A stretch of DNA of 64,000 nt from Emcibacter sp. (GTDB lineage Bacteria > Pseudomonadota > Alphaproteobacteria > Sphingomonadales > Emcibacteraceae). Within the stretch, counting starts at the first letter, position 1; every line of letters begins with the position of its first letter. Of the stretch, positions 1-64,000 are shown piece after piece. The DNA is taken from contig JAJFIQ010000006.1 of assembly GCA_021774785.1 (NCBI GenBank), positions 124,001 to 188,000 of the forward strand. Direction: 5' to 3'. The position numbers and the translations under genes are program-made. The notes beneath the pieces were generated by a model. That model was not told the origin of the DNA, ran no database searches, and was given only the letters and a program-made list of their open reading frames with translations.

Positions 1-3000
1 TGAATATTCGCCGGTTGCAGTGTAGAAAAAAGTGTCGGCGAGGTTCCGTCAGGTGGTGGCATGGGCACACGGTCTGCCGGAATCTGGGTTAACATTAGTG
101 GCCCGATATATTTATCACCATTTGGCAGGGTCGCCGAATTGGCAAATACCGTATATTCAACGCCGGGGAGGCCCTTCATGGTTAGCACCACATCCTCATC
201 ACCCCCGACAATCTTGACACTTTCCTGATCAAGGGCCGGAATTTGAATAGGCATACCAATGGTATTATTCTGACCTGAAATGGTTGTGGCTTGGAAGGCA
301 AGGAATGTAAAAAGAATATCTTCAGCTTCCTGTCGTGGGCTTGTACTGCCATCTACCAATAGGTGAACCACGCCCACCGGCACACCGGAAATAATGAACC
401 GACCATCTTCATCGGTCGTGGTAACAAGGCCGACCTCTCCTATAATCTGAACAGTAGTGCCAGGAATTGGTACTTCGCCCATATCCAGAACCACACCACT
501 AAAGCTGGTATTTTCCGCCGCAGCCAAATCTGCAGAAACAGAAGACGTCCTGAAATTCACCACTGGCTCAATCAGTCCTCCAATGTTGGCCACAACGAGG
601 TTATTATTCACCCCGCTCTGCTCTCCTGGCGTGAAGACAACAGAAGCCTTACCGTCAAGGTCTGTAGGCAAGCTGACGGCCACATCCCCGCTAAAGTTTC
701 CTGACCCCTCTATTACGGAAAATTCAACATCAGCCTCTGGTACCGGATTACCGAATACATCGGTGACTAAAACCTGGAAGGGAACCGGGAGCGGCTGGCC
801 CCCTATGCCACGCTGGTTATTGCCCTTTGTCCCGATAATATTTACCGGATCATTTGGCAAAGAAGATTCACAGAAGATAACATCACCAACGAAGCCCTGT
901 GATGAAACCGCCACCTGATTATTGCCTGCTCCAGTGCGTGTTCCCAGCGTGAATAAAGCACTGGCCTGACCAAACTCATCGGTTATGACCTGAACAAGCT
1001 GCTCCCCTTCCTGCGGCAGTGCACTCAGAACGCCATCACTTTTAACCACACTAAATGTTACCGTTCGGTCCGCCAGAACCCGCCCATCAGCATCCTGTAA
1101 TTCTACAACCAATGGTTCGGGCAATTCGTTATTGCTCAAACCCGTTTGGTTATTGCCGGAAACCAAAACTATACGTTGTTGACCCGTAGCATCCAAAACT
1201 TCAACCTGAATTTCATGGGAACTCTCATTACCAGCTATATCACGGGCAACAGCACGAATAGTATTCATACCCCGCACCAGAAGAAGGTCACGTACTTCAA
1301 AACTACCGTTTAGAACAGTTGCACTACGTCCATTTACAACAACAGTCATTTTTTCTTCATTAACCGGCCCGCCGACAAGATCATTTACAATACCAACCAC
1401 TGTTGCCTGAGTACTTGTCAGTTTTGAGCCTTGAGCCGGGGCATTAATCCTGACTATTGGTGGTGTGGTATCTAACGTTAACAGAATTGTATTGGTGCCT
1501 TGCCTGTTCTCGACCTCAGAAGTGGCTACTGCGGCAATCAGGTTTTGCCCTTCCCGCAACGGTACATCAGCCGCGACAAATGTCGTACCATTTATCAGCG
1601 CCAAAACACCATTGACCACGACTTTTTCTGCTGCCGCATCAACTGTGCCTTCTATATTTACAGTCGGCACCCTAACCAGTGCCAAAGTTCCCGGTGACGT
1701 GATGGCTATGGCAAGCGGGTCACCCGCGATGCTGCTGGCACCGCCAATCAAATTAACAGAAATACTATCACGCCCTTCATTTCCTGCCACATCGGTCGCC
1801 TTGGCATTAAGGAAATTTTCGCCGGGTGAAAGATTTACATTTTCGGCACTAAAGTTACCGGCTGTTACTACTGCCGTTACCCCGTTTATTACAACAACCG
1901 CATTATCATCATCAACTGTACCGCTGACTGTAATGCTTCCCAAATCGGTTTCACTTCCGGTTGTGGGGCTTAAGATGTTAATAATAGGCGCAATAGTATC
2001 CAAGGTGACAGAAATATCATCGGTGCTCGTATTACCAACCGTGTCCGTTGCCACAGCTGTGACCAGATTAACACCTTCACTCAAAGTAACATTAGACGCC
2101 CAGCTGTCACCCACACCATTTAACGCTGCTGTGCCATTGACCACAACCGAGGCCGTATCATCATTGATCGTACCCAATACCGGTAATGATGGTGACTGTA
2201 CAATTGCATTATCAAGCGGGTCTGTAATGTTAACCACAGGGGGAATATCATCCACACCGGACGTATTCAATGTAACGATGATACCGGTATTTGTGCTGTT
2301 GCCTGCAGGATCAGTTGCTATCAAAGTTAATGAATTTGTTCCTTCCACTAGGGGTACCGTTACCTCAAAGCCGCCGAGGGGTAGAGAAAACCCATTAAGG
2401 GTAGAAACAGCAAGACTGTCATTGACAAAACCGGTAACGGTAATGGGCGAGCTTGTCACCACAGCATTATTTCTTGGGCTGTCAATGGTTGCTACGGGTG
2501 GTTCGGTATCTTCGACACCTTCTGTATTAAGATTAACCGAAATTGTATTTGTACCCACATTATCCGCCGGATCGATGGCCGTAGCAACAATTGGGTTTGC
2601 TCCGGGTACCAAAGGAACTGTTGCAGAAAATGTCCCGTTCACAACAAGAGCAGTAACGCCATTCACAGTAACTTCAGCCGTATCATCATCCACTGTCCCT
2701 GATACCGGGATTGGGGAAAAAGTGAAATCGGCCCCCGTTAATGGATCTGTGATAAGCACCGACGGAGACGTCACATCACCGGATGGTAACAAAGTGACAT
2801 TTACAGTATCAGATGCCGGATCTGATCCCGCACGGCTAGCAACAGCCGTAATAGTATTGCTTCCCACAGTCAGTGGCACCCCAACCGAGAAACTACCGTC
2901 ACTGGCAACAGGAGCACTCAGGCCATTCACCTTGACTGCAACAGATGCCGGACTGGCCGTCCCCGTAACCGTAACGGGGCTGTCACTTACTTCCGCAGCA

Positions 3001-3977
3001 TCCACAGGACTTGTGATGTTAACGGCCAATATCACAGCACCTGCAAGCTCAACCGTAACATCTATGCTGCTGGAAGCACTATTGCCAGCCGCATCAACCG
3101 CTGTTGCCGTAATGGTATTGGAACCCTCGACCAATATCAGGTCGACTGTGTATGCGCCGTTCACAATAGTGGCTGGGACACCATTGACCACAACCGAAGT
3201 TGCACCAGACACGGGTCCCGTCACCGTTACGGCGGCAGCCGCCAGAACAGCCGCATTAATAGGACTGTCAATGCCGATGTTTGGCGGGGTTGTATCCAGC
3301 AAGACATTAACACTATCTTGTCCCTGACCACCGGTATTCGTCGCTATAGCGGTTAGAGCATTTCCCCCTTCAACAAGGGGTACAGATGCAGAAAAAGCGA
3401 GGCCAACGACCGTCGCTTCAACACCATTCACATTAACTGTAGCCTCTATATCCAGTGACCCTGTAACCGTAACCGGACCTGAGCCAAACAACGCCCCCTC
3501 CAGAGGAGACTGGATAGTAACGACAGGGGCCGGCGGCGCCTGAGCCGGCGGCTGGATATAAACCTGCGCTCCTATAACGAGGCGGTTACGTCCAATATTG
3601 GCGAACTCCATATTTACTGTCGCCGTTGCCCCAGCAGCTAGCGTCGTAGAGGGTATAGTATATATGGATTTTCCGGTGGTGGATACATCCTCGGCACCGA
3701 TAATTGTCGCAAATATTGGGGAAATTGAATCAATCACCACATGCAGAGGGCCACTAATATCTGCACCTGAAATATTCGTCAGGGTTGCGCGAACTTTTGA
3801 ATTACGTGTTACTCTGTCTGATACAGGGCTTGATAGTACAATAGATATTTTAGTGCCATCAGCGCGTTCAACATTACTAAGATCAATCGTAGCCGCCGCA
3901 GCCGGCGTCACCATCCCAACAAGCCAAAGCACAATACTGCAAAGTGTTGCACTTAGATTCAGCTTGAATATCTGCAT
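1..3977 (-). CDS. Giant secreted protein with tandem Ig-like repeats (partial, C-terminus beyond left edge)
   Basis: The minus strand is read from an ATG at 3977, preceded by the Shine-Dalgarno (SD) sequence GAAGGGG, and I found no stop in the stretches I translated down to position 1. This gives at least 1325 residues. An N-terminal signal peptide (hydrophobic stretch ending in TPAAAA) is followed by an N-terminal beta domain (about residues 30-140). About nine tandem repeats of 80-90 residues follow, each with VTVTG and a central VNGV turn, like glucodextranase-B or bacterial Ig folds. Next comes an invasin-like Big_1 stretch (about 600-1190 in the window) and a carboxypeptidase-regulatory-like domain (GTTVQIIGEVGLVTTTDEDG, about 390-480). 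The last visible part (QIPADRVPMPPPDGTSP) resembles the segment before the core of large surface or RHS-type proteins. Likely exported, perhaps by the neighbouring T2SS. A 620-codon open frame on the opposite strand is a shadow of the repeats. Function unknown. Confidence 0.82.
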   Translation of the reverse strand, partial: MQIFKLNLSATLCSIVLWLVGMVTPAAAATIDLSNVERADGTKISIVLSSPVSDRVTRNSKVRATLTNISGADISGPLHVVIDSISPIFATIIGAEDVSTTGKSIYTIPSTTLAAGATATVNMEFANIGRNRLVIGAQVYIQPPAQAPPAPVVTIQSPLEGALFGSGPVTVTGSLDIEATVNVNGVEATVVGLAFSASVPLVEGGNALTAIATNTGGQGQDSVNVLLDTTPPNIGIDSPINAAVLAAAAVTVTGPVSGATSVVVNGVPATIVNGAYTVDLILVEGSNTITATAVDAAGNSASSSIDVTVELAGAVILAVNITSPVDAAEVSDSPVTVTGTASPASVAVKVNGLSAPVASDGSFSVGVPLTVGSNTITAVASRAGSDPASDTVNVTLLPSGDVTSPSVLITDPLTGADFTFSPIPVSGTVDDDTAEVTVNGVTALVVNGTFSATVPLVPGANPIVATAIDPADNVGTNTISVNLNTEGVEDTEPPVATIDSPRNNAVVTSSPITVTGFVNDSLAVSTLNGFSLPLGGFEVTVPLVEGTNSLTLIATDPAGNSTNTGIIVTLNTSGVDDIPPVVNITDPLDNAIVQSPSLPVLGTINDDTASVVVNGTAALNGVGDSWASNVTLSEGVNLVTAVATDTVGNTSTDDISVTLDTIAPIINILSPTTGSETDLGSITVSGTVDDDNAVVVINGVTAVVTAGNFSAENVNLSPGENFLNAKATDVAGNEGRDSISVNLIGGASSIAGDPLAIAITSPGTLALVRVPTVNIEGTVDAAAEKVVVNGVLALINGTTFVAADVPLREGQNLIAAVATSEVENRQGTNTILLTLDTTPPIVRINAPAQGSKLTSTQATVVGIVNDLVGGPVNEEKMTVVVNGRSATVLNGSFEVRDLLLVRGMNTIRAVARDIAGNESSHEIQVEVLDATGQQRIVLVSGNNQTGLSNNELPEPLVVELQDADGRVLADRTVTFSVVKSDGVLSALPQEGEQLVQVITDEFGQASALFTLGTRTGAGNNQVAVSSQGFVGDVIFCESSLPNDPVNIIGTKGNNQRGIGGQPLPVPFQVLVTDVFGNPVPEADVEFSVIEGSGNFSGDVAVSLPTDLDGKASVVFTPGEQSGVNNNLVVANIGGLIEPVVNFRTSSVSADLAAAENTSFSGVVLDMGEVPIPGTTVQIIGEVGLVTTTDEDGRFIISGVPVGVVHLLVDGSTSPRQEAEDILFTFLAFQATTISGQNNTIGMPIQIPALDQESVKIVGGDEDVVLTMKGLPGVEYTVFANSATLPNGDKYIGPLMLTQIPADRVPMPPPDGTSPTLFSTLQPANI
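1205..3530 (-). repeat. Nine tandem ~250-270 bp units encoding Ig-like repeats
   Basis: The conserved VNG-coding turn recurs at about 3425, 3182, 2935, 2663, 2393, 2133, 1885, 1612 and 1332, a spacing of 240-280 bp. The units are diverged at DNA level, so this is an old protein repeat rather than a recent tandem duplication. Unit limits are approximate because they were placed by eye. Confidence 0.7.
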
Positions 3978-4021
3978 CAGGTCATTCCCCTTCTCATCAT
4001 ACGCCTAAACATACAATTAGC

Positions 4022-4040
4022 AGTGCGGCTTATCCGCACT
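4022..4040. other. Perfect 7-bp stem-loop between two secreted-protein genes
   Basis: AGTGCGG, loop CTTAT, CCGCACT. It lies 45 bp upstream of the giant repeat gene and 150 bp after the VPLPA-CTERM gene, both on the minus strand. There is no T-run on the minus-strand side, so it could be a rho-dependent or weak terminator, or a structure in the leader of the giant gene. Confidence 0.5.
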
Positions 4041-4190
4041 ACTGAGAGGATCAAGAATATTAAAGCCCTAAGCTACTATCCAGAATCTACAACTACTAAT
4101 GGTGACCTTATGTTATTAATAAAGAGTAATCTGCCTCTTCTTTCTCCTCTTCCCCCTAAACTATTTACACGTATTTAATTCATTAATTAT

Positions 4191-4775
4191 TTAATTAACC
4201 ATACGCCTTCTTCTAATAATATTCAACCAAATGAATCCCAAGAACATCAATCCAGTTACCGGTGGCAATGGAACATCTATCGTTTCAATTCTTAAATTGC
4301 TAACTGACACCGATGAAGTTAAAGATTGATCGAATGAGAAAAGTTCAAACTGCATTCCCATAAAAGGGAAGTTTCCAAAAAATTGGCCTATATCAAAACT
4401 GACAGTACCGCTACTAGTGGTGCCGATAGTAAAATTTAATACAGAAAAGCCAAAATCATCAAGAACATTTGCAATAAATTCATCGTCATTAGCGGCCCCT
4501 TCTGTGAAATTATATTCAAATTTCAGTAACGCACTATTAGAGGGATCAATAATGTCAGGGTCCCCAAAAAAAGGATCATTCCCAAGACGTGCAGATGGAA
4601 AAAAACCATCTTCTAGTAATGTGGCGGACGCACCATCAGCGGCAACTGTTACCGTGGGGTCAACTAATAAAAAATCATTAAGGTCTAAGAAAACTACCGC
4701 TGCTCTTGCTGATGTTGAAAATATAGCAAAGCATGTAACCAGAAAAATGGATAAAAGCGTTTTAATATTTATCAT
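4191..4775 (-). CDS. Exported protein with VPLPA/PEP-CTERM-like sorting tail
   Basis: 194 residues. An N-terminal signal peptide (LSIFLVTCFAIFSTSARA) is followed by an acidic, Gly/Phe/Asn-rich beta-type body. The C-terminus has the tripartite sorting signal of exosortase substrates: VPLPPV, a hydrophobic helix (TGLMFLGFIWLNII) and a basic tail (RRRR). In this family the tail is recognised by an exosortase/archaeosortase-type transpeptidase and the protein reaches the cell surface or matrix. No exosortase gene lies in the window. The body matches no family I recognise. ATG with an AAAGGAG-type SD (4785-4790) just upstream. Confidence 0.75.
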   Translation of the reverse strand: MINIKTLLSIFLVTCFAIFSTSARAAVVFLDLNDFLLVDPTVTVAADGASATLLEDGFFPSARLGNDPFFGDPDIIDPSNSALLKFEYNFTEGAANDDEFIANVLDDFGFSVLNFTIGTTSSGTVSFDIGQFFGNFPFMGMQFELFSFDQSLTSSVSVSNLRIETIDVPLPPVTGLMFLGFIWLNIIRRRRMVN

Positions 4776-4782
4776 ATTCTAA

Positions 4783-5101
4783 ACTCCTTTAGCCCTCAGC
4801 TTGAAAAATTACCGTCTGAGCGACTTTAACCGAACCCAAAATATATGCAGGTTCTAACAAACATGTCCTCATTCAAGCAATATGCGTGCCAAAATAATAA
4901 AGCTGTTAAGTATCAACTGCTTGGCGATATGGTAATATGGGATAATCCTAAAGGTGTAAAGAAACCCGACAGTTTAACTGCTTAAAGTATCACTTTTAGG
5001 AAGAATCATAATATATAATTTAAAAAAACTGTAACACTACAAAGTGTTATCACAAATATAATAACAATTCAAAACTGTAAGATATTCCGACTCATATGTC
5101 C
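4783..5101. other. Intergenic region between gspD and the VPLPA-CTERM gene
   Basis: AT-rich, no credible ORF. It holds the gspD terminator near 5022-5049 and must contain the promoter for the VPLPA-CTERM gene. Nothing else stands out. Confidence 0.6.
5022..5049 (-). terminator. Rho-independent terminator of the gspE-D operon
   Basis: On the minus strand a perfect hairpin TAACACT-TTGT-AGTGTTA is followed by CAG and a run of seven T (plus-strand A-run 5022-5028). It lies about 55 bp after the gspD stop codon. This separates the T2SS operon from the two surface-protein genes further on. Confidence 0.85.
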
Positions 5102-7339
5102 CTATTTGTCAGAATCACGTTCATTATTGCGTCGCATTGTTCTGTCGTCAAGATCCCTAAGCCCTTGAAGTCTATCACGAAGTTCTTGAGTAACACGCCG
5201 GGCTTCAGACGCATTGCGAACCACCTTTGGTGTAATTAAAACCAGAAGTTCCTTTCGCACAGCAGATTTTTCTGAACGGCGAAAGGCATTTCCCAATAGA
5301 GGAATGCGTGACAAAAAAGGAACCCCGCTTCTGGTCACCGTTTCCTCATCGGAAATCAGACCACCCAAAACAATAGTTTCACCCGTTTGCGCAACAATAG
5401 AACTTTTCACCTTTCGCTGGGAAATAGTGGGCGTCAACTGACCGCTGTCGATGGACTGGACCACGCTACTGACTTCCTGCTCAATTTCCATGTTGATGGA
5501 GCCGCTGGCACTGACGCGGGGGGTGACCCGTAATATTACACCCGTATCGCGAAACTGCACGGTATTAACCAGATTTGAGCTGTTGTTAATGGTGCTCTGT
5601 TGTTGCTGTGTTACCACGGGAACCTCGTCGCCCACATTTAATTCTGCTGTGCGGTTATCCAGCACCATCAGGTGAGGAGACGAAATTACATTAACCGTTG
5701 TCACGCCTTCCAGAGCATCAAGAACACCGCGAATACCACCAGCGCTGTTGGTGATAATGGTCGAGAAACCCGGGAAAGTAGCTGAAAGTGAACCATTACT
5801 ACCGTTGGACAATCTAACATCACCGCTCAAGCCATCACCCAGACTTCCGGTGTTAAACAACCACTGTAATCCGAACCGCAATTCATCGGTCAGGGTAACT
5901 TCCGCAATAGTTGCTTCGATCAATACTTGAAGCGGTACGATGTCCAGCTTCCTCAGGGCAGCCTTGACCATGCGGTAATCCTGTTCGCTCGACAGAATAA
6001 GCAAGGCATTATTAACCTCATCAGCAATAATTTTGATATTGGCATCTGGTGAAAAAGCCAACCCGTCACCCTTCGCTTCTGCCGTCCCTGTGGTCCTGCG
6101 GTTAACCGGACGATTGGTTGTATTTGGTTTTGTCTGATTATTTCTAGCGGCGGTCGTGGATGGTGTATTGGTTTTATTCGCAGAACTCAATGTTACAGGC
6201 TGGCGTCCCGGCGCAACTTTGCCTGTTGTGCTGTCACGGCTTGACCGCCTATCGGAAAACAGGTCCGTAAGAATTCCGGCAAGGTCGGCAGCTTTGCCGT
6301 GTTGCAGAGAATAAACATAGAGATTTTGCCCTGTCCCGTTGCCTTTATCCAACCGGTTAATCCAGATTTCTGCCCGTTCCAGATAACCGGGGCGCGTGGT
6401 CATCACCAGCACGCCATTAAGACGGCTGATGGGTACAAACCGAATAACACCTTCCAAGGGGCCTTCTGCACCTGTGCCAAATATAGTTGTCAATTCTTCA
6501 ACCACCGTTTCCACATTTACCGTTGCCAGACGAAAAATACCAACCGATTTGCCTTTGAGCCAATCCACATCAAACAGCTCAACCGTCTCCAGAAGTTTTG
6601 TCATTTCATGACCTGCTGCAGCCAGAACAAGAATATTGCGGTCCACGTCTACTCTGACAACGGAGTCCTGTGGCAGGAAGGGTTCAAGCAGCTTGTCCAT
6701 CTGTAACACAGAAATATATTCAAGTGGTATCAGGCGCACGGAAAATCCCGCAGGAATAACTTCCCCGCCCTCAGCTATTTCCGGCACAAGATTTCCCTTA
6801 ATGACCTCACCGACCGGAACGACCTTGTATAAATTATCATCGACCACCAGTGCGGCATTATTCATGCGCAACATGGTTTCCAGTATCTCCAGTATGATAT
6901 TTGCTGGCAGCGGGCCGGTGGTTTTCAGGCTGACACTTCCTTCAACACGGGGGTCATATAAATAATTTACTTTCAGGGTCTGTCCCAGAATCACCTCAAC
7001 CACATCACGCAGTTCGGCATTCTCGAAATTCAGAACAATATTGTTCCCAATTTTTCCGACATGTCTGGTGGATTTTTTTGATGATCCGAGAAATTTTCCC
7101 GTGCCTGGAAATAGGTTTTTTTGCCCCTCAGCATCAATATCATCATTGGACGTTGCACTTTTCCCCTGCTGGGTTGGAGATGCATTGTCCGCATTACCAG
7201 ATTTTTGCACACTGGGGGAAGACGCATAGTTCTGGTTCAGGGGGCGGCCCGCTTCATCAATCGGTGTCGTACAAGACAACAACAAAAAAGGCACAAAAAA
7301 TTTCATGACATTGTTGAGATAAACCCAGGTTTTTCTCAT
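5102..7339 (-). CDS. gspD: Type II secretion system secretin GspD
   Basis: 745 residues; forms the outer-membrane channel of the T2SS. Signal sequence with lipobox (FLLLSC at about residue 23), so it is probably a lipoprotein. N0/N1 domains follow (NIVLNFENAELRDVVEVIL at about 105-125), then further N-domains, a long Ser/Thr/Asn-rich linker (about 370-420) typical of the N3 loop, and the secretin core with VNVISSPHLMVLDN and VPVVTQQQQS, ending near LLVLITPKVVR. The C-terminal 35 residues are charged and may be a pilotin-binding region. ATG at 7339 has the SD AAGGGG. It is the last gene of the T2SS operon. A second possible start is Met12 (MKFFVPF). Confidence 0.95.
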   Translation of the reverse strand: MRKTWVYLNNVMKFFVPFLLLSCTTPIDEAGRPLNQNYASSPSVQKSGNADNASPTQQGKSATSNDDIDAEGQKNLFPGTGKFLGSSKKSTRHVGKIGNNIVLNFENAELRDVVEVILGQTLKVNYLYDPRVEGSVSLKTTGPLPANIILEILETMLRMNNAALVVDDNLYKVVPVGEVIKGNLVPEIAEGGEVIPAGFSVRLIPLEYISVLQMDKLLEPFLPQDSVVRVDVDRNILVLAAAGHEMTKLLETVELFDVDWLKGKSVGIFRLATVNVETVVEELTTIFGTGAEGPLEGVIRFVPISRLNGVLVMTTRPGYLERAEIWINRLDKGNGTGQNLYVYSLQHGKAADLAGILTDLFSDRRSSRDSTTGKVAPGRQPVTLSSANKTNTPSTTAARNNQTKPNTTNRPVNRRTTGTAEAKGDGLAFSPDANIKIIADEVNNALLILSSEQDYRMVKAALRKLDIVPLQVLIEATIAEVTLTDELRFGLQWLFNTGSLGDGLSGDVRLSNGSNGSLSATFPGFSTIITNSAGGIRGVLDALEGVTTVNVISSPHLMVLDNRTAELNVGDEVPVVTQQQQSTINNSSNLVNTVQFRDTGVILRVTPRVSASGSINMEIEQEVSSVVQSIDSGQLTPTISQRKVKSSIVAQTGETIVLGGLISDEETVTRSGVPFLSRIPLLGNAFRRSEKSAVRKELLVLITPKVVRNASEARRVTQELRDRLQGLRDLDDRTMRRNNERDSDK

Positions 7340-7467
7340 ATTCCGACCCCTTATTATTTAGACCTAAATCTTATTATGATTCTATACTGCACCTGTTTTG
7401 CCAACATATCAATATATGCTTATAAAATATTTTCTACGCTACTGACCTGAAAATTAAAAAGCTTTTA

Positions 7468-8040
7468 TTACCTCTCTTTGTTGGCTAATCGGCGAGCCGC
7501 TTTTTTCTTATTTCGCAACAAACGGGCTTTTCTGAGTTTTTCCAGTCTGATTTTCGAGGCACGCTGGGCTCTTTTTTTATCGTCAACCACCGGCTTATTA
7601 TCCCGTAGACGAACCGTTGTAAAATTTGCCCCTTTATTGAGGGTTATCTCCTCAGGTTTGATCTCGAGCAGCCTCCAGCCATCAATCATTTTATTTTTTT
7701 TAAGCTGAACCATTTCGCCTTTTTTCCCTTTGCGCACAAGGGCTATATATTCCTCTCCGTCATGGATAACCCCGGAAAGCAATAGGTTGATTGTTTTTAC
7801 CTCCACTTTGCGTTTAGGTATTATCCGGCGTGTTGGTGGCGGTTTTATCACACTGGCAGGGCGACGGGTGGAGAGAAACAGAGGGCGTTGTATCATTGCC
7901 GAAAAATCTTCAAAGGGCGGTGCGGAATATTCAGGAAATGCCCCCTCGGATTCTCCTGCATCCTGCTCCTCTGCCCACAAGACCGGAGAGATACAGCAAA
8001 TTTGCATAATAAGACAATAATAGAGTATCTGGTTTTTCAT
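7468..8040 (-). CDS. T2SS inner-membrane/periplasmic HR-domain protein (GspC/GspN-like)
   Basis: 190 residues. Signal peptide (LIMQICCISPVLWA), an acidic segment, RPLF followed by a Pro-rich stretch, then a homology-region (HR)-like beta domain at about 80-150 (LLLSGVI, ALV, DGWRLLEI). That fold in GspC and PilP docks on the N0 domain of the secretin. The last 40 residues are very basic (RAQRASKIRLEKLRKARLL). It overlaps gspM by ATGA and precedes gspD, the expected place for a connector. No other GspC candidate is in the window, so I infer it plays that role. It could equally be annotated as a GspN-type protein. Confidence 0.7.
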   Translation of the reverse strand: MKNQILYYCLIMQICCISPVLWAEEQDAGESEGAFPEYSAPPFEDFSAMIQRPLFLSTRRPASVIKPPPTRRIIPKRKVEVKTINLLLSGVIHDGEEYIALVRKGKKGEMVQLKKNKMIDGWRLLEIKPEEITLNKGANFTTVRLRDNKPVVDDKKRAQRASKIRLEKLRKARLLRNKKKAARRLANKER

Positions 8041-8624
8041 GATGAGGCCCCCGCTTTACGGTAGCCGAAAAAATCTATTGTTACTTTCAATTTTTCTGTC
8101 TGGTCATTATCCCCGGACCGTCTTTTTGAAAGTGCCTTTATGTCTATCTCCTCAATAAAAAGATAAGGGCTTTGCGTTTCAATCACATATAATATTTTCT
8201 GCAGGTTATTGGTGGTCACCGTCATACTGGCCCGCACGGTTATTTTCTCAAGCGCCTGTTCCTGAGCGGATGGCAACATTTGTGTGGTTTCCAGGCTTCC
8301 CCCCGCATTACCCACAATCTGTTTCATTCGTTTCTGGAGTTGAGCCCCCACAAGCGCATCACTCTCCCCCGACAAAAGCGCAACGGACTCGACGCTGGCA
8401 CCCTGAAGCTCTTCAAGACGTTGCCGCAATGCCCCCTCACTGCCAATGGCCTTTGTATAGCGTGCATGAATATTTTCAAGATAATCTAACCGCTCACTGC
8501 TGCTGAAATAAAATGCCAGATAAACCCATAAAATAACCCCCAATACGATAGATAAAAGTCCGACCGCCATGATACGCCGGAAAAGACTGTTCTCAAGTAA
8601 ATCTTGCTCGAATATATTGGTCAT
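8037..8624 (-). CDS. gspM: Type II secretion system protein GspM
   Basis: 195 residues. A short cytoplasmic N-terminus, one transmembrane helix (VGLLSIVLGVILWVYLAFYF, about 19-38), a coiled-coil segment, then a ferredoxin-like periplasmic domain. This is the GspM/PilO-like architecture that pairs with GspL in the inner-membrane platform. Both ends overlap neighbours by ATGA (gspL upstream, the HR-domain gene downstream), showing translational coupling. Confidence 0.85.
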   Translation of the reverse strand: MTNIFEQDLLENSLFRRIMAVGLLSIVLGVILWVYLAFYFSSSERLDYLENIHARYTKAIGSEGALRQRLEELQGASVESVALLSGESDALVGAQLQKRMKQIVGNAGGSLETTQMLPSAQEQALEKITVRASMTVTTNNLQKILYVIETQSPYLFIEEIDIKALSKRRSGDNDQTEKLKVTIDFFGYRKAGASS

Positions 8625-9751
8625 TCTCCGCCCTCCCCTCGCTCAGTTTGCTTTACATTCTGAGCAGGCATAGTCACATCTGCGGCCACCTGAAATCTTT
8701 CCACATTTTTATCTTTCTGCTGCACCACAGCGGATAAAAAGTGAGCATTCCTGAAAAGGGGGGATATCTCAAGGTCTTCTAATACGCCAGACGCCGTTCC
8801 CGAATATCCAAAAATCTGTATATTGTCTTTTCTGACGGTGAGCTGTTCAAGCCAGGTATCATCCCCAAGAAGAACCGAAATCTCACTTACGACCTGTATC
8901 GCCAGCGGTCTGTTATTTTTTTTGTCCACCAGATAATGAACATCTTTTTTAAGACTTTCATAATCCTGTTTCAACTGCGCAGAAGACCGGGCTTGAAACC
9001 TGCTGTCACCAATATTTCTTTCCAGCACAGAAATCTGATAATTATTATATGCCGTAGGTACAACAGCCAAAAGGCAAGCGGCACCAGCCATCAACCAACC
9101 GCGTACGGGCCAACGCATCTCCCGCCTGCGCGCGACTTCGCTGCGATGCAGGTTTATTTCTTCAGATGGCTGCGTGGATTTATCTTTAATTTCAAGACAG
9201 TCTACCTCTACCCCATTTCGCCGCAAAAATGCCAAAAGCGCATCACATTTGATTTTGGGTATAATGACAATATCCAGTTTGATTTTTTCTGGCGTATATT
9301 CTTCCGGTTTCAACCGATAATCAAAATAGACCTGATCGGCTGAATATGGGGTCAGCCTGTCAATCTGGTTAACCAGAATATCCCGAATATCACCAAGCGC
9401 CGCACGGGGCAGCATCATAGGTTTGGCAAGACAATATTCCCGGGGAAGACCCAGTATGGTTTGCCATCTGCCATTAGGGGTGACCGATGTCAAAAAATCT
9501 TTAATCTCATCAGACGAAATATTTTCATCGGTTAGCAATATCTTTTTCTGTTTCTGCCACTCTTGTCCAAGTCGGGTTGAAAGATGCAACATATCGCCAT
9601 CAAGCCGGAAATGTAAAATATCGGTTTCTCCCCGATTTCCACCTGTCATCAGCTCCTGGCGCATGTCTTCCAGTTCGTCCAGCCACCAGAACCAAAATTG
9701 GATCAATGGGGCCAATGCCCTTTTTATCAGAATACTATATCTGTCTTTCAT
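8621..9751 (-). CDS. gspL: Type II secretion system protein GspL (PilN-like)
   Basis: 376 residues. The cytoplasmic N-terminal half looks like the actin-like GspL domain that binds GspE. A single transmembrane helix follows (GWLMAGAACLLAVVPTAY, about 222-240), then a coiled coil and a small periplasmic domain resembling PilN/Fimbrial assembly (LEQLTVRKDNIQIFGYSGTA, about 300-320). It sits between gspK and gspM as in other T2SS operons. ATG start. Confidence 0.85.
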   Translation of the reverse strand: MKDRYSILIKRALAPLIQFWFWWLDELEDMRQELMTGGNRGETDILHFRLDGDMLHLSTRLGQEWQKQKKILLTDENISSDEIKDFLTSVTPNGRWQTILGLPREYCLAKPMMLPRAALGDIRDILVNQIDRLTPYSADQVYFDYRLKPEEYTPEKIKLDIVIIPKIKCDALLAFLRRNGVEVDCLEIKDKSTQPSEEINLHRSEVARRREMRWPVRGWLMAGAACLLAVVPTAYNNYQISVLERNIGDSRFQARSSAQLKQDYESLKKDVHYLVDKKNNRPLAIQVVSEISVLLGDDTWLEQLTVRKDNIQIFGYSGTASGVLEDLEISPLFRNAHFLSAVVQQKDKNVERFQVAADVTMPAQNVKQTERGEGGE

Positions 9752-9838
9752 TAATTCTCATCCGACTATGATGCCTTTATTGCATCGCGGTTTATATTAT
9801 ACATGATAGATAATATTACCGATATTAATAATTACTGT

Positions 9839-10744
9839 CTATTCCCCGGCTTCCAAAATCCAATAAGGTAACTTATCTGAAGCTGACGTTGCCCGGTCAT
9901 CACCTTCCACCCAAACCACAAGTCTGCGCTCATGGCTTTGTCCCGATGACATCACCGCACGCCCCGTCAGGGTATAAACCGATACAATTTCGTCGTCTAA
10001 ATATTCCGGCTCCCCGACAAAGATCGGCTGCTCTTCTTCTCTATCAATTAGTGCGCGTTGTTGTCTGGTTATAAGAAAATCATCCACATCGCCTTCATGC
10101 ACACCTGGTAGAGCCTTTAATACTCCTTCTCCGGCAAAGGCCGGATTGATGGTCGCCTTATAGGCATAAACCGTCACAAATGGCAGTATGAGCCTGGCAA
10201 TTTCCTGATCAACAGATTTAAGCTGCTGAAATTCCAAATTTGACCTCAGTGGCAGATTAGACGGCCCGTACCCCAATCCATCCAGTTCATAATCATTAAA
10301 TTCCGCCCCCTGCAACCGTGACAAATCATCTTCATCCTGCCAATCACGCAACTGATCAAGCAATTCATCGGCCGTGATGTCTTCCCGGTCCTGAAGAATA
10401 TACTGAAACAGTCCGTATAGAAGGTCATCGGACGCGCTGTTTAAATCAACCTTTCCGCCTTCGGACTGGATGGAGAAAAAAAGCTGCGCGCCTGCATAAG
10501 AAAATTCATATTCCTGACCGTCAAGTTTCCAGCTCATTGTCTGGCCCGGATTAAACAGGGCATGAATACCCCGCTGAAGTGCTGCTTCGGACAGGGCCTT
10601 GACCTGATATTGCCCGGACGCCGTGGATAATACCCCGCTGCCGGTACGCACATGACCCGTGAAACCAACCGCCATCAGGGATAGCAGGGCTAAAACCCAA
10701 ACCACCAGTAGCAGCGCAAATCCCTGTTTCTTTAATTCTGGCAT
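9839..10744 (-). CDS. gspK: T2SS minor pseudopilin GspK
   Basis: 301 residues, the largest minor pseudopilin, which caps the pseudopilus tip with GspI and GspJ. Prepilin-type N-terminus KKQG/FALLLVVWVLALLSLMAVGF; the missing Glu at position +5 of the mature protein is typical of GspK. The alpha domain follows, with LNSASDDLLYGL and ALPGV. An 87-bp gap separates it from gspL, and only 9 bp from gspG upstream. Confidence 0.9.
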   Translation of the reverse strand: MPELKKQGFALLLVVWVLALLSLMAVGFTGHVRTGSGVLSTASGQYQVKALSEAALQRGIHALFNPGQTMSWKLDGQEYEFSYAGAQLFFSIQSEGGKVDLNSASDDLLYGLFQYILQDREDITADELLDQLRDWQDEDDLSRLQGAEFNDYELDGLGYGPSNLPLRSNLEFQQLKSVDQEIARLILPFVTVYAYKATINPAFAGEGVLKALPGVHEGDVDDFLITRQQRALIDREEEQPIFVGEPEYLDDEIVSVYTLTGRAVMSSGQSHERRLVVWVEGDDRATSASDKLPYWILEAGE

Positions 10745-10753
10745 TTGAATGGT

Positions 10754-11179
10754 CTAATTAGAAATATCGCTATTTTCATCTTCTCCACCTTCCGCCCCGT
10801 CTGCACCAAGGGAATAGAGATCAAAGGGTTTTGCATCACCCGGCATATCATAGCCATATTCATTGCCCCAGGGGTCGAGAGGAACAACATCACTGCTCAG
10901 ATAAGGCCCGTTCCAGTTATCCGCCCCCGATGGTTCCACCACCAGCGCCTCCAGACCTTCACTGGAACCCGGGTAACGGCCCATATCAATCATATAAAGA
11001 TCAAGGGCCGCGCCCATTTGGGAAATTTGCAGTCTGGCTGTATCTGTTTTGGCACTGGACAAATAATTAATCACCCGCGGTCCCACAATGCCCACCAACA
11101 ATCCCAGAATAACCATCACCACAAGAAGCTCGACCAGCGTAAACCCGTCTTCCTTACTCTTCCGCTTTGAATATTTCAT
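10754..11179 (-). CDS. gspG: T2SS major pseudopilin GspG
   Basis: 141 residues. Type IV prepilin signal KEDG/FTLVELLVVMVILGLLVG followed by the GspG signature GPRVINYLSSAKTDTARLQI and the Gly/Pro-rich C-terminal calcium-loop region (YLSSDVVPLDPWGNEYGYD). It polymerises into the pseudopilus after cleavage by the prepilin peptidase (gspO, 22734-23480). SD AAGAGGAA at good spacing. Confidence 0.96.
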   Translation of the reverse strand: MKYSKRKSKEDGFTLVELLVVMVILGLLVGIVGPRVINYLSSAKTDTARLQISQMGAALDLYMIDMGRYPGSSEGLEALVVEPSGADNWNGPYLSSDVVPLDPWGNEYGYDMPGDAKPFDLYSLGADGAEGGEDENSDISN

Positions 11180-11192
11180 GCGTTCCTCTTTT

Positions 11193-12425
11193 TTATAAAG
11201 CTAGTTCGTTAACGCTCATTATCCCGACAAGAATCGATATAATAATTCCTCCAATGAGTATTCCAAAGATAAAAATTAGCAGTGGCTCAAGAATAGCCAG
11301 CAGGCGTTTGATACTCCGTTCAACCTCTTCATCATAAATAACCGCCACATCAGAGAGTATCTGATTTAGGCGGCCTGATTCCTCCCCCACCCGGATCATA
11401 TGAACCGCAAGACGTGGAAAATGACCATCCTCGATCAGGGGTGAAGATAGGCTTTCACCAGACTTGAGACTTTCCGGGATACGGGAGACTACATGCGCCA
11501 TAACCCGATTTCCCATGATGCCCTGAATATTATTCAACGCTGATAACATGGGCACGCCATTATGCAACAGAATCGATAATGTGCGACAAAAACGCGCCGC
11601 CTCCATCTTGCGTATCAAATCACCAAAAAGGGGACTCGCCAAAAGAAACTGATCAACCCGAAAGGCTATTTTGTTTATATTCAACAGTCGCGGCAAGAAA
11701 ACCACTGCCGCCATCAAAAGCAGCACCGTCATCGCCCAATTACTGCTGACCCATTGTGAAACCTCAATCACCATGCGTGTTGCGGTCGGAATAGTATCCA
11801 TTTCCCCCCGGAAAAGATTTTCAAATTGCGGAATAACAAACAAAAGCAGCATAAAAAGAGAGACAAAAGAAACCAGCAGCAATATGGCCGGATAAGTCAG
11901 AGCAGAAATAATGTTGGCGCGCATGGCCTGCATCCTCATCATATATCCCGCCAGATGATCAAGTACATCCTCCAAAGCCCCCCCCACTTCCCCGGCACGT
12001 ACCAGACTTATATAAAGCGGTGAAAATGGCGCACCCTGAGCTGACAATGCTTCGGAAAATAACTTGCCCGACCGTATGGATTTCAGAAGACGAGCCACCA
12101 GTTTTGTCATTTCCGGCATTTCGGAAATGTCGGTTAATATCTCCAACGAACGTTCCAGGGAAACCCCAGCCCCGATCATATTGGCAAGCTCGCGGGTCAT
12201 ATCTGTTACTTCGCTTGTGCCGGGTTTTTTATTAAAAAAGGTAAGGTTAGAAAATACGCTGCCCTTATGCCCAACCTGATTTTTTTGATCTGCTTGTTCT
12301 GCAGAAACCGGAAGCCATCCGTTGTCCTGAAGCTTGCCAATCACTTCATCACGGGTATTTCCGGCCATTTTCCCCGTCAGGACTTCGCCTGATGCGCTAA
12401 TGGCCTTGTATGAATATTCCTTCAT
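11193..12425 (-). CDS. gspF: T2SS inner-membrane platform protein GspF
   Basis: 410 residues from ATG 12425 (MKEYSYKAISASGE, the usual start of the family). A GTG four codons upstream is possible but has no better SD. Two GspF domains, each ending in hydrophobic helices (about 165-195 and 375-405), plus a middle helix at about 215-235. Signature motifs MTRELANMIGAGVSLERSLEIL and FCRTLSILLHNGVPML. It couples the GspE ATPase to pseudopilus assembly. It starts almost at the gspE stop codon. Confidence 0.93.
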   Translation of the reverse strand: MKEYSYKAISASGEVLTGKMAGNTRDEVIGKLQDNGWLPVSAEQADQKNQVGHKGSVFSNLTFFNKKPGTSEVTDMTRELANMIGAGVSLERSLEILTDISEMPEMTKLVARLLKSIRSGKLFSEALSAQGAPFSPLYISLVRAGEVGGALEDVLDHLAGYMMRMQAMRANIISALTYPAILLLVSFVSLFMLLLFVIPQFENLFRGEMDTIPTATRMVIEVSQWVSSNWAMTVLLLMAAVVFLPRLLNINKIAFRVDQFLLASPLFGDLIRKMEAARFCRTLSILLHNGVPMLSALNNIQGIMGNRVMAHVVSRIPESLKSGESLSSPLIEDGHFPRLAVHMIRVGEESGRLNQILSDVAVIYDEEVERSIKRLLAILEPLLIFIFGILIGGIIISILVGIMSVNELAL

Positions 12426-12426
12426 A

Positions 12427-14115
12427 TCAATACTCACGCGTAATACGGCGCACTTCTTCGATGGTGGTTAGCCCCCGAAGTGACTTATCTATACCGTCTT
12501 CAAACATGGTGAGCATACCCGTCTCAAGAGCTGCCGCCTGAATATCAACGGTCGAAGCCTTTTGCAGAATAAGCTGACGGATATTTTCATCCACCACCAG
12601 AATTTCATAGATTCCCAACCGACCCACATACCCCTGCCCACCGCAAGCCTTGCAGCCAACAGGTCGGTAAAGACGGATATTCTGACAATCTTCAATATGT
12701 TTATCGAGCCCCATCCGTTTGATGAAAGCCATAGGTGGGCTATATTCTTCGCGACATTCGGCGCATAATGTTCGAACAAGCCGTTGCCCAACAACGCCAT
12801 TAACAGTGGAGGTCAGCAGATAATCCTCAACGCCCATATCCAACAGACGGGTGATGGCTCCGGCGGCATCATTGGTGTGAAGTGTCGACAGCACCACATG
12901 ACCGGTCAGTGAGGATTGTACGGCAATTTCCGCTGTTTCCAGATCACGCATTTCCCCGATCATAATAACGTCTGGGTCCTGCCGTACGATAGAGCGCAAT
13001 ACATTGGAAAAAGACAATCCTATATTGGCATTAACCTGCACCTGTGTAATTCCGTTCAATTGATATTCAATTGGGTCTTCCACAGTAATAATCTTGCGTT
13101 CCGTCTTATTAAGGAGCTTAAGGGCCGTATAGAGTGTCGTGGTTTTTCCGCTGCCTGTGGGTCCAGTTACCAGTAATATGCCGTGACGTTGGTTCAAAAC
13201 ATTCATAAAACGATCATGAAGTGCCTTGCCCATGCCAAGGCTTTCAAATTCAAGCCTGACGGCACTGTCTTCCAATATACGAATAACCGCACTTTCACCA
13301 TAAAGGCTTGGCAGTATGGAAACCCGCAAATCAATAGGTTTCCCCTGAATTTGAAGACTAACGCGGCCATCCTGAGTTAAGCGACGTTCTGCAATATTCA
13401 GATTTGCCATAATCTTGATACGGGAAATAATAGCCGGTGTCAGTTCCACGGGCGGCGAATCAACTTCCCGCAATACCCCATCAACACGGTAGCGGATGAT
13501 CAACTGATTTTCATAGGGCTCTATGTGAATATCCGATGCCCGTTCTTCCAAGGCGGTACCGATGATCCGGTTAACCAGACGGATCACGGGGGCCTCGCTG
13601 GCCATATCCTTGAGTTTTTTAATATCATCATCACTCACATCGCCAAAATCGTCGGCAATATCTTTTAAAATACTACTCAGTGAGCCTTCATTTTCCTCAT
13701 AAGCCCGTTCAAATGCGCGCTCAATATCGCGGGGCAAACCAATTTTTACCCGAACGCTTTTTCCCAGCGCATGTTCCAATGCCTCAACAGTAAAACTATC
13801 GGATGGGTCAGCCATGGCAACCACCACATGATCTTCTTCATCGGAAAGCGGCATTACCCGCGAAGATTTCAGAAAATTCCCTGACAGAGTGCCATTAAAT
13901 AAAGGATGGTCCGGATATTCATCGCTTTCGGCTTCGGGCAGATTAAATACCTTGGAAAGCACTTTGGCCAAGTCCTGTTCTGTTACCAGTTCCAGCTTAA
14001 CAAGTATCTCGCCAAGGGGTTGATCAAGCTCTTCCGTCGCAGCCTGCGCACGCTCACAACCTTCCTGATCAAGAAGGCCCATTTCCATTAGGGTTTCGCT
14101 GATTAAATTTGTCAA
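12427..14115 (-). CDS. gspE: T2SS assembly ATPase GspE
   Basis: 562 residues. N-terminal MshEN-type domain (about 1-150), then the ATPase core: Walker A GPTGSGKTTTLY, Asp box ITVEDPIEYQL, Walker B RQDPDVIMIGEMRD and His box TLHTNDA. The four-cysteine zinc motif CxxC...CxxC (CAEC, CKAC) is intact. It powers pseudopilus extension from the cytoplasm. The start is uncertain: TTG at 14115 begins MTNLISETLMEMG, while an ATG at 14088 lacks an SD. First gene of the minus-strand T2SS operon. Confidence 0.94.
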   Translation of the reverse strand: MTNLISETLMEMGLLDQEGCERAQAATEELDQPLGEILVKLELVTEQDLAKVLSKVFNLPEAESDEYPDHPLFNGTLSGNFLKSSRVMPLSDEEDHVVVAMADPSDSFTVEALEHALGKSVRVKIGLPRDIERAFERAYEENEGSLSSILKDIADDFGDVSDDDIKKLKDMASEAPVIRLVNRIIGTALEERASDIHIEPYENQLIIRYRVDGVLREVDSPPVELTPAIISRIKIMANLNIAERRLTQDGRVSLQIQGKPIDLRVSILPSLYGESAVIRILEDSAVRLEFESLGMGKALHDRFMNVLNQRHGILLVTGPTGSGKTTTLYTALKLLNKTERKIITVEDPIEYQLNGITQVQVNANIGLSFSNVLRSIVRQDPDVIMIGEMRDLETAEIAVQSSLTGHVVLSTLHTNDAAGAITRLLDMGVEDYLLTSTVNGVVGQRLVRTLCAECREEYSPPMAFIKRMGLDKHIEDCQNIRLYRPVGCKACGGQGYVGRLGIYEILVVDENIRQLILQKASTVDIQAAALETGMLTMFEDGIDKSLRGLTTIEEVRRITREY

Positions 14116-14309
14116 TATTCTACTTTTTGCCTCATTGATACTGATAGTGCATCATATATCAATGGTATTATATTTAAGAAATCTTCACAACTATCTATAA
14201 AATATTATTCACAAAGGTATATATGACCATTTCCGTGTACACTTGACCAAATAGACCTATATCCTGCATAATGCGACTTGGGAAACATGCTTTAAGAGGA
14301 GATTATATC

Positions 14310-15152
14310 ATGGGTTTTCTACGATTACCCGGCATTTGTGCGGCTGTGATATGCACAACCTTCTTGCTACATGGCTGCCAAACTACCGGCGGGGGAAAGG
14401 TCACCACACCGTCAGCCCAAAACCCTTCAGCGGATGCCTCAGAAAAGGCATCCTCTCTGACGGAACTAACAAATACAGACACGGAACAATTGCATAAAAT
14501 CATCAAAGATTACATTCTTGCCAATCCAAATATTATAAACCAAGCCCTTCAAATTTCCCGCATTCGTCAACAGGCACGCTCCCTGCAATCCACGGCAGAA
14601 TTAATAAAAACCCGACATAAAGATCTCTATAATGATGAAATCTCCCTGTCTAATGATGTTGAAGATGCTGATGTGACGATTGTCGAATTTTTCGACTATC
14701 GCTGCGGATTTTGCAAAAAAGCGCATCCTGTCATTAAAGCCCTGCTCGCGTCAGATCCGAAAATCAAATTTATTTATAAAGAATATCCCATCCTCGGCCC
14801 GGTATCCAAAATGGCAACACGGGTTGCCATCGCGGCCCACAAACAGGGAAAATATCTAGAATTTCATAATAAAGTTTTCACTACAGCCGGAAGTTTGACC
14901 GAAAAACGTATGATGCAGGATGCAGAATCCGTAGGGCTTGATATTAATCTGCTAAAACAAGATATGTTAAATAAAGAAATAGAAGACCTTGTCCGTCGAA
15001 ATAAGGCCCTTGCCAAAGGGCTTAATATATCCGGCACGCCAACTTTCATTGTTGGAACGCAGGTCATTCAGGGATTTGTCAATCTTGACAAAATGAAACA
15101 GGCCGTTGCAACGGCAAGAGAAATAGAAAAAAATGTCGCGAAAAAGAACTGA
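14310..15152 (+). CDS. DsbA-family thiol-disulfide lipoprotein
   Basis: 280 residues. The ATG at 14310 has the SD AGAGGAG and gives a lipoprotein signal (CAAVICTTFLLHGC). A helical segment with ANPNIINQALQ is followed by a thioredoxin/DsbA domain: FFDYRCGFCKKAHP has the CxxC active site (CGFC), and SGTPTFIVG carries the cis-Pro. Overall it resembles DsbA/ScsC- or Com1-like oxidoreductases, acting in the periplasm and lipid-anchored. Its last 20 bp overlap modA, so it is probably co-transcribed with modABC. Whether it serves the molybdate system or oxidises T2SS and exported proteins cannot be told from sequence. Confidence 0.88.
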   Translation: MGFLRLPGICAAVICTTFLLHGCQTTGGGKVTTPSAQNPSADASEKASSLTELTNTDTEQLHKIIKDYILANPNIINQALQISRIRQQARSLQSTAELIKTRHKDLYNDEISLSNDVEDADVTIVEFFDYRCGFCKKAHPVIKALLASDPKIKFIYKEYPILGPVSKMATRVAIAAHKQGKYLEFHNKVFTTAGSLTEKRMMQDAESVGLDINLLKQDMLNKEIEDLVRRNKALAKGLNISGTPTFIVGTQVIQGFVNLDKMKQAVATAREIEKNVAKKN

Positions 15153-15936
15153 CTGCCTGAATGGTTTTTTTAGGAGGATGATTTTACTTGTCATTGCCTT
15201 CCCCGCACTACTGTTTGCCGATGACAGGCCCGTCCCGGAAACGCTTCACGTGGCCGTTGCCAGTAATTTCACTTTTCCCCTGAAACAAATCGCCAAACGC
15301 TTTCAGAAAGAAACCGGTATAGCGGTAATTACCAGCAGCGGCTCCACGGGCACATTATATGCACAGATTTCGAACGGCGCCCCCTTTGATGTATTTCTTT
15401 CGGCAGATTCAAAACGGCCCATGCTTTTGGTTGAGAATGGATTCGCTGTTAAAAGCAGCCTTACAACCTATGCCTATGGCCAGATTATTCTCTGGGGAAA
15501 TGATCACCAGCTGGTGCCTGAAAATAATTCCGATGAATGTCTGACCAAACTAAAACAGGCCGGTCGTTTGGCTATCGCAAATCCACTGACAGCCCCGTAT
15601 GGCACGGCTGCTAAGGAAAGCCTTCAAAAAATGGGCCTATGGAAAAAAATAAAACCCCGTATCGTCTATGGCAATAACATTGTCCATACATTTCAATTTG
15701 TCGACACAGGAAATGTTGATTTTGGTATTGTCGCCTTATCGGAATATCTTCGATTAGGCAAACAGCGTGCAGGCTGCATATGGAAAATTCCCGATGAATA
15801 TCATAGCCCCCTTGAACAACAGGCCGTCATTCTCAAAAGAGCAGAAAAAAATGCCAATACGGTTAAATTTATGGCTTTTCTGACTGATCGGATGACTCGC
15901 AAATCCCTTGAATATCTTGGATATGGAAACCATTAA
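15133..15936 (+). CDS. modA: Molybdate ABC transporter substrate-binding protein ModA
   Basis: 267 residues. Signal sequence (RRMILLVIAFPALLFA) and a family II periplasmic binding fold: LHVAVASNFTFPLKQIAKRF, TSSGSTGTLYAQI and GAPFDVFLSAD are hallmark ModA segments, and NADP-type insertions are absent. It captures molybdate or tungstate in the periplasm. ATG 15133 overlaps the DsbA gene; an internal ATG at 15178 sits directly on AGGAGG, too close to be ideal. Confidence 0.93.
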   Translation: MSRKRTDCLNGFFRRMILLVIAFPALLFADDRPVPETLHVAVASNFTFPLKQIAKRFQKETGIAVITSSGSTGTLYAQISNGAPFDVFLSADSKRPMLLVENGFAVKSSLTTYAYGQIILWGNDHQLVPENNSDECLTKLKQAGRLAIANPLTAPYGTAAKESLQKMGLWKKIKPRIVYGNNIVHTFQFVDTGNVDFGIVALSEYLRLGKQRAGCIWKIPDEYHSPLEQQAVILKRAEKNANTVKFMAFLTDRMTRKSLEYLGYGNH

Positions 15937-16619
15937 TGCATGACTTCTCCATACCGGGACTGACGCCCCTTATCCTGAGCTTCAAGCTGGCAGGCGTAAC
16001 AACTTTACTTCTGATCATTTTAGCCACACCACTGGCCTGGTGGTTGTCTCAGACCAAAAACAGTTTCAAACCTGTATTTGAAGCCGTCGTGGCCCTACCA
16101 CTGGTACTGCCGCCAACAGTGATCGGTTTTTATATGCTGATCCTGCTTGGCCCGGAAGGATTCATCGGCAGAAGCTGGATCGGAATGGGGGGGGATACAT
16201 TAACTTTTTCCTTCACCGGCCTTGTTATCGCGTCCATGGTCTATTCGTTACCCTTCGTGGTGCAACCCATACAAAATTCCTTTGAGGGATTAGGCCGACA
16301 TACTCTGGAATCCGCATGGACACTTGGCTCACGCCCGTTAGATGCTTTTTTCAGTGTGGTTCTACCCCTATCGGCCAAAGGGTATTTGACGGCTCTTGTC
16401 TTAGGCTTTGCCCATACTTTGGGAGAATTCGGAATTGTCCTCATGGTGGGCGGTAATATTCCGGGAAAAACCAGGGTTATCTCCATTGCCATATACGACC
16501 ATGTGGAAATGCTCGATTACAGCTACGCCCACAAATTATCCGCCGGCTTACTGATTTTTTCACTGGTATTACTGATTGGCGTATATCTGATTAACCATCG
16601 ATGGCGGATCAGAACATGA
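15936..16619 (+). CDS. modB: Molybdate ABC transporter permease ModB
   Basis: 227 residues, about five to six transmembrane helices. Contains the family motif PLVLPPTVIGFYMLILLG and the EAA coupling loop (ESAWTLGSRPLDAFFSVVLP), then GFAHTLGEFGIVLMVGGNIPGKT, characteristic of molybdate permeases. Its ATG overlaps the modA stop codon (TAATG). Confidence 0.95.
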   Translation: MHDFSIPGLTPLILSFKLAGVTTLLLIILATPLAWWLSQTKNSFKPVFEAVVALPLVLPPTVIGFYMLILLGPEGFIGRSWIGMGGDTLTFSFTGLVIASMVYSLPFVVQPIQNSFEGLGRHTLESAWTLGSRPLDAFFSVVLPLSAKGYLTALVLGFAHTLGEFGIVLMVGGNIPGKTRVISIAIYDHVEMLDYSYAHKLSAGLLIFSLVLLIGVYLINHRWRIRT

Positions 16620-17659
16620 GCACATTAGACGTCACCATAAAATTTAATTATCCCGGCTTTGACCTTGATGTCTGTTTTCCCTTGCCAACAAGGGGTATAT
16701 CAGGACTTTTCGGCCCATCTGGATCGGGAAAAACCACACTTATTCGTTGTCTGGCCGGACTGGAAAGACCAACCCATGCACATATACGGGTGGGTAACAG
16801 CGTGTGGCAATCGGAAGAAGTTTTCCTGCCCCCTCATAAAAGGCGACTGGGAATGGTTTTTCAGGATGTGCGGCTGTTTAATCATCTAAACGTAGAGGGG
16901 AACCTGCTGTTTGGTTATAAACGAACAGCACCGGAAGATCGTAAAATAAAAATTGATGATGTGATTGCGGTTTTAGAATTAAAAACGCTACTGAATAAAC
17001 GCCCTGAAAAACTTTCCGGCGGAGAGGCCCAGAGGGTCGCCATTGGTCGCGCATTGCTGACAAGTCCTTCTCTGTTGCTGATGGATGAGCCGCTCGCCGC
17101 ACTGGGGGAACAACATAAAAAGGATATTCTGCCCTATCTAAAGAAACTGCCGCAGAAATTTGGCATCCCCGTTCTGTATGTGAGCCATGATTTTGAAGAA
17201 ATGGCCTCCCTTACCCAATATATGATTTGCATGGATCAGGGTAAAATACGGGCTAAAGGAAATTTGCTGGATGTGGCCTCTGAACTGCCCCATGTCATGA
17301 ACCGATGGGCCCCGGATAATTATATCGACGGCGAAATAATCAGTTCGGATCAATTCAAACTACCCGATGGGCAGATAATACAGATACCCCCCTCGTCCTC
17401 ACCCGTAAGACTTGTTATCAATGCCCGCGATATAAGCCTGTTACACAGCCCTCCAGAGCATTATGCGGGGGATGCTCTCCTTAAGGGGCGGATCACAGAA
17501 ATTGTCAAAATCAGCGACAGAAAGAATATTGTCAGCCTTTCCCTTGCAGAGCAGGAAATTCACGCAATCCTTGGGGACCGTGGGGGTAATGAACCCTGGA
17601 TAAGTCCAGGTAATGATGTTTTTATGGTGGTCAACAGAATAAAACTGGAAACAGGTTAA
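16616..17659 (+). CDS. modC: Molybdate ABC transporter ATP-binding protein ModC
   Basis: 347 residues from the ATG at 16616, which overlaps the modB stop (ATGA). An ATG at 16601 would add five residues. Walker A GPSGSGKTT, Q-loop MVFQDVRLF, signature LSGGEAQRVAIGRALL, Walker B LLLMDEPLAAL and a switch His in YVSHDFEE. A C-terminal TOBE/mop-like domain (about 270-345) is usual for ModC. Confidence 0.95.
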   Translation: MSTLDVTIKFNYPGFDLDVCFPLPTRGISGLFGPSGSGKTTLIRCLAGLERPTHAHIRVGNSVWQSEEVFLPPHKRRLGMVFQDVRLFNHLNVEGNLLFGYKRTAPEDRKIKIDDVIAVLELKTLLNKRPEKLSGGEAQRVAIGRALLTSPSLLLMDEPLAALGEQHKKDILPYLKKLPQKFGIPVLYVSHDFEEMASLTQYMICMDQGKIRAKGNLLDVASELPHVMNRWAPDNYIDGEIISSDQFKLPDGQIIQIPPSSSPVRLVINARDISLLHSPPEHYAGDALLKGRITEIVKISDRKNIVSLSLAEQEIHAILGDRGGNEPWISPGNDVFMVVNRIKLETG

Positions 17660-17673
17660 AGGAGCCGCAGATC

Positions 17674-18165
17674 ATGTTTCGTATTTTTTCACGATTTATC
17701 ATTTTCATGGTCGTGCTTGCCCTCTCCTCTTTCTCTGCCTATGCTCAGGAAAGAGGCCATGGGAAAGGAAAAGGGATAGGAAAGGGGAAAAATCGTTCCG
17801 GCAAAGCCTGTATTAATAAATTCGATCCCAGACTGACTTTCATATTTAATGAACAGGAACACTGGACTCTCACCCCCGATGAGGTGCTGGAACTTCCCGG
17901 TAATTTTGAGATTGCCAAAGGGTCTGATAATAAGCGTAAAGCCATAAAATTAATGGCCCTACTGCCCGCTGAATGGTCCGGGGGCCGAGTGAGTTTCTAT
18001 AGTTGTAATGGCCAGCGCATCAATGTTCCCGGCCCTCATCTGGAAACACAAAAAGGCCGCTATATTATTAGTAAAAACCGAAAAGGTTTTTTGAAACTTT
18101 CCATCAAAAAAGAAGATGCCGAGAGGGTTATTATGCGCGATATACGCCGAATCGATGTCAGGTAG
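17674..18165 (+). CDS. Small secreted protein of unknown function downstream of modC
   Basis: 163 residues with an SD AAAGGAG. Signal peptide (MVVLALSSFSAYA), a Gly/Lys-rich stretch (GHGKGKGIGKGKN), then a compact domain with LTPDEVLELPGNF and SFYSCNGQRINVPG. The LTPDEVLELP and later spacing faintly recall the N-terminal part of SUOX-fold molybdopterin-binding proteins, but I cannot assign it. It follows modC by 14 bp, so it is likely in the mod operon. Its 3' end overlaps the convergent gspJ by 8 bp. Confidence 0.7.
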   Translation: MFRIFSRFIIFMVVLALSSFSAYAQERGHGKGKGIGKGKNRSGKACINKFDPRLTFIFNEQEHWTLTPDEVLELPGNFEIAKGSDNKRKAIKLMALLPAEWSGGRVSFYSCNGQRINVPGPHLETQKGRYIISKNRKGFLKLSIKKEDAERVIMRDIRRIDVR

Positions 18166-18871
18166 CAGATCTTTCACCAATACGACACAAGCTGGCCGGC
18201 GGTATTTCCGGCGCAAGACAAGTTCCGTCCATATTAACCCTGACCGGGACAATTAAATCAGGCCAGTTTTTCTTTTCGTCCCCTGAAAATCTAAATTTGA
18301 TCAGCGTTGGAAAACTCTCCACCGTCTGCCAACTTGATGACCAGACATTTTCCTGCCCACTGTTTGCCGCACCGTAATATTCAAATGCCGCCCCCGGCAT
18401 GAGTTGATCAATCAGCAAGGTTCTGCTTTCTGGTTTGAAATTATCCTTGAAATCTTCCTGACCATTATAAGGCTGCCGGTACAGCACGAGTTGATTTCTG
18501 CTTTCACCATCTTCTGTACGGATATTTTCAATGGCAAACTCCACCAGATACAAACCGCCGCGCGTGGGATAGGGCGGCATGAAAGCCGCAAATCTGACCC
18601 GTGAACTGCTACCGGAAAAAACATATTCATTTTCACCCGTAATATCACTTACCATGGGGTACATACGGCTCATCCAGTCACCGGAGATCCGATAGAATGC
18701 CTGCATGTCGGAAAGGCTGTCCGTTTCTTCTATACTACGCTCCCAGGCACGATTACCAAAACGTAGACCACTGAATAATACGACCATAAGGACGCCCATA
18801 ATGCTTAAAACCACCAATAATTCAATGAGTGTAAATCCAGACTGTTTTTGCGGCAATAAAACTGAATTCAT
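18158..18871 (-). CDS. gspJ: T2SS minor pseudopilin GspJ
   Basis: 237 residues. Prepilin signal QKQSG/FTLIELLVVLSIMGVLMVVLF, followed by the GspJ-type region GLRFGNRAWE and a beta-rich body with SSRVRFAAFMPPYPTRGGLYLVEF. It forms the tip complex with GspI and GspK. ATGA overlap with gspI. Last gene of the gspHIJ block. Confidence 0.88.
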   Translation of the reverse strand: MNSVLLPQKQSGFTLIELLVVLSIMGVLMVVLFSGLRFGNRAWERSIEETDSLSDMQAFYRISGDWMSRMYPMVSDITGENEYVFSGSSSRVRFAAFMPPYPTRGGLYLVEFAIENIRTEDGESRNQLVLYRQPYNGQEDFKDNFKPESRTLLIDQLMPGAAFEYYGAANSGQENVWSSSWQTVESFPTLIKFRFSGDEKKNWPDLIVPVRVNMDGTCLAPEIPPASLCRIGERSAT

Positions 18872-19287
18872 TGCGGTTCTCCCGTACTATAGCGAAGGCT
18901 ATTGAGCATCACATCACGTGTCCGAAGGCCCGACTGCCAACTGACCCTGACCGATATATCAAATAACTCGCCCAGTGGGACAACCACATCCACATCCACA
19001 TCCCCCATTTCCGGTTCATAGAGTTTAATTTCAATTTTCCATTCATAACCCTGATCTGTCCTGCCCTGTTGAATTCCTTCCCGTAAAGGAAGGTTGACGT
19101 CCAGATCATTCATCAGTGCCTCAGCCTGTAGCATGGCCCTGAAGTTGTCTCCCCCACTATTGACCTTGCGCAAGCCACCAGAAAAAATTTCCAAAATCAG
19201 GCCGAGTGAAATTGCCATGATTGTCAAGGCGACAAGCACCTCAATCAGGGAAAAACCTCTTGCTTGCTTAATTCTGTGTTTTTTCAT
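18868..19287 (-). CDS. gspI: T2SS minor pseudopilin GspI
   Basis: 139 residues. Prepilin signal QARG/FSLIEVLVALTIMAISLGLILE, a match to the GspI family, then a short beta domain ending in RDVMLNSLRYSTGEPQ. Starts within the 3' end of gspH (20 bp overlap) and overlaps gspJ by ATGA. Confidence 0.88.
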   Translation of the reverse strand: MKKHRIKQARGFSLIEVLVALTIMAISLGLILEIFSGGLRKVNSGGDNFRAMLQAEALMNDLDVNLPLREGIQQGRTDQGYEWKIEIKLYEPEMGDVDVDVVVPLGELFDISVRVSWQSGLRTRDVMLNSLRYSTGEPQ

Positions 19288-19750
19288 GATCCATCACTAT
19301 TTTGCCCGTAAGCCAGTTCACATCAATGCGGTAATTGTTCTGTCCCCGGCTTATCCGAACATATCCGCCGGTGGAAGAGCCGTCGGGGAAAAAACGAATG
19401 GCGGCGGTGTTATTTTCACCCTGTTCCGCTTTTGCCGTATAAATTTCCACTTCTACCCCCTCGGGAAGTGTCCGCGCGTTACCGAAATTTTCTGTCCAGA
19501 ATTCGCCATTTGTCATATTTAGAAAGAACCGCACATCTCGTCCCGTCCTGATTGCCTGTGTACGGCTTTCAATTACCTGAATCATCACATCGCGGGCGGA
19601 AACCTTAAGGTCAAGGGTGTCCTTGCTACCGGGTAATGACACCAAGACTACCGTGCTCATCAGTCCGATTATGGCCAGCACTATCAGAAGTTCCAACAGC
19701 GTAAAACCATCCGCAGACCGACTTTTTTGGCTGTAGTTCCTAAAACCCAC
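19268..19750 (-). CDS. gspH: T2SS minor pseudopilin GspH
   Basis: 160 residues. Prepilin signal SADG/FTLLELLIVLAIIGLM, then the GspH body (LKVSARDVMIQVIESRTQAI, FFPDGSSTGG, the latter typical of GspH). GTG start at 19750 with SD AAGGA nine bases upstream. Transcribed divergently from the ECF-like gene. Confidence 0.9.
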   Translation of the reverse strand: MGFRNYSQKSRSADGFTLLELLIVLAIIGLMSTVVLVSLPGSKDTLDLKVSARDVMIQVIESRTQAIRTGRDVRFFLNMTNGEFWTENFGNARTLPEGVEVEIYTAKAEQGENNTAAIRFFPDGSSTGGYVRISRGQNNYRIDVNWLTGKIVMDHEKTQN

Positions 19751-19876
19751 CTATTTTATTCCTTTATTCCAGTCCAGAAAACCACCATAGCAAATTTTCC
19801 TCAATTATACAGAAAACTATTAGAAATTTGGCAAAGATATACACGTCATGTTACTCTATGGTTAGAGGAGCAAATA
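19751..19876. promoter_or_regulatory. Divergent intergenic region gspH / molybdenum storage operon
   Basis: 126 bp of AT-rich DNA between two divergent starts; it must hold both promoters. I see no well-matched -35/-10 pair or clear ModE-type palindrome. Confidence 0.4.
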
Positions 19877-21046
19877 TTGGCAGAATATTTTATAAAACCG
19901 GCTACCCGGTCTATATTAAAACTGGTTTATTTGATTTTAGCCCTGCAGCTGCTGGTTTTTCTGTCTGCGCCTTATGTCCTTATATCCATTGCTGTCCTTC
20001 AGGCAGGGCTATGGATGAATTCAAACCTGTCACTATCCGTCCTTCTGTCATCTTTCAAACGTCTATCTGTTTTTTTCGTAGTGATTTTCCTGTCCTATAC
20101 GGTGTTTAACGTTGGCGAAAACCCACATATTCTTGATCTGAGGTTTATAGAACTTAAGATCAATGAGGATGGCGCAGAAAAGGCTTTACTGATGTGTCTG
20201 CGGGTATTCCTCATGGTTTGGGCCAGTGTCTGGGTCCAAAAAAGTGAAAAGACCGGTGAAATGGCCACGGCCTTGCGAAAGATTGGCCTGTCCGAACTTC
20301 TCGCCACCGCCATTGACAGCACGCTATATCTCCTTACTGGCGATAACGGGAGAAAAAAAAATGGCTCCGGTAAAGGCAAGAAAAACAAGGTAAAAATTTC
20401 CTTCCGACAGATAATGCAGGGAGATTTTTCTTATGTGACAGACCGTTTCCTGGCCTCCCTTGAAAAGGCTACAAAATATCTGGGAGAGCGCTATCCCACT
20501 CTGGCCAAAGAACGTCTCAATGACCTAACTGTAGTGGTGGGCGTTTCTGCGGCCATTATGGGTCTCAAGCTAATCCAGTTAATGCCCGGCCTGCCGGTGG
20601 CACCGGGACATAAAAATATCATCATCATTCCCTTCTTTCTGGCGGCCGCAGCCATGACGCATTCCCGGTTTGGTGGCCTGATGACCGGCCTGACCGTTGG
20701 CATAGTCTCAGTCATGATGGGGTTTGGCAAATTCGGTATTTTTGAAATCAGCCATTTTGCCATTCCCGGCCTGCTCGCTGACCTTTTATTTCCTTTTATC
20801 GCGTTGAATGCTGCCCTATGGATCAGGTTTTTGCAGCTCAGCCTGATTGGTATGATTATGGGTTTTGGGCGCTTTAGTGCAAATTTCCTGGTGATCCTGC
20901 TCGCCGGTGCGCCGGAGGGGGCATTCATCCTTTATTTGCCCATGCTGTTTAGCCAAATAATATTTGGTGGCTTGAGTGTTTTTGTAAGTTTGGTTATTCT
21001 GAAAATAATAATTATAAAAAATAATAGTGAGAAGGATCAAATATGA
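19877..21046 (+). CDS. ECF-transporter-like membrane protein, T-component fused to S-like domain, linked to molybdenum storage
   Basis: 389 residues from TTG 19877, which has the SD AGAGGAG six bases upstream. A longer TTG form from 19727 would overlap gspH and has no SD. The N-terminal half has several transmembrane helices and a cytoplasmic segment TGEMATALRKIGLSELLA, resembling the coupling helix of EcfT/CbiQ T-components. A basic linker (KKNGSGKGKKNKVK) follows. The C-terminal half has about five helices with PGHKNIIIIPFFL and THSRFGG, resembling a substrate-binding S-type module. It overlaps mosA by ATGA, so a link with the Mo storage protein is likely. No ECF ATPase gene is in the window. 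Confidence 0.68.
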   Translation: MAEYFIKPATRSILKLVYLILALQLLVFLSAPYVLISIAVLQAGLWMNSNLSLSVLLSSFKRLSVFFVVIFLSYTVFNVGENPHILDLRFIELKINEDGAEKALLMCLRVFLMVWASVWVQKSEKTGEMATALRKIGLSELLATAIDSTLYLLTGDNGRKKNGSGKGKKNKVKISFRQIMQGDFSYVTDRFLASLEKATKYLGERYPTLAKERLNDLTVVVGVSAAIMGLKLIQLMPGLPVAPGHKNIIIIPFFLAAAAMTHSRFGGLMTGLTVGIVSVMMGFGKFGIFEISHFAIPGLLADLLFPFIALNAALWIRFLQLSLIGMIMGFGRFSANFLVILLAGAPEGAFILYLPMLFSQIIFGGLSVFVSLVILKIIIIKNNSEKDQI

Positions 21047-21900
21047 GCACGAGTGATACAAAGGGGCGTATTCACGTAAAAAGTGACCTTATGCGTGAAT
21101 CTCTTGTCAGCAGTGCCTTTAATGCCTCCACAGAAAAAGGCAAAATCCGCCGCATGGCTCCGGATGTGCATTTTATTGCCGTTGGTGGACAAAGCATTAT
21201 GGACCGTGGGTCAGAAGCCCTGTTCCCGCTTGTTGATGAGATTGTTCGCTTAAAAGAGAAATACAAGATTGTACTAGGTGTCGGGGGCGGTGCCAGAGTT
21301 CGCCATACCTATGCCATAGGTCGTGATCTGGGCCTGCCGGTTGGTGGCCTTGCACGTATTATGGGGGGGGTTGAGGAACAGAACCGCGACATGCTTCAAT
21401 TTCTGCTCGCCCCCCATGGCGGCATAACTTTTGTCAAAGATCATTTTCAGGATTTGCCCATGTTTCTGAATGGTGGACTAATTCCGGTCTGTATCGGACA
21501 ACCGCCCTACCATATTTGGGAACCACCCCCCGAAAAAGGGTTCCTGCCGGAGAATGGATCGGATGTGGGACTGTTCCTAATGGCGGAACTGATGGGAGCC
21601 GCAAGCATGACTTATATAAAGGATGTGGACGGCATTTTTACCGATGATCCCTATAAAAATTCTGATGCTGAATTCATCCCCGAATTGACGGTGGAAGACA
21701 TGAAGGCACGCAATCTTCCCGACAGCCCCTTTGAAGCGGAATTGCTGAACTGCCTTGAAACATCCCGTCTGGTAAGGGAAGTGCGACTGATCAACGGTTT
21801 AGAACCCGGACAACTGGCAAAGGCACTTGCCGGGGAAGATGTTGGTAGCCGGCTGAAGGGCAGCCGATCAAGAGAACTTGGGGAAGAAAATAATGAGTAA
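21043..21900 (+). CDS. mosA: Molybdenum storage protein subunit alpha-like
   Basis: 285 residues, amino-acid-kinase fold of the MoSto family, related to UMP kinase. IAVGGQSIMDRG, VLGVGGGARVRHTYAIG, PPYHIW and MTYIKDVDGIFTDDP match the MosA/MosB pattern. The heterohexamer stores polyoxomolybdate clusters in its cavity using ATP. PPYH aligns best with the Azotobacter alpha subunit. SD GAGAAGGA; ATGA overlap with the ECF-like gene; an 8-bp overlap with mosB. The alpha/beta assignment is from memory of the Azotobacter proteins. Confidence 0.88.
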   Translation: MSTSDTKGRIHVKSDLMRESLVSSAFNASTEKGKIRRMAPDVHFIAVGGQSIMDRGSEALFPLVDEIVRLKEKYKIVLGVGGGARVRHTYAIGRDLGLPVGGLARIMGGVEEQNRDMLQFLLAPHGGITFVKDHFQDLPMFLNGGLIPVCIGQPPYHIWEPPPEKGFLPENGSDVGLFLMAELMGAASMTYIKDVDGIFTDDPYKNSDAEFIPELTVEDMKARNLPDSPFEAELLNCLETSRLVREVRLINGLEPGQLAKALAGEDVGSRLKGSRSRELGEENNE

Positions 21901-22726
21901 GAAAAAAATAGAAAAAATTTCAACCTCTGGTCTGGAAAACCCCTTTTCCGGCATGACAAATAATTCCATGCTGTCCGGCGAAGAACAGTATGACCAGACG
22001 ACGGTAAAAATTCTGCCGGATGTATGGATTCTGAAAATTGGCGGCCAAAGTATCATGGATCGGGGCCGTAAAGCAGTCTATCCGATTATTGAGGAATTAT
22101 TGCAGGCGAAAAAGCAAGGCATAAAATTCATTCTGGGTGTTGGTGGTGGGACACGGGCGCGCCATGCCTATGCCATGGGGCTTGATATCGGATTGCCTAC
22201 TGGCGCACTGGCAAAAATTGGTGCCTCTATCCCGATCCAGAATGGTCGCATGCTGCAAATGCTCATGGCCCATGAGGGAGCGATCATGGCCTATCATGAT
22301 GATTTTGAAAAACTGCCCCTGTATCTGAATACCGGCTGCCTGCCGATCATGTCAGGTATGCCGCCCTTTGAATTTTGGGAGAAGTCGCCCATGGTGGGGC
22401 GTATGCCACAAAACCGTACCGATGCCGGGGTTTATCTGCTGTCTGAATTTTTTGGTGCCAAAGGCATGATTTACATTAAGGATGAAGATGGCCTTTATAC
22501 AGCTGACCCGAAAAAAGACCCCACCGCCACGCTGCTCGAAAATGCCAATGCCAAGGACCTTCTGGCAAGTGGGCAGGATGACTTCATTGTCGAACGTGTG
22601 GTACTGGAATATATGCAGCGCGCTCACCATACCCATGAAATCAAGATTGTTAATGGTATGAAAAAAGGCCAACTGCTCTCAGCCCTGCAAGGGAAAGACG
22701 TGGGCACCGTAATCCGGGCGAAATAG
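21893..22726 (+). CDS. mosB: Molybdenum storage protein subunit beta-like
   Basis: 277 residues from ATG 21893, overlapping the mosA stop. An in-frame TTG 15 bp upstream is less likely. LKIGGQSIMDRGRKAVYPII, VGGGTRARHAYAMGLDIGLP, RTDAGVYLLSEFFG and YIKDEDGLYTADPK closely follow the beta subunit of molybdenum/tungsten storage proteins. Partner of mosA. The C-terminus GKDVGTVIRAK is the usual end of the family. Convergent with gspO, with 7 bp between them. Confidence 0.9.
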   Translation: MSKKKIEKISTSGLENPFSGMTNNSMLSGEEQYDQTTVKILPDVWILKIGGQSIMDRGRKAVYPIIEELLQAKKQGIKFILGVGGGTRARHAYAMGLDIGLPTGALAKIGASIPIQNGRMLQMLMAHEGAIMAYHDDFEKLPLYLNTGCLPIMSGMPPFEFWEKSPMVGRMPQNRTDAGVYLLSEFFGAKGMIYIKDEDGLYTADPKKDPTATLLENANAKDLLASGQDDFIVERVVLEYMQRAHHTHEIKIVNGMKKGQLLSALQGKDVGTVIRAK

Positions 22727-22733
22727 ATAACCG

Positions 22734-23480
22734 TCAGAACAAGGAAAGTGGCCCGTATAGCCATGTCAGCCACAGCCCTATCGACAGATAACTGCCGAAG
22801 GGGACTTTCTGGAATCGATCCGGTTTTTTGTTCTGAAAGACGGCAAGTATAAAAGTTACCAATAGGGCAAGCAAGGTGGATGCGAGCAATAGTGTGCCAA
22901 GCCCCTCAAGACCGACCCACGCCCCTGCAGCGGCGAACAGTTTCACATCACCCTGCCCCAACCCTTCAATATGACGGACACGCTTATAGATATAGATCAG
23001 GGCACTAAACAGGGCCAAAGCCACCACGATTCCCGTCATATGTATAACCAGTTTATCTGGGTTTAAAAAGGCTATAACCCCCATACCACTGACCATCAAA
23101 GGCAGTGTTATGATGTCAGGCAAAATAAAATTCCTCCAGTCAATAACGGCAAGCACAAGCAACACCCATCCCAACAGACAGCTAATCACAAAAACCACAC
23201 CCGTTGTCACAAGGGAAGCCCATAAAACAACAATCAGGGCCGCGATTTCCATCAGGGGATAAAACGCTGGAATTTTTTTAGTACAATAAGCACATTTACC
23301 CCGGAATAGGACATAAGAAATCAGTGGTATCATATGCCAGAATGCGAGAACATGCCCACATTCAGGACATTTTGAACGCCCGAACATGAAGCTCTCGCCT
23401 TTTGGTAATCTTAAGACTACCACGCCCAGAAAACTGCCGACAAAGGGTGAGGTCAGAATTAATAGTAACAAATCATCCAT
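22734..23480 (-). CDS. gspO: Prepilin peptidase GspO/PilD (A24 aspartyl protease and N-methyltransferase)
   Basis: 248 residues, about seven to eight transmembrane helices. The N-terminal domain has the zinc-type cysteine pairs CPEC and CAYC. Catalytic aspartates lie in AVIDWRNFILPDII and GLGQGDVKLFAAAGAW. It cleaves and methylates GspG-K, all encoded in this window. The second half is separated from the other T2SS genes by the Mo storage operon. It starts 4 bp after the AraC-type gene and may be co-transcribed with it. Confidence 0.95.
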   Translation of the reverse strand: MDDLLLLILTSPFVGSFLGVVVLRLPKGESFMFGRSKCPECGHVLAFWHMIPLISYVLFRGKCAYCTKKIPAFYPLMEIAALIVVLWASLVTTGVVFVISCLLGWVLLVLAVIDWRNFILPDIITLPLMVSGMGVIAFLNPDKLVIHMTGIVVALALFSALIYIYKRVRHIEGLGQGDVKLFAAAGAWVGLEGLGTLLLASTLLALLVTFILAVFQNKKPDRFQKVPFGSYLSIGLWLTWLYGPLSLF

Positions 23481-23484
23481 TATT

Positions 23485-24387
23485 TTACCCGTTTTCCTTA
23501 CTTAACAAAGCCCTTTGCCGAAGGCGGAATTCTTTCGGTGGAATTCCCGCTAACCGTTTGAAGAAACGGGTAAAGTAAGCGGGTTCTGAAAAACCCAGAC
23601 CATAGGATATTTCGCTTATGGTCATGGCTGTATATATGAGATTGCGTTTAGCCTCCAGAAGTAGGCGTTGGTGGATGATATGCAAAGATGATTTCTGGGT
23701 AAGCTGCTGGCAGATAGCATTCAAATGCTTTGCGGTAATATTTAATTCCCGAGCATAATTATCTATGGGCTGGTGGGTCTTATAATGCATCTCCACAAGT
23801 TGAGAAAAAGCCGTGAGATGCCGGTTGCTTCTATCCAGATGGCTTTCCAGCTCTGCGCGCGTGACACCCAGCCGGCCAATCCATATCATCAACGTTTTCA
23901 GAAGAGATTCCAATGACTGTTCCCGCCCCATTTGCAGGGTTTGATATTCTTCCATTATCGCTTCAAACAACATCTCAACTTTGTGGTGATCTTCCGCCAC
24001 AGGATAGATAGCGGTATTTTTCAATTGCTGATTCAGGAATTCAAGTTCTCTACCCAGCTTCTCCGTCAATGGAGAGGTCAGTGAAAGCACATGACCGTTC
24101 ACATCAGATGTCACGCGAAAATCATGGACACACATTGCCGCTACTACCAATAAACAGGGTGCTTTCAGGGCATGTCTTTTGCCATCTAAATGTGCGTCAA
24201 TTTCTCCTTTTTGCAAATAAAATATCTGCACCAAATCGTTGTGCCTATGAGGCCGAATTTTAAAATGATGCAACTGACAGCGGTCTTCCAATGGTTCCCA
24301 ATGGAGAAGATCAGGCGTAGACCACTCAAGGGTTTCCTCGTATATCTTGAAGACCGGAATTTGACTGGATTCATGCATCATTATCAT
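23485..24387 (-). CDS. AraC-family regulator, PobR-like, divergent from hcrCAB
   Basis: 300 residues. N-terminal cupin ligand-binding domain (FKIRPHRHNDLVQIFYLQKG, about 42-61) and C-terminal double HTH of AraC type (ISEISYGLGFSEPAYFTRFF and AGIPPKEFR). Members with this arrangement often respond to 4-hydroxybenzoate (PobR group). It faces hcrC across 166 bp, so it probably controls 4-hydroxybenzoyl-CoA reductase; this is inference. ATG 24387, with further Met codons at positions 3 and 4. Confidence 0.85.
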   Translation of the reverse strand: MIMMHESSQIPVFKIYEETLEWSTPDLLHWEPLEDRCQLHHFKIRPHRHNDLVQIFYLQKGEIDAHLDGKRHALKAPCLLVVAAMCVHDFRVTSDVNGHVLSLTSPLTEKLGRELEFLNQQLKNTAIYPVAEDHHKVEMLFEAIMEEYQTLQMGREQSLESLLKTLMIWIGRLGVTRAELESHLDRSNRHLTAFSQLVEMHYKTHQPIDNYARELNITAKHLNAICQQLTQKSSLHIIHQRLLLEAKRNLIYTAMTISEISYGLGFSEPAYFTRFFKRLAGIPPKEFRLRQRALLSKENG

Positions 24388-24553
24388 TATTTCAATGAAT
24401 GGAACGAGAATATCAATAAATTAACACAAATCGGTAAAAAGTCCAAGTAAATCTCCAGATCATGCCTTAAATTAGCGTTCTATACGCGTAAAAATATAAC
24501 TTATCAGTTCTAGTACTTTATCATAAATGACAAGAATTGAGAGGAATATTTAT
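24388..24553. promoter_or_regulatory. Divergent regulatory region AraC gene / hcrC
   Basis: 166 bp, AT-rich. It carries the hcr promoter and presumably the AraC sites. No strong direct repeat is visible by eye. SD GAGAGGA at 24538-24544 precedes the hcrC ATG. Confidence 0.4.
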
Positions 24554-25045
24554 ATGGCCAATAATTCAAAAACAATTCTTAAGCTAACCGTCAATGGTGA
24601 GGCCCGCGAAGATCTTGTACCACCGAATATATTGTTGATCGATTATTTGCGTGAAGTGGTAACGATCACGGGCACCAAATCCGGTTGTGATGGTGGCGAA
24701 TGCGGGGCCTGCACCATATTGATCAATGGCAATCCTACACTCTCCTGCATCTCTCTGGCCGTGAGTCAGTCCGGCAAAAATATTGAAACCATTGAATCCC
24801 TCGCCACCAATGGGCGCCTGTCTATATTACAGCAGATGTTCCACGAAAAGCTCGGTACACAATGCGGTTTTTGCACACCGGGCATGATTATGGCATCTGA
24901 GGCCCTGTTGAGAAAAAACGACAATCCTACTGATGATGAAATTACCAAAGCATTGGAAGGTAACCTCTGCCGCTGTACCGGCTACGTCAAAATTCTTGAA
25001 TCCGTAAAAGCCGTGATCGGTGATAATGCGAGGGTCAGGGTATGA
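24554..25045 (+). CDS. hcrC: 4-hydroxybenzoyl-CoA reductase gamma subunit, [2Fe-2S]
   Basis: 163 residues from ATG 24554 (SD GAGAGGA). Plant-type [2Fe-2S] motif [14 protein letters not shown]...SC at about 48-70, and the second cluster domain with [10 protein letters not shown] and [10 protein letters not shown]. This is the small subunit of the xanthine dehydrogenase family. ATGA overlap with hcrA. Assignment to 4-HBCR rather than another Mo-hydroxylase rests on the beta subunit insert and the adjoining benzoyl-CoA genes. Confidence 0.9.
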
Positions 25046-27375
25046 CCAAACTGAATTCAGAATTAAAACCCAATAAAGCTGTCGGTGACCGGCTTCCCTT
25101 AATTGATGGTATCGAAAAAGTATCCGGCAAAGCAGACTATACCGCCGACCTTGATCCCAGAGGAGCATTGGTTGGCCTGATCCTGCGCAGCCCCTATGCC
25201 CATGCAGACATCACCAAACTAGATATTTCAGAGGCTTTGGCCCTGCCGGGTGTGGCTGCTGTCATTACCGGTGACGACTGCTGTGCGCCATTCGGGATTT
25301 TGCCTATTTCCGAGAATGAATTCCCACTTGTTAAGGACAAGGTACGATACAGAGGCGACGCTGTTGCCGCCGTGGCCGCCGTAGACATGCGGACCGCCAA
25401 AAAAGCCCTTGACCTAATCAAACTGGAGGTAAATGAATTACCCGCCTATTTCACCGCAGAAGAGGCCATGGCGGCGAACGCCACCTTAATTCATGATGAT
25501 CGCACAGGAAATTTTGAGCGCAAAATATCCGATGAGTTCGGCAATGCAGAAAAAGGGTTCGCACAGGCCGATCTGGTGCGCGAAGAAAGCTATCACTGTA
25601 ACGAGGTCACCCACGCCCATATGGAGCCTCATGCAGCACTGGCTGAATATGATGTGGAGCGTGACCGCCTTACCCTTCAATCCGTAACACAGGTTCCCTA
25701 TTATGTGCATTTGATGCTGACCCAATGCATGAGCATGGATTCATCAAAAATTCGCGTGATCAAGCCTTTTGTCGGCGGTGGTTTTGGCGCACGGACAGAA
25801 ACCCTGAACTTTGAGATCATTGCCTGCCTTCTGGCGCGGGCAGCGGGGGCCAAGGTACGGATGAAACTGACAAGGGAAGAAACATTTCTTACCCATAGAG
25901 GAAGACAGGAGACGACCATCAAACTGAAGATGGGTCTGAGCAAAGCGGGTAAAATTCTTGCCTGTCACGCTACCGTCATACAGCGCGGTGGTGCGTACGG
26001 TGGCTATGGCACCATCACCTCTCTCTATTCGGGCGCGTTGCTCCATGCCATTTATGATATTCCCAACATCAAATATGATGGTTTTCGGGTTTACAGCAAT
26101 ACCCCCGCCTGTGGGGCCATGCGCGGTCACGGGACGGTTAATATCCGCTTTGCCTTTGAAAGCCTGCTGAATAGCATGGCAGAGGATATCGGTCTTGATG
26201 CTTTTGAAGTGCGGCGTGAAAATCTTCTACCCGACAAATTTGAAACTCTGAATGGCCTTAAGGCACTGTCTTACGGGCTGCCTGAATGTCTGGACTGGGT
26301 TGAAAAGGCAAGTGGCTGGAACAAGAAATACAAAAAACTACCTAAAAATAAAGGCATAGGTATCGGCTGTTCACATTTTGTCAGCGGGGCCGGGAAAACC
26401 GTACATTGGACCGGTGAACCTGCGGCAACTATCATCATAAAGCTGGACTTTGATGGTGGTATTACCGTCTTTACCGGAGCTGCTGATATTGGGCAGGGAT
26501 CATCCACTATCGTCACCCAACTGGTGGCAGAAGTGCTGGGCTGTGATTACGGACGCATTCGGGTGATTGCCAACGACAGCGCCATCACGCCAAAAGATAA
26601 TGGCTCCTATTCATCACGGGTCACCGTCATGGTCGGCAATGCGACCGTGGATGCTGCAAATAAATTAAAAGACATCCTGCTGGAAGCTGCCGCTGGTAAA
26701 TTTCAATGCGCCGTGGCAGATGTGGAATGTCTGGGTGAGGCGTACCAGATGAAAGACCGGCCGGATACGGCACTGCCATTCCAGAATATTCTGGATGTGG
26801 CCCTGATTGGTTCTGGCACAATAAGCGTCAAAGGAACATATTTTGTACCGCGTGAGTATCAGGGTACGGGCAAACACCGGGGGGCGGCCGTGGGCTCATC
26901 CCCCGGATATTCATACGGTGTCAGTGCAGCAGAAGTCACTGTGGACGAAGATACCGGCATGATCACTGTGGATAATATCTGGGTTGCCCATGATTGTGGC
27001 CGGGCCATTAACCCGCTCTCCGTTGAGGGACAGATACAGGGTGGAGTCTGGATGGGCATGGCACAGGCCCTAAGCGAAGAAACTCGCTATCATGATGGTT
27101 TACATCTGAACCCTAACTTCATTGATTACCGTTTTCCGACCATCGTGGAATCACCCCATATTGAGATTAAAATCATAGAACCGGGGGATGCCAATGGTCC
27201 TTACGGCGCCAAGGAGGCCAGTGAGGGTGCATTATCGAGTATAGTTGCGGCCATCGCATCGGCAGTGAAAGATGCCACGGGAGTTGAAATAACCGAAACC
27301 CCTATCACCCCCGACCGGCTTTTGGATGCCATGGACAAGCAAGCCCGCAAATTACACAAGCAGGGGAAAAGATAA
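25042..27375 (+). CDS. hcrA: 4-hydroxybenzoyl-CoA reductase alpha subunit (molybdopterin)
   Basis: 777 residues, molybdenum-cofactor subunit of the xanthine dehydrogenase family. N-terminal hammerhead domain (about 15-120), [10 protein letters not shown] loop, [21 protein letters not shown] and [11 protein letters not shown] near the C-terminus, with the conserved Glu. It removes the 4-hydroxyl reductively, giving benzoyl-CoA. No export signal, so cytoplasmic. Stop and hcrB start overlap (TAATG). Confidence 0.9.
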
Positions 27376-28361
27376 TGGAATTTCTCCCGGATTTTGACGT
27401 AAAACGCCCCTTGACCATTGTTGAAGCCGTTGCCATGGCAGCAATGAAAAATACTTGCTTTCTGGCGGGTGGCACCGACCTGATGCCAAACCTTCGGCGC
27501 GGCGTCGGTAACCCAAAAACCCTCGTTGACCTGTCTGCTATCGCTGAAATGACAGAAATCAACGAAACGGATTCTGGCCTGTGCATTGGCGGCGGCGTTA
27601 CCCTTCAACAACTCATCGCAAATCCCCAGATACAGCGTGACTTTAATGTGGTGATGGAGGCAGCGGAAACCATTGCCGGAACCACGCACCGCTATACGGC
27701 GACGGTCGGGGGTAATTTATGCCTTGATACCCGTTGCCAATATTACAATCAAAGCGAATGGTGGCGCAGTGCCAATGATTACTGCCTGAAACACAAAGGT
27801 AATATTTGCCATGTGGCCCCAAAAGGCAATATCTGTCGCGCGGCATTCAGTGGTGATCTGGCTCCGGCAATGCTGATTCACGAGGCTCAGGTGGAATTAA
27901 TCAGTACGGAAGGGCGCCGTGTCGTCAATCTGGATGATATGTATCAGGAAGATGGTGCCAACAGTCTGACCCTGAAACAGGGGGAACTTCTGGCATCCGT
28001 AACTCTTTCGAAACTGGATGGCTATCAAACGGCCTATAAGAAAATGCGGGTGCGCGGTGGTGTTGACTTTCCTCTGGCGGGCGTCGCCATGGCTGTGCGG
28101 GGCAGTGAAGATAATCTTGAAGATATGCGCATCGCCTTAACCGGAACCAATTCCCGCCCCATCAGGCTGGAGGGAACGGATGCGTTAAAGGGAAAACCCT
28201 TAGATGAAGCAGGATTGAAAGCCTTGGGGAAACTCGTGTTCGCACAGGTCATGCCCATGCGCAGCACCTTTACACCCGCCGCATATCGCCGGAAGGTGGC
28301 AATTAATATGGTCCGGAGGCTGGCTCTGAACTTATTATGCCAAGCCTATTCCAAGCGTTAA
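27375..28361 (+). CDS. hcrB: 4-hydroxybenzoyl-CoA reductase beta subunit (FAD, extra [4Fe-4S])
   Basis: 328 residues. FAD-binding motifs FLAGGTDLMPNLRRGV and TATVGGNLCLDTRC. Unlike ordinary XDH medium subunits there is an insert of about 40 residues (about 115-155) with Cys residues in NLCLDTRC, YCLK, GNICH and GNICRA. That matches the extra [4Fe-4S] cluster loop of HcrB, which lets the enzyme run in the reductive direction with ferredoxin. This is the best evidence that the operon encodes 4-HBCR. Confidence 0.9.
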   Translation: MEFLPDFDVKRPLTIVEAVAMAAMKNTCFLAGGTDLMPNLRRGVGNPKTLVDLSAIAEMTEINETDSGLCIGGGVTLQQLIANPQIQRDFNVVMEAAETIAGTTHRYTATVGGNLCLDTRCQYYNQSEWWRSANDYCLKHKGNICHVAPKGNICRAAFSGDLAPAMLIHEAQVELISTEGRRVVNLDDMYQEDGANSLTLKQGELLASVTLSKLDGYQTAYKKMRVRGGVDFPLAGVAMAVRGSEDNLEDMRIALTGTNSRPIRLEGTDALKGKPLDEAGLKALGKLVFAQVMPMRSTFTPAAYRRKVAINMVRRLALNLLCQAYSKR

Positions 28362-28365
28362 AATA

Positions 28366-28456
28366 ATTTAACATGCATAATAATTCATATTACGGATTAT
28401 TTTAAAGCCTATTTCCATTGACATAGATCAATTATGCATTATTATGCATGTTAAAT
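28366..28456. promoter_or_regulatory. Long dyad operator upstream of boxC (probable BoxR site)
   Basis: Two 26-bp arms (28366-28391 and 28431-28456) are inverted copies with 24 of 26 matches and 39 bp between. The right arm holds TGCA-N6-TGCA (28435-28448), the left arm TGCA-N6-TTCA (28374-28387). TGCA-N6-TGCA is, to my knowledge, the box described for BzdR/BoxR-type regulators. The right arm covers the -10 of the boxC promoter, fitting repression relieved by benzoyl-CoA. Confidence 0.75.
28418..28445 (+). promoter_or_regulatory. boxC promoter, sigma-70 type
   Basis: TTGACA at 28418-28423, 16-bp spacer, TATTAT at 28440-28445. The start codon follows about 40 bp later. The -10 is embedded in the operator arm. 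Confidence 0.65.
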
Positions 28457-28485
28457 ACCCCCGCATGTTCTAACTAAAGGCGATC

Positions 28486-30147
28486 ATGGATATGATTGAT
28501 TTTCAGACCAAACCGGATAAATACAAACATTGGAAACTTGCCTTTGATGGCCCGGTGGCAACGCTGAGCATGGATGTTGATCCTGACATTACTTTACAAG
28601 ATGGCTACGCGTTAAAACTGAATTCCTACGATCTGGGTGTTGATATTGAGCTTTATGATGCGGTCCAACGCTTGCGGTTTGAACATCCCGAGATTAAGAC
28701 AGTGATCATGACATCAGCCAAGGAAAAAGTATTTTGTGCCGGGGCCAATATTAAAATGCTCGGTGGGGCAACACATACCCACAAGGTAAATTTTTGTAAA
28801 TTTACCAATGAAACCCGTAACGCCATAGAAGATGCCAGCGAATTTTCCGCGCAGCGTTATCTATGTGCCATCCGTGGCACAGCAGCAGGTGGTGGTTATG
28901 AACTGGCTTTAGCGGCGGATTATATCATGATGGCTGACGATGGCAATTCTGCCGTATCTCTGCCCGAAGTTCCTTTGCTGGCGGTATTGCCCGGCACGGG
29001 GGGTCTGACACGTATTGTTGATAAGCGTAAAGTACGCCGTGACCTGGCTGATGTATTCTGCACAATAGAAGAAGGTGTGCGCGGGAAACGGGCCGTTGAC
29101 TGGCGTCTGGTAGATGAAGTCGTGCCGGGATCAAAATTTGATAGTGCCGTGCGGGAAAAGGCACTCGAAATGACCGAAACATCCGACCGTCCTTCTGATG
29201 CACAGGGTATCGCGTTGCCGCCGCTTATGAAAAACATACAGCAAAACAACATCACCTACCAATGTGTCAGCGTAGATATTGACCGTGCCAGCCGCGTTGT
29301 CACCGTAACAATACGTGCGCCAGAAATAGACATCCCTGCCGGGATCACGGTTGAAGAAGCCGTAACCAAAGGTGCCGAATTCTGGCCCCTTGCCGTTTGC
29401 CGCGAGCTTGATGATGCCATATTGCATTTGCGGCTGAACGAATTGGAAACAGGAATCCTGATTTTTAAAACCGAAGGCGACAGTGATGTTGTTGAGGCCT
29501 ATGACGGCTTTATCAGCAGGAATCAAAACAACTGGCTGATGCGTGAAATTGCCCTCTATTGGCGACGCACATTGAAACGTATTGACCTGACATCCCGCAC
29601 CACCCTTGCCCTTATTGAGCCGGGAAGCTGTTTTGTCGGAGTGCTGGCGGAATTGCTGTTTTCAGTGGACCGCAGCTATATGCTGGAGGGGCAGTTTGAA
29701 AATGATGACCGTACGGCACCAACAATACAATTGACCGCCGTAAATTTTGGTTCTTACCTTATGTCCAACGGGATCACGCGTCTGGAAACCCGTTTTCTGG
29801 GTGAGCCGGAAACCGTCGATGACTGCAAGAAAGTTATGGGACAGAGCATTGATGCGGCGGCATGTGATAAATTGGGACTGGTGACTTATATCCTTGATGA
29901 TATTGACTGGGATGATGAAATCCGAATGGTAATCGAAGAACGGGCCAGTTTCTCACCAGATTGTCTGACCGGCATGGAAGCAAACCTCCGTTTTGCCGGT
30001 CCCGAAACCATGGAAACAAAAATTTTTGGTCGCCTAACCGCTTGGCAAAACTGGATATTTCAGCGGCCTAATGCTGTTGGTGAGAAAGGTGCGTTGTCCC
30101 TGTATGGCACAGGTGCGCGTCCTGAATATGACTTGAAACGTGTCTGA
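28486..30147 (+). CDS. boxC: 2,3-epoxybenzoyl-CoA dihydrolase (benzoyl-CoA-dihydrodiol lyase) BoxC
   Basis: 553 residues. Crotonase-type fold in the N-terminal half: KVFCAGANIKMLGGATHTHK and IRGTAAGGGYELALAADYI, oxyanion-hole segments. BoxC is about twice the length of enoyl-CoA hydratases, as here. It opens and cleaves the 2,3-epoxide of benzoyl-CoA hydrolytically, yielding 3,4-dehydroadipyl-CoA semialdehyde and formate. ATG 28486 with AAAGG upstream. First gene of boxC-B-R. Confidence 0.94.
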   Translation: MDMIDFQTKPDKYKHWKLAFDGPVATLSMDVDPDITLQDGYALKLNSYDLGVDIELYDAVQRLRFEHPEIKTVIMTSAKEKVFCAGANIKMLGGATHTHKVNFCKFTNETRNAIEDASEFSAQRYLCAIRGTAAGGGYELALAADYIMMADDGNSAVSLPEVPLLAVLPGTGGLTRIVDKRKVRRDLADVFCTIEEGVRGKRAVDWRLVDEVVPGSKFDSAVREKALEMTETSDRPSDAQGIALPPLMKNIQQNNITYQCVSVDIDRASRVVTVTIRAPEIDIPAGITVEEAVTKGAEFWPLAVCRELDDAILHLRLNELETGILIFKTEGDSDVVEAYDGFISRNQNNWLMREIALYWRRTLKRIDLTSRTTLALIEPGSCFVGVLAELLFSVDRSYMLEGQFENDDRTAPTIQLTAVNFGSYLMSNGITRLETRFLGEPETVDDCKKVMGQSIDAAACDKLGLVTYILDDIDWDDEIRMVIEERASFSPDCLTGMEANLRFAGPETMETKIFGRLTAWQNWIFQRPNAVGEKGALSLYGTGARPEYDLKRV

Positions 30148-30163
30148 TGAAATAGGAAATATA

Positions 30164-31630
30164 ATGCTTAAAGATGATGTGCTTGGCGAAGCGGTGGTTG
30201 AAATTAACTATGATGAGTTGATTCCCAATAATGTTGACCTTGCCAATGATGCCCGCCTGAAAAAGGCACTGGAAAGATGGCAGCCTAAATATCTTGACTG
30301 GTGGAATGAAGCCGGACCCGAAGAAACCCGCGATATGGATGTTTATCTGCGCACCGCTGTTGGTGTCGACCCCAAGGGCTGGGCCAGATTCGGCCATGTG
30401 AAAATGCCTGATTATCGCTGGGGTATTCTTCTGGCACCAAAAGAAGAAGGGCGGGTCATTCCCTTTGGCAAACACAAAGGCGAACCTGTCTGGCAAGAAG
30501 TCCCGGGGGAATACCGTGCTTTGTTGCGCCGCCTGATTGTGGTGCAGGGTGATACGGAGCCTGCCTCTGTCGAACAACAACGTTATCTAAGCAAAACCGC
30601 ACCGTCACTCTATGACATGCGCAATCTGTTTCAGGTGAATGTGGAAGAAGGTCGCCACTTGTGGGCTATGGTTTATCTGCTGGTGAAATATTTTGGCCGT
30701 GATGGCCGTGAAGAGGCCGAAGAACTGCTGGAACGCCGTTCGGCCCATGAAGATAAACCCCGTATTCTGGGGGCTTTTAACGAAGAAACACCGGACTGGC
30801 TGGCTTTCTTTATGTTCACCTTTTTTACAGATAGAGACGGCAAGATGCAGTTGGCATCCCTCGCCCAATCCGGCTTTGATCCCCTCTCCCGCTCCTGTCG
30901 TTTTATGCTCACGGAGGAGGCACATCATATGTTTGTTGGTGAAACCGGGGTCGGCCGGGTTATTCTTCGCACCTGTGAGGCCATGAAAAACGCGGGCATT
31001 ACCGATGCCAATGATATTGAGGCGGTTCGTGCGTTGGATGTGATTGATTTGCCCACATTGCAGAAAAGGGTGAATTTCCACTATGGGGTAACGCTAGACC
31101 TGTTCGGGTCTGAAGTTTCCACGAACGGGGCCACCGCCTTTAATGCTGGCATCAAGGGCCGCTATAGAGAAAACAAACTGGAAGATGATCATGTACTGAC
31201 CAATGATACTTATAAAGTCAGTCGCGTCGTGAATAGCAAAATAGTTGAAGAAGAAGAACCCGCGTTAAATGCCATTAATGGACGTCTTCTGGATGATTAT
31301 ATTAAAGATGCAGGTGCCGGCGTTGGGCGATGGAATACGCTTATCAAAAAGATAGGTATCAATTTTGAAATAACCCTTCCAAACAAAGGATTCAATCGAA
31401 AGATCGGCGAATTTTCCGATGATTTCATAACACCCGAAGGCGACGTTATCAATGAAGAACTATGGACAGCCAGACAGGATGAATGGTTATGTACTGAGAA
31501 TGACGCCCGTTATATTCAATCCCTTATGAAGCCCTGTCTTGAAAAGGGAAAATATGCGGGTTGGATCGCAGCACCACGTGTGGGCATCAACAAACAGCAT
31601 AGTGATTTCGAATATGTCAAAATCGACTGA
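30164..31630 (+). CDS. boxB: Benzoyl-CoA 2,3-epoxidase component BoxB
   Basis: 488 residues from ATG 30164 (SD AGGAAA); a GTG at 30140 inside boxC is less likely. Starts with INYDELIPNNV, characteristic of BoxB. Class I di-iron ligands appear as EEGRH (about 167-171) and EEAHHM (about 253-258). It epoxidises the benzoyl-CoA ring with oxygen, using electrons from the BoxA reductase, which is not encoded in this window. Confidence 0.95.
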   Translation: MLKDDVLGEAVVEINYDELIPNNVDLANDARLKKALERWQPKYLDWWNEAGPEETRDMDVYLRTAVGVDPKGWARFGHVKMPDYRWGILLAPKEEGRVIPFGKHKGEPVWQEVPGEYRALLRRLIVVQGDTEPASVEQQRYLSKTAPSLYDMRNLFQVNVEEGRHLWAMVYLLVKYFGRDGREEAEELLERRSAHEDKPRILGAFNEETPDWLAFFMFTFFTDRDGKMQLASLAQSGFDPLSRSCRFMLTEEAHHMFVGETGVGRVILRTCEAMKNAGITDANDIEAVRALDVIDLPTLQKRVNFHYGVTLDLFGSEVSTNGATAFNAGIKGRYRENKLEDDHVLTNDTYKVSRVVNSKIVEEEEPALNAINGRLLDDYIKDAGAGVGRWNTLIKKIGINFEITLPNKGFNRKIGEFSDDFITPEGDVINEELWTARQDEWLCTENDARYIQSLMKPCLEKGKYAGWIAAPRVGINKQHSDFEYVKID

Positions 31631-32489
31631 TAATTCAGACACCAATGGCTATTTCCTGCAACAGATAGGTAACCGTGTCCGCGGTCTGCGGGCCAGCCGG
31701 GGTATGACCCGGAAAATGCTTGCCAAAGACTCTTCTGTTTCCGAACGCTACCTTGCCGATTTTGAGCAGGGAAAAGGCAACATTTCCATTAATTTACTGC
31801 GTCAGGTGGCCGACGCCCTGAGAACTAACCCAAGTGACCTTCTCCCCTCAACCGCCAAACAAACACCAGAATTGTCACTGGTCACCGAATTCATCGGCCG
31901 CCTGTCGCGCGAAGAGCAACAGGAAGCCTTGCAGATATTATATCAGAAATTTTCCGTATTGGATGGTGGACAAACACGTATCGCATTTATTGGTCTACGT
32001 GGGGCGGGCAAGACAACACTTGGCAGGTTACTGCAAGAACGACAGAAGTTGCCCTTCATCAGACTGGCCAATGAGATTGAATCCATTGGCGGCATGGCGG
32101 TTCCCGAGATTCTGGAGCTATCAGGCCAGACGGGCTACCGGCGGTTGGAAGAAAAGGCTCTGATAAAGACCCTGAATGATTATGAATCATGCTGCATTGA
32201 AACAGGTGGTAGTATTGTGGCCGAGGTCAAAAAACTTAACATCCTGTTATCTACGTGCCTCGTAATCTGGATTCGTACAACACCCCAGAAACATATGGAA
32301 CGTGTCATCGCACAGGGTGACTTGCGCCCCATGGCCAATAATGACGATGCCATGGCGGATCTACAAAGAATTCTGGAAGAACGCACACCATATTATAAAA
32401 AAGCCCATGCCACGCTCGACACCACAGGCAGGACAATCGAACAATCATACGATGCGTTAATAAAAATAATGCAGGAGCATGGAATATAG
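31614..32489 (+). CDS. boxR: Benzoyl-CoA-responsive regulator BoxR (XRE HTH + shikimate-kinase-like domain)
   Basis: 291 residues from ATG 31614, overlapping boxB by 17 bp. N-terminal XRE-type HTH (VRGLRASRGMTRKMLAKDSS, about 20-75), then a linker and a shikimate-kinase-like domain with P-loop GLRGAGKTTLG (about 122-132). In BzdR/BoxR proteins this domain binds benzoyl-CoA and releases DNA. The dyad upstream of boxC is its likely target. Confidence 0.93.
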   Translation: MSKSTDNSDTNGYFLQQIGNRVRGLRASRGMTRKMLAKDSSVSERYLADFEQGKGNISINLLRQVADALRTNPSDLLPSTAKQTPELSLVTEFIGRLSREEQQEALQILYQKFSVLDGGQTRIAFIGLRGAGKTTLGRLLQERQKLPFIRLANEIESIGGMAVPEILELSGQTGYRRLEEKALIKTLNDYESCCIETGGSIVAEVKKLNILLSTCLVIWIRTTPQKHMERVIAQGDLRPMANNDDAMADLQRILEERTPYYKKAHATLDTTGRTIEQSYDALIKIMQEHGI

Positions 32490-32521
32490 AAAATCATATC
32501 TTGAAAATACCGAAAGGTAAT

Positions 32522-33634
32522 TTAAGGATGCTTAATTCCGACATATTCAAACACCCGCTTTAAAAATTCAGTATTTAAAGCCAATGACGAGGCATCGGGT
32601 AGTTTCTGTCCGATATGCATACTGCCCACATTGGATAAAACCACAATCGCAACATCATCTGTCTGTGACCAATACATGGCGCCCGTATAGCCTAAAACAC
32701 TGCCTGAATGACCATAGAGGAAATATGCCTCCGTCATCTCTCTGCAAAACAGGCCATGACCGACTTTAACCGTATCATTAACCGGAAACCATTCCTGTAT
32801 AAAGGCCATGCTCTCCGGCTTAAGAAGTTTCCCTGCCCTAAAAGCAGTAGCATATATAGCAAGATCACGCGCCGTCGCCACCATGCCACCTGCGGTCCAT
32901 TCTGCTGAAAGGTTCGATGTACTCACATCAATCACAGCCGCATTTATTTGCTTAAAACTTTTCTCAATCCCCGCATCACGAATAAATTCACGTGTCGTAT
33001 AATGATAACGTCTGGCAAGCCTGTGTTCTGGCACCTGCTGAAAGCCTTCCAGATATATATCAGAAATGCCCAAGGGACTTAAAATGCGTTTCCTGATTTC
33101 ATCAATCACATCGTTATCGGTGATTTTTTCTATGATTAGGCCAATAAGAGTATGGTTGGTATTAGCATAAGAATATTCTTCACCCGGCTCATTGGTTAAG
33201 GGGGTTTGCTCAATATATCGCAGGGTATCCCGGCGTTTCCATATCCTTTTCACATCAAGTGCTTCACCACGACCTTCTCTGACCCACAGCGGGTCATCTT
33301 CCCAACTGGGGATGCCACTGGTATGATTGAGTAGTTGGGCGATTGTTGCCCGGTCAGCACCGGGAACCCTGCCGACCACATCTGCGCCCAGGATTTCCAA
33401 TGCGGTCTGGTCAAGGGACAATCGGCCTTCTTCAACCAACTGTAACGTCACGACGGCAACAAAGGTCTTGGTAATGCTTCCCATTCCAAAAAGATGGTTT
33501 TCATTGACTGGAATGCCCGCTGTCATATCAGCATAACCCGCAACACCGGTCCAGATAAGGCCATCTTTATCGGCAATCGCTACGGACAGCCCCGGGACAC
33601 CATCCTGAATAGCTTTATTCATTAGATTTTTCAT
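32522..33634 (-). CDS. Serine hydrolase, class C beta-lactamase/esterase fold
   Basis: 370 residues from ATG 33634; a GTG at 33685 would start inside a 25-bp tandem repeat. Catalytic motifs SxxK (SITK), YxN (YANTN) and HxG (HSG) are present. No signal peptide is seen, so it probably acts in the cytoplasm as an esterase or peptidase rather than a beta-lactamase. It follows the MopB and DUF1330 genes on the same strand. Substrate unknown. Confidence 0.82.
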   Translation of the reverse strand: MKNLMNKAIQDGVPGLSVAIADKDGLIWTGVAGYADMTAGIPVNENHLFGMGSITKTFVAVVTLQLVEEGRLSLDQTALEILGADVVGRVPGADRATIAQLLNHTSGIPSWEDDPLWVREGRGEALDVKRIWKRRDTLRYIEQTPLTNEPGEEYSYANTNHTLIGLIIEKITDNDVIDEIRKRILSPLGISDIYLEGFQQVPEHRLARRYHYTTREFIRDAGIEKSFKQINAAVIDVSTSNLSAEWTAGGMVATARDLAIYATAFRAGKLLKPESMAFIQEWFPVNDTVKVGHGLFCREMTEAYFLYGHSGSVLGYTGAMYWSQTDDVAIVVLSNVGSMHIGQKLPDASSLALNTEFLKRVFEYVGIKHP

Positions 33635-33649
33635 TGCCGTATCATCCGC

Positions 33650-33699
33650 TTGTATGTCACAATTATTGATCACATTGTATGTCACAATTATTGATCACA
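33650..33699. repeat. Perfect 25-bp tandem direct repeat, two copies
   Basis: Copies 33650-33674 and 33675-33699 are identical. Each contains ATTGATCACA (TGTGATCAAT on the minus strand) and GTCACAAT. It lies between the DUF1330 stop codon and the serine hydrolase start, a place suited to a regulator with two sites on the same DNA face at about 2.4 turns. It may also be a simple slippage duplication. Confidence 0.8.
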
Positions 33700-33701
33700 G
33701 T

Positions 33702-34193
33702 TTAACTACGTGAGAAAAAAAATTTTATACGGAAAAAGATGCTCAATATCATGAGCATTATCTTTGGTATTGAAATCTCTTTCGTCTCCACAAGCCTTGA
33801 ATCTTCAAGGGCAGCATTACGGTGAACGCCAATAGCCTTATAGGCGGGTATCACGAGCATTTTTTTCAACGCTTCCCGGGACGGGTAATAGACCAGAAAA
33901 ACCCGGTCCCAATGCTCATCAGCTGGGCCAATAAGTGACGTGACTGCCCTTCCTATCCACAAGGGTTTACCCCCCACTGAAAATAAAAATGGCATCGTCT
34001 GCTTCGAATAAACCTCATAAGCCTCCTGCCCCGTCCGATTGGCATCTTCGGGGTTCTCTGCAAGATGGTCTGCTGGATAGTCAGCCATCGCGCGAAACTT
34101 CAGCATATTGAGCATGACAACGGGTTTGCCATCATGCTCGTCACTGAAAAAATTACTAAGTTGTTCATCTGACGGTTTGACTGTCTTAATCAT
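33702..34193 (-). CDS. DUF1330-like protein
   Basis: 163 residues from ATG 34193 (SD TGGAG); an earlier ATG at 34241 would overlap the MopB gene. A dimeric ferredoxin-like alpha/beta domain with PVVMLNMLKFR and RVFLVYYPSREALKKM, typical of DUF1330. The last 25 residues form a hydrophobic helix with a basic end (IPKIMLMILSIFFRIKFFF), which may anchor it to the membrane. Lies 13 bp after the MopB gene, so probably one operon. Confidence 0.78.
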   Translation of the reverse strand: MIKTVKPSDEQLSNFFSDEHDGKPVVMLNMLKFRAMADYPADHLAENPEDANRTGQEAYEVYSKQTMPFLFSVGGKPLWIGRAVTSLIGPADEHWDRVFLVYYPSREALKKMLVIPAYKAIGVHRNAALEDSRLVETKEISIPKIMLMILSIFFRIKFFFSRS

Positions 34194-34206
34194 CTTCACT
34201 CCAAAG

Positions 34207-36375
34207 TTATTCATTTGTATTGATTGTAACCGGGACTCCATTTACGGCCGCATTGCCACAGACGGGGTCTATCAATAGTTCGTCTGTAATATCATTAATA
34301 CTGACCCCCGCATGGGCACTGGCAATCTTCATTGTTGTTCCAGGTCGGTGATGTCCCCAACCGTGGGGCAGGCTTACAACACCCCTGTTTATATCATCTG
34401 TTATTTCGGCGATGGCCCTTATAGAACCAGACCGTGATGAGACCGATATGGATTGACCCGTTATGATATTTCGTTTCCCCGCATCATAAGGATTTATCAT
34501 TAAGGTACAGCGGTTTTTGCCTTTCACAAGGCGTTGTGAGTTATGCATCCAGGAATTATTGGTTCTGATATGGCGGCGGCCAATCAGCAGCAGTGATTGC
34601 TCATGTTCATGTGTGGGCCCGGAATTCATGTATCTTTCTTTTAGCCGGGCAATGTCATTCCTTAATATTTCGGGGGCCATATTGATTTTCTTGTCTTTGG
34701 TAAATAACCGTCCGGGAAGTGAAGGTTCCAGAGCACCAAGATCAAGCCCGTGAGGGTGACGCCTTAGCCGCCGCAAACTGAGACCCTTTGCAAAAGGCAA
34801 GAAACCTTTGCCATATGGACCCATACGCAGGCCAAGGTCGAGCAGAAATTCTGCTGATGATAAATAAGGAATAATTTTCCCTAAACCTGACCATAAACGG
34901 GCCGTAAATTTCTTTTTTTTGCCATTCAGACGGTTGATGCGTTCAATTAATCCTCTAAAAATCTGCCCGTCACTTTTTGTTCCCGGCGCGGGTTTAAGCA
35001 TGGCTCCCGAATATTTAGCCACATTACGAACCGCGAACAGATTAAATATCAGATCATAATGTCCATGTTCCAACGGCCCGGTAGGTGGCAAAATAATATC
35101 AGCATGGCAAGTTGTTTCATTTATATAAAAATCTATAGCGACCATAAAATCAAGACCATCTAATGCTCCCTCCAGTCGCTTGCCATTAGGTGTTGATAAT
35201 ACCGGGTTACCAGCGGTTGAAATGAAGGCTTTAATCTGTCCCTCTCCCGGCGTTGTCATTTCCTCAGCCAACGCAGCACTTGGCAGTTCGCGATCAAACT
35301 CCGGTAATCTGCGAACCCTACTCTGATAGCTGTTATGGCTGCCCCGCGAACCTGCCTTAAGCAAGTCAACGGCTGGCTTAACAAACATCATGCCCCCTGT
35401 ACGGTCAAAGTTTCCGGTTGCTATATTGATCACCTGAATCAACCATTGGCAAAGCGTGCCAAATTCCTGTGTTGAAACACCCATACGGCCATAGCATACA
35501 CCCGCATTGGCCGATGCCAGTTCCACGGCAATATTTTCTATCACTGCGGCTGATATGCCTGTAACATTTGCCGCATCCTCAAGGGAAAATATTTTAGACA
35601 GGGGTTCAATCTCATCCCATCCCTTCAATAGGGGCTCAAGATGTGCGGGGTTAGCCAAATTCTTTTCAAAAATCACCCTCAATATAGCCAGTAACAATAC
35701 CGCATCGGTAGCGGGTTTGATGAAATGATGTTTGGTAACAAATTTTGCCGTTTCAGTGCGACGTGGATCAATCAGGATAATTTTTCCACCGCGCTTTGTG
35801 ACTTCCGTCATTCTTTTTTTGACATCACCAGACGACCACAGGCTACCGTTGGAAGCCGCAGGATTAGCACCAAGCATGAGCATGTAATCTGTTCTGTCAA
35901 TGTCAGGGATCGTGAATAGTAGGCTATTGCCGTACATTAAATATTGAACAAATTGATGGGGCATTTGGTCAACGGATGTGGCCGTATAGTTATTCTTTGT
36001 TTTCAATGCCCTGTTAAAGGGACTGATCATAAATGCAGTACCCATATTATGGACGCTGGGGTTCCCCCAATAAGTCGCAACCGCATCCCGGCCATGTTTT
36101 TTCTGAACATCCACAAGCCGCTGTGCTGTCTCATCCAGTGCTTTTTGCCAACTGATTTTGATCCACCGCTCTCCATCCCGTTTCATGGGGTGTTTCAGAC
36201 GGTCTGGATCGTTATGAAGGTCTTGAATAGCTACACCCTTTGGACAGATATGACCGCGACTATGCGGATCGTCCACATCCCCTTTGACTGACTTTATGAT
36301 ATTGCCTTCATGCTCTATTTGCAGTCCACACATGGCCTCGCAAAGACTGCACGTCCGAAAATGAGTATCAATCAA
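34207..36375 (-). CDS. Molybdopterin oxidoreductase, DMSO-reductase/formate-dehydrogenase-like
   Basis: 722 residues; TTG start with SD AGGGA. N-terminal [4Fe-4S] motif CSLCEAMC...HICPKG. Mo-bisMGD domains follow, with MLGANPAASNGSLWS, IILIDPRRTETA and a C-terminal cap (GQSISVSSRSGSI, PHGWGHHRPG). No Tat signal, so cytoplasmic. At the usual place of the Mo ligand the sequence is TATSVDQMPHQF, with neither Cys nor Sec. The substrate cannot be told. Whether a separate electron-transfer subunit exists is unknown; none is adjacent. Confidence 0.87.
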   Translation of the reverse strand: MIDTHFRTCSLCEAMCGLQIEHEGNIIKSVKGDVDDPHSRGHICPKGVAIQDLHNDPDRLKHPMKRDGERWIKISWQKALDETAQRLVDVQKKHGRDAVATYWGNPSVHNMGTAFMISPFNRALKTKNNYTATSVDQMPHQFVQYLMYGNSLLFTIPDIDRTDYMLMLGANPAASNGSLWSSGDVKKRMTEVTKRGGKIILIDPRRTETAKFVTKHHFIKPATDAVLLLAILRVIFEKNLANPAHLEPLLKGWDEIEPLSKIFSLEDAANVTGISAAVIENIAVELASANAGVCYGRMGVSTQEFGTLCQWLIQVINIATGNFDRTGGMMFVKPAVDLLKAGSRGSHNSYQSRVRRLPEFDRELPSAALAEEMTTPGEGQIKAFISTAGNPVLSTPNGKRLEGALDGLDFMVAIDFYINETTCHADIILPPTGPLEHGHYDLIFNLFAVRNVAKYSGAMLKPAPGTKSDGQIFRGLIERINRLNGKKKKFTARLWSGLGKIIPYLSSAEFLLDLGLRMGPYGKGFLPFAKGLSLRRLRRHPHGLDLGALEPSLPGRLFTKDKKINMAPEILRNDIARLKERYMNSGPTHEHEQSLLLIGRRHIRTNNSWMHNSQRLVKGKNRCTLMINPYDAGKRNIITGQSISVSSRSGSIRAIAEITDDINRGVVSLPHGWGHHRPGTTMKIASAHAGVSINDITDELLIDPVCGNAAVNGVPVTINTNE

Positions 36376-36443
36376 AAACTTTCCCTTTTATTCTATGGTC
36401 TGATGTTATTCATAAGATTACGCAGCCATCGTTTTTTGTGCAA

Positions 36444-37382
36444 CTATTTTCGCATTTCTGGCATTTGATTATGGTCAATATCACGACCAAAGACAGGGGC
36501 AGTCAATCCTTTATTTTCCATTTTATAAACAAACAAATTACCCGCTTCGGGTTGCTTTTTCAGGTCAGCCTCACACAGACTTTCCCTTGCCGTAGTAATG
36601 AATAGGAGGTTCATTTCCGACCCCCCAAATGCCACACATGTAGGCTGGCTTACCGGCAATTCCAAAATCCCAAGCCGGATGCCGGCAGGACTATATTTGG
36701 TTACACGCCCACCCGCCCATTCTGCGTTCCAGAGATTACCCTGCCCATCCACATCCGACCCATCCGGGAAAGCGGAGGCTTCTGTTTTCGAAAAAATCTG
36801 AGGGTCAGATGCAATTCCCAAGTCGGGATCAAAATTATAGATAAAAATTGTCTGGGTTGGCGAATCTGCAAAATACATATATTTGGAATCAGGTGACCAA
36901 CATAGGCTATTAGCAATCAATATATTGGATATATGAACACCAACATTGCCCGCCACGTCACAGGAATATAACTTTCCCCTTGCGGATAGCTGATCAAATT
37001 CCGCTTCCACCATGGAACCAGCCCAGAAGCGGCCCTGCCGGTCCATGCGCCCGTCATTGAGCCGGATATGGGCATTATTCTGTAAAAATCTTTTCATCCA
37101 TTTGATCTGACCAATATTTTGTTCTGGCTGGTAAAATCCAAAACCACTTTCAAAGGCAACGATCAAAACGCCAGCCTGCTCTGTTAAACCAAAAGAACAT
37201 ACCCGTTCCGGTGTGGTATAGGTTTGAATAGCCCGACTGAGCCAATCCATATGATAGATCTTGCTTGCCAGAATATCTGTCCACCATAAAGACTGATCAC
37301 GGGCATCCCAGACAACCCCTTCCCCAAGGGTATTATGCACAGCAATGACATCTACCAATTCTGCTTTTATTTTTGTGTCCAT
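36444..37382 (-). CDS. SMP-30/gluconolactonase family (LRE) protein
   Basis: 312 residues, six-bladed beta-propeller of the SMP-30 family. HNTLGEGVVWD carries the metal-binding Glu; RLNDGRMDRQGRFWAGSM and PDGSDVDGQGNLW carry the Asn and Asp ligands. Probably a sugar lactonase acting between the SDR and the dehydratase, giving a sugar acid. Overlaps the end of the dehydratase by 16 bp. Last gene of the operon that begins with the MFS transporter. Confidence 0.87.
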   Translation of the reverse strand: MDTKIKAELVDVIAVHNTLGEGVVWDARDQSLWWTDILASKIYHMDWLSRAIQTYTTPERVCSFGLTEQAGVLIVAFESGFGFYQPEQNIGQIKWMKRFLQNNAHIRLNDGRMDRQGRFWAGSMVEAEFDQLSARGKLYSCDVAGNVGVHISNILIANSLCWSPDSKYMYFADSPTQTIFIYNFDPDLGIASDPQIFSKTEASAFPDGSDVDGQGNLWNAEWAGGRVTKYSPAGIRLGILELPVSQPTCVAFGGSEMNLLFITTARESLCEADLKKQPEAGNLFVYKMENKGLTAPVFGRDIDHNQMPEMRK

Positions 37383-38578
37383 TCACTTGCTCTGATAATG
37401 GCATCTTTTCGCCTGTAAACTTCTGGCTTTAAATCTGTACCCAATCCGGCACCTTCGGGTGGGGCGATCATGCCATCCTTTACATTCGGGAGCACCGTCA
37501 TGACCTGTGCATACCAGCCGGTATATAGCGCACGAACAGATTCTTGTATCACCGCATTGGGAGCGTTTAAGGACAGATGACACGATGCCGTAAAGACTAC
37601 TGGTCCCGTGCAATCATGGGGGGCAAGGGGAAGGTGGTAGGCTTCTGCCATAGTTGCCACTTTTTTGGCCTCTGAAATGCCGCCGACCCAGCCAAGGTCA
37701 GGCATGATGAAATCTGCCGCATTCCTTTCCATCAGATCCTTATAGCCCCATCGTGTGGCAATAGTTTCACTGGCCGTTACCGGAATGTTGGTTCGGGCGC
37801 GGAATTCTTCAACAGCAGAAAAGCTATCCATTTTAACCGGGTCTTCTATCCAGAAAGGACTATAAGGTTCCAGTGCCTTTGAGATTTTAATGGCGGTCGG
37901 TAAGTTCCACAAGGAATGACATTCCACCATGATGTCCATCTTATCACCCACGGCCTTGCGAATTTTTTCGAAAGGCTCCAGTGCCTGTTTCAAATGTTCC
38001 GTGGAAATGGATTGGCCATTATTGTCTTCCGCTGCGAAATCAAACGGTCAGATTTTCATGGCATTTATCCCTTGATCCAACAAGCTCAGGGCCAATTCAT
38101 CGGCGCGATATAAAAAAGCCTCCAGATCTTCATAGGGGCCTTGGGCCTCCCCCGCCGGTAGGCCAAAATTATGGGTACTCTGCCCCTCAGCCGAACGAAT
38201 ATATTCATAGCCCGCGCAGGTGTTATAGGTACGGATAGCATCACGACTCTTGCCGCCCAAAAGCTGATAAACCGGTTGATTGGTTGCCTTGCCCCATAAA
38301 TCCCACAGCGCAATATCAACAGCAGAATTACCGCGCATTTCCACACCGCTGCTTCTAAAGCCCAGATAGCCGTATAATTCCCGCCAGTGTTTATCAATCT
38401 GCAATGGGTCTTTACCCAACAGATAAGGGGCTATTGTTTCATGAATATAGGCTTCCACCGCCTGTGGCCCCATGAAGGTTTCCCCAAGGCCCACGAACCC
38501 CTCGTCCGTGTGCAACCGCACCCAGCAGAGATTACCATATTCAGTAAGGCGTAATGTTTCAATTTTGATGATTTTCAT
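37367..38578 (-). pseudogene. Enolase-superfamily sugar-acid dehydratase (mandelate racemase/galactonate dehydratase type) interrupted by one in-frame TGA
   Basis: One 403-codon frame from ATG 38578 (overlapping the SDR stop as TGATG) to 37367, interrupted only at codon 177 by TGA (38048-38050). The sequence reads INAMKI-stop-PFDFAAEDNNGQ; homologs have Trp there (KIWPFD), so it looks like a single TGG-to-TGA change. Both halves are otherwise intact: N-terminal capping domain, then the barrel with MVECHSLWN, IEDPVKMD, TASETIA and LAPHDCTGP. It may be inactive, read through or the result of a sequencing error. Confidence 0.85.
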
Positions 38579-39318
38579 CAGTTTGCACTGCCCCCAATAT
38601 TCACACCAAGGCCGCCATCGACCCGTATTTCCTGCCCATTGATAAAGCGGCACTTATCCCCGCAAAGAAAGACAATAAGCTCCCCCACTTCCTGAGGGCG
38701 ACCAATTCGGCCCGTCAGATGGCTCTCATTAAGTTCTGTCATCATCGCATCCGGGTCAGAGGCTTCTGTCAACGCTTTATGTAACATGGGGGTATCAATG
38801 GTACCCGGACATACCGTAACGCACCTGATATGGGGTGAAAAATCAATTGCTATGGAACGGGTCAGCCCCAAAAGGGCAGATTTACTAGTGGCGTAAGCGG
38901 CCACATTGGGCTGGGCAACAAAGGACTGAACACTGGCAACATTGATAACAATACCGCCGTCTGGCATGAGTGGAATAGCATATTTGGCACAAAGGAAGGG
39001 GGCCTTGACATTAACGTCCATAACCATGTCCCATTGCTCTTCAGAAAGCGTCACCGCAGAGCCATATGAAAGAACACCCGCATTATTTATCAAACAATGA
39101 ATTGTCCCGTATTTCTTCTCTATTGCCTGAAAAATATATTCAATTTCAGCGGTATTTCTAAGGTCACATTGGAAAAACGCGGCTTTTGTTTCTTCCTGTT
39201 CCTCAAAGGGTGTCAGGCCAATAACAACGACTTGAAATTTCTCTTTTTCCAGTATTTTTACGGTCGCCAGACCAATGCCCGTCGTGCCCCCGGTAACCAC
39301 GGCAACTTTTCCAGTCAT
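38578..39318 (-). CDS. Short-chain dehydrogenase/reductase (probable sugar dehydrogenase)
   Basis: 246 residues. Rossmann motif TGGTTGIG, NNAG, catalytic Ser (NVASVQS) and YxxxK (YATSK), and C-terminal PQEVGELIVFLCGD / GQEIRVDGG. NAD(P)-dependent. Next to a lactonase and a sugar-acid dehydratase, it probably oxidises an aldose to its lactone. SD AGGAGG. Substrate not determinable. Confidence 0.9.
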   Translation of the reverse strand: MTGKVAVVTGGTTGIGLATVKILEKEKFQVVVIGLTPFEEQEETKAAFFQCDLRNTAEIEYIFQAIEKKYGTIHCLINNAGVLSYGSAVTLSEEQWDMVMDVNVKAPFLCAKYAIPLMPDGGIVINVASVQSFVAQPNVAAYATSKSALLGLTRSIAIDFSPHIRCVTVCPGTIDTPMLHKALTEASDPDAMMTELNESHLTGRIGRPQEVGELIVFLCGDKCRFINGQEIRVDGGLGVNIGGSAN

Positions 39319-39330
39319 GTTAAAACCTCC

Positions 39331-40950
39331 TTATGTTATGGTTCCAAAAAACACCCCGTAACTCTGTAGCAGAATATGCTGCCCCTCAAGCTTTGCTCCT
39401 GAATGTCCGAACCCATCCAATGAGGACACGCTATATTTTTCAGGGATATTTCCCTGTGCTATTTCCGGCGATAAATTGAAACAGGCAAAAATCTTTTCAT
39501 TTTCATGGCATCGGACAATAGCTAATATATTTTCACCTACATCCTCAAAATCAATGGTTCCATAGAGCAAAGCCGAATGCTGTTTGCGCCACTTCAGGAA
39601 TAGCTTAAAGTTATTCAGGATAGATTGGGGGTCATCCGCCTGAAACGCCACCGACTTGGCATGATGTTCATCCGGCACAGGCAGCCATGGTGTGGTTTCA
39701 GTAAAGCCCGCCTTATCGCCATTAGTCCATGGCATAGGGGTCCGACAGCCATCACGGCCCTTAAATGTGGGCCAAAAGGTAATGCCATATGGGTCCTGTA
39801 TCTGTTCGGGTAAAATATCCGCTTCAGTCAGGCCCAATTCATCGCCCTGATACCAACAGACACTGCCGCGCAATGAACATAACAACGCCGCCAGCATTTT
39901 AGCCAGATGATCCGGTGGATTATCCCCACCCCAGCGGCTAAGAACACGCACCACATCATGATTGCCAATTGACCAGCAGGGCAAGCCACCATCCAGTTCA
40001 CTTTCCAAGGCCTCAACCGTTTGACGGATATAATCCACGGTGAAGGTATCCACCAGTAATTCAAAACTATAGGTCATATGAAGGCGGTTATTACCCGCAG
40101 TATAATCAGTCATGGTTTTGATGGATTCTTCCGAAGATACCTCGCCCAGAGCAAGGCGACCGGGATAGCGGTTCATCAGGGCGCGGATGGATTCAAGAAA
40201 TTTGAAATTCTCCGGCTGTGTGTTATCATACTTATGATATTGAAAGGCATAGGGATTATCGACACTGAAGCCCAGACCCTTTCGGGTTTCCTCCGGTTTG
40301 ACAGGATTATTTTTCAGGCAGGTACTATGATAACAGAAATTAATGGCATCCAGTCGAAAGCCATCAACTTTCCTTTTCAGCCAGAACTCAACTTCCGCCA
40401 ACATCTGCTTCGGGACGTCTGGATTATGGAAATTCAGGTCAGGCTGACTGGTCAGGAAATTATGCATATAATATTGTTTTCGACGTGGTTCCCACTCCCA
40501 TGCGCTGCCGCCAAAAATAGCCAACCAGTTATTGGGGGGCGTGCCGTCGGCACTGGGGTCGGCCCAGACGTACCAGTCGGCTTTCGGGTTCGTCCGGTCC
40601 ATACGGCTTTCCTGAAACCAGGCATGTTGATCGGAGGTATGACTAAGCACCTGATCAATGATCACTTTCAATCCCAAAGCGTGGGCGCGGTCAACCAGTA
40701 GATCAAAATCGGCCAGTGTTCCAAACATATCATCAACCTTGCGGTGATCACTGACGTCATAGCCAAAATCCTTCATGGGGGATTTAAAGAAAGGCGAAAT
40801 CCAGATGGCATCGATCCCTAATTCCGCAAAATAATCCAGCTTACTGATGATACCTTGCAGATCACCAATGCCATCATTGTTACTGTCCATTATACTTCGT
40901 GGGTATATCTGATATATAACCGCACCAGACCACCATTCGTCTTTATTCAT
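39331..40950 (-). CDS. Alpha-glucosidase, GH13 (oligo-1,6-glucosidase type)
   Basis: 539 residues, no signal peptide, so cytoplasmic. GH13 barrel with IYQIYPRSIMDSN at the start, nucleophile in VDGFRLDAINF, acid/base in LALGEVSSEE and NHD in IGNHDVVR. Cleaves imported maltose or maltodextrins to glucose, which Glk then phosphorylates. 12 bp upstream of the SDR in the same operon. Confidence 0.92.
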   Translation of the reverse strand: MNKDEWWSGAVIYQIYPRSIMDSNNDGIGDLQGIISKLDYFAELGIDAIWISPFFKSPMKDFGYDVSDHRKVDDMFGTLADFDLLVDRAHALGLKVIIDQVLSHTSDQHAWFQESRMDRTNPKADWYVWADPSADGTPPNNWLAIFGGSAWEWEPRRKQYYMHNFLTSQPDLNFHNPDVPKQMLAEVEFWLKRKVDGFRLDAINFCYHSTCLKNNPVKPEETRKGLGFSVDNPYAFQYHKYDNTQPENFKFLESIRALMNRYPGRLALGEVSSEESIKTMTDYTAGNNRLHMTYSFELLVDTFTVDYIRQTVEALESELDGGLPCWSIGNHDVVRVLSRWGGDNPPDHLAKMLAALLCSLRGSVCWYQGDELGLTEADILPEQIQDPYGITFWPTFKGRDGCRTPMPWTNGDKAGFTETTPWLPVPDEHHAKSVAFQADDPQSILNNFKLFLKWRKQHSALLYGTIDFEDVGENILAIVRCHENEKIFACFNLSPEIAQGNIPEKYSVSSLDGFGHSGAKLEGQHILLQSYGVFFGTIT

Positions 40951-40960
40951 TACTATATTC

Positions 40961-43222
40961 TCATTTTTTTGAAGATTGGATAAGCTTGCGAAACCGGGCT
41001 TGGCCGATCTCGTTATCCGTTACATTGTTAAGGCGCAGGATAGTAATTCCGTTAAGGGAATGATTGGTATAAGCCTGATTAATATTATCCCAGCCATGAT
41101 GTGTAGCAATCCCATGGGCCATTGCATTCTCACCCTTGATAGTAATGCCAACATCATTGGCTGCCGTCGCCACATATTTAAGCAGGGTTCTGGCTTGAGA
41201 ATATATCACCCGGCCATTTTCTTCCTCCTGATCGTCACTTTCCAGATTTGTGAAATGCAGGGCAATCTTTCGCTTGCCCTTATATTCATTGACCAAATTA
41301 ATAATTTTTCCATAACCGTAGCCGCTTATCCTATGCGTATAATCGCTACTGGTTGGAATGAGACCTACGGCCATCTCTGTTATTCGGGGATGCGGGGCAT
41401 TAGGTGACATTTGCCAATGAATTCCTGCTATCTTCATACCCAGTTCAACTTCGGCGAATGCCCCGTCAAATGCCACTATGGCCGCATCAAGCATTCTTCT
41501 ACCGTGGTTAATGAGGGATTCATGATACCAATCCATAAAGTCACGCCCATATTGGGTTTCTACATATTCTTTTGCCTGAACGAAATCATTAGCAACACCA
41601 TCTTCAGGCGTTCCATCGTTGGGTGGGATAATTTCAGATATATTCCGATGCTCGGTTCCCCAGGCCGCATTAACTTTTTCCAATGAGTCATATTTTTTCA
41701 GAATGTAATTCTGAAAGTCCTTCATTGCCGATGGGCTATAGGCCTGAAAGCATCCCCTAGTGGGAAAATCACAGAGAGCATCATTGGGGGTATAGGCCGG
41801 ATAACGCAATTCCCCGGACGCGCCCATGCTAATATTTATTTCGTCCATGATCGAGGCCTTTGCGGCATATCTTTCCTCAAAAGCATTCATGAATTCAATA
41901 TACTGCGGGATAACATAATCATCCTGCCACAAGGATACGGCTTCAATATTCTGGGCTCCATTTTCACCCTGATAATGCATATCCAAACGGGTAATGCCTT
42001 TGTTTTCAAAGTGACCCCATATCCACTCTGGCACCGGCACATTGCATGTGCCGCCGGGATAGCCACCACAACCATGAAATGACATGATCGGCACAATGCG
42101 CAGGTCAGCGGCTTCTATCTCGTCAAATATTCTGTCATAATATGCCCATTCGAATTTATTGTCCCCTGTCCGCTCAAGACCCCACCAGACATCAACGGAT
42201 ACGGCACCAACACCCATTTCCTTTGCCATTCTGATCTGCCGCTTAAAGTCATCCCACTGTTTTTCATCCTCTTTCATATCCAGCGGTGCCATAACATTAG
42301 CCGTAAAACGTTGCTTCTTCTTCAGAAGGAACAATAGGGGGATATCAATTCTTTCTTCCCAATCATATTCATTATGCGCTTTGCCCTCAAATTTTCTGGT
42401 AATCCAGTTTTTTGAGCTATAACCCAAAGCTTCAAGCACTGTATCCACCCTGTTCTGATGAGGCTCATAATGGGCATCCAGCGTTTCTGTGCCAAAGTCA
42501 AAATAGATTTTATGGCTTCCGGGTTTAGGGAGTTCTTTCTCCAAATATTTGACAAAATTGGCCGATGTAGCCGGAATATCAAATGACAGACTAATGGGCC
42601 AATGGGTTGACATAGCAGCGATGCCTCCAAAGACATCTGGATATTTGGCTAAAGCATAAATAGAAATCAATCCGCCCATACTAGAACCCATCATAAAGGT
42701 CTCTTGTTTTCCGGTACGGGTACGGTAATTACTATCAATGAAGGGCTTCAATTCCTCGACAATAAACTTTAGGTAATCATTAGATAAAGGCGTTTCTCCA
42801 TATTCCTTGATGAGATCGTCTTTTACCTTCTCATCTAGGCTATCGAAAGAATCCTGAGGTTGATATTCCATAAAGCGTTTAGCAGTATTCCAAATACCAA
42901 CAACGATAGTTTTCCTGATTTCTCCACTATCCATTAGCTTTTGAATATGCTCATCAACCTTCCATTCACCAGCATAGGCAAGGCTTTTATCAAACATATT
43001 CTGTCCATCATGCATATAGAGTACAGAATATTTTTCGGGATCATCATGATAACCAACGGGCAACCATACATGGATATTTCGACTTGCCACATATTGGGAC
43101 GGAAAATCATCATGTTTGACAAGGGTGCCAATGACGGTTGACGGTTTTTCTTGTTTGTTTTCCGTACATCCCACCGTCAATAGCACAGCCAATAACAGAT
43201 ATAAGTATCTCATAAATTTCAT
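40961..43222 (-). CDS. Lipoprotein fusion: alpha/beta-hydrolase esterase + GH14 beta-amylase
   Basis: 753 residues. Lipobox LLTVGC (Cys19). Residues 30-300 are an esterase D-like alpha/beta hydrolase with nucleophile elbow GSSMGG (Ser181 region), MHDG and a final His (KAHNEYDW). Residues 308-745 are a GH14 beta-amylase: SVDVWWGLER, MSFHGCGGYPGG, general acid Glu in GASGELRYPAY (about 471) and second Glu in LHFTNLESDD (about 661). The position of the active-site loop Asp (Asp101 in soybean) appears to be Gly391. Likely a periplasmic or surface enzyme releasing maltose. The esterase role is unknown. Confidence 0.88.
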   Translation of the reverse strand: MKFMRYLYLLLAVLLTVGCTENKQEKPSTVIGTLVKHDDFPSQYVASRNIHVWLPVGYHDDPEKYSVLYMHDGQNMFDKSLAYAGEWKVDEHIQKLMDSGEIRKTIVVGIWNTAKRFMEYQPQDSFDSLDEKVKDDLIKEYGETPLSNDYLKFIVEELKPFIDSNYRTRTGKQETFMMGSSMGGLISIYALAKYPDVFGGIAAMSTHWPISLSFDIPATSANFVKYLEKELPKPGSHKIYFDFGTETLDAHYEPHQNRVDTVLEALGYSSKNWITRKFEGKAHNEYDWEERIDIPLLFLLKKKQRFTANVMAPLDMKEDEKQWDDFKRQIRMAKEMGVGAVSVDVWWGLERTGDNKFEWAYYDRIFDEIEAADLRIVPIMSFHGCGGYPGGTCNVPVPEWIWGHFENKGITRLDMHYQGENGAQNIEAVSLWQDDYVIPQYIEFMNAFEERYAAKASIMDEINISMGASGELRYPAYTPNDALCDFPTRGCFQAYSPSAMKDFQNYILKKYDSLEKVNAAWGTEHRNISEIIPPNDGTPEDGVANDFVQAKEYVETQYGRDFMDWYHESLINHGRRMLDAAIVAFDGAFAEVELGMKIAGIHWQMSPNAPHPRITEMAVGLIPTSSDYTHRISGYGYGKIINLVNEYKGKRKIALHFTNLESDDQEEENGRVIYSQARTLLKYVATAANDVGITIKGENAMAHGIATHHGWDNINQAYTNHSLNGITILRLNNVTDNEIGQARFRKLIQSSKK

Positions 43223-43223
43223 C

Positions 43224-45785
43224 CTATTTCGTTATCCGTATGGGGGTCATATCATCAAGAATATGAGGGTCATCCGTATGACCCCCGCCGAACTCCCATA
43301 TTCCACCAGTCGGTGTCATCTGTCGGTAATGACCATCACCGCCACTACTGTCCCATGTGGAGATATAAATCTTCGCATCTTCCCAACTGGAAATTCCCAA
43401 TGTGGTCCCTTTATAATTTATGGTGATGGTACGGGCGGCCTGATCCACGGTAAATTCTGGTGCGATGGGCAGATTATGGCCCAATTTCAACGACCCCGCT
43501 CCTTCGGTAGTATATAACTGATTGCCCCATCCAAATAACATATGGCCCAAATCCCATGAAAAACCTTCGGGTGCTTTGGCATATAGTAGCGGTAAATCCG
43601 TCATGCCCTGATGTTCCGGCAAATCAATATAGATACTAAAAACCACATGATCAAAACCGTTAGGGGCGAGCCAATGGGACTTTATTTCTTTCATTTTTAT
43701 AGTTAGACCCAAATTCTTACCGCCAGCCTTTATACTGACCTGCTCAATGTCCATCTGACTTTGAAAACTGGACTCACTTGGTTTTGTGTAATTCCCATTT
43801 GGCCCCAGGTCATCGCCCAACGCATCACTAACCGTAATATCTATCTGGGGAGTAAGAACATTGGTCTGGTAATATTGTTGGTCGCTCACCACACCTAAGG
43901 ACGATGCATATAACTGAAATATATGCTTCTCCTGTCCCAAATCTTCTACAATAATATCCGTTTTCCAACGGCCTTCATGATCAGCCTGTATGGCCGTTGC
44001 ACGATCAAGGTTACCATCTATGACCAACTGCAATGCCGTATCAGCTTGTGACACCGAACCGGAAATAGACGTGGTTTCCAGCAAAATATGCCCGTCAATA
44101 TCCTGATCAATCTGGATTTGATTATTTTCTTGGACAACCAAATCCATTGGCTTCCCCGCCAGAAGAATTAAAATGGCTCTGGGGGGCAGTTCCAAAGTTA
44201 GCACGCCTGTCTCATCGACCTGAAGGTCATTGTCAAAATCCTCACCCGAAAGCAGTGATAATTTCTGGCCCGGTTGCAATCCCGTAGCAAGATTACTGAG
44301 TAGGGTTTTATGGTCCGCACTGTTAAATATAACCAGGGCTGTCGCCCCCTCATATTCCCGCTTATAGGCCAGTGCCCCCGGACCAGTTCCGTTATCACCG
44401 AGTATTTCCAACGACCCCCGGCTGAAGACTTTATTGTTGGTACGAAGAGCGGTCAGTTTCTTGATATAGAGATACATTTCAGACGTCGTATCAAAATGGT
44501 CCTGTTTGCTTGCATATCCGCCCGCAAACATAGTTTGCCGGGTCTCCAGCAAGGCCTGTTCATCCCCTTGATAGATGACAGGAATGCCCGGCACTGTCAT
44601 GATCATAGCCAATGCTTGCTTGAAAGCTGCCAGACTGCCTTTTTTCAGGAAACGCTGAACATCATGATTATCGACAAAATTAAGCATGATATAAGGATCG
44701 CTATAGGCTTCCATCTGCTTATTCAGACGATACGTCAGATTGCTGGTAGGGCGTCCCTGTGCAAAAACCCGTGTCATTTCCTCATAAAGGGGGAAAGCGA
44801 TAGCAGATGGCAGTTGCGGCTCATCATCCGTTCCCTGAAATGAAGCTATCTTAAGTTCCCCCTGATCATGCATTGGGGGTGAGGTTTCAAATATTTCACC
44901 AAAGACCGGGAAAGCCATACGGCCCGTTTTTGCAGCAGAATTCTTGATCCCGTCCTCAGCATGTATGAAATCTTGTAAAAAATCATGCTCAAGATATTTT
45001 GCACTATCAAGACGGTAAGCATCCACGCCTACTTCTTTAATCCAATAGTGATAGGTATCTTTCATCGTTCTGCGCACAACAGGGTTTCCTGTATTCACGT
45101 CATTCAACCCCGATAACTGATAGGTAAATTCTTGATTTGGGTCAGAATAGTCAATAACTTCCGGCGTCCAGTGATAAATATCCGCTACCACATGATCAGG
45201 ATTATTGCGGTCAATCAGATTAAAGGGCTCCTGCGTCGGTGCAGCTGAAGGCTGGCTACCGGAAATCAGGGAGAAATTTTCCGCCGTATTTTTTGGGTTA
45301 TATTGCCCTTCATACTGAAAAAAACGTCCCGTATGATTAATGACAATATCCTGTATCAGATACATGTCTTTTTCATGGATATTATGGGAAAGCGTCTTGT
45401 AGGTTTCAAGGTTACCGTAATGTTCATCTACGGCCTTAAAGTTCCTGGCCCAATATCCGTGATAACCGCTATGGCCAATAGCAGGGTTATACCAGAGATT
45501 AGCCACCGGCGGCGTAATCCATACAGCAGTAGCACCCAGTTCCTTGATATAGTCCAGTTTATCAATGACCCCCTGAAGATCACCGCCGTTATAATAACTT
45601 TCCTTACTAGGGTCATAGACATTGGCCCCCTGATCATTATTGTTTTTATCACCGTCATTAAAACGGTCTGTCATCAGAAAATAAATTATTTGATCCCGCC
45701 ATTCCGGTGAGGCCACATGAAGATTTTGTCCCTTATTGCATGAGCCAAGCAGCCCCAGAAATATAATGACCCAAAATAGTCTCAT
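43224..45785 (-). CDS. Alpha-amylase GH13 lipoprotein with C-terminal glucodextranase-C/DOMON-like module
   Basis: 853 residues. Lipobox (LGLLGSC). GH13 core about 25-540: nucleophile in VDAYRLDSAKY, acid in VFGEIFE, NHD in FVDNHDVQRF. A beta-sandwich follows (about 550-640). The C-terminal part (about 650-845) has DALGDDLGPNGNYTKP and HVVFSIYIDLPE, typical of glucodextranase domain C. Degrades starch in the periplasm or at the outer membrane. ATGA overlap with the MFS gene. Confidence 0.9.
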   Translation of the reverse strand: MRLFWVIIFLGLLGSCNKGQNLHVASPEWRDQIIYFLMTDRFNDGDKNNNDQGANVYDPSKESYYNGGDLQGVIDKLDYIKELGATAVWITPPVANLWYNPAIGHSGYHGYWARNFKAVDEHYGNLETYKTLSHNIHEKDMYLIQDIVINHTGRFFQYEGQYNPKNTAENFSLISGSQPSAAPTQEPFNLIDRNNPDHVVADIYHWTPEVIDYSDPNQEFTYQLSGLNDVNTGNPVVRRTMKDTYHYWIKEVGVDAYRLDSAKYLEHDFLQDFIHAEDGIKNSAAKTGRMAFPVFGEIFETSPPMHDQGELKIASFQGTDDEPQLPSAIAFPLYEEMTRVFAQGRPTSNLTYRLNKQMEAYSDPYIMLNFVDNHDVQRFLKKGSLAAFKQALAMIMTVPGIPVIYQGDEQALLETRQTMFAGGYASKQDHFDTTSEMYLYIKKLTALRTNNKVFSRGSLEILGDNGTGPGALAYKREYEGATALVIFNSADHKTLLSNLATGLQPGQKLSLLSGEDFDNDLQVDETGVLTLELPPRAILILLAGKPMDLVVQENNQIQIDQDIDGHILLETTSISGSVSQADTALQLVIDGNLDRATAIQADHEGRWKTDIIVEDLGQEKHIFQLYASSLGVVSDQQYYQTNVLTPQIDITVSDALGDDLGPNGNYTKPSESSFQSQMDIEQVSIKAGGKNLGLTIKMKEIKSHWLAPNGFDHVVFSIYIDLPEHQGMTDLPLLYAKAPEGFSWDLGHMLFGWGNQLYTTEGAGSLKLGHNLPIAPEFTVDQAARTITINYKGTTLGISSWEDAKIYISTWDSSGGDGHYRQMTPTGGIWEFGGGHTDDPHILDDMTPIRITK

Positions 45786-47305
45786 GCTTTAGCCTTTCTG
45801 TCAGCAACATCGTCAACCCGCAACATCATAAGTCCAGACGTAAACATACAAAGCCCACCAAATGCCACTGCATAGATAGGCTCACCGTCAAATACAGTGC
45901 GCAGCAAAACGCCTAAGATACTGGCAGCCAGAATTTGGGGAATGACGATGAAGAAATTAAAAATTCCCATATAAACGCCGATTTTACTGGATGGTACCGC
46001 CGCGATAAGAATGGCATAGGGGATAGATAAAACCGATGCCCATGCAAAACCTACACACGCCATAGACAACACAAGCCATACAGGATCTTTCAGAACGAGA
46101 AACGACATTAAACCAAGTCCGCCAATGAACATGTTAATCATATGGGCAAATTTGCGGTTGGTTTTCCTGACAAATACAGGAATGGTAAAAGCTGCCAGTG
46201 CGGCAAAGCCACTATATGACGCAAACAGGATACCGACCCAGTCTGCGGCTTCATTATAAAGGGCCGATGTGGCATCCGTAGAGCCATAATGAAAATCAGC
46301 AACCGCAGGGGTTGTATATATCCACATGGTGAATAATGAGAACCATGTAAGGAACTGAGCAAAGCCAAGCTGTTTCATGGTTTTGGGCATATGGAACATA
46401 TCGTCCACGACCGCGTAAAATCCATTGTTCGTACGACCACGGTCCTTCAGGAATGCAGTGATTATCTGAATGAAGCCAAAAGCAATACTACCCATGGTCA
46501 GGATGTAAAGCTGCTTGTCAAAAGACTGGCTATATATAATTCCTGTGGTAATTAAGCCCAATAGTATCCAGACAGCACCGCCTTTTCTGTAATCGGAACC
46601 GGATTTTACAATCTGGTCTTCAGTAAAATCATGACCGAGATCTTCATCAGCGGTTTTGTTGAATTCTTTTAACTGTTCCGGTGAATATTCCTTGGTGGAA
46701 ATTACCGTCCACATCACCGCCAGAAATAATGCCGCCCCGCCAAAGTAAAAAGCATATAGCACCGAATCCGGCACGACTCCTTCGGGGGCCACATTGCTTA
46801 TCCCCATCCAGTTAGTCATGAGCCATGGTAAAGAGGAGGCGATGACACCCGCAACACCAATGAAAAAGCTTTGCATGGCAAAGGCTGTCGTACTTTGTTC
46901 ATCATCCAGCATATCGCCGACAAAGGCTCTGAACGGTTCCATGGAAACATTGATTGAGGCATCAATAACCCAGAGCATCCCGGCAGCGATCCATAGCGTT
47001 GGTGAATTGGGCATAATAAAAATACCAAGGGTGGTAAAAATAGCGCCATAAGTAAAATACGGCCGCCGTCTTCCCCCCCGCTTAGTCCATGTATTGTCGC
47101 TCATATACCCGATGATAGGCTGAACAATTAATCCTGTTAGGGGGGCCGCGATCCAGAGTATTGCGATCTCATCTATATCCGCGCCAAGTGTTTGAAAAAT
47201 ACGGCTGACATTTGAATTCTGCAAAGAAAAACCAAACTGAATTCCAAGGAACCCAAAAGACATATTCCATATTTGCCAAAAACTTAAACGAGGTTTAGTT
47301 GTCAT
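45782..47305 (-). CDS. MFS maltose/maltodextrin transporter (SLC45-like, MalT/MalY type)
   Basis: 507 residues from ATG 47305 (SD GGGAG); a TTG five codons upstream is less likely. Twelve transmembrane helices. FGFLGIQFGFSLQNSNVSRIF and IGYMSDNTWTKRGGRRRPYF are typical of the alpha-glucoside MFS importers of Alphaproteobacteria and Xanthomonads. It brings oligosaccharides across the inner membrane. First gene of the operon; an ATACGTAT operator-like site lies about 80 bp upstream. Confidence 0.88.
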   Translation of the reverse strand: MTTKPRLSFWQIWNMSFGFLGIQFGFSLQNSNVSRIFQTLGADIDEIAILWIAAPLTGLIVQPIIGYMSDNTWTKRGGRRRPYFTYGAIFTTLGIFIMPNSPTLWIAAGMLWVIDASINVSMEPFRAFVGDMLDDEQSTTAFAMQSFFIGVAGVIASSLPWLMTNWMGISNVAPEGVVPDSVLYAFYFGGAALFLAVMWTVISTKEYSPEQLKEFNKTADEDLGHDFTEDQIVKSGSDYRKGGAVWILLGLITTGIIYSQSFDKQLYILTMGSIAFGFIQIITAFLKDRGRTNNGFYAVVDDMFHMPKTMKQLGFAQFLTWFSLFTMWIYTTPAVADFHYGSTDATSALYNEAADWVGILFASYSGFAALAAFTIPVFVRKTNRKFAHMINMFIGGLGLMSFLVLKDPVWLVLSMACVGFAWASVLSIPYAILIAAVPSSKIGVYMGIFNFFIVIPQILAASILGVLLRTVFDGEPIYAVAFGGLCMFTSGLMMLRVDDVADRKAKA

Positions 47306-47381
47306 ATTATTTACTCCCAAAATTTTCCCTAACTATTTAATAAATATAATAAGTACCGGTAACATATGAACGCAAGTCACC

Positions 47382-47395
47382 ACATACGTATTCAT
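47382..47395. promoter_or_regulatory. LacI-type operator-like site ahead of the MFS operon
   Basis: ACATACGTATTCAT. Its core ATACGTAT (47384-47391) is an 8-bp palindrome and matches two sites in the symporter/lacI intergenic region (55647-55688). It sits just upstream of the likely -35 of the MFS promoter. Confidence 0.6.
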
Positions 47396-47476
47396 TTCAC
47401 TAATACACCTGCATTTGGTTATTTCACTAGATATAGAGGGGTTTAAGAGCCATTTTCATTCGATAAAAAGTTATGT

Positions 47477-47504
47477 TCTCACGTTGTGTCATTTTGACGT
47501 GAGA
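47477..47504. repeat. Perfect 8-bp inverted repeat
   Basis: TCTCACGT (47477-47484) and ACGTGAGA (47497-47504), 12 bp apart, immediately beside the left end of the IS relic. It could be an operator or a hairpin. Confidence 0.5.
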
Positions 47505-47506
47505 GC

Positions 47507-47813
47507 AATTTGGACGTGTCGCAGATTTATTCCGTACCTATACTTGGATATCATGCCTCATAGGTGAAAACATCATGGAATCAAAAGTGACAATAGAATT
47601 TAAATATGGGGTTATGCAGATTACGTTAACAAGTAGGCTATGAATATCAGCTATATCTGAACTCTTGAAGACTGGTTATCTTTGGCTGTGGTTCTTGACT
47701 TGCATTCACGCAGAAAACATTCAGGATTAGGATGGAAAGGTCCATTGGCTTTCGAAAGAAAACTAGCTTAAATAAGAACATAATCCAGAACTAAAACGTG
47801 ACAGGTCCAAATT
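47507..47813. mobile_element. Relic of an IS3-family insertion sequence
   Basis: Ends in imperfect inverted repeats: AATTTGGACGTGTCGC (47507-47522) and, in reverse complement, AATTTGGACCTGTCAC (47798-47813), 14 of 16 matching. Between them lies a short piece of IS3 OrfB with a large internal deletion. About 300 bp of an original 1.2-1.5 kb remain. No target duplication is evident. Confidence 0.65.
47640..47771 (+). pseudogene. IS3-family transposase (OrfB) fragment, internally deleted
   Basis: Translation reads MNISYI-stop-TLEDWLSLAVVLDLHSRR, the start of the DDE domain with its first Asp, joined directly to KHSGLGWKGPLAFERKLA-stop, the C-terminus of OrfB. The middle of the catalytic domain is missing, and one Arg codon appears changed to TGA. 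Clearly non-functional. Confidence 0.75.
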
Positions 47814-47852
47814 TAAATTTCAGTTTCTGATGGCTCATAAATTTCTCACATC

Positions 47853-48821
47853 CTAATAAAACTGACCGTGTATACGGGCTGCGGCACCAACAAGAGCTGG
47901 TTGCTTTTCCATAATCTGCAAGGTCGGAATATCCATCACATACGATAAACGCCCTTTATTTTCAAAACGTTCGCGGAAACGGCTGCCCAGAAAAAAATCC
48001 TGTATCTTAGGTAAGATGCCACCCGCCAAATATACACCGCCCGTTGCGTTGAATGTTACGGCCATATCACCAGCAAAGGTGCCAAGTATACTACAGAATA
48101 TATCAACAACCTGACCGCAATGGCTATTGGGATCCTTAATCGCACGCATGGTAATTTCCTTGGGGCTAAGTATTTCCACTTCCTCCCCACGCAAGGTTGC
48201 CAATGCCTGATGCAGGGTCGTGAACCCCTGCCCGCTAATCACGCGCTCTACCGAAACACGGGGATATTTATATTTAACCGTCTTGAGTATCTGACGTTCC
48301 AGATCATCGGCTGGAGCAAAACCCACATGCCCCCCCTCACTAGTCAGAACTTTCCAGCCTTCGCCAATGGGGGTGATCGCCGCGACCCCGATGCCAGTAC
48401 CGGGGCCAATTACAATCTTATTGCCGCCTTCCTGCATTTCAGCAAGGCTTGCACTTGGGCCAATTTTCAACAGGTTAGCGTTATCAATATAGGGCAAGGC
48501 ACTGGCAATGGCTTCAAAGTCATTAAGGATAGAAACCTGATCCATAGCAAGCTCATCAGCCAGAGAGGAACGCCTGAAAGTCCACGGACAATTTGTCATC
48601 TTAACATGATCACATACCACCGGTCCGGCAATAGCTATGGAAGCAACAGAAGGGCGCGGACCTGATATTTCCGACAGATACGCCTTAACCGCAGACTGTA
48701 AACTGTCATAATCCCCTGTGGATAAAATTTTTATCTGCTCTAAAGCAATACCTTGGGCAATGGCAAAGCGGGCATTGGTACCGCCAATATCCGCTACTAA
48801 TATAAGCGTATCATGATTCAT
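47853..48821 (-). CDS. glk: Glucokinase
   Basis: 322 residues, bacterial Glk (ROK-unrelated, E. coli type). ATP site [31 protein letters not shown] with the catalytic Asp, [23 protein letters not shown] and [11 protein letters not shown]. Phosphorylates glucose from the amylolytic enzymes. ATGA overlap with edd. Last gene of zwf-pgl-edd-glk. Confidence 0.95.
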
Positions 48822-50620
48822 TGTTCAACATCCCAATTGAAAACACTTGCCCCGGTTTCTGCAGCACCCACAACTTGACGGAAAGAACTAAATAATTCCC
48901 GGCCCATACCTGTGTTATTTGCGGTAAGGTCTGCCGTTGCTATTGCGCGGCTTTGCAATTCATCCACCGGCACATGAAGACTTAATGACCCGGACATAGC
49001 ATCCAGTTCGATCAAATCACCATCCTGTATCCGTGCGATAATTCCCCCCTCCAAGGCTTCCGGCGTCACGTGAATGGCGGCAGGCACTTTACCTGATGCG
49101 CCCGACATGCGTCCATCGGTGACCAAGGCCACATGAAACCCCTTATCCTGAAGTACGCCGAGAGAGGGGGTCAGTTTATGCAATTCGGGCATGCCGTTGG
49201 CTTTTGGCCCCTGAAAGCGGATCACAGCAACAAAGTCTTTCTCCAGATCACCTTTATTATAAGCCGCCAGCATTTCATCCTGAGAAGAAAATACAATTGC
49301 CGGTGCTTTGATATGCCGGTGTTTCTCTTTGACCGCTGAAGTCTTGATCACAGCACGGCCCATATTGCCTGCCAAAAGCTTCATTCCACCATCGTAACTA
49401 AAGGGTGCCGATACCGGACGCAGAATATTTTTGTCATGACTGATGCCTGTGCTTTCTTTCCACGTCACCTGATCTTCTTCCAGATAAGCTTCTTTAGTAT
49501 AGGCATCCAGCCCCTGCCCCATGACGGTCTTTACATTATCATGGATAAGACCCCCGTCCCTAAGTTCTTTCATAAGGTAAGCCATGCCACCCGCCGATTG
49601 AAAGTGATTAACATCCGCCAGACCATTGGGATAAATCCGACATAACAGCGGCACCGCATCGGAAATATCCGCCAGATCCTGCCATGTCAACTTCACACCC
49701 GCCGCATGCCCAATGGCCATGAGATGCAAAGTATGATTGGTTGAACCACCAGTGGCCAGCAATCCCACCATACCGTTAACGAGTGTTTTTTCATCTATGA
49801 TTTCACCCAGTGCCGGTGCATCCTGCATCTGTGCCACCGCCGCGCGGGTCATGGCATCACGCATAAGGGTTCCGGGATTGATAAAACTGCTGCCCGGCAA
49901 ATGAAGTCCCATAATTTCCATGAGCATCTGGTTTGAATTGGCCGTACCATAAAAGGTACAGGTGCCGGGGCTGTGATAGGACTTGCTTTCAGCTTCGAGT
50001 AACTCTTCCCGTCCTACCTTACCCTGCGCATAAAGCTGACGGATACGGGCTTTTTCTGCATTGGGAAGACCCGATGCCATTGGCCCCGCCGGCACAAAAA
50101 TACCCGGCAGATGACCAAAGGACAGGGCACCGACCAACAAACCCGGTACGATCTTATCACAAACCCCAAGATAAAAGGCACCGTCAAACATATCATGGCT
50201 GAGCGCAATAGCCGTCGCCATGGCAATCACATCCCGGCTGAACAAACTCAGTTCCATGCCTGCGCGCCCCTGCGTTACCCCGTCACACATGGCCGGGACT
50301 CCGCCTGCAAACTGGGCAATGGCCCCTTGTCTGCGGGCTTCTGTCTTAATCAGGTCAGGAAAATACTGGAATGGCTGGTGGGCTGACACCATGTCATTAT
50401 AAGAAGAAACAATAGCATAATTGGCCTTAACATCCGAACTCAGGCCTTCCTTGTCCTCAACACCACAGGCCGCAAAACCATGAGCCAGATTACCACAAGC
50501 CAAGGCACCCCGATGACGACCCTGAATTTGGGCTCCATTGATTTTAGTGAGGTAAGCAGCACGACTATGGCGACTGCGCGCTATAATGCGGTCTGTTATA
50601 TCCTTGATAACAGAATTCAT
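48818..50620 (-). CDS. edd: 6-phosphogluconate dehydratase
   Basis: 600 residues, IlvD/Edd family with an iron-sulfur cluster: [29 protein letters not shown] and [19 protein letters not shown]. Makes KDPG, the key step of the Entner-Doudoroff pathway. KDPG aldolase (eda) is not in the window. 10 bp after pgl. Confidence 0.97.
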
Positions 50621-50630
50621 AGTATTTTCC

Positions 50631-51329
50631 TTATGCTGTCCAATAAATGGATACCGGGCATTGTGACTGATTGAGGATATAGCTCACCGGCTGGTGTTCA
50701 GATTTTTGGACCTTGGCCTGTTCATAAACCTGCCATTTTTCTTCACCAAAGATCAGCAGTTTAATTTCATGGGAACCGAGTAACGCATTCAAGGTCATTG
50801 TCATACGCGGAGTTTCACCCGCGCCGCGCCGAATGGGATGACAAAGCATCTTGTTAACGGCATCCAAAGCCACCGGTGTATCCGCAGAATCCGGAAATAA
50901 TGATGCCGTATGACCATCAAGCCCCATACCTAACAAGGTAATATCAAACGGTCGTGGTAAAGCCAGAAGTTTTTGATGGGAAGCTTCCTGCCCCTGGGCA
51001 ATATCGTCACCTGCTGACTTTAGCCCGATAAAATTGGCCGTGGCCGCCTTATGGGTCAAAAGGGTATCCCGTACCAGTTTTTCATTGCTGTCCGTATGGT
51101 CAGGCGCAACCCACCGTTCATCACTGAGCCCAAACCAGACATTCCGCCAATCCAAAGTCTGTTGTGACATCATTTCATATAATGTGCTGGGGGACGTGCC
51201 GCCGGATAATAGCATGGAGGCTTGTGATTTGCTGTTCAAAGACAATGATAACGTCGCCATAACATCATCTAAAAGCTGCCCGAACAGATCGTCCCGGCTG
51301 TCAAATTTATATTCTTTAATTTCACTCAT
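50631..51329 (-). CDS. pgl: 6-phosphogluconolactonase
   Basis: 232 residues, DevB/SOL type. [34 protein letters not shown] and [15 protein letters not shown] are the diagnostic motifs. Hydrolyses 6-phosphogluconolactone. Three bp after zwf. Confidence 0.96.
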
Positions 51330-51332
51330 ATC

Positions 51333-52706
51333 TTAATTCTCAACCCATTTATGGCCGGATTTGGCTAATATTTTATCGCTGGCTTCCGGACCCATAGACC
51401 CGGAAGTATAATCATGTATTTCAAGCTTTGTTTCATCCCAGGCTTTTCGGATGCCATCAATCCACTGCCATGAGGCAACAATTTCGTCGTGGCGAACAAA
51501 ATAGGACTGATCACCCGTCATCACATCTCCCAAAAGCTTTTCATAAGCATCGGGAATGCGTCGGTCTTCAGCCACTACCGCCTCATGCACCACAGGGGGG
51601 TCAAATTGGATGGTCATATCCGGCTGGATATTAAGAATGACCTGCTTAATATCCGCATCCCTGAATTCTATAACGATACGGGCATATCGCGCGGACAGTC
51701 TTTTACCCGTCCGAAGATAAAATGGCACATCACGCCAGCGGTCATTGTCCACACAAACCTTGAGTGCGATAAAAGTTTCCCCTGTACCGGCAATGTTCTT
51801 GCCCTTTATTTCCTGCGCATAACCGGACACGGATTGCCCCGCCATATCCCCGGGGCCATATTGCGCCCGCACCACTAAATCGGCCACATTTTTCGCCGTC
51901 ACCGAACGAAGTGACTGCACCACGGCAACCTTCTGATCACGAACGTCATCGGCTGACAATTCTTTTGGGGTATCCATAGCGAGAAAACACAAAACCTGCA
52001 TCAGGTGGTTCTGGATCATGTCACGCAATATTCCGGCCCGATCAAGAAATTCTGCCCGGCCCTCTACACCCACAGTTTCCGCCACCGTAATCTGGATGTT
52101 TTCAATATGGTCTCGGTTCCAGAATGGTTCAAGCGTGCCATCTTCAAATCGAAAGGCCAATATATTCTGCACCGCTTCTTTCCCCAAGTAATGATCAATG
52201 CGGTAAATCTGCTCTTCCCTGAAACTGGTCGATAGAATTTCATTAACCGCTTCGGCTGTTTCCATGTCTTCGCCCAAGGGTTTTTCCACCACAAGGCGGC
52301 TGTTACTAGGGTTTAGTCCTGTCCGGTTGAGTTGCTCACAAACGGTGCCAAATAATGTTGGGGGTACTGCCATATAATATATGACCTCCCGTGCCCCAAC
52401 CGGGCTTAAATATGTGGCAAGCTTATCCCAGGACTCAATCTTCGAAATATCCAGATCCATATAATCCAGCAGTTCGACAAAGGCCAGAGCCTGACTTTTC
52501 TCATAATCCGGGCCGAGATATAATTTGAGTTTCTCCAGAACCAGTATCCGAAAATCATCCCGGGGAATCTTGCCACGGGACAGGCCAACTATACGACTGC
52601 CATGGGCTAGCCTTCCTTGACCATAAAGAAAATATAACGCGGGCATCAATTTGCGTAAAGACAAGTCCCCTGACCCGCCAAAAATTACAATGTCCAATGC
52701 CTTCAT
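51333..52706 (-). CDS. zwf: Glucose-6-phosphate 1-dehydrogenase
   Basis: 457 residues. NADP motif GGSGDLSLRKLMPALY, active site RIDHYLGKEAVQN and substrate segment IQNHLMQVL. Slightly shorter than the usual 480-500 residues, but both domains are present. First gene of the Entner-Doudoroff operon, divergent from a LacI-type regulator. Confidence 0.97.
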   Translation of the reverse strand: MKALDIVIFGGSGDLSLRKLMPALYFLYGQGRLAHGSRIVGLSRGKIPRDDFRILVLEKLKLYLGPDYEKSQALAFVELLDYMDLDISKIESWDKLATYLSPVGAREVIYYMAVPPTLFGTVCEQLNRTGLNPSNSRLVVEKPLGEDMETAEAVNEILSTSFREEQIYRIDHYLGKEAVQNILAFRFEDGTLEPFWNRDHIENIQITVAETVGVEGRAEFLDRAGILRDMIQNHLMQVLCFLAMDTPKELSADDVRDQKVAVVQSLRSVTAKNVADLVVRAQYGPGDMAGQSVSGYAQEIKGKNIAGTGETFIALKVCVDNDRWRDVPFYLRTGKRLSARYARIVIEFRDADIKQVILNIQPDMTIQFDPPVVHEAVVAEDRRIPDAYEKLLGDVMTGDQSYFVRHDEIVASWQWIDGIRKAWDETKLEIHDYTSGSMGPEASDKILAKSGHKWVEN

Positions 52707-52789
52707 ACCTGCTTGCCTTCACTATAGCCTCAGGAAATAGTCCTGATAAAATAATTTCACTTGCTCGGATAGCCGCGCTTCTGTTATAG

Positions 52790-52803
52790 TGTTAACGTTA
52801 ACA
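52790..52803. promoter_or_regulatory. 14-bp palindrome, LacI-family operator-like, between zwf and lacI
   Basis: TGTTAACGTTAACA is a perfect palindrome with a central CG, the pattern of LacI/GalR sites. It lies about 85 bp upstream of zwf and 127 bp upstream of the divergent regulator gene. Confidence 0.7.
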
Positions 52804-52929
52804 TTTTTAATATTATGAGTCAATCTCATACTTTTACCCAGACGAAAAAATTTGACCGGAAAAGTCCTATAGTGATATCAAACACTCTTGAAGCAGCCTT
52901 TGATAAATAAGGTGGAGATAAAGCTAAAT

Positions 52930-53949
52930 ATGAAAAAAGATAAAATTACAATCTGGGATGTTGCCAAATTAGCAAACGTATCCATCATGACCGTATCCAG
53001 AGTCATTAGCAAAAAAGGTAAAGTTAAAGAATCCACCCGGATAAAAATTCAGGACGCTATTAAGGAATTACACTATCAGCCCAATGTGGCGGCAAGGAGC
53101 CTGTCGGGATCAGTCTCCTATTTTCTTGGACTTATTTACGACAATCCTAATGAGGCTTATCTTAATCAGGTACTCATGGGGGCATTACATAAATGCAATG
53201 ATTACGGTTACAATCTGATTATCAGTTCTTTTGAGAGCGACACTGATGGTAACTATAAAATAGATAAAGCCCTGATTGACCGAGCAAAAGTAGATGGCAT
53301 TATAATCCCGCCTCCCCTTTGTGATTCACTGGAAATACTTTCCACCCTGACAGAAGCCAATATCCCCATCGTGCGGATTGCCCCTCAAACCATGTTGGAT
53401 TATTCGCCTTTCGTCTGTATGGATGATCGCGCAGCGGCCTATGAGATTACTGAATATCTCATAAATCAGGGTCATAAAAAGATTGGATTTATCGTTGGTC
53501 ACCCTGATCACGGAGCTAGCAAACTTCGTTTTGACGGCATGAAAGAAGCCTTAACAGACAATGGCCTTGCTCTGAATGAAGACTATGTTCAACAGGGTTA
53601 TTTTTCCTATAAATCTGGCTCAAACTGTGCAGAGACCCTGTTGGGTCTAGAAGACAGGCCCACGGCTATTTTTGCGAGCAATGATGATATGGCGGCGGCG
53701 GCAATTTCAACAGCCCATAAATATGGCCTTTCGGTCCCGGGTGACATCTCCGTTGTTGGTTTTGATGATGTGCCACTTGCATCAGCCATCTGGCCAAAAC
53801 TAACCACAATTCAACAGCCCATTATGGCTATGGCTGAAAAAGCAGCAGAGTTTCTGATGTACCCGGACCCTGAAAAAGAAAAAGACAATATACTGGATTA
53901 TAAATTGATTATCCGTGATTCTGTAGCACCATTAGCCCGGACATACTAA
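52930..53949 (+). CDS. LacI-family transcriptional regulator, probable control of zwf-pgl-edd-glk
   Basis: 339 residues from ATG 52930 (SD GGTGGAG, somewhat distant). HTH IWDVAKLANVSIMTVSRVI and hinge YQPNVAARSLSG, then the periplasmic-binding-like sugar domain (HKKIGFIVGHPDHGAS, AIFASNDDMAAAAI, VVGFDDVPLASAIWPKLTTI). A palindromic site lies in the shared upstream region with zwf. Effector unknown. Confidence 0.93.
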   Translation: MKKDKITIWDVAKLANVSIMTVSRVISKKGKVKESTRIKIQDAIKELHYQPNVAARSLSGSVSYFLGLIYDNPNEAYLNQVLMGALHKCNDYGYNLIISSFESDTDGNYKIDKALIDRAKVDGIIIPPPLCDSLEILSTLTEANIPIVRIAPQTMLDYSPFVCMDDRAAAYEITEYLINQGHKKIGFIVGHPDHGASKLRFDGMKEALTDNGLALNEDYVQQGYFSYKSGSNCAETLLGLEDRPTAIFASNDDMAAAAISTAHKYGLSVPGDISVVGFDDVPLASAIWPKLTTIQQPIMAMAEKAAEFLMYPDPEKEKDNILDYKLIIRDSVAPLARTY

Positions 53950-53988
53950 AAAAAGGGACACTGCAAATCATGTAATTCACAGTATCCC
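53947..53988 (-). terminator. Rho-independent terminator of the symporter gene
   Basis: On the minus strand GGGATACTG ... CAGTGTCCC (arms 53980-53988 and 53955-53963, one mismatch) is followed by seven T (A-run 53948-53954). It lies 30 bp after the symporter stop and also abuts the convergent lacI stop. Confidence 0.75.
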
Positions 53989-54018
53989 GTAGTCGACTAA
54001 AATACATTTAACCCAAAA

Positions 54019-55578
54019 TCACCACCAAGTAGCATAAAGTGCAACGAGAATAAGGCTCACGGCAACGGCAGAAATATTAAACCCACTGCTGGTGGAGAAA
54101 TCAATATCGCCAAGGTCTACGGCCTTCTCTTGCGGTTTCCTTTCCAGCAAACTGATAACAATGGACAGACCAACACAAAGCAGGAACACCACTCCGACCC
54201 GGTCCATGAACGGATACTCCGGCAGTACCAGATAAAAGATCAACGAAAATACAGCAGACCCTATGGCAGCGGCCAGTGCCGCATTGGTGGTCATCTTATT
54301 CCAAAACATACCCATGAAGAAAAGCACCACAATGCCCGGTGTGAAGAAGCCAGTAAAATCCTGAATATACTGAAAAGCCTCCTTGAACTGACCCAACAAA
54401 GGCCGTGCGCAGATCATGGCTATGATCATAGCGGAGAAACTTACAATACGACCGATCTTCACATAATGATGCTGCGATTTATCCTTTTTGTAATAGGAAT
54501 AAATATCCATGGTAAATATGGTGGCAATACTGTTGGTCATGGAACCTAGGGATGAAACGATCGCCGCAACCAATGCCGCAAAGATCAACCCCTTAAGACC
54601 CACCGGCATCATATTCATCAGCGTGGGATAGGCCTGATCAGGGCGTTCCAGATCAGGAGCCAGAATGAATGCTGCTATACCCGGAAGCACAACAATTAGG
54701 GGCATCAGAAGTTTAAGGAAGGCAGCAAAGGCAATACCCTTCTGCGCTTCTCTGATATTCTTGGCCGCCAGCGCGCGCTGAATAATATATTGGTTGAAAC
54801 CCCAATAGGACAGATTCATTATCCACATACCGCCCAGTAGTACCGACAGTCCGGGCAGGCTGATATAATGGGGGCTGGACGGATCAAAGATCATATCGAA
54901 CTTTTCAGGTGCCTTATCTGTCATAATACCAAAACCTTTTAATATACCCTGTCCGTCAGAAATTTGGTTAAGGGCGACATAAGAAAGAAACAACCCGCCA
55001 AAAACCAGCAATACAACTTGAATTATATCCGTGAAGGCCACCGCTTTCAGCCCACCATAAAGGCTATAAGCCATGGCGAAAGAGCCAAGAAAAATCATAC
55101 CATAAAGCACGTCAACACCAGCGATGGTTTCAATGGCCAATGCGCCTAGCCAAAGAATGGCCGTCAGATTTACGAAAATATATATACCCAGCCAGAAAAT
55201 TGCCATGATGGTACGGACTTTATGGTCATAGCGGTCTTCCAGATATTGCGGCATGGTATAAATGCCTTTTTTAAGGAAGATGGGCAGGAAATATTTACCA
55301 ACAATAATCAGGGTAATAGCCGCCATCCACTCATAGGATGCAATACCAAGGCCCAGAACATAACCAGACCCAGACATACCAATGATCTGTTCTGCCGAAA
55401 TATTGGCTGCAATTAATGAAGCGCCAATAGCCCACCAGGGTAAAGCCTTGCCCGCAAGGAAATAATCCTCAGTATTCTTGTCATGGCCCGCCTTTTCGCG
55501 GCTGACCCAATAAGCCAGACCAATAATCCCCAACACATAGGCGGTAAAAACCCCGATATCTATAGTCGCTAATGTCAT
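54019..55578 (-). CDS. Sodium/solute symporter (SSS family, SGLT-like sugar transporter)
   Basis: 519 residues, about 14 transmembrane helices. EDYFLAGKALPWWAIGASLIAANISAEQIIGMSGSGY is the SGLT-type signature (read in pieces: YFLAGK, ANISAEQIIGMSG), plus YGGLKAVAFTDIIQV and SSLGSMTNSIATIFTMDIY. Probably takes up glucose or galactose with sodium. Flanked by two LacI-type genes; divergent from the second. Confidence 0.92.
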   Translation of the reverse strand: MTLATIDIGVFTAYVLGIIGLAYWVSREKAGHDKNTEDYFLAGKALPWWAIGASLIAANISAEQIIGMSGSGYVLGLGIASYEWMAAITLIIVGKYFLPIFLKKGIYTMPQYLEDRYDHKVRTIMAIFWLGIYIFVNLTAILWLGALAIETIAGVDVLYGMIFLGSFAMAYSLYGGLKAVAFTDIIQVVLLVFGGLFLSYVALNQISDGQGILKGFGIMTDKAPEKFDMIFDPSSPHYISLPGLSVLLGGMWIMNLSYWGFNQYIIQRALAAKNIREAQKGIAFAAFLKLLMPLIVVLPGIAAFILAPDLERPDQAYPTLMNMMPVGLKGLIFAALVAAIVSSLGSMTNSIATIFTMDIYSYYKKDKSQHHYVKIGRIVSFSAMIIAMICARPLLGQFKEAFQYIQDFTGFFTPGIVVLFFMGMFWNKMTTNAALAAAIGSAVFSLIFYLVLPEYPFMDRVGVVFLLCVGLSIVISLLERKPQEKAVDLGDIDFSTSSGFNISAVAVSLILVALYATWW

Positions 55579-55646
55579 CCTGATCCCTATATGTTATTTT
55601 AATTTAATTAGAAATTACGCCATCAACATTATCGTCACAAGCATTG

Positions 55647-55688
55647 ACATACGTATACATGCTTGAATTATGCATGAATACGTATGTA
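55647..55688. promoter_or_regulatory. Paired ATACGTAT operators between symporter and lacI
   Basis: Cores at 55649-55656 and 55678-55685 lie in inverted orientation with matching flanks (ACATACGTATWCATGC on each side, 15 of 16 identical). The first overlaps the TTGACA at 55644-55649, a probable -35 for the lacI gene. The same core occurs at 47384-47391. Confidence 0.7.
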
Positions 55689-55730
55689 TTATGCATAAAG
55701 CGTGTTTGTGATTCATGAGAGTATTAGTTA

Positions 55731-56765
55731 ATGAAAGACGAAAAACCGACCTCATTTGATATTGCTCATTTGGCTGGCGTATCCCAGCCAACAGTATCCC
55801 GCGCGCTCAGAAATAGCCCGCTGGTTAGTGAGGAAACACGGGAAAGAGTTCAGGCAATTGCCAAAAAACTTAATTATCAGGTGGATATCAATGCCCGTAA
55901 CCTGCGCTCGAAGGAGACCAAGACATTAGCGCTTCTGCTATGTGAGGACCCCGGCACCGATGACAGCCTGATCAATCCTTTCTTTCTCAGCATGCTTGGT
56001 AGCATCACACGGGCATCAGCCAAAATGGGATATGACCTTCTCATCTCATTTCAGCAGCAAAGCCTGAACTGGAACGCGGAATATGAACATGCCAATCGAG
56101 CTGACGGAATCATCTTCCTTGGATATGGTGATTATATCACATATGCTGAGAAAATAGCCAATCTGGACAAAATTGGTGCCCGTTTTATAACATGGGGCCC
56201 CGTTTTACCCGACCAGCCGGGACATTTTATAGGCTGTGACAATCTCAACAGTGCGTATATCGCCACTAAACATCTCACTGATATGGGACATAAAAAAATT
56301 GCGTTCCTAGGCATTGCCACCGAACATAGACCGGAGTTCAACCAACGGTATCAGGGTTATGTGAAAGCATTGCTTGATGCCAAACTGATGGTTAACCCAA
56401 AGCTTCAGATTGACGCGGACACTTCCGAGGAAATGGGCTATGAGGCCACCATGGAATTGTTAAAGAGCAAGCTTCAGTTTGATGCCATCTTCTGTGCCAG
56501 CGACCTGATAGCCATTGGCGTTATCAATGCCCTAAAAGAAAATAACATCAGAGTACCGGCAGAAGTGGCCGTGGTTGGTTTTGATAATATCCCCACTGCC
56601 TCTTATACCAATCCGCCGCTGACCACGGTACAGCAGGATACCTTGCTTGCCGGCAAGCTTCTGGTGGAAAACCTTCTAAAACTGATCAAGGGTGAAGAGG
56701 TGGATTCCCTCCTAATGCCCGCAAAATTAATCGTGCGTGATTCCTGCGGCGCCCATCTGAAATAA
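55731..56765 (+). CDS. LacI-family transcriptional regulator, probable control of sugar transport and starch genes
   Basis: 344 residues. HTH FDIAHLAGVSQPTVSRAL, hinge YQVDINARNLRS, sugar-binding domain with HKKIAFLGIATEHRPEFNQR and AVVGFDNIPTASYTNPPLTTV. Two inverted sites in its promoter suggest autoregulation and control of the divergent symporter. A matching site ahead of the MFS operon widens the possible regulon. Its stop codon directly abuts the glucoamylase stop codon. Confidence 0.93.
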   Translation: MKDEKPTSFDIAHLAGVSQPTVSRALRNSPLVSEETRERVQAIAKKLNYQVDINARNLRSKETKTLALLLCEDPGTDDSLINPFFLSMLGSITRASAKMGYDLLISFQQQSLNWNAEYEHANRADGIIFLGYGDYITYAEKIANLDKIGARFITWGPVLPDQPGHFIGCDNLNSAYIATKHLTDMGHKKIAFLGIATEHRPEFNQRYQGYVKALLDAKLMVNPKLQIDADTSEEMGYEATMELLKSKLQFDAIFCASDLIAIGVINALKENNIRVPAEVAVVGFDNIPTASYTNPPLTTVQQDTLLAGKLLVENLLKLIKGEEVDSLLMPAKLIVRDSCGAHLK

Positions 56766-59117
56766 TCATTTTGTGTAACGGTCTCCCACAACCCGGTAAT
56801 GATCCCATACTCTGCCATCTGTTAGGGAACGGACCAGCTTGATATATTCCGCATGGGTCCAGGCCAGTGGTGTCGCAGAATTAGTACCTTCACCCATGGT
56901 ATAAACATTGGGACTGTTGACGCCAACCCCGTCCCAAACCTGCTCCGATAACATCATACCTTCATTGGCAAATAATTCCATGGCCCGGACATAGGTGTTT
57001 TTCAAATTGCCTATCTTTTCATTGGTGACATTGCCATTTTTGTCTTTGGCCAGAGCCAGTTCAAAATGACCGCGTTCTCCCGTGAAGAAAGGCCATACCC
57101 TACCCCGTTGTCCCGGCGTCATCTTGCCATAATTACTGCCATCATCAGCATCTTCGCCGTAACCGTCATTGCCGTAACGACGCCATCCGGGAAAACGGCC
57201 TGCAACCCCATTAAAGGTAAAGTCATATTTAACCCTGAGCGCATCGTCCCGGTCCTGATCATCCAGTTCGGGCAATGAAGCCAAAATGGCGGCATCATCC
57301 GCAGGACGTACACCGTATCGCACCAGCTCCAAAAAGCCCGCATCCAGAATATTCTGTTCCTTCATCGGTGCACGACCATTATTTTTGGTCACCACACCAT
57401 CATCATTGGGATCTTCATTTTGGGTGATGCGTAAAAAATATTTACCGTCACCGTGAATACCAGCGGTGGTAAACATGCGGGTTTCAATTTTTGCATTATA
57501 ATCATCCGCCGCTTTAAGATAAGTGGCTGCCCCTGCCGCATCGCCGGCAAGTTTGGCAATATCGGCAGCGGTCACCAATCCGGCGATGATAGCTGCGGTA
57601 CTGGACGGGCTATATCCTGTCTGTTCTTCCCAGCGTTCCTGCTGAGTTAGGGGTGGTGTTATCATTCGCACATTCCCGGCCAGATTAACCTCTCCCCCGG
57701 AAACAAGAAAATTGGCCGCCGGTTTCAGCATAATATCATACCAATGGATCAATTTTTCGTCTGATAATATGCCTGCCTGATGAAGTTTCCAGCCCAGCAT
57801 AATAGGCATGGCTGTCTGGTCAAGCTGAACCCCGACCCACTCCAGAACACCATCCACATGGGTTTTTTGTAGAAACCATCCTGTAGCACCCTTGTTACCC
57901 TGTGTTTTGGCTGTTACCTGTACCTGCTCAAGATATTCAAAAGCCTTGAGCGGTGTCTCATGATCACCCAACGCCAGAAATGCCATTGCGCATTGGTAAA
58001 AATCCCGTGGCCAGACGGCTTTATATCCGGTGGCTGCTGTGGCCGCAGTCACTGTCTCCCCCCAAGGATTAGACAGTGATGCTATCAAGGCACCGGGGTA
58101 AGTTTTATCTTCTTGTGCCTTTAATACCAAAGCACTGGTATAAAGCAGTTTTCCACCATCGGTCGTTGTTGCAATCATGTCCGGCAACGCATCAAGACCA
58201 TCCAGATAATCCTGCCAGCCCATATAGTCTCCACGGCCATTATAATGGTCAAGCGTACGAACATATCCGGCGGTTAAAGATGCCTCTGCCGCCTGTGTGC
58301 TGGTTTCGGTACTGGGGCCAAAACCGATAGTAAAATCATAGGTGATCTCACCGGATTTAATCGGTGCAAGCTCGGCTGTCAGAGCCACATTTCCAGCGGG
58401 CTTTCCGGTGGAGGCATAGGCCCAATCCATCTGGCCATTATCCAGTAAGTCAGTCAAACCATCGGATGTTCCCACAAAACCCGCTGATGTTCTGATAAAG
58501 TCACTGTCTGATTTCAGAGATAGATATGTTTCGCCATCATGGGCATAAAGACCCATCTTGCCAGCCATAGCCTTATCACCGCTACCGGTATTGGCCATAT
58601 GAGGGTTTAGATAGAGATAGGGTGTTATCTCCCCGTCCAAAGCACGAAAAGTAACCCGCATATAAAGCACATCCCGGTCCGGGTCTGTGAAAATATGTTT
58701 TTCGATCTCATATTTGCCTTGTTTATCACGGTTTATAATCCGGTAAGCCAGTGATAAAGGACGACCTGCCGCATCTTTAAAAAGATAATCTATGGTGGTG
58801 ATGGTATCGTCTTTTTCCGTATCGACAAAGCCTTCCCCTTTGATCAGAAATTGCATTTCCTTGATCTGCGCCTCATGGATCAGACCGTACATGGTTTCGG
58901 TCAGAATACCCTGTGCCACCGAAAACCATACTTTTGACTGCTTACCTGCCTGTTCTCCGTAGGCTTCATAGGATGTGCCAATACCCGTCTTTCCCGAATA
59001 GGCCCAGACCGATGGTTTGCCCGGCGCGCCCGGTGCTACATCATTAGCAATTTTCTCACTACAGCCCAATAAAGAACCCACCACCAGTAATACATATAAT
59101 TTTTTAGATAAAATCAT
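56766..59117 (-). CDS. Glucoamylase GH15 lipoprotein (glucodextranase-like N-domain)
   Basis: 783 residues from ATG 59117 (AGGA upstream), giving a compact lipoprotein signal (LVVGSLLGC). An ATG at 59153 would add 12 residues. N-terminal super-beta-sandwich (about 30-300), then the alpha/alpha barrel with KAVWPRDFYQCAMAFLALGD, general acid Glu in EEQTGYSPSSTAA and the C-terminal PLAWTHAEYIKL. Releases glucose from the non-reducing ends of starch chains. Last gene of the second starch operon. Confidence 0.93.
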   Translation of the reverse strand: MILSKKLYVLLVVGSLLGCSEKIANDVAPGAPGKPSVWAYSGKTGIGTSYEAYGEQAGKQSKVWFSVAQGILTETMYGLIHEAQIKEMQFLIKGEGFVDTEKDDTITTIDYLFKDAAGRPLSLAYRIINRDKQGKYEIEKHIFTDPDRDVLYMRVTFRALDGEITPYLYLNPHMANTGSGDKAMAGKMGLYAHDGETYLSLKSDSDFIRTSAGFVGTSDGLTDLLDNGQMDWAYASTGKPAGNVALTAELAPIKSGEITYDFTIGFGPSTETSTQAAEASLTAGYVRTLDHYNGRGDYMGWQDYLDGLDALPDMIATTTDGGKLLYTSALVLKAQEDKTYPGALIASLSNPWGETVTAATAATGYKAVWPRDFYQCAMAFLALGDHETPLKAFEYLEQVQVTAKTQGNKGATGWFLQKTHVDGVLEWVGVQLDQTAMPIMLGWKLHQAGILSDEKLIHWYDIMLKPAANFLVSGGEVNLAGNVRMITPPLTQQERWEEQTGYSPSSTAAIIAGLVTAADIAKLAGDAAGAATYLKAADDYNAKIETRMFTTAGIHGDGKYFLRITQNEDPNDDGVVTKNNGRAPMKEQNILDAGFLELVRYGVRPADDAAILASLPELDDQDRDDALRVKYDFTFNGVAGRFPGWRRYGNDGYGEDADDGSNYGKMTPGQRGRVWPFFTGERGHFELALAKDKNGNVTNEKIGNLKNTYVRAMELFANEGMMLSEQVWDGVGVNSPNVYTMGEGTNSATPLAWTHAEYIKLVRSLTDGRVWDHYRVVGDRYTK

Positions 59118-59157
59118 TGAAACTATTTTCCTATTATAAAATTTATGTATCATCCGG

Positions 59158-60897
59158 CTAATTTACTATTGCGTCTTTAGCTACATAAATTATGAAACTT
59201 AATGGGGGGACTTTAATCGTGATATTATGGTCATCGTCTGCCAAGACCTCCCCTTTCCCTAGCAAAGAATTATATTGATCAAATAATACGTTAATTTTAG
59301 CCGTTTTCACCTCAGGCGATGTATTAAACAATACTAGGTACTCTTGTCTTTCATCTGGAATTTTACGAGAGAAAGCATATATCCCAGCCTCATCAGTGGC
59401 ATATAAGGTTTTATGATTTCCCCGGCGTAAAGCAGTATGCTTGTGATAAAGCCCAGCATATTCCCTGAATGCCTGATACAGGGGATGGGTCGGATCAAAA
59501 TTATCATCTGCGGTTGTTTTCTCGGTTCCCATCAAATCAAAAGCATTATACCGCTCCACTAGTGACGGCATCATATCTTCACGGGAACCTTCATAAAGGC
59601 CGGCCCCTGTAAAACCCTGTTCTGCACCGTAATAAAAGATGGGTATTCCACGGGCAAACAACATAAAAGCGTGAGCCAGCTTAACCCGTTTAAGTTTCTC
59701 ATCTGTTGAAGCCTTCGGCAGGTCACGATTGATAAAATAAGAAAAACGCCCATCATCATGATTGCCAATATATGTCATTAGCTGAAGAGAATTGCTATCC
59801 CCATCGGTATAAAAATGATCCTGATCGAAAAGGGATTTCAGAATGTTGGTACCACCCGTTCCAGCAAATACTTTTTTCATGGCATCCAAAAACGGGAAAT
59901 CCAGTACAGAGGGTAGAGTTCCCACCGTGGTATATTGGCTCAGGGCTTCAGGCTGATGAATCTGTACTTCACCAAAGATATGGAAATTAGGTATCCCCTG
60001 CTCTCGCGCATGTTTCAATATTATCGGCGTAAAATTCTGCCAGTAATCAAGTTTTACATATTTTGCCGTATCAATACGAAAACCATCCGGTTTATATTCA
60101 CTGATCAGATACTTAAAAATATCAATCATGCCCGCCCTGACAACAGGAGAAGCTGTTTTAATGTCATCCAGCCCCGCAAAGTCACCATGCAGGACGCTTT
60201 CCCCGGCAAAATTGCTATCCCCCTGATTAGAATAATTTGCCAGATCATTAAGCCAAACTGGAAACTTTACATTTTCTTCCCCTGCGGGCAGGAAGGGCGT
60301 ATATTTATCCCCTTTCTCTATTTGGGATAACGTTTTATAAGGACAGTTATCACATTCCTGATATTTGATCACATCTGCCGAATGGTTGACTACAATATCA
60401 AAAAATACCTTTATCCCCTGCGCATGAGCGGCCTTTATCAAGAGTTTCAGTTCCTGAGTGGTTCCCAAATGAGGATCAACACCCATAAAATCAACAATCC
60501 AATATCCATGATAACCAGCGACATCCTCTTGCAGAACCTTGTTACCCATAACAGGGGTCATCCACAGAGCTGTCACGCCCAATCCTTTGATATAACCAAG
60601 TTTATTAATTAACCCCGAAAGATCGCCACCATGAAATTTACGGTCACTTGTCTTGTCAAAACCACCTGAAAAAATGGGCTGTGTCGCAGAACCCCGGTCA
60701 TTGGAAGTATCACCATTACTAAAACGATCGATCATTACAAAATAAAACAGATCATCTTCTATCGGACGATTAATGTAATCTTCATTATAGAGTGTATTTG
60801 TTTTATCTTCAGTCGTCCCCTCACAGCCCACCAAAAAAAAGACTGAAATGAGGCTGACAACAAAAGACATCGTTACTTTCATACTGAATTGATACAT
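59158..60897 (-). CDS. Alpha-amylase GH13 lipoprotein
   Basis: 579 residues. Lipobox (SVFFLVGC). GH13: YFVMIDRFSNGD, GVTALWMTPV, nucleophile in PDGFRIDTAKY, acid in HIFGEVQ, NHD in YIGNHDDGRF. Similar in layout to the 43224-45785 enzyme but without the C-terminal modules. A second Met at codon 7 is an alternative start. Five bp after the neopullulanase-like gene. Confidence 0.92.
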   Translation of the reverse strand: MYQFSMKVTMSFVVSLISVFFLVGCEGTTEDKTNTLYNEDYINRPIEDDLFYFVMIDRFSNGDTSNDRGSATQPIFSGGFDKTSDRKFHGGDLSGLINKLGYIKGLGVTALWMTPVMGNKVLQEDVAGYHGYWIVDFMGVDPHLGTTQELKLLIKAAHAQGIKVFFDIVVNHSADVIKYQECDNCPYKTLSQIEKGDKYTPFLPAGEENVKFPVWLNDLANYSNQGDSNFAGESVLHGDFAGLDDIKTASPVVRAGMIDIFKYLISEYKPDGFRIDTAKYVKLDYWQNFTPIILKHAREQGIPNFHIFGEVQIHQPEALSQYTTVGTLPSVLDFPFLDAMKKVFAGTGGTNILKSLFDQDHFYTDGDSNSLQLMTYIGNHDDGRFSYFINRDLPKASTDEKLKRVKLAHAFMLFARGIPIFYYGAEQGFTGAGLYEGSREDMMPSLVERYNAFDLMGTEKTTADDNFDPTHPLYQAFREYAGLYHKHTALRRGNHKTLYATDEAGIYAFSRKIPDERQEYLVLFNTSPEVKTAKINVLFDQYNSLLGKGEVLADDDHNITIKVPPLSFIIYVAKDAIVN

Positions 60898-60901
60898 TTT
60901 A

Positions 60902-62773
60902 CTATTTTATCTCAAGAACCATTACTGAACGGGAGGAAAGTGTAATCTTGTTTAAAATTTTAAACTTTCTCTCAGTGATGACATCTCTAGCGGACTTGGT
61001 GCCGTTCATTATCTCGGCAAACCTGTCAAGGGGCAGGTCAGTTTCTTTATCATTTTTGTTAAAAATGACCATGACCTTGTCTGTCTCATCATAACGAAAA
61101 TAGACATAGACACCGTCCTCAGGCACATAATGCATGAGTTTTCCGTTATGGATTACGTCCTTATCTTTACGCCAGTTAAGCAGTTTCCGCATAAAATCCT
61201 GCGCTTGCTGCTGGGATAGCTTAAGCCCCTTGCCAGTGAAGGCATTGACAGTATCACCCGCCCAGCCACCGGGGAAATCGCTTCTGATTATGCCGTGATC
61301 ATCGGTACCGGGGTTACTCATGAGAATTTCAGTACCGTAATATATCTGGGGAATGCCCCGCATGGTCAGATTAAAAGCAATAGCCATTTTATAAAGATCT
61401 TCATCTTCATTCAACTGGGTGAAAATCCGGCTCATATCGTGATTGTCGGGGAATATCACCAGATTTGACGGATCAGGGTAATCGGCGTCATTGGCCAGCA
61501 ATTTATATATATCGATCAGTCCCTTAGACCACTCTTCCTTATCCATCAAGCCCTTGGCGAGAATATGGTTCAGCGGAAAATCCATCAGACTTGGCAGGTA
61601 CGAGACATAACCATTCTTATTGATCTTACCGCGCTGCCAATAAGAGATAACCGAAGGGTTAATGCTCCATTCTTCCCCGACGATATTAAAGTTTGGATAT
61701 TCCTCCATGATACGCCGGGTCCATTCGGACATAAACGTCATGTCAGAATAGGGATAGGTGTCCATCCTGATCCCGGTCAGGCCGGAATATTCAATCCACC
61801 AGACAGCATTTTGAATAAGATATTCCGCCATCAAAGGGTTTTTCTGATTAAGGTCCGGCATGGTTTCCACAAACCAGCCATTGGAAAAACGCTTTTTATC
61901 ACTGGCCGAAGAATAGGGGTCCCGCAGGAGTGTACGCCGATGGGTGGTATTGACGTATTTGCCCACAAGATATTCATCAGCATAATTGATCCAGTCATCA
62001 CTGGGCAGGTCTTTCATCCACCAATGTTCAGAACCGGAATGGTTAGCTATCATGTCCATAATAAAGCCAATGCCCTGGTCACGAGCCTTTTCCACCATAA
62101 GACGGAATTCTTCATTGGATCCGAAGCGGGGATCAACCTTATAAAAGTCTGTGGTGGCATAACCATGATAACTATAGGTTGGCTGAGCATTTTCCAATAC
62201 GGGGTTAAGCCAGATTGACGTAAAACCCATGTCTGAAATATAATCCAGGTGATCACTGATACCCTGAATGTCACCACCATGACGGCCACCCTTAAAATCC
62301 CTGTTGTGCTTATCCTCAAGCCCCGCAACAGTATCATTCTGCATCTTACCATTGGCAAAACGATCCGGTGTTATCAGATATATAGCATCAGAAGAATTGA
62401 ACCCCTGGCGGGCCGCAGAATTTTCACTCCGGGCCTTTAATTCATAACCATACGAGATTTTCTCGCCAGTGGTATTTTTGAATGAAATATTAAACTGCCC
62501 CGCTTTTGCATCGGGAGCAACCATCACATCAATGAACAGATAATTTGGATTTTTAACCCGGATGACCTTTGTGATACTGACACCGGGAAACGTTATGTTT
62601 GGGGTATACTGGGAAATCTCTGCCCCGTGGACAAGAAGCTGCAATTTGGTTTCTTTAAACCCTACCCACCAAAAAGGCGGCTCTACACGATCAATAGAAT
62701 TTTGCGCTTGAAGCACACTCGATAAACAACAAATGCCAAGAAAAACAATCAAAAATATTTTAACCGGTTTCAT
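60902..62773 (-). CDS. Neopullulanase/cyclomaltodextrinase-like GH13, exported
   Basis: 623 residues. Signal peptide (IFLIVFLGICCLSSVLQAQ). N-terminal beta domain typical of cyclomaltodextrinases (IDRVEPPFWWVGFKETKLQL, about 27-125). GH13 barrel: YLITPDRFANG, nucleophile in LTGIRMDTYPY, acid in NIVGEEWSINP, NHD in FPDNHDMSRI. A small C-terminal beta domain follows. Same arrangement as SusA of Bacteroides. Acts on maltodextrins, cyclodextrins or pullulan in the periplasm. Confidence 0.92.
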   Translation of the reverse strand: MKPVKIFLIVFLGICCLSSVLQAQNSIDRVEPPFWWVGFKETKLQLLVHGAEISQYTPNITFPGVSITKVIRVKNPNYLFIDVMVAPDAKAGQFNISFKNTTGEKISYGYELKARSENSAARQGFNSSDAIYLITPDRFANGKMQNDTVAGLEDKHNRDFKGGRHGGDIQGISDHLDYISDMGFTSIWLNPVLENAQPTYSYHGYATTDFYKVDPRFGSNEEFRLMVEKARDQGIGFIMDMIANHSGSEHWWMKDLPSDDWINYADEYLVGKYVNTTHRRTLLRDPYSSASDKKRFSNGWFVETMPDLNQKNPLMAEYLIQNAVWWIEYSGLTGIRMDTYPYSDMTFMSEWTRRIMEEYPNFNIVGEEWSINPSVISYWQRGKINKNGYVSYLPSLMDFPLNHILAKGLMDKEEWSKGLIDIYKLLANDADYPDPSNLVIFPDNHDMSRIFTQLNEDEDLYKMAIAFNLTMRGIPQIYYGTEILMSNPGTDDHGIIRSDFPGGWAGDTVNAFTGKGLKLSQQQAQDFMRKLLNWRKDKDVIHNGKLMHYVPEDGVYVYFRYDETDKVMVIFNKNDKETDLPLDRFAEIMNGTKSARDVITERKFKILNKITLSSRSVMVLEIK

Positions 62774-62784
62774 GTCATATTTCC

Positions 62785-64000
62785 TTATTTCAGCGGGGTG
62801 AACCGAATGGCCTGCCCGCCACTTGTGGCAAGGTCAATGACAAGTTTTGTCTTAGCTGTAACTTGTTTTTCTTCAATAACCATATCATAGGGATTATTTT
62901 CAAAATCAGCCTTTGGCCCATCACCGTAAATTTGCGCCATATAGGTCGTATCTGCGCTGAGAAAATCCAGTGAAATTTCAAACTTGCGCGCTTTTTCATT
63001 GGTCAGACTACCAAGGAACCAATCATCACTATGGCGGTCTTTTCGTACGATGGTAACGAAGTCGCCGACCTCACCGTTCAAAACAAGGGTATTCTCCCAG
63101 TCGGTGGGGACATCCTTGATAAATTGAAATGTCTTTGGTCGTACCTGATAATTTTCCGGCAAATCTGCCGCCATTTGAATTGGACTATAGAGAACCACAT
63201 AAAGTGCCAGTTGTTTTGCCAATGTGGTTGGAATACGGTTGTTGGGCTTCTCTTTCTCGAACAAAAGATCAAAGATACCGGGTGTGAAATCCATCGGTCC
63301 CGCCAACATACGAGTAAAGGGCAAAATAGCTGTATGTTCCGGTGAGTTCCCCGGTTCTCCCCAGGCATTATATTCCTGACCTCTTGCCCCCTCACGGGAA
63401 ACCCAATTGGGATAGGTACGGCGCAAGCCGGTATCTTTGATTGGTTCATGGGTGTTGATAGCAATCTTCCGTTTTGCAGCTTCATCAATCACCTTTTGAT
63501 AATGACGCACCATAAACTGGCTGTCATGCCATTCATAATGTGTCTTGCCATTTTCATCAGTAAAAGTTATGCCCCCGCCGTCCGCGACATATCCGGTCTT
63601 AATAGATGTTATGCCAAGCTTCTGATAATAATCCAGCGCATCACTCAACTGTTGCTCATAATTGGAAATACCGCCAGATGTCTCATGATGCCCGATCAGG
63701 CGCACGCCTTTCGATTGGGCATAATCGGACAAAACTTTTATATCAAAATCGGGATAAGCTTCAGTGAAACGGAAAAAATCGCCATTGCTGAACCAGTCAC
63801 CGTCCCAGCCAATATTCCATCCCTCAACCAGAACTCCATTAAAACCATGATCGGCAGCAAAATCAATATAGGTTTTGGTGCGTTCGGTCGTTGCCCCATG
63901 TTTTACCCCTGACCCCCAAGAGGCAACACCAAGATGCATTTCCCACCAGATTCCGACATATTTTCCCGGTGTTACCCATGACACATCACCCTGCTTATTT
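62785..64000 (-). CDS. GH97 alpha-glucosidase, inverting (SusB-like), partial at right edge
   Basis: The frame is open through the right edge; about 405 C-terminal residues are present of about 680 expected. KYVGIWWEMHLG, GHHETSGG, NTHEPIKDTG and REGARGQEYN carry the three catalytic glutamates of inverting GH97 enzymes, with the last two 24 residues apart as in SusB. The retaining-type Asp is absent (IKTGYV). Upstream of the neopullulanase-like gene by 11 bp, so the operon begins outside the window. Confidence 0.92.
   Translation of the reverse strand, partial: NKQGDVSWVTPGKYVGIWWEMHLGVASWGSGVKHGATTERTKTYIDFAADHGFNGVLVEGWNIGWDGDWFSNGDFFRFTEAYPDFDIKVLSDYAQSKGVRLIGHHETSGGISNYEQQLSDALDYYQKLGITSIKTGYVADGGGITFTDENGKTHYEWHDSQFMVRHYQKVIDEAAKRKIAINTHEPIKDTGLRRTYPNWVSREGARGQEYNAWGEPGNSPEHTAILPFTRMLAGPMDFTPGIFDLLFEKEKPNNRIPTTLAKQLALYVVLYSPIQMAADLPENYQVRPKTFQFIKDVPTDWENTLVLNGEVGDFVTIVRKDRHSDDWFLGSLTNEKARKFEISLDFLSADTTYMAQIYGDGPKADFENNPYDMVIEEKQVTAKTKLVIDLATSGGQAIRFTPLK

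Follow-up and report, generated by a model that had tools for sequence, protein, structure and literature searches.

A putative single-chain fusion of T-like and S-like ECF modules encoded beside molybdenum storage-like genes in Emcibacter sp.

A 64,000-nucleotide stretch of DNA from Emcibacter sp. (GenBank assembly GCA_021774785.1, contig JAJFIQ010000006.1, positions 124,001 to 188,000 of the forward strand), here termed the window, encodes a membrane protein in which a half related to the T components of ECF transporters appears to be joined to a half resembling their S components. Its gene lies directly before two genes for homologs of the molybdenum storage protein MoSto (MosA/MosB) and near modABC, and the same arrangement recurs in two further genomes. 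On the evidence of sequence profiles and predicted structures, a one-chain T-S fusion is well supported, though not proven, and it points to a route, so far undescribed, by which molybdenum could be moved into or out of storage. A fusion of this kind had been proposed in a preliminary description of this DNA; its T-type part is borne out by Pfam, hhalign, and TIGR02454, whereas its S-type part is upheld by structure matching but not by sequence. No T-S fusion of this form was found in the literature searched, which consisted mostly of material outside subscription journals and does not establish absence from print; older reviews of ECF transporters may mention S-T fusions. Likewise, no membrane partner for MoSto was found in the same literature, the accessible text of PMC6448029 included.

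The fusion gene, its neighbors, and its distribution

The fusion frame is real. It opens with a TTG codon at 19877, preceded immediately on its 5' side by an AGAGGAG stretch that resembles a ribosome-binding site, and the same TTG is present in the homolog at the locus here termed L002; an alternative, longer frame begins at 19727. The window protein is 83% identical over the alignment to the L002 homolog and 44% identical to that of a third locus, L003. Comparison with L002 over 385 codons gave a dN of 0.105 and a dS of 1.316, and the resulting ratio of 0.08 is only rough because dS is near saturation. The corresponding dN/dS values were 0.053 for the S half (175 codons) and 0.106 for the T half (210 codons). 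The coordinates of the gene, its parts, and its neighbors are collected in Table 1.

Table 1. Features of the fusion locus, with positions counted from the first nucleotide of the window.
Feature	Position	Strand	Basis or remark
ModA, molybdate-binding protein	15133..15936	+	TIGR01256, 195.5 bits (cut-off 62.5)
ModB permease	15936..16619	+	TIGR02141, 236.6 bits (cut-off 182.6)
ModC ATPase	16601..17659	+	TIGR02142, 322.8 bits (cut-off 285.05)
Small protein, probably exported, beside modC	17674..18165	+	Adjoins modC in 3/3 genomes
Whole T-S fusion gene (putative)	19877..21046	+	389 aa; stop codon 21044-21046
T-like half, CbiQ/EcfT-related membrane part (residues 1-154)	19877..20338	+	PF02361; TIGR02454; structure match to 7nnu_D
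Lys/Gly-rich linker and remodeled coupling region (residues 155-210)	20339..20506	+	Charge; Arg-column alignment
S-like six-helix half (residues 211-389)	20507..21043	+	Three-row alignment; model; structure match to FolT
mosA-like MoSto subunit	21043..21900	+	phmmer to A. vinelandii MoSto: beta 212 bits, alpha 155 bits
mosB-like MoSto subunit	21893..22726	+	phmmer to A. vinelandii MoSto: beta 222 bits, alpha 161 bits

Several features named in the preliminary description were recovered. The PGHKN and THSRFGG motifs of the second half are both present, at residues 243-247 and 261-267, and the mosA-like gene begins on the fusion stop codon in an ATGA overlap, which is also found in L002; in L003, 288 bases separate the listed frames. 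The nearby ModABC proved classical, with all three genes over the NCBIfam cut-offs, and it would supply molybdate as an importer with a periplasmic binding protein that is complete by itself. The modABC genes stand upstream of the fusion together with the small protein, for which no Pfam or NCBIfam family was found over cut-off. The linkage to mosAB, which might have been confined to this locus, is recurrent: the fusion was found in three genomes, of which two belong to the same genus, and in each it immediately precedes mosAB-like genes, with modABC nearby. This linkage is kept in L003 even though the gene order there is rearranged and the fusion is more divergent.

Both MoSto-like proteins resemble the MosA/MosB pair of MoSto from Azotobacter vinelandii at 155-222 bits, and both are nearer to its beta chain (E values of 8.9e-62 for the mosA-like and 7.3e-65 for the mosB-like protein) than to alpha, where matches are weaker. 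The two genes overlap by 8 bases. In a stretch containing KIGG, the Lys is kept in all three mosB-like proteins and in the Azospirillum rows, is replaced by Ala in all three mosA-like proteins (a point of difference between the window subunit and A. vinelandii MoSto), and is a Ser in the PDB sequence 6ris_B. In a tree of 12 rows, the mosA-like and mosB-like rows formed clades of their own, apart from Azospirillum alpha; the deep order of this tree is unsure because long branches meet.

The fusion was seldom encountered. A pattern-based scan of genome contigs, which distant relatives can escape, found 2 fusion loci, and searches that count the genome of the window itself found the fusion in 1 of 289 genomes of the class and 1 of 299 genomes of the phylum (overlapping samples). 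Among 60 relatives, a sample that again overlaps the others, it occurred in 2, namely the genome of the window and, judging by contig place, that of L002. A profile search returned 2 of 385 class genomes, one being the genome of the window and the other a weak, partial match (E 0.002). No match was obtained in a plasmid collection at E 0.01, nor in viral contigs. MoSto itself is rare in the phylum and class samples. With the mosB-like protein as query, 1 of 398 phylum genomes matched at E 1e-15 or better, while the mosA-like protein matched 48 of 385 class genomes at E 0.001 or better, strongly in the genome of the window only; the best match elsewhere in the class was partial (E 1.7e-7), and the weak matches are taken as other amino-acid kinases. 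The plasmid collection held 10 records with MoSto genes, all from Azospirillum; of four that were examined, three carried the MoSto pair and one the alpha gene only, in an incomplete gene table. In this small sample, the linkage is thus one-way, such that the fusion comes with mosAB and mosAB occurs without the fusion.

Two wider associations were considered and rejected. A connection with the molybdenum hydroxylase genes at 24527-28361 was set aside since other genes occupy that place in L002. A link to nitrogenase was dismissed for the genomes of the window and L002, neither of which has nifH over cut-off, versus 3 of 14 controls; these two genomes are therefore probably not nitrogen-fixing. 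A search of Rfam gave one match below the gathering score, which is taken as chance.

The T-like half, its coupling region, and the search for an ATPase

Sequence comparison indicates that the N-terminal half of the fusion is related to ECF T components such as CbiQ, BioN, and EcfT. The Pfam family PF02361 (CbiQ) covers residues 14-144 of the window protein at 25.6 bits, against a gathering score of 25. This weak score is no fluke, because the two homologs reach 36.8 and 44.1 bits, so that all three proteins are over the cut-off. The model for cobalt CbiQ, TIGR02454, scored the three fusions at 36.5, 48.2, and 50.1 bits, all well under its equivalog cut-off of 111.8, which argues for a relative of T components rather than a cobalt CbiQ. 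The support from hhalign was weak against 11 T components (19.7% probability, E 0.0012) and better against six (56.5% probability, E 1.1e-4, 121 columns), and the T assignment thus rests mainly on Pfam. A profile of the N-terminal half had no match among PDB sequences at E up to 10. At the level of structure, residues 9-123 of the full-length AlphaFold model matched chain 7nnu_D (Z 6.9, rmsd 5.0, 111 residues aligned). The PDB entry 7nnu contains an EcfT sequence (an example chain of which is 5d3m_D, 265 residues), and 7nnu_D, with 261 residues, is presumably the EcfT chain, judging from its chain letter and length. The fusion departs from described T components in its distance from the cobalt CbiQ cut-off, in its signature Arg columns, which appear altered, and in the S-like module attached to it.

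T components contact the ATPases through a pair of cytoplasmic triplets, each centered on an Arg, as seen in BioN, where single Arg changes are partly tolerated according to the accessible text of PMC3246461. In an alignment with 11 T components drawn from 10 further genomes, columns 224 and 285 are Arg in all 11. The fusions of the window, L002, and L003 have N, D, and K in the first of these columns and P, P, and P in the second, in a register made unsure by an insert rich in Lys and Gly. Arg triplets nevertheless occur close to where the signatures are expected: ARL and ART in the L003 fusion, and ERY in those of the window and L002. The Arg signature may therefore have shifted position instead of disappearing, particularly in L003, and docking of an ATPase to the fusion may persist. 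As aligned, the usual docking to ECF ATPases seems to have been altered in the fusion. The preliminary description had placed the coupling helix at TALRKIG (residues 131-137); this assignment does not hold, as the motif precedes the coupling region of T components and the signature Arg stands further on in 11 of 11. After a TG pair, the three homologs share a net charge of +7 over 35 residues, and this Lys/Gly-rich linker between the halves is probably cytoplasmic.

ECF ATPases were sought in two fusion genomes, those of the window and of L002, and in 14 controls. Each of the two fusion genomes has one protein of the CbiQ family, the fusion itself. Neither contains a match over cut-off to ECF_ATPase_1 (TIGR04520), versus 3 of 14 controls, or to cbiO (TIGR01166), versus 2 of 14 controls. 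The linkage without an ECF ATPase over cut-off, named as support in the preliminary description, was thus observed in both genomes searched, and in this respect the fusion is unlike ECF transporters. It should be noted that a divergent ECF ATPase could be missed because the curated cut-offs are strict. The genome of the window contains 20 matches to ABC ATPases with E under 1e-20, ModC among them. When 10 of the 19 others were run through NCBIfam, none was over an ECF cut-off. Four passed named cut-offs (UgpC, PstB, LptB, and FtsE), while the other six, below cut-off, were of exporter, LolD, YbbA, and phospholipid or heme types. Beyond these 10, six of the remaining nine look like exporter-type ATPases.

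These ATPases bear on the possibility of an ATP-driven transporter, in which the T half would recruit an ABC ATPase encoded elsewhere or borrow ModC and a molybdenum species would be taken up or exported via the S half. Potential partners are at hand in the many ABC ATPases of the genome and in ModC, which is near the fusion in all three genomes, and Arg triplets remain close to the signature places. However, ModC scores like an ordinary ModC, both invariant Arg columns are non-Arg in all three fusions as aligned, and the ECF cut-offs were unreached in both genomes searched. We regard an ATP-driven transporter as unlikely.

The S-like half

The C-terminal half is the most conserved part of the fusion, with 55-86% identity to the window protein across the three-row alignment. 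The stretches MPGLPxAPGHKN, MMGFGKFG, HFxxPGLLADL, and GRFxANFLVILLAGAP are common to all three, and conserved residues of this half include H245, K246, R264, K285, E290, and H293. Sequence searches linked it to no family: for neither the window protein nor the L003 fusion did the C-terminal half hit a Pfam or NCBIfam family at E up to 10, hhalign against five BioY and five CbiM proteins showed no relation, and PDB sequences searched with a profile of the whole fusion or of this half gave no match at E up to 10.

Modeled alone from the three sequences, this half was predicted to form six helices at a mean pLDDT of 68.5. A total of 10 S-component entries were among the 39 rows listed by VIA-align with Z of at least 5, the top row being a protein that is not an S component. 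Seven of these entries are so named (FolT, three of ThiT, and three of RibU or an unnamed S component), and the rows 6zg3_C, 4hzu_S, and 4huq_S are presumably S components, to judge by chain letter or length. In six of the ten rows, 87-97 residues spanning the first four helices aligned at 3.0-3.8 angstrom, and the longest three matches (126-143 residues) had rmsd values of 6.8-8.2. The full-length AlphaFold model has a mean pLDDT of 47.9, with residues 1-188 under 50. Its residues 213-389 matched FolT (4z7f_A) with Z 11.6 and an rmsd of 3.3 over 154 aligned residues of the 163-residue chain. Rows of pMMO subunit B followed at Z 8.0-8.8, and FolT was the sole S component among the 50 matches listed for this model. 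Helical bundles can reach such Z values by chance, and given this and the low confidence of the model, an S fold is supported but not proven. Foldseek against the PDB returned no significant match for either model, with TmRibU third (E 3.4) when the C-terminal half was the query.

The predicted six helices and the FolT match over 154 residues thus liken this half to S components such as FolT, ThiT, RibU, and PanT, from which it differs in having no detected sequence relation to them and in being fused to a T-like half. The strongest argument for a T-S fusion is that, within one model, the two predicted halves match chains of T type and S type, respectively.

Given that FolT is the best structural match and that the sequence does not tell the substrate, the fusion might handle an unrelated compound such as a pterin or a vitamin, its adjacency to mosAB then reflecting operon history only; the small number of genomes, two from one genus, fits such an account. 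It is at odds with a linkage that outlasts divergence to 44% identity and a rearrangement of gene order, and with the company of both modABC and mosAB-like genes in every genome with the fusion, and we consider it quite improbable.

The first helix of the S-like half contains a small-xxx-small pattern, picked post hoc, in all three proteins (AAIMG, AAIMG, and SVAMA), of which only that of L003 ends in the terminal Ala of the small-xxx-Ala docking motif. This motif is not strict among S components, as described in the accessible part of PMC5037267. The pattern speaks, subject to its post hoc choice, against a further possibility, that the fusion is no transporter but a membrane anchor or receptor whose S fold senses a molybdenum species and which tethers MoSto or controls its loading and release. 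S folds do occur in receptors, as reported in the available text of PMC11109136, and both the remodeled docking region of the T half and the mosA overlap in two of three genomes would suit such a role, whereas a Pfam search found no signaling domain attached to the fusion. An anchor or receptor would, in our estimate, be an improbable outcome.

Possible role in molybdenum handling

The reading that we tentatively favor, with a probability placed somewhat short of even, is that the fusion is an ATPase-independent S-type molybdenum handler, in which the S half would carry molybdenum inward and trapping in MosAB would provide the drive. After binding to the S half, a molybdenum species would cross the inner membrane without ATP, much as has been proposed for solitary S-type proteins such as BtuM and BioY. 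The role of the remodeled T half would be to support the S half and to offer MoSto a landing site at the membrane. Molybdate entering the cell would be packed into stored clusters by the two MoSto-like proteins, which belong to the amino-acid-kinase family, and the gradient would thereby stay directed inward (metabolic trapping), with the energy coming from the cytoplasmic side. Precedent for such transport is given in the accessible text of PMC6072759, where BtuM, an S-type protein from an organism without an ECF module, is described as supporting the uptake of B12 in E. coli, itself a host with no ECF module. The same text proposes facilitated diffusion in which the product of the neighboring btuR traps the substrate, and it states that BioY can act alone. 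Unlike BtuM and solitary BioY, the fusion retains a T-like half, and its neighbor is a metal storage protein rather than btuR as in BtuM.

By analogy with these systems, the S half could carry molybdate along a gradient that MosAB keeps steep. We infer a molybdenum species as the substrate, an inward direction, contact with MosAB, use of ATP by this MoSto, and the absence of an ATPase partner from the cell. Weighing against this reading are the molybdate supply already afforded by ModABC and the lack, in the mosA-like subunit, of the KIGG Lys seen in the mosB-like and Azospirillum rows.

A bolder version of the handler, which we hold to be doubtful, would have MoSto replace the ECF ATPases as the motor. 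Here the T half would serve as the docking site for oligomeric MosAB, and polyoxomolybdate clusters growing inside MosAB at the expense of ATP would pull molybdate through the S module. If this were true, the locus would encode a storage-coupled importer with a metal store as its motor. More generally, a T-S single chain with altered ATPase docking would test how far ECF parts can work without a motor, and the fusion could extend the substrates of S folds to an oxyanion. The presence of MoSto-like genes in genomes without nifH over cut-off suggests, in addition, a role for molybdenum storage beyond nitrogen fixation.

Molybdenum and type II secretion genes

Each of the three genomes has modABC, a small protein gene, the putative T-S fusion gene, and the mosAB-like genes interleaved with genes for type II secretion. 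Genes were called by Pfam in the window and by eye from lists of open reading frames at L002 and L003 (loci in two further genomes that encode a homolog of the T-S membrane protein). Gene order within this region is identical in two of the three genomes and differs in L003. Downstream in the window are a molybdenum hydroxylase set of the xanthine-oxidase type, two genes whose products resemble benzoyl-CoA ring-opening enzymes, and a regulator gene combining HTH and shikimate-kinase parts.

Coordinates of features at the three loci
Feature	Locus	Coordinates
Mixed molybdenum and type II secretion region	Window	5102-23480
	L002	431-11608
	L003	318-11812
Small protein gene next to modC	Window	17674-18165
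	L002	5793-6278
	L003	5932-6591
Molybdenum hydroxylase set, two putative ring-opening genes, regulator	Window	24527-32489

Small protein beside modC

The small protein adjoining modC, present in 3/3 genomes, is probably exported. A basic Gly/Lys stretch follows the signal, the C-terminal end is conserved, and the L003 copy begins with a segment resembling a twin-arginine signal. No family match above the cut-off was found for the window, L002, or L003 copies.

Membrane protein and MoSto-like subunits

An apparent single-frame fusion of ECF ATPase, ATPase, and T component occurs in another genome of the class (L051, 1393-3573) and differs from the T-S fusion of the window. At the KIGG lysine position, the mosA-like subunit (window 21043-21900) carries Ala in all three genomes and the mosB-like subunit retains Lys; judging from these residues, ATP binding may therefore be divided unevenly between the two subunits.
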